Assembly (NCBI RefSeq): GCF_001908105.1
Contig: NZ_MKGQ01000010.1
Coordinates: forward strand, 1-17,465
Length of the DNA: 17,465 bases
Source: Xenorhabdus eapokensis
GTDB taxonomy: Bacteria; Pseudomonadota; Gammaproteobacteria; Enterobacterales; Enterobacteriaceae
Reading direction: 5' to 3'
The position numbers were made by a program, and so were the translations under genes. Numbering within the stretch: the stretch's first letter is position 1; the number at the start of each line of letters is the position of its first letter. Under the pieces are notes generated by a model that saw only the letters and a list, made by a program, of their open reading frames with translations, was not told the DNA's origin and made no database searches. Below are positions 1 through 17,465 of this stretch, one piece after another.

Positions 1-23
1 ATGATAAAATCTTGCTGTGACAT
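1..23 (-). CDS. Start of an unidentified downstream gene (partial)
   Basis: Seven codons, reading M-S-Q-Q-D-F-I, run off the left edge on the reverse strand. The call rests on the upstream signals, not on homology. An AAGGA ribosome-binding site lies about 10 nt before the ATG, and a good sigma70-type promoter (positions 65-93) lies upstream of that. A terminator-like hairpin separates it from the siderophore operon. It is therefore probably its own transcription unit in the same direction. Nothing can be said about function. Confidence 0.45.
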
Positions 24-64
24 AGCCTTTTGTTCCTTTATTTCTCTATTTTTGACGACTTAAA

Positions 65-93
65 GTTATAAAGGAGCGGCTATGTCATTTCAA
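65..93 (-). promoter_or_regulatory. Predicted sigma70 promoter for the left-edge gene
   Basis: On the reverse strand, TTGAAA (positions 93-88) and TATAAC (70-65) each match their consensus at five of six bases and are separated by exactly 17 bp. Transcription would start near position 58, giving a short leader before the ATG at 23. It sits between the operon's 3' hairpin and the next gene. No clear Fur box overlaps it. Confidence 0.5.
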
Positions 94-126
94 CTCACCC
101 TAAAAGTCGAGCATCGCGTTAATTTA

Positions 127-156
127 GGGAAAACCAGATATTACTCTGGTTTTCCC
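127..156. terminator. Perfect 12-bp hairpin after the operon, possible terminator
   Basis: GGGAAAACCAGA (127-138) pairs perfectly with TCTGGTTTTCCC (145-156) around a 6-nt loop. It lies 35-64 nt beyond the stop codon of the last operon gene, where an intrinsic terminator is expected. Neither side has a clean U-tract (the reverse strand continues TAAATTAA), so termination may be weak, or the hairpin may instead protect the mRNA 3' end. Confidence 0.5.
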
Positions 157-190
157 CTGCTGTATTATGATTACCTATACCAATAAATGT

Positions 191-3136
191 TTAGTCTTTT
201 TTGTCAGCATAAGGACGAACATATTTCATAATACACTCCAGTTTTTCACAGGTTTCCTGCCATTCTCTTTCTGGCCTTGAATCTCTGACCAAGCCGGCAC
301 CCGCCTGAAGCCAACAACGTTCTTGATGCTGATAGAAAGAGCGTAATACCAGCGCGGCATCCAGTTTACCTGTGCTATCCAGCAGCATGACACAACCACT
401 GTAAAGCCGACGTGGTTCACCTTCATAACGAGAAATCGCTTGTAAAGCAGGTTTTTTCGGTATCCCTGACGCGGTGACGGCCGGGAATAAGGCAATAAAG
501 GCATCCCAACGATTTTTGCCTGTCTGTAGTAACCCTTTTACTCGTGATGCTAAATGTTGTACCGAACCACGTTCACGAATAGCCATAAATTCTGATGCAC
601 AAAGCGTGTCTGGCTGGCAAATCGGCGCTAATTCTTCTAATGCCAGTTTGACCGAAACCGCGTGTTCGGAAATTTCTTTTGGATCAGAAAGTAAATCGGC
701 TCGCAATTTTTGATCTTGCTCCTTGTTATGTGTCAATGCTCTGGTGCCTGCCAACGGCTGGGTATTAACCCAACCCGAACCTTCTGCCTCAACGACGGTT
801 TCTGGACTGAAACCATAAGCAGAGAAATCGCCATCACGTAAGAAGAAAGAGCGGGCAGGTGTGTTAGCCTGACGTCCCAGCCAGTAACTGTGTGTTATAT
901 CAACATTTGAACCAAGCTCAACTTTGCGTGACAGGATCACTTTTTGGTAGTGACCGGCGGTAATATCTTGAACCGCATTTGCAACGTTGTTTTGATAATT
1001 TTTTGCCGCATCTGCTGGGGTGATAATTTCCATCTCTTTTGTATAGGGGAAAGTCGGTGTGCCTAATTGATCAGCTTGCTTGATTTTCTCGCCCAATATG
1101 GAGACTTGCGCTTCTTCCAGTGTCCGTATCAGCACCTGTCCTTGAGTTATGCGTAATTCATGCTGTGGAATAGTGATTTTCATTAGCGCTTCATTTTGTT
1201 GTTCTAATGATGGCTCTAACGGTATCCCATACGTCATATGGGAAAACTCGAATAATGTTTTGCCATAAGCACGCCAGTCTTTAATCGGAACAGCATTGAG
1301 CGTTTGCTCAAGTTTTTGGCTGAGTGTATTGATATCGTATGGTTGGCGATAGCCCTGTGAATCAATCAATTGTCCCGATGCATCTGCGCTGATAGTTGCA
1401 GCACAGCCTATACCCATTGACCATTCACCTTTTATTTCGTAGAGCATACAAGGTTGTGCATCATTATCGGCAAGTAAGCGGGTAACCAGATCTAACGGAT
1501 TGCTGGTAATCGCGATCGTCTGTTCATGGTATTGCTGCATTGGGCGGTTGTTTTCTGCTTGTGCCATCTGTACTAACTGGCGTTTATCGATTTTTCCTAC
1601 TGCGGTTAATGGCCAATACGCCACAAATAACCATTGGTCAGGGATTTTATGACGCTGAACGCCTTTCTGATGCAAAAATGCTTGCATCTGTGCGGGATCG
1701 GGTTGGTTGATGCTTTTTGGCAGGCAAGCACAAATGCATTCCCCCAAAAGTTCATCAGGAACCGCGATGACAACGGCGTCATCAATATCTGGATGTTGCA
1801 GCAGCAAAGTTTCAACTTCTAGTGTTGAAATTTTTTCACCGCTGCGGTTAATTTGCTCTTTAATCCGTCCCTCAACGATCAGGTTGCCATCAGGTCTGAT
1901 GCGAACCAAATCGCCTGTGCGGTAGAATCCATCGGTGGTGAAAGCGACGGTATTGTGCTGTTCAGCACGGTAATATCCGGTAATGGTGTAGGGACCTCGT
2001 GTAATCAGTTCGCCTACCTCGCCGGATGCGACGGGTTGCAGATTAGTATCAACAATTTTGATCTCATCTTCTTCTGATAGTGGGCGCCCTTGGGTGTTAA
2101 TAACGACTTCATCAGGATCATCCAGTCGGGTATAGCAAAGCAATCCTTCCGCTGTACCAAATACCTGTTGTAAAGGACCAAGGCGTGCCATGATCTGTTC
2201 TGCCAGTTCTGGTGTTAGTCTGCCACCACCGACTTGTAAGCAACGTAAGGACGAAAGGTCACTTTGTTCCCAATCGCGCGCCTGTTCCCAGAGTCGGGCA
2301 AGAGCCGGTACGAGTGCTACATGAGTCACCTTATGCTGCTCGATCAATGGCATAGCTTCATCACAACTGGCGGTATCACTGAGAAGTACACATCCTCCCT
2401 GAGAAAGTGTGCCCAGAATACCGGGGCTGCCTAAAGTGAAATTATGGGCAACAGGCAATACGGCTAAATAAACACTTTCAGTGTCGATTGCGCACAGGCG
2501 GGCTGAAAGCACAAAATCATAGGTATAAGCATCGTGGGTACGCGGGATTAATTTGGGTGTGCCCGTTGTTCCTCCGGAAAGCAAAAGTACGGCAATATCG
2601 CCATAACCTGGACCAGGAATATTGAGTGGTTCCTCCTCAATGGAGGCGAATGGGGTAAATTCTTCAGCCTCTCCATCCACGATAATATGTTTAAGTTCGT
2701 CACAAGATGCTGCAACTTCCCGCGCCATTTCTCGATAATCAAAACCGTGGATACAATCAGGAATAATATAAGCTACCGGACGTGCAATCTGGCAAAGCGC
2801 ATGAACATCATGTGCCCGTTGGGTAGGCATTAATAATACGGGGTGAGCACCTAGTCTGAACAAGGCAAAACAGGTGACAACAAAGGAGATACGGTTAGGG
2901 AGCTGTACCATAACATTATCACCACGGCGTATTCCACGATGAGACAATCCGCTAGCTAACCTTTCCGCAGATTGATGGAGTTCATGGTAAGTTAGCCGTT
3001 GTTCTTGATCAATCAACGCGGTTTTATCTCCCCAGATACTGGACCATCCGGCAAGCTGCTGATCCAGCGTTTTGCCATTCCAAAGATAATTGGGTGTCAT
3101 AGTCAGTGTTTTTCCTAGGATAGAAAAAGGTGCCAT
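191..3136 (-). CDS. Fused salicyl-AMP ligase / salicylate synthase
   Basis: This 981-aa protein joins two steps that are separate genes in the yersiniabactin locus. Residues 1-525 are an aryl-acid adenylating enzyme of the DhbE/EntE/YbtE family: P-loop SGGTTGTPK (187-195), aryl-binding HNF (231-233), VFGTAEG (325-331), YRTGD (405-409) and catalytic Lys515 in GKIDKRQL. Residues from about 540 to the end are a chorismate-utilising salicylate synthase (Irp9/YbtS/MbtI family). The general-base Lys732 is in QKVILSR, followed by GFSPE (Glu779), PLAGTR (794-799), metal-ligand Glu824, SVQHL (858-862), TASGIPK (888-894), LYSG (911-914) and Glu961/Glu964. Every expected catalytic motif is present, so both halves look active: chorismate to salicylate plus pyruvate, then salicylate to salicyl-AMP for loading an aryl carrier. 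The start at 3136 is chosen because AAGGAG lies 8 nt upstream and its ATG shares one base with the thioesterase stop (TAATG). The longer open frame starting at 3247 would overlap the thioesterase by about 110 bp without adding conserved sequence. Confidence 0.93.
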   Translation of the reverse strand: MAPFSILGKTLTMTPNYLWNGKTLDQQLAGWSSIWGDKTALIDQEQRLTYHELHQSAERLASGLSHRGIRRGDNVMVQLPNRISFVVTCFALFRLGAHPVLLMPTQRAHDVHALCQIARPVAYIIPDCIHGFDYREMAREVAASCDELKHIIVDGEAEEFTPFASIEEEPLNIPGPGYGDIAVLLLSGGTTGTPKLIPRTHDAYTYDFVLSARLCAIDTESVYLAVLPVAHNFTLGSPGILGTLSQGGCVLLSDTASCDEAMPLIEQHKVTHVALVPALARLWEQARDWEQSDLSSLRCLQVGGGRLTPELAEQIMARLGPLQQVFGTAEGLLCYTRLDDPDEVVINTQGRPLSEEDEIKIVDTNLQPVASGEVGELITRGPYTITGYYRAEQHNTVAFTTDGFYRTGDLVRIRPDGNLIVEGRIKEQINRSGEKISTLEVETLLLQHPDIDDAVVIAVPDELLGECICACLPKSINQPDPAQMQAFLHQKGVQRHKIPDQWLFVAYWPLTAVGKIDKRQLVQMAQAENNRPMQQYHEQTIAITSNPLDLVTRLLADNDAQPCMLYEIKGEWSMGIGCAATISADASGQLIDSQGYRQPYDINTLSQKLEQTLNAVPIKDWRAYGKTLFEFSHMTYGIPLEPSLEQQNEALMKITIPQHELRITQGQVLIRTLEEAQVSILGEKIKQADQLGTPTFPYTKEMEIITPADAAKNYQNNVANAVQDITAGHYQKVILSRKVELGSNVDITHSYWLGRQANTPARSFFLRDGDFSAYGFSPETVVEAEGSGWVNTQPLAGTRALTHNKEQDQKLRADLLSDPKEISEHAVSVKLALEELAPICQPDTLCASEFMAIRERGSVQHLASRVKGLLQTGKNRWDAFIALFPAVTASGIPKKPALQAISRYEGEPRRLYSGCVMLLDSTGKLDAALVLRSFYQHQERCWLQAGAGLVRDSRPEREWQETCEKLECIMKYVRPYADKKD

Positions 3137-3939
3137 TATGCGAACTCCTTTGAATAAACATATTGCATAAATTGGGTAATGTGATGAATAAAGCTTTGTG
3201 GCTTTTGCGTAATGTAAAAATGATCGCCGGCCATCTCCTGGCAGCAATACGTAAGGTTTTGCTTGTCACTTGCCAGCCAATGATGCCATTGCTGAACTTC
3301 CAAAGCGGAAGCCTCTTTATCTTCGTTGCCATAAAGCAACAACGTGGGTGTTTGTAGTTTTACTGGATCAGGTTGAATAGCGTGGTAATAGTGTTCTGTA
3401 GCAAAAAAATCAGCCCGTAACATAGGTAAAAACAGGGCAAGTAATTCGGGATCTGCCTGTAAAATCGGGCTGCAACCACCGATATCAATCAGTTGCTCAA
3501 TGAATTCATGATCAGGCAATCCACTCAGTTGGCGGCGGGATTGAAGATGGGGAGCATGACATCCCGAAAGTACCAATGCCTTGGGGGCACAGTTATATTG
3601 TTCAAGGCATCGGCAGGTTTCAAAAGCGACCTGAGCCCCCATACTGTGGCCGGCCAGTATCAGCTTCTCTCTCTGTGCGGGAGTCAATGATCGGATCACA
3701 TCAGCAAGTGACTGAGCCAATGGCGTAATGCGGGTAACCGCATGTTCATTCATACGGCTGTCACGTCCGGGGTAAATCACCAGTGAAACAGCGATATCTG
3801 GATTTTCCAGTACAGACCATTGACGGAATGCGCTGCTGCTGCCCCCAGCAAAGGGGCAGATTAATAGCGTGTATTTGGGTTCGCCACGAGGTGTCAGACA
3901 CGGGCGGATCATCGGATGTGCGGGGAGTGCCCAATTCAT
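3136..3939 (-). CDS. ybtT: Type II (editing) thioesterase, Irp4/YbtT-like
   Basis: A 267-aa alpha/beta hydrolase of the external thioesterase family that accompanies NRPS/PKS operons. The N-terminal LLICPFAGGSSSAFRQW resembles the family's oxyanion-hole region. The nucleophile is Ser99 in AGHSMGA, the acid is Asp207 in YGNED, and the base is His240 in AGDHFYI, so the catalytic triad is complete. Length is normal for the family. Its expected role is hydrolysing misprimed acyl or aberrant aminoacyl groups from the carrier proteins of the megasynthase, in the cytoplasm. It starts 14 nt after the reductase stop with an AAGGA that overlaps that stop, and ends in a TAATG overlap with the ligase/synthase gene. 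It does not duplicate the TE domain at the end of the megasynthase, which releases the product. Confidence 0.9.
   Translation of the reverse strand: MNWALPAHPMIRPCLTPRGEPKYTLLICPFAGGSSSAFRQWSVLENPDIAVSLVIYPGRDSRMNEHAVTRITPLAQSLADVIRSLTPAQREKLILAGHSMGAQVAFETCRCLEQYNCAPKALVLSGCHAPHLQSRRQLSGLPDHEFIEQLIDIGGCSPILQADPELLALFLPMLRADFFATEHYYHAIQPDPVKLQTPTLLLYGNEDKEASALEVQQWHHWLASDKQNLTYCCQEMAGDHFYITQKPQSFIHHITQFMQYVYSKEFA
3145..3150 (-). promoter_or_regulatory. Ribosome-binding site fixing the fusion-gene start
   Basis: AAGGAG on the reverse strand, 8 nt before the ATG at 3136 and inside the last codons of the thioesterase gene. It supports the internal start over the upstream ATG at 3247, and fits termination-reinitiation coupling through the TAATG junction. 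Confidence 0.7.
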
Positions 3940-3953
3940 AGCAGCATTCTTCC

Positions 3954-5051
3954 TTAATGATTATCAACAGGTAGCATCAATTGAACAGGATCAATCCAGA
4001 CCGGTGGCTGTAAATCCTGAGTAACTGGCTCTCCCATCATGCGTAAAATTTGTTGCCACAAGTCGGCCAACCGCAATTGGTAGTCGTAGCTAAAAGCAGG
4101 GGGGCAGAGTGCGCCATTCAATACTGAACCTAAGGTATTTAGTAGCAATGCCACACCTTCGGCACCATCACATTCAAATGCTGTCATCCAATTTGGCGTT
4201 GCCGGACAAAGAACTTGTGATGTTGTTTGGTGCAGATAGGCACCATCCGGCTGACTGGCCGTCAGATAGAGACTCTGACCATTATTCAGATGATTCGGGG
4301 CATGAAGAACCGGTGTCCAGATCACCGGCCCATAACTGGCTTCCTGCGTAAGATAACCGGCCGGCCAAATCAGCGTCATTTTATGCATAGCAAGGTTGTG
4401 CATATCGGGATCTCTGGGATCCAGATAAGATTGAACGTCTAGCGCTATGGTCGTTCCTGCAAAGCGCAGTTCAAAGCCATGAAACACATTATTCCGTTGC
4501 CCCATATAGGCAACCTCGATCTGTTCCGGGCAATGATTGGCCTGTAACAACAGATCAAGTGCGGAAAACAGTAACTGGCGGCTGGTTGTCAGATAGCCAC
4601 TTACCGGACGTTGCTGTGATAAGTGACTGATTTGATGAGCAGCATGTAACCAACTTCTGCCGGCATGGCATTGGCTGTAAAAGCTGTTTACCCAAAACAT
4701 AACATTATGCTTGTTAGCGGCTGACTGGTGTCTTTTGATCGCTTCTGCACCAAGAGGGTGCTCCTGAATGACAGAAATACCACGTGCCAATAATGCCTGG
4801 GTTAATTGATCACCTGTACCGCCGATCACTTCTGCGCGTATGACCACACAGGCAATATCGATCTCATCCGGCAATTCATCCAATGAGCGGAATAGGGGCA
4901 CATTGAAATCGTGGGCAAGCTGCTGCGAACGAGGGCTTCCTTGCGCCAGAATACCGACCAGTTCCAGATCTGACTGAGGCTGTAGAAACGCATTAAGATA
5001 CAGTTCACCAAATTTCGAACCGACAATCAGAACCCGCCGTGGCTTTATCAT
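3954..5051 (-). CDS. irp3: Thiazolinyl imide reductase, Irp3/YbtU-like
   Basis: A 365-aa Gfo/Idh/MocA-like oxidoreductase. The N-terminal Rossmann motif VLIVGSKFGE (7-16) binds NADPH. The EHPLG segment (His98) and Tyr125 match the two residues proposed as acid catalysts in Yersinia Irp3 (His101 and Tyr128, from memory), offset by three. In yersiniabactin and pyochelin assembly this family reduces one carrier-bound thiazoline to a thiazolidine, so at least one reduced ring is expected in the product. The ATG overlaps the megasynthase TGA in an ATGA junction, with AAGGAG 5 nt upstream inside the last megasynthase codons, so translation is probably coupled. Length is typical and no defect is visible. 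Confidence 0.92.
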   Translation of the reverse strand: MIKPRRVLIVGSKFGELYLNAFLQPQSDLELVGILAQGSPRSQQLAHDFNVPLFRSLDELPDEIDIACVVIRAEVIGGTGDQLTQALLARGISVIQEHPLGAEAIKRHQSAANKHNVMFWVNSFYSQCHAGRSWLHAAHQISHLSQQRPVSGYLTTSRQLLFSALDLLLQANHCPEQIEVAYMGQRNNVFHGFELRFAGTTIALDVQSYLDPRDPDMHNLAMHKMTLIWPAGYLTQEASYGPVIWTPVLHAPNHLNNGQSLYLTASQPDGAYLHQTTSQVLCPATPNWMTAFECDGAEGVALLLNTLGSVLNGALCPPAFSYDYQLRLADLWQQILRMMGEPVTQDLQPPVWIDPVQLMLPVDNH

Positions 5052-8000
5052 ATGTTCTCCTTAACGGGCTTAACAGTTGGGACTGAATTCAGGATGTTTT
5101 TCAGACACGCAACCAGAGAGCCGACATGTGTGTGTTGGAATAGGCTGTAATGATCACCATCAAGTTGTGTCACATTGACTGGCCCGAAAGCCTGCCAACC
5201 AAGATCAGTTGAGGTGATGGTGGTTGGATCGAGGTAAGCCATAAAATCAGGCAATGCCTGTTTTGCCCGAATAAGGCAGAAAGGTTGTGGAGTTTGTGGT
5301 GGACAATAGTCAAGCAATGCCCGCAGATTATGCTGCCATACGGCATAAAGCTCAGTCAGTGAGCTATCGATTTGTGCAGATTGCGGTAAGGCTTTGTGCA
5401 GAGCTTGCAGGAAGGTTTCCGTGTTTGCTGCGATAACACTGTTATCCAGTTCCAGCCCAGGGAATTGTCCCTGTAAATCGAGCAGGAAATGATGATGACA
5501 GAATGCATTATCCAGCGTCAGATCCGGGCGCACATTCGGAGCGAAACTATCAATCAGAATGCAATGGGAAACACTTTCACCGGCAGCACGTAATTGGTGA
5601 GCCATTTCATAGGCGACTAATCCACCAAAAGACCAGCCCGCCAGCGCGTAAGGTCCTTTAGGTTGGAAATGACGGATCTGGCTGATGTAATCAGCAGCCA
5701 GCGCATCGACAGAAGGTTTGTCGGTGTTCATGCTCTCAGGCGCAAATGCCAGACCAATTATGGGTTGGGCACCAAAATTGGCTGCTAAATGACGATATCC
5801 TAACAAATGTCCACCAATGGGATGGACGATAAACAAGGTTGCTTGTTCTAAGGTAGATCGTTCTAAGGTAGATCGTTCTAAGGTAGATCGTTCAATGTTT
5901 CCCTTGTTCAGTATCACGCCTTGGCAAGCATTTTTGGGTTGATGCTCAATAAATTCTGCCAATGAATGTACGGTATCGTAAGTTTGCAACAGGCTGAGTG
6001 GGTATTGGCGATTAAATGTCTGATTAATTTGCACCATTAATCGCACCGCTGCCAGAGAATCCCCCCCAAGGGTAAAGAAACTTTCATGCACGTTAATATT
6101 TTGCTGCTCTAATACTGATTGCCAAAGGTTTAATACTGTCTGTCCTGTCGCGCTGAGTGTCACTGATGGGATTGAATCACCTTCTTGCGTTTTTTCAGCC
6201 AGAGTAATCAATGTACGCCTGTCGATTTTACCGTTATCAGATACGGGTATGGTATCGAGCATGATAAATCGTTGTGGGCACATCCAAATTGGCAATGTTT
6301 GCTGCAACCAGTGCGGTAATATCGGTAACAGTTCGGTAGATACTGGCGCAGTATCGGTCAAACGTAAACCTGCGACGAGTTGCAATGCCCCGTTTGACGT
6401 CGTATGTGCAAATACTATCGCTTGTTGTATATCAGGGTGTTCATATAAGCGATGCTCGATTTCGCCCAATTCAATCCGGTAGCCCCGAATTTTAATCTGG
6501 TGATCATTGCGCCCCAAAAATTCGATATTACCGTCTGGTCGCCAGCGACCTAAATCCCCTGTGCGGTAAAGCCGCTCGCCTGTTTGAGGATGCGTGATAA
6601 ATGCTTGTTGCGTTTTTTCTGCATCCGCCCAATAACCCAATGCGAGTCCTTGCCCACCAATATAAAGCTCGCCAGTTACCCAGACCGGACAAGGTGACAG
6701 TGTTGAATTAAGCACATAGAACGTCTGATTAGCCAAAGGCTTGCCATAGGGAATGCTGCGCCAATTAGGATCGATGTGGGCGATAGGATAAGCAATAGAC
6801 CATATTGAGGCTTCAGTTGCACCACCCAAACTGAGCAAGTTAAGCGCAGGGTGAAGGGCAGACAATTTTGCGGGCAAATGGGTGGGTATCCAATCCCCAC
6901 TCATTAATATCCAGCGCAGGCTATTCAGGGAATGAGGATAACTACGGGCATACTCCTCAAGCAGTTGCACAAATGCTGGTACGGAGTTCCAGACAGTAAC
7001 CGATTCTTGCTGTAACCATGTCAGTAGTTTGTCAGGCTGCCGAGTGTCACCAGGGGCAGGAATAACCAGTTTTGCCCCACAGCTCAACGTGCCGAACAGG
7101 TCATAAACGGAAAGATCGAATGTTAACTCTGATATTGCCAGCACGCTATCGTGCTCATTGAGTGCAATGCGTTGGTTAATATCCAGAATAGTGTTGACTG
7201 CGCCCTGATGGTCTATCATTACGCCTTTTGGTTTTCCGGTGGAGCCGGAGGTGAAGATAACATAGGCTAAATCGTCTGGACGTACAGATAAATGTGGCTC
7301 TGCGGTTACGGTTAAGCTATTGAGCAATGTCTCATCCAGAGAGATGAGATGGATATGTTCAGGCCAACTTATCTGTTGAGCAAACTTAGGCTGCGTCAGT
7401 ACGGTATTCACTTCCCCTGATGCCAATAGCTGATGGATCCGCGGTTGCGGATAACTGGCATCAATAGGCAGATAAGCCCGTCCTGCTAATAAAATCGCCA
7501 GCACTGCGACAACCTGTTCCCAGCCTTTTTCCATTACCACCCCGATCAGGGATGAAGCCTGATTTTCCTGTGCTTGCAGATGCGCTGCCAGCCTCAGGCT
7601 GTGTGACCACAAAGTACGATAGTCAATCTGACGAGAGGGATCAACCACAGCGGTACGTTGGGGATAACGATTTACCGCCTGTTCAATCAGCGAGCAAAGC
7701 GTGTGTGGAGGAAAAACATTTTTTGTCGCATTACTGTTCTGACATAAAGCGAGATCATTTGTTGGCAGCCAGTCAGGAAGCGGCGTGCTCCATTGGTAGT
7801 CCGGTTCAAGCAAGGCAATGACACAAGCCTGATAATGGGCGAACATATTTTTTGCAACCTGAGGTTGGAACAGTTGTGGCAGGATAGCCCATTGTATGGT
7901 GACACCACCTTCTGCACCGGAAATTAACATACAGTCGAGATAAACATGGGGAGTTTGCGCGCCAAAGAGATTCAGTGTGCCTAACCCTGACGGTCCTTTG

Positions 8001-11000
8001 CCCGCTGTACCGGTTGTATCGTTGAATACGATTGGCATACCGGCGTTCAGGTTGTGGCGGTGTTGGTTTTTCTCCCTGAGTACTAATTGCCCGTCAAACA
8101 GCGCATGTTGGAGATCGGCCAGCCATTGCCGTTGTATCCGGCTGACAGCATCACTGAAACCGCTGATGTTGCGTAGATCCACTTCCAGCAATGAAGTGGT
8201 AGACAGATTGCCGACTAACATATCGCAATACTGTGGCATTAACAGACGGTTACCATGCAGAACATTGATGGTAAAATGCTCGTTATTGCTCCACCTTGAC
8301 AAAACATGGGCGAATAACGTTAACATCACTTGCGAAGGCGATACTCGGTATTCGGCGGCACGTTGTTGTAAGCGCTGCCATTGTTGTGGACTGATATATC
8401 CGGTCAGGCACTGTTGATCGAGTTGCTGTGACTGGTGATCTTGCAGTGGTAACACCGGAGCATCAGGCAACGAAGGTAAGCGATCAAGCCAGTATTGCCG
8501 GCTTTGTTGCCAGGTTTCTCCAGTTTTCTCATTCTCTAATGCCTGAATATAGTCGCCAATCGTTGCTGCCGGTGGCTCTGGCTGCCAGTCAGGTTCCTGA
8601 TACCAATGGTGTAAATCACGCAAGATTAACGTCAGGCTTTTACCATCCGCAACCAGCAGGTCGATGGTTAAATGCAATACATGCGCCTGATCATCGGTGT
8701 GGTACAGGGTTAAATCAAACAGCGGCCAGTTATCGCTGGGAACGCCTTGAGTACGTAGTGTGTCGCGGGCATGATTCAGTTGTGCTTCGCGTTCATTTGG
8801 CATCATGCTACGGCAATCAATGATTGTTGGTGTATAGCAGGGAACCTCCGGCAAAATACGATATTGCCCATCCTTCACATAACCGCGTAATTGCGCATGA
8901 TGGTTTATTACACGGTTCCAGGCGGCGGTAAAACGAGGCAGATCAAGTCCGTTGATAGCCAGTTCAGCATAGAAATGAGCGATACCGTTACCAAATTGGA
9001 ACAGTTGGCTTTCTCCCAACCAATAAGCGTGTTGCAATGCTGTAAGTGGCAAAATTTGTTCGGATGCCGCTTCAGTTTGATGTGCTATCGCAACTGTCGT
9101 TGAACGGGTCTCAGCAACTCGCAAGGTACGGCAAAATTCACTCAATTTAGGGTGTTCGAAGAGCTGTTGCAGATTGGCGTGTTCGTAACCCTGGCGACGT
9201 AGCTGCACTACCATGCGGGTGGCAATCAGGCTGTCACCGCCACTTTGGAAAAAGTCACTGTGGCGCTGTATTGACTGAGGCAGCAGTGAACGCCAGAGAG
9301 TAATGACTTGTTGTTCAATCTCATAAAGTTGGTCATTTTCTGTTTCTGGTTGTTTGGTCTCTGTGGTGAATGCTTGAGCCGTCCTCTCTTTGACTGTCAT
9401 TATCAGCGGCAACTGCTCTTGCTGTTGAATATGCAATGAGTAAGGCAAGGTAGAAAATTGGGCGGCTATTTCACTGATATTAAGCCGCGTTTGTTGTTCA
9501 GCCCGTGCCAGGATCAGTTGTTGATGCAGCTCTGACCCGTTTTGTCCCGGCCATTCCAATGAAACCCGATAACCGGATTGCGTCAGACACTTCCGCCAGT
9601 CCGCCAGTTCCATCAATGCACTATTACTGTCACCGCGATCATCAACCCAGGCGTTAATACCTTCAATAAACCCGACGCTGGCGAGTTGCATGGCACTTTC
9701 GCGTTTGGTTGATTCAATAATCAGCAACCATCCACCGGTTTTCAGTAACCGAGACAAGCGTCGCAGGGTGTTTCTCAGATGGGTGGCATCATGTAATACG
9801 TTAACCGCCAGAATCAGGTCATAACCGGATTCTGGATGCTGGCTAAAATCAATCTGCTGGTTAATATCGAACAGGGCAAATTTTACGGTTTCGCCGTGTT
9901 GGTTGAGTAACTGGCGGGCATCATCCAAAAATAGCGGAGAAATATCGGTAAAGTGGTAGCTTTGAATGGCGTGGGCATTGTGTGCCAGTACTTTCTCTGA
10001 GGTTGCGCCGGTTCCTGCCCCGACTTCCAGTACAGCGAAATGTTCGGATGTCTGGCTCAATTGTCGGACAATTTCAGCGGCTGCCTGATTCAGGCAACGT
10101 AATGCGGGGTTCTCACTGTAAAGGCTGGCTGTGACTTGTTTATCGGCGAACAGCAGTTCCAATGCATTGCCACGTCCGGCAAGCAGGGTGTCGTGTTGTT
10201 CGATACAGGTTGTGACATAACGACTAATAGTCTGGCACCACTCTGCATCATCCAGTTTTGCTGTCGGGATCGGAACATGACTAAGCGGTTGCAGACAACG
10301 GTATCCGCCAACGGTTTGTTCAATAAATCCCTGCTTATTGAACAAAGTCAGCCATTGGGTAAGCAGGCGTTGATACTGTGGTGCCAGTTGTAAGCGTTGT
10401 TCAATCTCTTCACGAGAGTGAGATTGTTGTACCGCAGTGAATAAGTTATGGCGCAGTAAAGTCTGGCTCAGGCCAAATAATGCCTGTTGCTCAATATGTT
10501 GCCAAGAGCGCTCAAACACTTGTTGTTCTGCCAAGGTTGGTAGCGGTAAGGTATCCGTGTTGATAACCTGTGGTTCTGGTAGTGATAATGACAAATTATC
10601 TTCTGCAACCCACCATAGGTTGTAACCTTGTACATCATCCTGACGTGGCTGAATTTCTGCCATCCGTATTTCAGGTTTAGCACGCAGATATTGTTCGGCT
10701 TGACGCAATTCAGGGTGTTGCGGCCAGAAGTCATAACGCGTATGACCAGACGGTGGCGTATGAAGGTCATAATCCTCCATGCGTTCAGGCTGGTGACAAA
10801 TGTGTGCTAACAGCGCGTTATAAGCGGCAAACAGTGACTCAATGACACCTGCCTCCAGCACATCATCCATACAATACCAGTTGAACAGCAGATCACCATC
10901 GACTTCCATAACCTGATGATCTAACCAGACTTGCGGTGTCTGACTCAGAACAAAGACCGGATCGCCCAGTAATTGGGTGATGGATTGTTTGATAGCGACA

Positions 11001-14000
11001 CCTTCTTGTGCCATGCCTAACATACTGGTGAAAACAACCGGTGTCAGTGGCTGCCTGTTTTGGCTTTCGCCCTGTTGTTGGCGGCCAAGCTCTCGTAATA
11101 CCTCGACACCATTAACATGACTATGGCTCAACCGTTGCCAGAGCAAAGCCTGCGTTTTTTCCATGCTGGCGCGCAGGGACGTTGTCTTGCGTAAATCAAA
11201 ATCCATCAGCATAACTGAGGTAAAATCCCCAATGAGTTCTTGCACCTCTGGATGGAAAGGTTGCCGGTTGAAGAAGGTCAGGTTGAGAGTAAATAACGGA
11301 TGACGGCTGTACCATTCAAGGGTATGGGCAAACAGCGTCAACAGGCCAGCGGAAGGTGTGACTCCCCATTTTTTCCAGCCTTGTTTAAGACGTTGCCAGT
11401 CAGATCGTGTCAATCGACCTTCATAAGTCGTGAATTGTGGCTGGTGACGTTGAGACAATAGTGGATCCAACGGTAATCTTGGCGCCGGAGGTAATGAAAG
11501 GAGTTGCTCCTGCCAGTATGCCCATGATGCCCGCCACGCTTTACTTTCACGCTGCGCTTGTTCTGCCATCACATAATCGCGGAAAGTAAATGCTTGTGGA
11601 GCCAGAGGTTGTTGATGATAAGCGAGTTGTAGATCGTCCATCATGATGCGGAAGCTTTGCACATCAAACTGCAACAGATCCAGATTCATATGTAAGCGGC
11701 AGCGTTCATTTGGTAGCAGTGATACAGAGACTTCAAACAACGGCCACTGTTCGGCAGGCGGTACTTGGTAGGAGAGGGTATGACGACGCTGAGCCAAAGC
11801 CTGTTCGCAGGCCGTATTATTCAGTGTCCGCAAATCATCCTGAGACAGAACATACCACGGCGTTTCCGGCAAAATCCTTTGTTGCCCGTCTTCATCGACT
11901 ATCATGCGCAACATGCCATGACGTTGAATCAACGCATTCCATGCCTGTTCAAAATGTGGGATATCAAAACTCTCCAGAGCCAGATCCCATTCAAATAAGA
12001 CGTGACAAGCGACACCACCAAAATCAATGGCCTGTGTACGACCAATCCAGTAAGCGTGCTGAATGGGGGTCAGAGGAAATGGTGCGTGACGCTGGGAACG
12101 GTCAATAATCACCTCTGGTTGGGAAGAGACGACAGGTTGTTCAGGCAGGGCATCCCCAATGAGTGTATTAAGCCCCTCTAGCGTCATATTCTGATAAGCC
12201 AATTCAGCGGTTAATCTTAAGCCAAATTGCTGGTGGATCACCGCATTCAGTTCCAGAAACAGCAGGGAATCCAAACCGAATTGCAATAAATCCTGTTGTG
12301 ATGCTAAACGTTCAGGTTGTTCTAAGCGTAATAATGTTGCGACCCGTTGACGCAGCCAATAGAGTCGTTGCTCACTATCCTGATACAGCGTGTTATCGGC
12401 AGGGTGTGAAGAGGCCGATGTGGTAACTGGATGGATAACATCAGCCTGTAAGCGGCGCAAAATATCAGGATGATGCTCATCTAACCGCATTGCCAGATGG
12501 CAAGGTGATGTGGTGTACAGCGATTGATTGAGATGCCAGATACCTTCATTTGTGCTGAAGGGTAACATGCCATCTTGCGCCAGTTTTTCCACTAATCGTC
12601 GGTCGCTGGCCATACCAATGCCACCCCAAACTCCCCACACCAATGTCTTAACCATCAATTGATTTGGTGCTGTCAGCGCTAAAGATTCCAGACAAGCGTT
12701 GGCGATGGCATAAGCACCTTGCCCTTGGGCGCCTAACATGGAGGCGGCAGAAGCGTGAAGCAGCAAATATTGTGCATTATGCTGTTGGAGCGCAGCTTGC
12801 AATGCCAATGCACTGTGCGCTTTGACGGATAATACCTGTGACAAGTGTTGACGCTCAAGTTTTGCCAGTGGGGTATGGTCAGCAATGCCTGCGGCATGGA
12901 TCGCGCCAGCGATACCCTCCCCTTGTGCCAGATCTTGCACGGCATTTAACAAGGCTTGCGTATCAGTGACATCAAGGTTAATCCAGCGTATTTCACATTC
13001 GCTACTCAGGGACAATGCTTGTACAAACGTATCCCAATCTGCCTTTTTGCGGCGGGCAAATACGGCAATCTTACGGGCACCTTGGGCTAGCAACCAACGA
13101 ATGGAGATCTGACCAATACCGCCCATGCCGCCAGTAACAATATGCCAACCCTGGTGGGAAATGGATATTGCCTGCGGTGATAGGTGTTGCGATGATAATA
13201 ATTGGCGTTCCAAAACCGGAGCAGCGACCTGCTTGCCGCGCACTCTCAGCCAGCGATGCTGTTCATTCAGATAACCAAGCGCTAATGACAAAGCATCAGC
13301 ATCATTGATATCAGCGATATCAATCGCCCGGATGCGACGATGGGGGTACTCTTCAACCGCGACACGCAGCAACGCCCAGATAGCGTATTGAGCAGGGTTG
13401 ATATCCTCTTTTAATAAGGTGGATTCTGGTTGGGCGCAGCAGGTGACAACGGTTAAAGGTGCTGTTTCATCGCGTTTTAGCTCACTAATAACTTGATCAC
13501 ATAATGCAGTAATATCATTGCCTTCAAGCAGTAATAACGTGTTTCCGCTTTCAGGTTGTAAATGAATGCCTGCCTGACGCCAATGATTAATGATCTCGCC
13601 ATTTTCTATTGAGGTGCGAAGAGTATAGGTTGTTGAAGATTCCGGTGTATCCGCGGTGTTTATTGTGCGCCAATGCAAGACATAATGAGTATCAGGGCAT
13701 GGTTGTGGTGCAGGAAGCCATGCTGTTGTCATAGATTGGGATATCACCGATTGACGAGGCAGATCAGCACGATCACTCAACAGAGCGAATAAACGCTCGC
13801 CAGCATAGATCAGTGCCGGAAAAGCCGCGAATAAACTCGCCTCCAATAACCGACGCTTAACATAAGGCAAGGCACGGTAAGGACGATATATTTTGCTTAC
13901 CGTTGGGCTGGAAACCGCCTGATAATAACCTTGCTGAACACAGTGAGTTAATAACTGTTCCAGCAAAGGACGCCAGCAGGGTTGTAGTCGGCCAGCCCGG

Positions 14001-16843
14001 ATCGTGTCGATGGCACTGAAACCTTGTTCAGCATCACGTCCGTGACACTGATATACCAATGCGTCGGTATACAATGCCCGCAGTATTAGCGCGTCGGGGT
14101 TTTGTTCAATGGCAGGGTCGAGCAGGGCATTGACATTAAGTTCAGCATGGGTATTGGCGAAGGGTTGCTCGGTTTTATGTGTCGGTAATCCGGTTGCAGA
14201 GAAGCGGTAATGCTGCTCATCAAATGGATAGAGTGGCGCATGGCATTTTACTCCGGTAAACGGGAAAAGCGGCTGCCAATCAAGATGTGCACCAGCACAG
14301 TAAAGTTGCAGAAGAGCTGTTTGCTGAGCTGTCTCTGGGGAGCCTTGACGATTTGCACTCGCCATCCAGGTTTCCTGCGGCAGACTGATACGTCGTCCGA
14401 TCCCTGTTAGCTGGGCATCAGCCCCAAATTCCATGAACAAGGTCACACCTTGCTGGCGGGCAAATTCAATGGCTTGATAATAACGAACCGTGTGGCGCAT
14501 ATGGTGACACCAGTAATCTGGTGAACCTAATTGTTCATAATCTGCAAGATTGGCTGTTAAGGTGGAAATTAGTGGAATTTCTCCTGATGCAGGGTGTAAC
14601 CGACGGCAATGCTGGGAAAATGTTTCCAGAACAGGATCAAGCATGGCTGAATGTGCCGCACAGGCAACATTAAGGCGCTGGCAACGAATCTGCTGCTGTT
14701 CCAGACGTTGTACCAGGATATCAATTTCTGCCTCTGTACCGGCCCAAACCCAGTGCTGCGGGCCATTGCAAACCGCCAGATCCAATGCCAGTGAATGGGT
14801 AAAAGGCAGAATATCGTCTTCGTTGGCAAAGACCGCCAGCATTGCTCCGCCTTGGGAACAGTTTTGCATGAGCTTGCCTCGTACCGCGACCAGCGGCATG
14901 ACCTGTTCAGGTGTGAAGATGCCGGCCACAACGGCAGCCGCAAATTCACCGACGGAATGCCCCAGTACATAATCAGGTTTTAGCCCAAGTGCCCGCCAAT
15001 GCGCAGCCAACGCAATTTGATGTGCCACAATGGCCGGTTGTGCATATTCGGTGGTCGCTAATGCGCCATCCTGTTCGCCGAACATCACGGTTTTTAACGG
15101 CAATGCTAATTCAGAGGCGCAGGCAGCAGCGCAACGATCTAACATGGCGGAGAAAACCGGAGAGCTGGCATACAGGGCTTTTCCCATGCCAGACCATTGA
15201 CAACCCTGACCACTGAATTGCCACAGTTGCTTGTTTTCGCTCTTGGCTTGTCCGCTAAACATGTTTGGTGTTGGCATATTGTTCGCAAAAGCGGATAGGC
15301 TGGCAGTATTTTCCTCAAGATTTTGTGGTGATATTGTCAGCGCTAAGCGCCAGGGCAGGGAAAGATCACGTCCCTGTAATGCAGTCCAGGCCAGATCGGC
15401 ATAATGTTCTGGGGCATTATTGAGCGCAGTCGCGTAGCGTTGTGCCAATTGACGCAATGAAGATTCAGAAGCGGCAGAAAGCAGCAATGGCGCTGTTGGT
15501 GAATGGTTAACATGGCGACGTTGTAATTCTGTTGGCAACGATTGCACCACAATATGACAGTTGGTGCCGCCAATACCGAATGAAGAAACACCGGCGGTAC
15601 GCAATTCTTGCGTCCATTGTTGCCCTTGTGTTGCCAGCCTGAATGGGCTTTCTTGCAGTCGTAATGCCGGATTGGGTTGCTGTACATTGATCGTTGGAGG
15701 AATGTAACCATGCCAAACGGACAAAACCGTTTTGATCAAACTGGCAATGCCTGCGGCAGTATCGAGATGGCCGATGTTGCTTTTCACTGAGCCAAGGTAA
15801 CAAGGCGCGGCTCCGGCATGGCGGTCAGAGAATATGCTGCGTAATGCGTCAACTTCTATCGGGTCGCCAAGGGGTGTTCCTGTGCCATGTGCTTCAATCA
15901 TACCGACATCATCAATGCTGACATCTGCCAGTTGTAATGCTTCGCTAATCACACGGCGCTGACCATTCACCGACGGTGCAGTAAAGCCCACTTTTTCGTT
16001 GCCATCGTTATTGATGGCACTGCCACGCAACACGGCCATGATGGGATCGCCATCGCGTAAGGCATCACTCAGACGTTTCAGCGCGACAACACCAACACCA
16101 TTGCCGCCATAGGTGCCATTTGCCTGACTGTCAAAGGGGCGACAATGTCCGTCAGGTGAAAAGATCATCCCAGGCTGATACGCATAACCGCTTTCTTGTG
16201 GGAAAGAAACCGCCACACCACCGGCCAAGGCCATGTCACACTCACCGGAACGCAGGTTCTCGCAAGCCATATGTACGGCAACCAGTGAACTTGAACAGGC
16301 CGTTTGGACAGTGAGTGCAGGACCTTTCAGATTTAATTTATAGGCAGTACGAGTCGCAAGATAATCTTTATCGTTACTCATTAACGCCTGTAACCCTTTC
16401 ACTTTGCCGACATCGGTCATGGCAAACTGTGACCATGAAGGCCAGGTACTGATCCGACTGCTACCAAAGACACCGGTTTTCAGGGGAACATGACGCGGTG
16501 CATAACCGGCATGTTCAAGCGCATGCCAGGCGGTTTGCAGGAATAGACGTTGCTGAGGATCGAGCATTTCTGCTTCCTGACGCGAATAGCCAAACAGCGT
16601 GGCGTCAAATTGTTCTGCGTTCTCCAGTATCGCCGCCTGATTGACAAAGTTTTCACTGTTGATGATTTCAGGAGGAAGACCTGCATCCAATAATGTTTGA
16701 CGGGAGAGTGTCGTTGTACACTCAACCCCATGTTGCAGGTTATGCCAAAAAGTATCGCTATCGGGTGCCTGTGGAAAACGGCAGGCAAGGCCAATCACTG
16801 CGATGGGATCACAATTATCGTAGTGAGGCGTTAAGTTAGTCAT
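5048..16843 (-). CDS. irp1: HMWP1/Irp1-like hybrid PKS-NRPS with an extra Cys module
   Basis: A 3931-aa megasynthase, longer than Yersinia HMWP1 (about 3160 aa). Domains in order are: KS about 10-434 (Cys183, His319, His359); AT about 535-850 (Ser630 in GHSVGE, Arg655); about 900-1040 looks like the N-terminal lid of a C-methyltransferase without a SAM core; KR about 1050-1455 (TGGMGGIG 1237-1244, Lys1341, Ser1365, Tyr1378, Asn1382); ACP about 1490-1565 (Ser1526); Cy about 1588-2030 (DLLQFD, Asp1722/Asp1727); methyltransferase about 2060-2450 (SAM motif LEVGAGTG 2272-2279); PCP about 2505-2575 (Ser2538); Cy about 2598-3025 (DLLVAD, Asp2728/Asp2733); A about 3045-3545 (TSGSTGKPKG 3198-3207, Lys3539); PCP about 3562-3635 (Ser3596); TE about 3668-3920 (Ser3738 in GWSFGG, Asp3765, His3898). 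The A-domain pocket reads D-L-Y-N-L-S-L-I-W, the known cysteine code. The first Cy module has no A domain, as in HMWP1. AAGGAG lies 7 nt before the ATG, which overlaps the upstream stop (ATGA). The frame is intact throughout. Confidence 0.93.
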   Translation of the reverse strand: MTNLTPHYDNCDPIAVIGLACRFPQAPDSDTFWHNLQHGVECTTTLSRQTLLDAGLPPEIINSENFVNQAAILENAEQFDATLFGYSRQEAEMLDPQQRLFLQTAWHALEHAGYAPRHVPLKTGVFGSSRISTWPSWSQFAMTDVGKVKGLQALMSNDKDYLATRTAYKLNLKGPALTVQTACSSSLVAVHMACENLRSGECDMALAGGVAVSFPQESGYAYQPGMIFSPDGHCRPFDSQANGTYGGNGVGVVALKRLSDALRDGDPIMAVLRGSAINNDGNEKVGFTAPSVNGQRRVISEALQLADVSIDDVGMIEAHGTGTPLGDPIEVDALRSIFSDRHAGAAPCYLGSVKSNIGHLDTAAGIASLIKTVLSVWHGYIPPTINVQQPNPALRLQESPFRLATQGQQWTQELRTAGVSSFGIGGTNCHIVVQSLPTELQRRHVNHSPTAPLLLSAASESSLRQLAQRYATALNNAPEHYADLAWTALQGRDLSLPWRLALTISPQNLEENTASLSAFANNMPTPNMFSGQAKSENKQLWQFSGQGCQWSGMGKALYASSPVFSAMLDRCAAACASELALPLKTVMFGEQDGALATTEYAQPAIVAHQIALAAHWRALGLKPDYVLGHSVGEFAAAVVAGIFTPEQVMPLVAVRGKLMQNCSQGGAMLAVFANEDDILPFTHSLALDLAVCNGPQHWVWAGTEAEIDILVQRLEQQQIRCQRLNVACAAHSAMLDPVLETFSQHCRRLHPASGEIPLISTLTANLADYEQLGSPDYWCHHMRHTVRYYQAIEFARQQGVTLFMEFGADAQLTGIGRRISLPQETWMASANRQGSPETAQQTALLQLYCAGAHLDWQPLFPFTGVKCHAPLYPFDEQHYRFSATGLPTHKTEQPFANTHAELNVNALLDPAIEQNPDALILRALYTDALVYQCHGRDAEQGFSAIDTIRAGRLQPCWRPLLEQLLTHCVQQGYYQAVSSPTVSKIYRPYRALPYVKRRLLEASLFAAFPALIYAGERLFALLSDRADLPRQSVISQSMTTAWLPAPQPCPDTHYVLHWRTINTADTPESSTTYTLRTSIENGEIINHWRQAGIHLQPESGNTLLLLEGNDITALCDQVISELKRDETAPLTVVTCCAQPESTLLKEDINPAQYAIWALLRVAVEEYPHRRIRAIDIADINDADALSLALGYLNEQHRWLRVRGKQVAAPVLERQLLSSQHLSPQAISISHQGWHIVTGGMGGIGQISIRWLLAQGARKIAVFARRKKADWDTFVQALSLSSECEIRWINLDVTDTQALLNAVQDLAQGEGIAGAIHAAGIADHTPLAKLERQHLSQVLSVKAHSALALQAALQQHNAQYLLLHASAASMLGAQGQGAYAIANACLESLALTAPNQLMVKTLVWGVWGGIGMASDRRLVEKLAQDGMLPFSTNEGIWHLNQSLYTTSPCHLAMRLDEHHPDILRRLQADVIHPVTTSASSHPADNTLYQDSEQRLYWLRQRVATLLRLEQPERLASQQDLLQFGLDSLLFLELNAVIHQQFGLRLTAELAYQNMTLEGLNTLIGDALPEQPVVSSQPEVIIDRSQRHAPFPLTPIQHAYWIGRTQAIDFGGVACHVLFEWDLALESFDIPHFEQAWNALIQRHGMLRMIVDEDGQQRILPETPWYVLSQDDLRTLNNTACEQALAQRRHTLSYQVPPAEQWPLFEVSVSLLPNERCRLHMNLDLLQFDVQSFRIMMDDLQLAYHQQPLAPQAFTFRDYVMAEQAQRESKAWRASWAYWQEQLLSLPPAPRLPLDPLLSQRHQPQFTTYEGRLTRSDWQRLKQGWKKWGVTPSAGLLTLFAHTLEWYSRHPLFTLNLTFFNRQPFHPEVQELIGDFTSVMLMDFDLRKTTSLRASMEKTQALLWQRLSHSHVNGVEVLRELGRQQQGESQNRQPLTPVVFTSMLGMAQEGVAIKQSITQLLGDPVFVLSQTPQVWLDHQVMEVDGDLLFNWYCMDDVLEAGVIESLFAAYNALLAHICHQPERMEDYDLHTPPSGHTRYDFWPQHPELRQAEQYLRAKPEIRMAEIQPRQDDVQGYNLWWVAEDNLSLSLPEPQVINTDTLPLPTLAEQQVFERSWQHIEQQALFGLSQTLLRHNLFTAVQQSHSREEIEQRLQLAPQYQRLLTQWLTLFNKQGFIEQTVGGYRCLQPLSHVPIPTAKLDDAEWCQTISRYVTTCIEQHDTLLAGRGNALELLFADKQVTASLYSENPALRCLNQAAAEIVRQLSQTSEHFAVLEVGAGTGATSEKVLAHNAHAIQSYHFTDISPLFLDDARQLLNQHGETVKFALFDINQQIDFSQHPESGYDLILAVNVLHDATHLRNTLRRLSRLLKTGGWLLIIESTKRESAMQLASVGFIEGINAWVDDRGDSNSALMELADWRKCLTQSGYRVSLEWPGQNGSELHQQLILARAEQQTRLNISEIAAQFSTLPYSLHIQQQEQLPLIMTVKERTAQAFTTETKQPETENDQLYEIEQQVITLWRSLLPQSIQRHSDFFQSGGDSLIATRMVVQLRRQGYEHANLQQLFEHPKLSEFCRTLRVAETRSTTVAIAHQTEAASEQILPLTALQHAYWLGESQLFQFGNGIAHFYAELAINGLDLPRFTAAWNRVINHHAQLRGYVKDGQYRILPEVPCYTPTIIDCRSMMPNEREAQLNHARDTLRTQGVPSDNWPLFDLTLYHTDDQAHVLHLTIDLLVADGKSLTLILRDLHHWYQEPDWQPEPPAATIGDYIQALENEKTGETWQQSRQYWLDRLPSLPDAPVLPLQDHQSQQLDQQCLTGYISPQQWQRLQQRAAEYRVSPSQVMLTLFAHVLSRWSNNEHFTINVLHGNRLLMPQYCDMLVGNLSTTSLLEVDLRNISGFSDAVSRIQRQWLADLQHALFDGQLVLREKNQHRHNLNAGMPIVFNDTTGTAGKGPSGLGTLNLFGAQTPHVYLDCMLISGAEGGVTIQWAILPQLFQPQVAKNMFAHYQACVIALLEPDYQWSTPLPDWLPTNDLALCQNSNATKNVFPPHTLCSLIEQAVNRYPQRTAVVDPSRQIDYRTLWSHSLRLAAHLQAQENQASSLIGVVMEKGWEQVVAVLAILLAGRAYLPIDASYPQPRIHQLLASGEVNTVLTQPKFAQQISWPEHIHLISLDETLLNSLTVTAEPHLSVRPDDLAYVIFTSGSTGKPKGVMIDHQGAVNTILDINQRIALNEHDSVLAISELTFDLSVYDLFGTLSCGAKLVIPAPGDTRQPDKLLTWLQQESVTVWNSVPAFVQLLEEYARSYPHSLNSLRWILMSGDWIPTHLPAKLSALHPALNLLSLGGATEASIWSIAYPIAHIDPNWRSIPYGKPLANQTFYVLNSTLSPCPVWVTGELYIGGQGLALGYWADAEKTQQAFITHPQTGERLYRTGDLGRWRPDGNIEFLGRNDHQIKIRGYRIELGEIEHRLYEHPDIQQAIVFAHTTSNGALQLVAGLRLTDTAPVSTELLPILPHWLQQTLPIWMCPQRFIMLDTIPVSDNGKIDRRTLITLAEKTQEGDSIPSVTLSATGQTVLNLWQSVLEQQNINVHESFFTLGGDSLAAVRLMVQINQTFNRQYPLSLLQTYDTVHSLAEFIEHQPKNACQGVILNKGNIERSTLERSTLERSTLEQATLFIVHPIGGHLLGYRHLAANFGAQPIIGLAFAPESMNTDKPSVDALAADYISQIRHFQPKGPYALAGWSFGGLVAYEMAHQLRAAGESVSHCILIDSFAPNVRPDLTLDNAFCHHHFLLDLQGQFPGLELDNSVIAANTETFLQALHKALPQSAQIDSSLTELYAVWQHNLRALLDYCPPQTPQPFCLIRAKQALPDFMAYLDPTTITSTDLGWQAFGPVNVTQLDGDHYSLFQHTHVGSLVACLKNILNSVPTVKPVKENI
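5845..5889 (-). repeat. Three 15-bp tandem repeats in the PCP-TE linker
   Basis: The forward-strand unit GTTCTAAGGTAGATC occurs three times exactly, back to back, followed by GTTC of a broken fourth copy. On the coding strand this gives three identical ERSTL pentapeptides (about residues 3651-3665) in the linker between the last PCP and the TE domain. The unit is a multiple of three, so gain or loss of copies by slippage keeps the frame and only changes linker length. Identity at DNA level suggests a recent expansion. Confidence 0.95.
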
Positions 16844-17373
16844 TGTGCAGCTCCTTTATGACGTTTTTCCCGTTGTTGCAGACGCTTTTGTTGTTGACGT
16901 TGACGAAGGGTAATTGACGGGCTATTGCCGTTTTGAACCTCTTTTCGGCAACGTAAACTGAGCGTCTCTGGTGTTGGATAAGCGAATAAATCAGTCACAG
17001 CAAGATGCTGGAAACCCGCATGTTGTAATTTGTTATGCAGTTGGATTAGCTGTAGCGAGCTGGCTCCTGCCTCAAAAAAGTTTTGTTGTGCATGTATCGG
17101 ATGATGGGTGACAGATAAAAACAGGCGTTGAATTTCATTGCATGTTTCACTGCATACTTGTGGTTCGAATTCTTCTAAGCGCGGTGATGATGCAATAGCC
17201 GCAGCAGGACGATCTGCATCTCTCACGCTTTGCTGACGTGGCACCAGTTGCTCCAACGCTGAATGCCAGCTTTCCGGTTGTGCAGCGAGGGTACGCAGTA
17301 GCGTCAGATAGCTGTTGAACATGTTTTGTAACTGGGGCGTGTTGATGTTTTGTGAGGGATTATTAAACAGCAT
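16840..17373 (-). pseudogene. irp2: 3' remnant of an Irp2/HMWP2-like NRPS (condensation end, PCP, docking tail)
   Basis: An open stretch of 177 codons. Residues about 10-48 resemble the last helices of a condensation/cyclization domain; compare PQLQNMF-SYL here with PQVAKNMF-HY in the second Cy domain of the megasynthase. Residues about 75-145 are a carrier protein with Ser106 in NFFEAGASSLQL. The final 20 or so residues, rich in Arg, Lys and Gln, look like a docking helix for the KS of the next protein. This is how HMWP2 ends (Cy2-PCP2). The ATG at 17373 has no ribosome-binding site, and the same frame hits a stop (17391-17389) next to the IS end, so this is best read as the tail of a larger gene cut by the insertion. 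It ends in an ATGA overlap with the megasynthase. Its carrier could still function if expressed, but aryl loading and the first cysteine modules are not on this piece. Confidence 0.75.
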
Positions 17374-17383
17374 GATGATTTGG

Positions 17384-17389
17384 TATAAT
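17384..17389 (+). promoter_or_regulatory. Perfect -10 box ahead of the transposase
   Basis: TATAAT lies 34 nt before the transposase ATG at 17424, a usual distance for an IS promoter. The -35 region is poor (TTATTA at 17360-17365 with an 18-bp spacer), so the promoter is weak or uses sequence at the insertion junction. It reads away from the operon. Confidence 0.35.
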
Positions 17390-17423
17390 TACTTTCGCCA
17401 AAAAACAACCAGACCTCACCATC

Positions 17424-17465
17424 ATGCCGCGAACTATGTTAACAGATCTCCAATGGAATAAGCTA
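17424..17465 (+). CDS. Transposase, N-terminus only (IS5-family-like)
   Basis: Fourteen codons, reading M-P-R-T-M-L-T-D-L-Q-W-N-K-L, run off the right edge. The pattern MPR..LTD.QW..L is typical of the N-terminus of IS5-family (IS427-group) transposases with a DUF4096-type start. This is recognised from a short match, so the family assignment is moderate and the completeness of the element is unknown. There is no clear Shine-Dalgarno sequence, which is common for transposases. Confidence 0.6.
   Translation, partial: MPRTMLTDLQWNKL

What the first reader, a model, noticed from the sequence alone, without database searches (positions are those of the whole stretch)
5936..9055. Extra Cy-A-PCP cysteine module inserted before the TE of an HMWP1-like synthase
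Yersinia HMWP1 ends Cy-MT-PCP-TE. Here a complete second module (Cy with DLLVAD, A with cysteine code D-L-Y-N-L-S-L-I-W, PCP with GGDSL) sits between that PCP and the TE. The product should carry one more cysteine-derived thiazoline at the carboxyl end than yersiniabactin, provided the upstream NRPS acts as in yersiniabactin. Related longer assembly lines make piscibactin and photoxenobactin-type compounds; which of these this matches cannot be told here.
Basis: partly seen in the sequence, partly recalled or inferred. Interest (0 to 1): 0.75.

Follow-up and report, generated by a model that had tools for sequence, protein, structure and literature searches.

The report
Extra non-cyclising module in photoxenobactin synthase
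The extra cysteine module is real, but it is the published last module of the photoxenobactin/piscibactin siderophore assembly line, and its ring-forming domain lacks several ring-closing residues, so it probably gives the product a sulphur-containing end rather than a fourth ring.

Summary
The 3931-aa protein at 16843-5048 (minus strand) reads KS-AT-KR-ACP-Cy-MT-T-[Cy-A-T]-TE, with the extra module at about 9061-5948. The window is a pxb (photoxenobactin/piscibactin) cluster: the 26 loci of the genome scan are Xenorhabdus and Photorhabdus, and the module is in print as Cy4-A2-T6 (PMC9396620, PMC9177418). One more thiazoline is not supported: published mutants and labelling tie this module to thiocarboxylate/dithioperoxoate ends.

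Added here: Cy4 has its own active-site fingerprint. In 30 of 30 PxbG/Irp1 proteins the cyclodehydration Thr is Asn or Ser, the helper Gln is Met or Ile and the gating Phe is Gly or Ser; the catalytic Asp and DxxxxD are kept. None of 191 other Cy domains sampled shows it. Cy4 is under strong purifying selection and groups apart across two orders. Thr-to-Asn also marks AzsO, an ester-forming Cy domain (PMC10445470). I read Cy4 as a specialised thioester-forming Cy, not a ring former.

In this strain pxbF is interrupted by an IS5-family end at about 17336, so production here is doubtful.

The parts
5048..16843 (-). pxbG: 3931-aa PKS/NRPS, KS-AT-KR-ACP-Cy3-MT-T5-Cy4-A2-T6-TE
   Evidence: relatives spanning residues 1-3931 in L001-L026
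7769..9061 (-). Cy4 (residues about 2595-3025): DxxxxD kept, D2970 kept; N2941 in place of the dyad Thr, M2972 in place of the helper Gln, Gly in place of the gating Phe
6227..7684 (-). A2, cysteine-type adenylation domain (residues 3054-3539)
   Evidence: cysteine type from the motifs, which match A1 of PxbF closely; one search shows the adenylation family only
5948..6142 (-). T6 carrier domain (residues 3568-3632; GGDSL starts at 3593)
5111..5839 (-). type I thioesterase domain (residues 3669-3911; GWSFGG starts at 3736)
10781..12076 (-). Cy3 (residues 1590-2021), canonical active site: T1939, D1975, Q1977
9563..10081 (-). carbon methyltransferase region of module 5 (residues 2255-2427)
3954..5051 (-). 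pxbH, thiazolinyl imide reductase
   Evidence: TIGR01761 309.7 bits, cut-off 188.8; Pfam Irp3-like_C
3136..3939 (-). pxbI, type II thioesterase
   Evidence: Pfam Thioesterase
191..3136 (-). pxbJ, fused aryl-acid AMP ligase and salicylate synthase; likely start ATG at 3136 (the listed ORF starts at TTG 3247)
   Evidence: TIGR03494 476.5 bits, cut-off 325.15; the ligase half is under its NCBIfam cut-off (587.9 of 723.55) but matches Pfam AMP-binding
16840..17335 (-). 3' remnant of pxbF: last stretch of Cy2 plus T3
   Evidence: 141 of 164 residues identical to residues 1886-2049 of the L001 open frame
17336..17465 (.). end of a multi-copy IS5-family element; its transposase starts at 17424 on the + strand and runs off the window
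   Evidence: 25 of 30 genus genomes match, best copies 99-100%; transposase NF033580 266.7 bits, cut-off 110, in a G016 copy

Best explanation
The window is a Xenorhabdus-type photoxenobactin/piscibactin (pxb) operon, pxbF(remnant)-G-H-I-J. The extra module is module 6 (Cy4-A2-T6). A2 loads cysteine on T6 (inferred from motifs; A2 mutants lower titres in X. szentirmaii, published). Cy4 then joins the piscibactinyl chain from T5 to that cysteine but does not close a ring: its active site keeps what is needed for condensation and lacks the Thr and Gln used for cyclodehydration, as well as the gating Phe. The bond is probably a thioester to the cysteine thiol. C-S cleavage then leaves the sulphur on the product (thiocarboxylate, or its oxidised dithioperoxoate), and the TE and type II TE clear what is left on T6. 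Shown here: architecture, active-site fingerprint, its conservation, and selection. Published: thio-termini depend on module 6. Inferred: thioester rather than amide; sacrificial cysteine. In this strain pxbF is interrupted before T3, so the line may not run at all.
For: Architecture and 26 loci with relatives spanning the whole protein in Xenorhabdus/Photorhabdus. Fingerprint in 30 of 30 PxbG/Irp1: dyad Thr to N (29) or S (1), helper Gln to M (28) or I (2), gating Phe to G (26) or S (4), T1753 to L (30), Q1858 to H (30), R1509 to E (30); Asp1862 and both DxxxxD aspartates kept in 30 of 30; Cy1-Cy3 keep Thr and Phe in 88 of 88 (HMWP2 numbering and roles from passages of PMC9547227, and PMC8807600). 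0 of 191 other Cy domains sampled share the fingerprint. A relative from another family of the same order carries the same motifs (L066). Cy4 dN/dS 0.049-0.100 in six comparisons, like Cy3. One side of a branch with support 100/100. AzsO: a Thr-to-Asn Cy domain shown to make an ester bond (PMC10445470 passages). Published T6 and module 6 mutants lose thio-terminated products.
Against: Neither residue loss is decisive alone: PchE-Cy1 has Ala at the Thr position and still cyclises, by its authors' account with help from T474 or Q482, and Cy4 keeps the T474 equivalent; BmdB-Cy2 and PxbF Cy1 lack the Gln and are held to cyclise. In AzsO the Asp is also Asn (kept in some homologues); in Cy4 it is kept. 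The published DxxxxD mutant of Cy4 lowered photoxenobactin C only twofold. HMWP2-Cy2 modelling favours amine-first condensation. PMC12421891 ascribes the unusual release to a weak TE domain. No structure of Cy4 was examined. The long Cy4 branch makes its placement in the tree unreliable.
Confidence: 0.68

Rival explanations
1. Module 6 adds a fourth, cyclised cysteine (thiazoline), as the first reader and the early piscibactin proposal suggested.
For: Complete module with DxxxxD, cysteine-type A and GGDSL.
Against: The products described in the papers seen do not show it; dyad Thr, helper Gln and gating Phe are absent in 30 of 30.
Confidence: 0.06
2. Cy4 makes an ordinary amide with T6-cysteine that is not cyclised, and sulphur reaches the terminus by a later rearrangement or other chemistry.
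For: Condensation residues kept; amine-first condensation favoured for HMWP2-Cy2; the terminal nitrogen of photoxenobactin B comes from cysteine.
Against: Thio-termini tied to T6 are more simply made from a thioester; the AzsO Thr-to-Asn domain acylates the side chain.
Confidence: 0.2
3. Cy4 is merely an inefficient heterocyclisation domain, as Shi et al. put it, or the odd release is due to a weak TE, as PMC12421891 puts it; Cy4 has no special role.
For: Published wording; only a twofold effect of the Cy4 DxxxxD mutant.
Against: Seven of eight marked positions are changed in both Xenorhabdus/Photorhabdus and Vibrionaceae, nearly always to the same letters, with dN/dS as low as Cy3; a failing domain would hardly keep one replacement set.
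Confidence: 0.18
4. Module 6 is a decaying vestige.
For: Earlier suggestion that it might be non-functional (PMC10915793 passage).
Against: Purifying selection on Cy4, A2 and T6; module 6 deletion abolishes photoxenobactin E in V. anguillarum.
Confidence: 0.03
5. The pxbF interruption is an assembly artefact: a contig end collapsed on a repeat.
For: Both window ends lie in multi-copy repeats, typical of draft contigs; the IS is not seen whole.
Against: The junction falls inside a frame that is open over 2034-2104 residues in 26 of 26 relatives, and the IS runs to its terminal repeat at the junction.
Confidence: 0.15

Closest known systems
Pxb assembly line (photoxenobactins/piscibactins) of Xenorhabdus szentirmaii, PxbF-J
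   Same: Same gene set, fused PxbJ, no cMT1, extra Cy4-A2-T6 before the TE (L016)
   Different: Here pxbF is interrupted by an IS5-family end; PxbG best segments are 79% (L016, X. szentirmaii) to 93% (L001) identical
Irp1/Irp2 piscibactin system of Vibrionaceae (L063, L064, L065)
   Same: Same Cy3/Cy4 layout and the same Cy4 changes in 3 of 3
   Different: Cy4 about 47% identical; in L063 salicylate synthase and AMP ligase are separate genes
Yersiniabactin HMWP1/HMWP2
   Same: Homologous line; Cy2 of the relative L001 matches HMWP2-Cy2 (7JTJ) at 473 bits
   Different: HMWP1 has cMT1 and lacks module 6 (PMC9396620)
AzsO Cy domain (azaserine)
   Same: Catalytic Thr replaced by Asn, DxxxxD kept; makes an ester to the side chain instead of a ring (PMC10445470)
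   Different: AzsO uses serine and also has Asn for Asp; Cy4 keeps Asp and has further changes. AzsO itself was not in the alignments here

Membership tests
pxb (photoxenobactin/piscibactin) cluster | HMWP1 homologue without cMT1 | tested here: met
   Only one methyltransferase region in P0001, residues 2255-2427
pxb (photoxenobactin/piscibactin) cluster | Additional Cy4-A2-T6 before TE | tested here: met
pxb (photoxenobactin/piscibactin) cluster | Bifunctional PxbJ (YbtS + YbtE equivalents) | tested here: met
   (ligase half under its NCBIfam cut-off, above that of Pfam)
pxb (photoxenobactin/piscibactin) cluster | Thiazolinyl imide reductase and type II thioesterase in the operon | tested here: met
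pxb (photoxenobactin/piscibactin) cluster | Complete PxbF | tested here: not met
   Only the 3' remnant is in the window, behind an IS end; anything further lies outside the window, and the assembly is not held
pxb (photoxenobactin/piscibactin) cluster | Products are piscibactins/photoxenobactins | not testable with these tools
   needs LC-MS
Canonical heterocyclisation (Cy) domain | DxxxxD motif | tested here: met
   30 of 30 Cy4
Canonical heterocyclisation (Cy) domain | Catalytic Asp-Thr dyad | tested here: not met
   Asp in 30 of 30, Thr in 0 of 30
Ester-forming (AzsO-type) Cy domain | Thr-to-Asn at the dyad with DxxxxD kept | tested here: met
   Asn in 29 of 30, the window among them, Ser in 1; definition from PMC10445470
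Ester-forming (AzsO-type) Cy domain | Ester/thioester bond formation shown | not testable with these tools
   needs an in vitro assay
Yersiniabactin synthetase | HMWP1 with cMT1 and ending Cy-MT-PCP-TE | tested here: not met
   one methyltransferase region only, extra module

The most novel reading that the evidence does not exclude
Cy4-A2-T6-TE is a dedicated thioacid-release module. Cy4 is a Cy domain rebuilt into a thioester synthase that hands the finished chain to the thiol of a sacrificial cysteine; that cysteine donates only its sulphur and its remainder is discarded. This role is older than the divergence of the Enterobacterales and Vibrionaceae forms of the cluster, and the eight-position fingerprint predicts thiocarboxylate products from sequence.
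Probability: 0.45. Interest if true: 0.6.

Novelty: new member of a known kind. Interest (0 to 1): 0.4.

Why it matters
Piscibactin and photoxenobactin lines are widespread in insect- and fish-associated bacteria, and the last module has been read as non-functional, as adding a thiazoline, or as inefficient. A conserved set of residues separating Cy4 from ring-forming Cy domains, together with the AzsO precedent, turns this into a direct biochemical test and warns that domain annotation alone (Cy + Cys-A + PCP) over-predicts thiazolines.

Tried and rejected
Fourth-thiazoline prediction: rejected on published products and on the fingerprint. Loss of the Thr alone as explanation: rejected as insufficient, because PchE lacks it too. 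Loss of the Gln alone: rejected, because PxbF Cy1 lacks it (V in 29 of 29). Own genome: not held, so the rest of pxbF could not be sought. A class-wide sample of 369 genomes gave only the nearest genome, G001, at E <= 1e-80, so it did not extend the distribution; the order-wide sample of 295 gave 4 at E <= 1e-60, one of them outside the genus. A first ORF filter took wrong frames for pxbF in L002 and L015; corrected. The 19 PxbG-type proteins were picked by the Cy4 motif itself, which is circular; the listing names the same 19 independently (83-95% identity over 100% of the module; the next best is 44%). Of 494 domain hits, 30 short ones, all from the proteins, were dropped before the alignment. 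The methyltransferase regular expression missed full-length proteins (L001, L012, L063-L066) and was not relied on. Structure prediction was not run: coordinates are not returned, and the residue mapping rests on the sequence alignment (the T1830-D1862 spacing of 32 in HMWP2-Cy2 fits the alignment).
Full report
What is there. The window holds one co-directional operon on the minus strand: the 3' end of pxbF (17335-16840), pxbG (16843-5048), pxbH (5051-3954), pxbI (3939-3136) and pxbJ (from an ATG at 3136 to 191). pxbF/pxbG and pxbG/pxbH overlap by four bases, pxbI/pxbJ by one. Pfam reads PxbG as KS-AT-KR-ACP-Cy-MT-T-Cy-A-T-TE.

What it is. A scan of GTDB species genomes, which finds close relatives only, gave 26 loci spanning residues 1-3931, all titled Xenorhabdus or Photorhabdus; the best is X. 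thuongxuanensis, at 93% over its best segment. The published pxb cluster has this gene set, a fused PxbJ, no cMT1, and the same extra Cy4-A2-T6 module (PMC9396620, parts 1-3 of 4 of the text read; PMC9177418, passages). So the extra module as such is known.

What the module does, from print. In X. szentirmaii, T6 inactivation removes photoxenobactins C and D; four 34S atoms enter photoxenobactin C, which ends in a dithioperoxoate, not in a fourth thiazoline; the authors call Cy4 the least efficient Cy, catalysing only thioester formation (PMC9396620). In V. anguillarum, deleting module 6 abolishes photoxenobactin E, a thiocarboxylic acid, while piscibactin falls by three orders of magnitude (PMC12421891, passages).

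What the sequence adds. Cy4 aligns to solved Cy domains over most of its length (5T3E, 5T7Z, 7EMY printed, 7JTJ listed). PMC9547227 (passages) names for HMWP2-Cy2 a putative catalytic dyad D1862/T1830, a helper Q1864, a gating F1755 whose mutation severely lowers cyclodehydration, and T1753, Q1858, N1751, Y1505 and R1509. In an alignment of 464 Cy/C domains, the 30 Cy4 rows (window, L001-L026, L063-L065) show: T1830 to N in 29 and S in 1; Q1864 to M in 28 and I in 2; F1755 to G in 26 and S in 4; T1753 to L, Q1858 to H, R1509 to E and the GDFT Asp to N, each in 30 of 30. D1862, both DxxxxD aspartates, N1751 and Y1505 are kept in 30 of 30 (the Ser after DxxxxD in 29). Cy1 (29), Cy2 (29) and Cy3 (30) keep T1830, F1755 and T1753 in all rows; Cy1 has V at Q1864 in 29 of 29. 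The rows are not independent: L010, L017 and L020 lie in one X. hominickii genome and have equal lengths, and L064/L065 show the same motifs and lengths.

How special it is. From a search of 5.8 billion sequences 2190 proteins passed and 120 were listed, so this is a biased sample. Of their 346 aligned domains, 229 carry DxxxxD. 38 belong to 19 PxbG-type proteins, whose Cy4 read ND[MI][GS]LHNE at the eight marked positions and whose Cy3 read TDQFTQDR. These 19 were picked by motif, but are also the only ones listed with more than 44% identity (83-95%). Of the other 191, 149 read TDQFTQDR; ten lack Thr/Ser at the dyad (nine Ala, one Asn), seven lack the Gln, and none lacks both. L066, from a genome of another family in the same order, has the same Cy4 motifs. 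Thr-to-Asn as such is not unique: PMC10445470 (passages) reports it in 129 of 1165 putative Cy domains and shows that AzsO, which has it, makes an ester bond to serine; mutating that Asn abolished the reaction.

Is Cy4 failing or specialised? Between the window and six relatives, dN/dS of Cy4 is 0.049-0.100, of Cy3 0.046-0.074, and of all ten domains tested 0.034-0.188; several dS values exceed 1 and are saturated. In a tree of 81 Cy domains the 10 Cy4 rows, Vibrionaceae and L066 included, lie on one side of a branch (100/100) of length 1.77, against 1.0 for Cy3, 0.59 for Cy1 and 0.41 for Cy2. The root is a midpoint for drawing only, the bootstrap had not fully settled, and the placement of so long a branch is not reliable. 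One replacement set, kept in two orders and held by purifying selection, fits specialisation better than decay.

Mechanism. A2 loads cysteine on T6; Cy4 condenses the T5-bound chain with it, most likely through the thiol; without cyclodehydration the thioester persists; C-S cleavage leaves a thiocarboxylate, and TE/TEII clear T6. The cleavage enzyme is unknown; Shi et al. suspect enzymes from outside the cluster. Points against: PchE-Cy1 lacks the Thr and still cyclises, by its authors' account with T474 or Q482 as proton donor (PMC8807600, passages); Cy4 keeps the T474 equivalent but has Met for Q482. Residual cyclisation cannot be excluded. HMWP2-Cy2 modelling favours amine-first condensation, and PMC12421891 points to a weak TE.

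This strain. Homology to pxbF stops at window 17335. Bases 17336-17465 match a repeat in 25 of 30 genomes of the genus, with 16 matches in G016, the best at 99-100%. Two G016 copies share 887 bp at 99.9%, end in imperfect inverted repeats, and one was read to encode an IS5-family transposase. The junction lies at about residue 1886 of the 2049-residue PxbF frame of L001, near the end of Cy2, so Cy2 is cut from T3. The frame is open over 2034-2104 residues in 26 of 26 relatives. The TA next to the element's end in the compared copies L058-L060 is absent at this junction, so neighbouring sequence may also be lost. About the first 121 bases of the window are likewise a multi-copy repeat (12 of 30 genomes). 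The window is thus probably a whole draft contig between two mobile elements, and the line may be inactive in this strain.

Limits on novelty. I searched for photoxenobactin (13 papers; 5 of them opened), PxbG (11 papers, 10 listed, 2 of those on this cluster), thiocarboxylic acid with heterocyclization and related terms (45 papers, 15 listed), and ester-forming Cy domains (14 papers, 12 listed). The texts or passages seen of PMC9396620, PMC12421891, PMC9177418, PMC10915793 and PMC10445470 do not state that Cy4 lacks the Thr or the Gln. Supplementary figures, where it could be shown, were not readable here, and most subscription papers are not in the library.

Noticed in passing
window 17336-17465: End of an IS5-family element inside pxbF, cutting Cy2 from T3; the ATG of the remaining 177-aa frame lies in the element.
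   Followed up: yes
window 1-121: Another multi-copy repeat of the genus (12 of 30 genomes) just downstream of pxbJ; element not identified.
   Followed up: partly
L025, L026, P0031, P0045: Some Photorhabdus PxbG proteins (3475-3534 aa) are about 400-460 aa shorter than the window's and, for P0031 and P0045, have no methyltransferase family in the precomputed Pfam list, yet keep module 6, although methylation is reported as a prerequisite for module 6 in X. szentirmaii.
   Followed up: partly
L010, L017, L020 (X. hominickii): Three separate contigs of one genome carry pxb loci with PxbG of the same length (3937 aa).
   Followed up: no
L066 (G266, another family of the same order): A pxb-like cluster with a 4072-aa open frame for PxbG carrying the Cy4 motifs, only about 48% identical in Cy4.
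   Followed up: partly
window 191-3136: PxbJ fuses AMP ligase and salicylate synthase; in L063 these are separate genes.
   Followed up: partly
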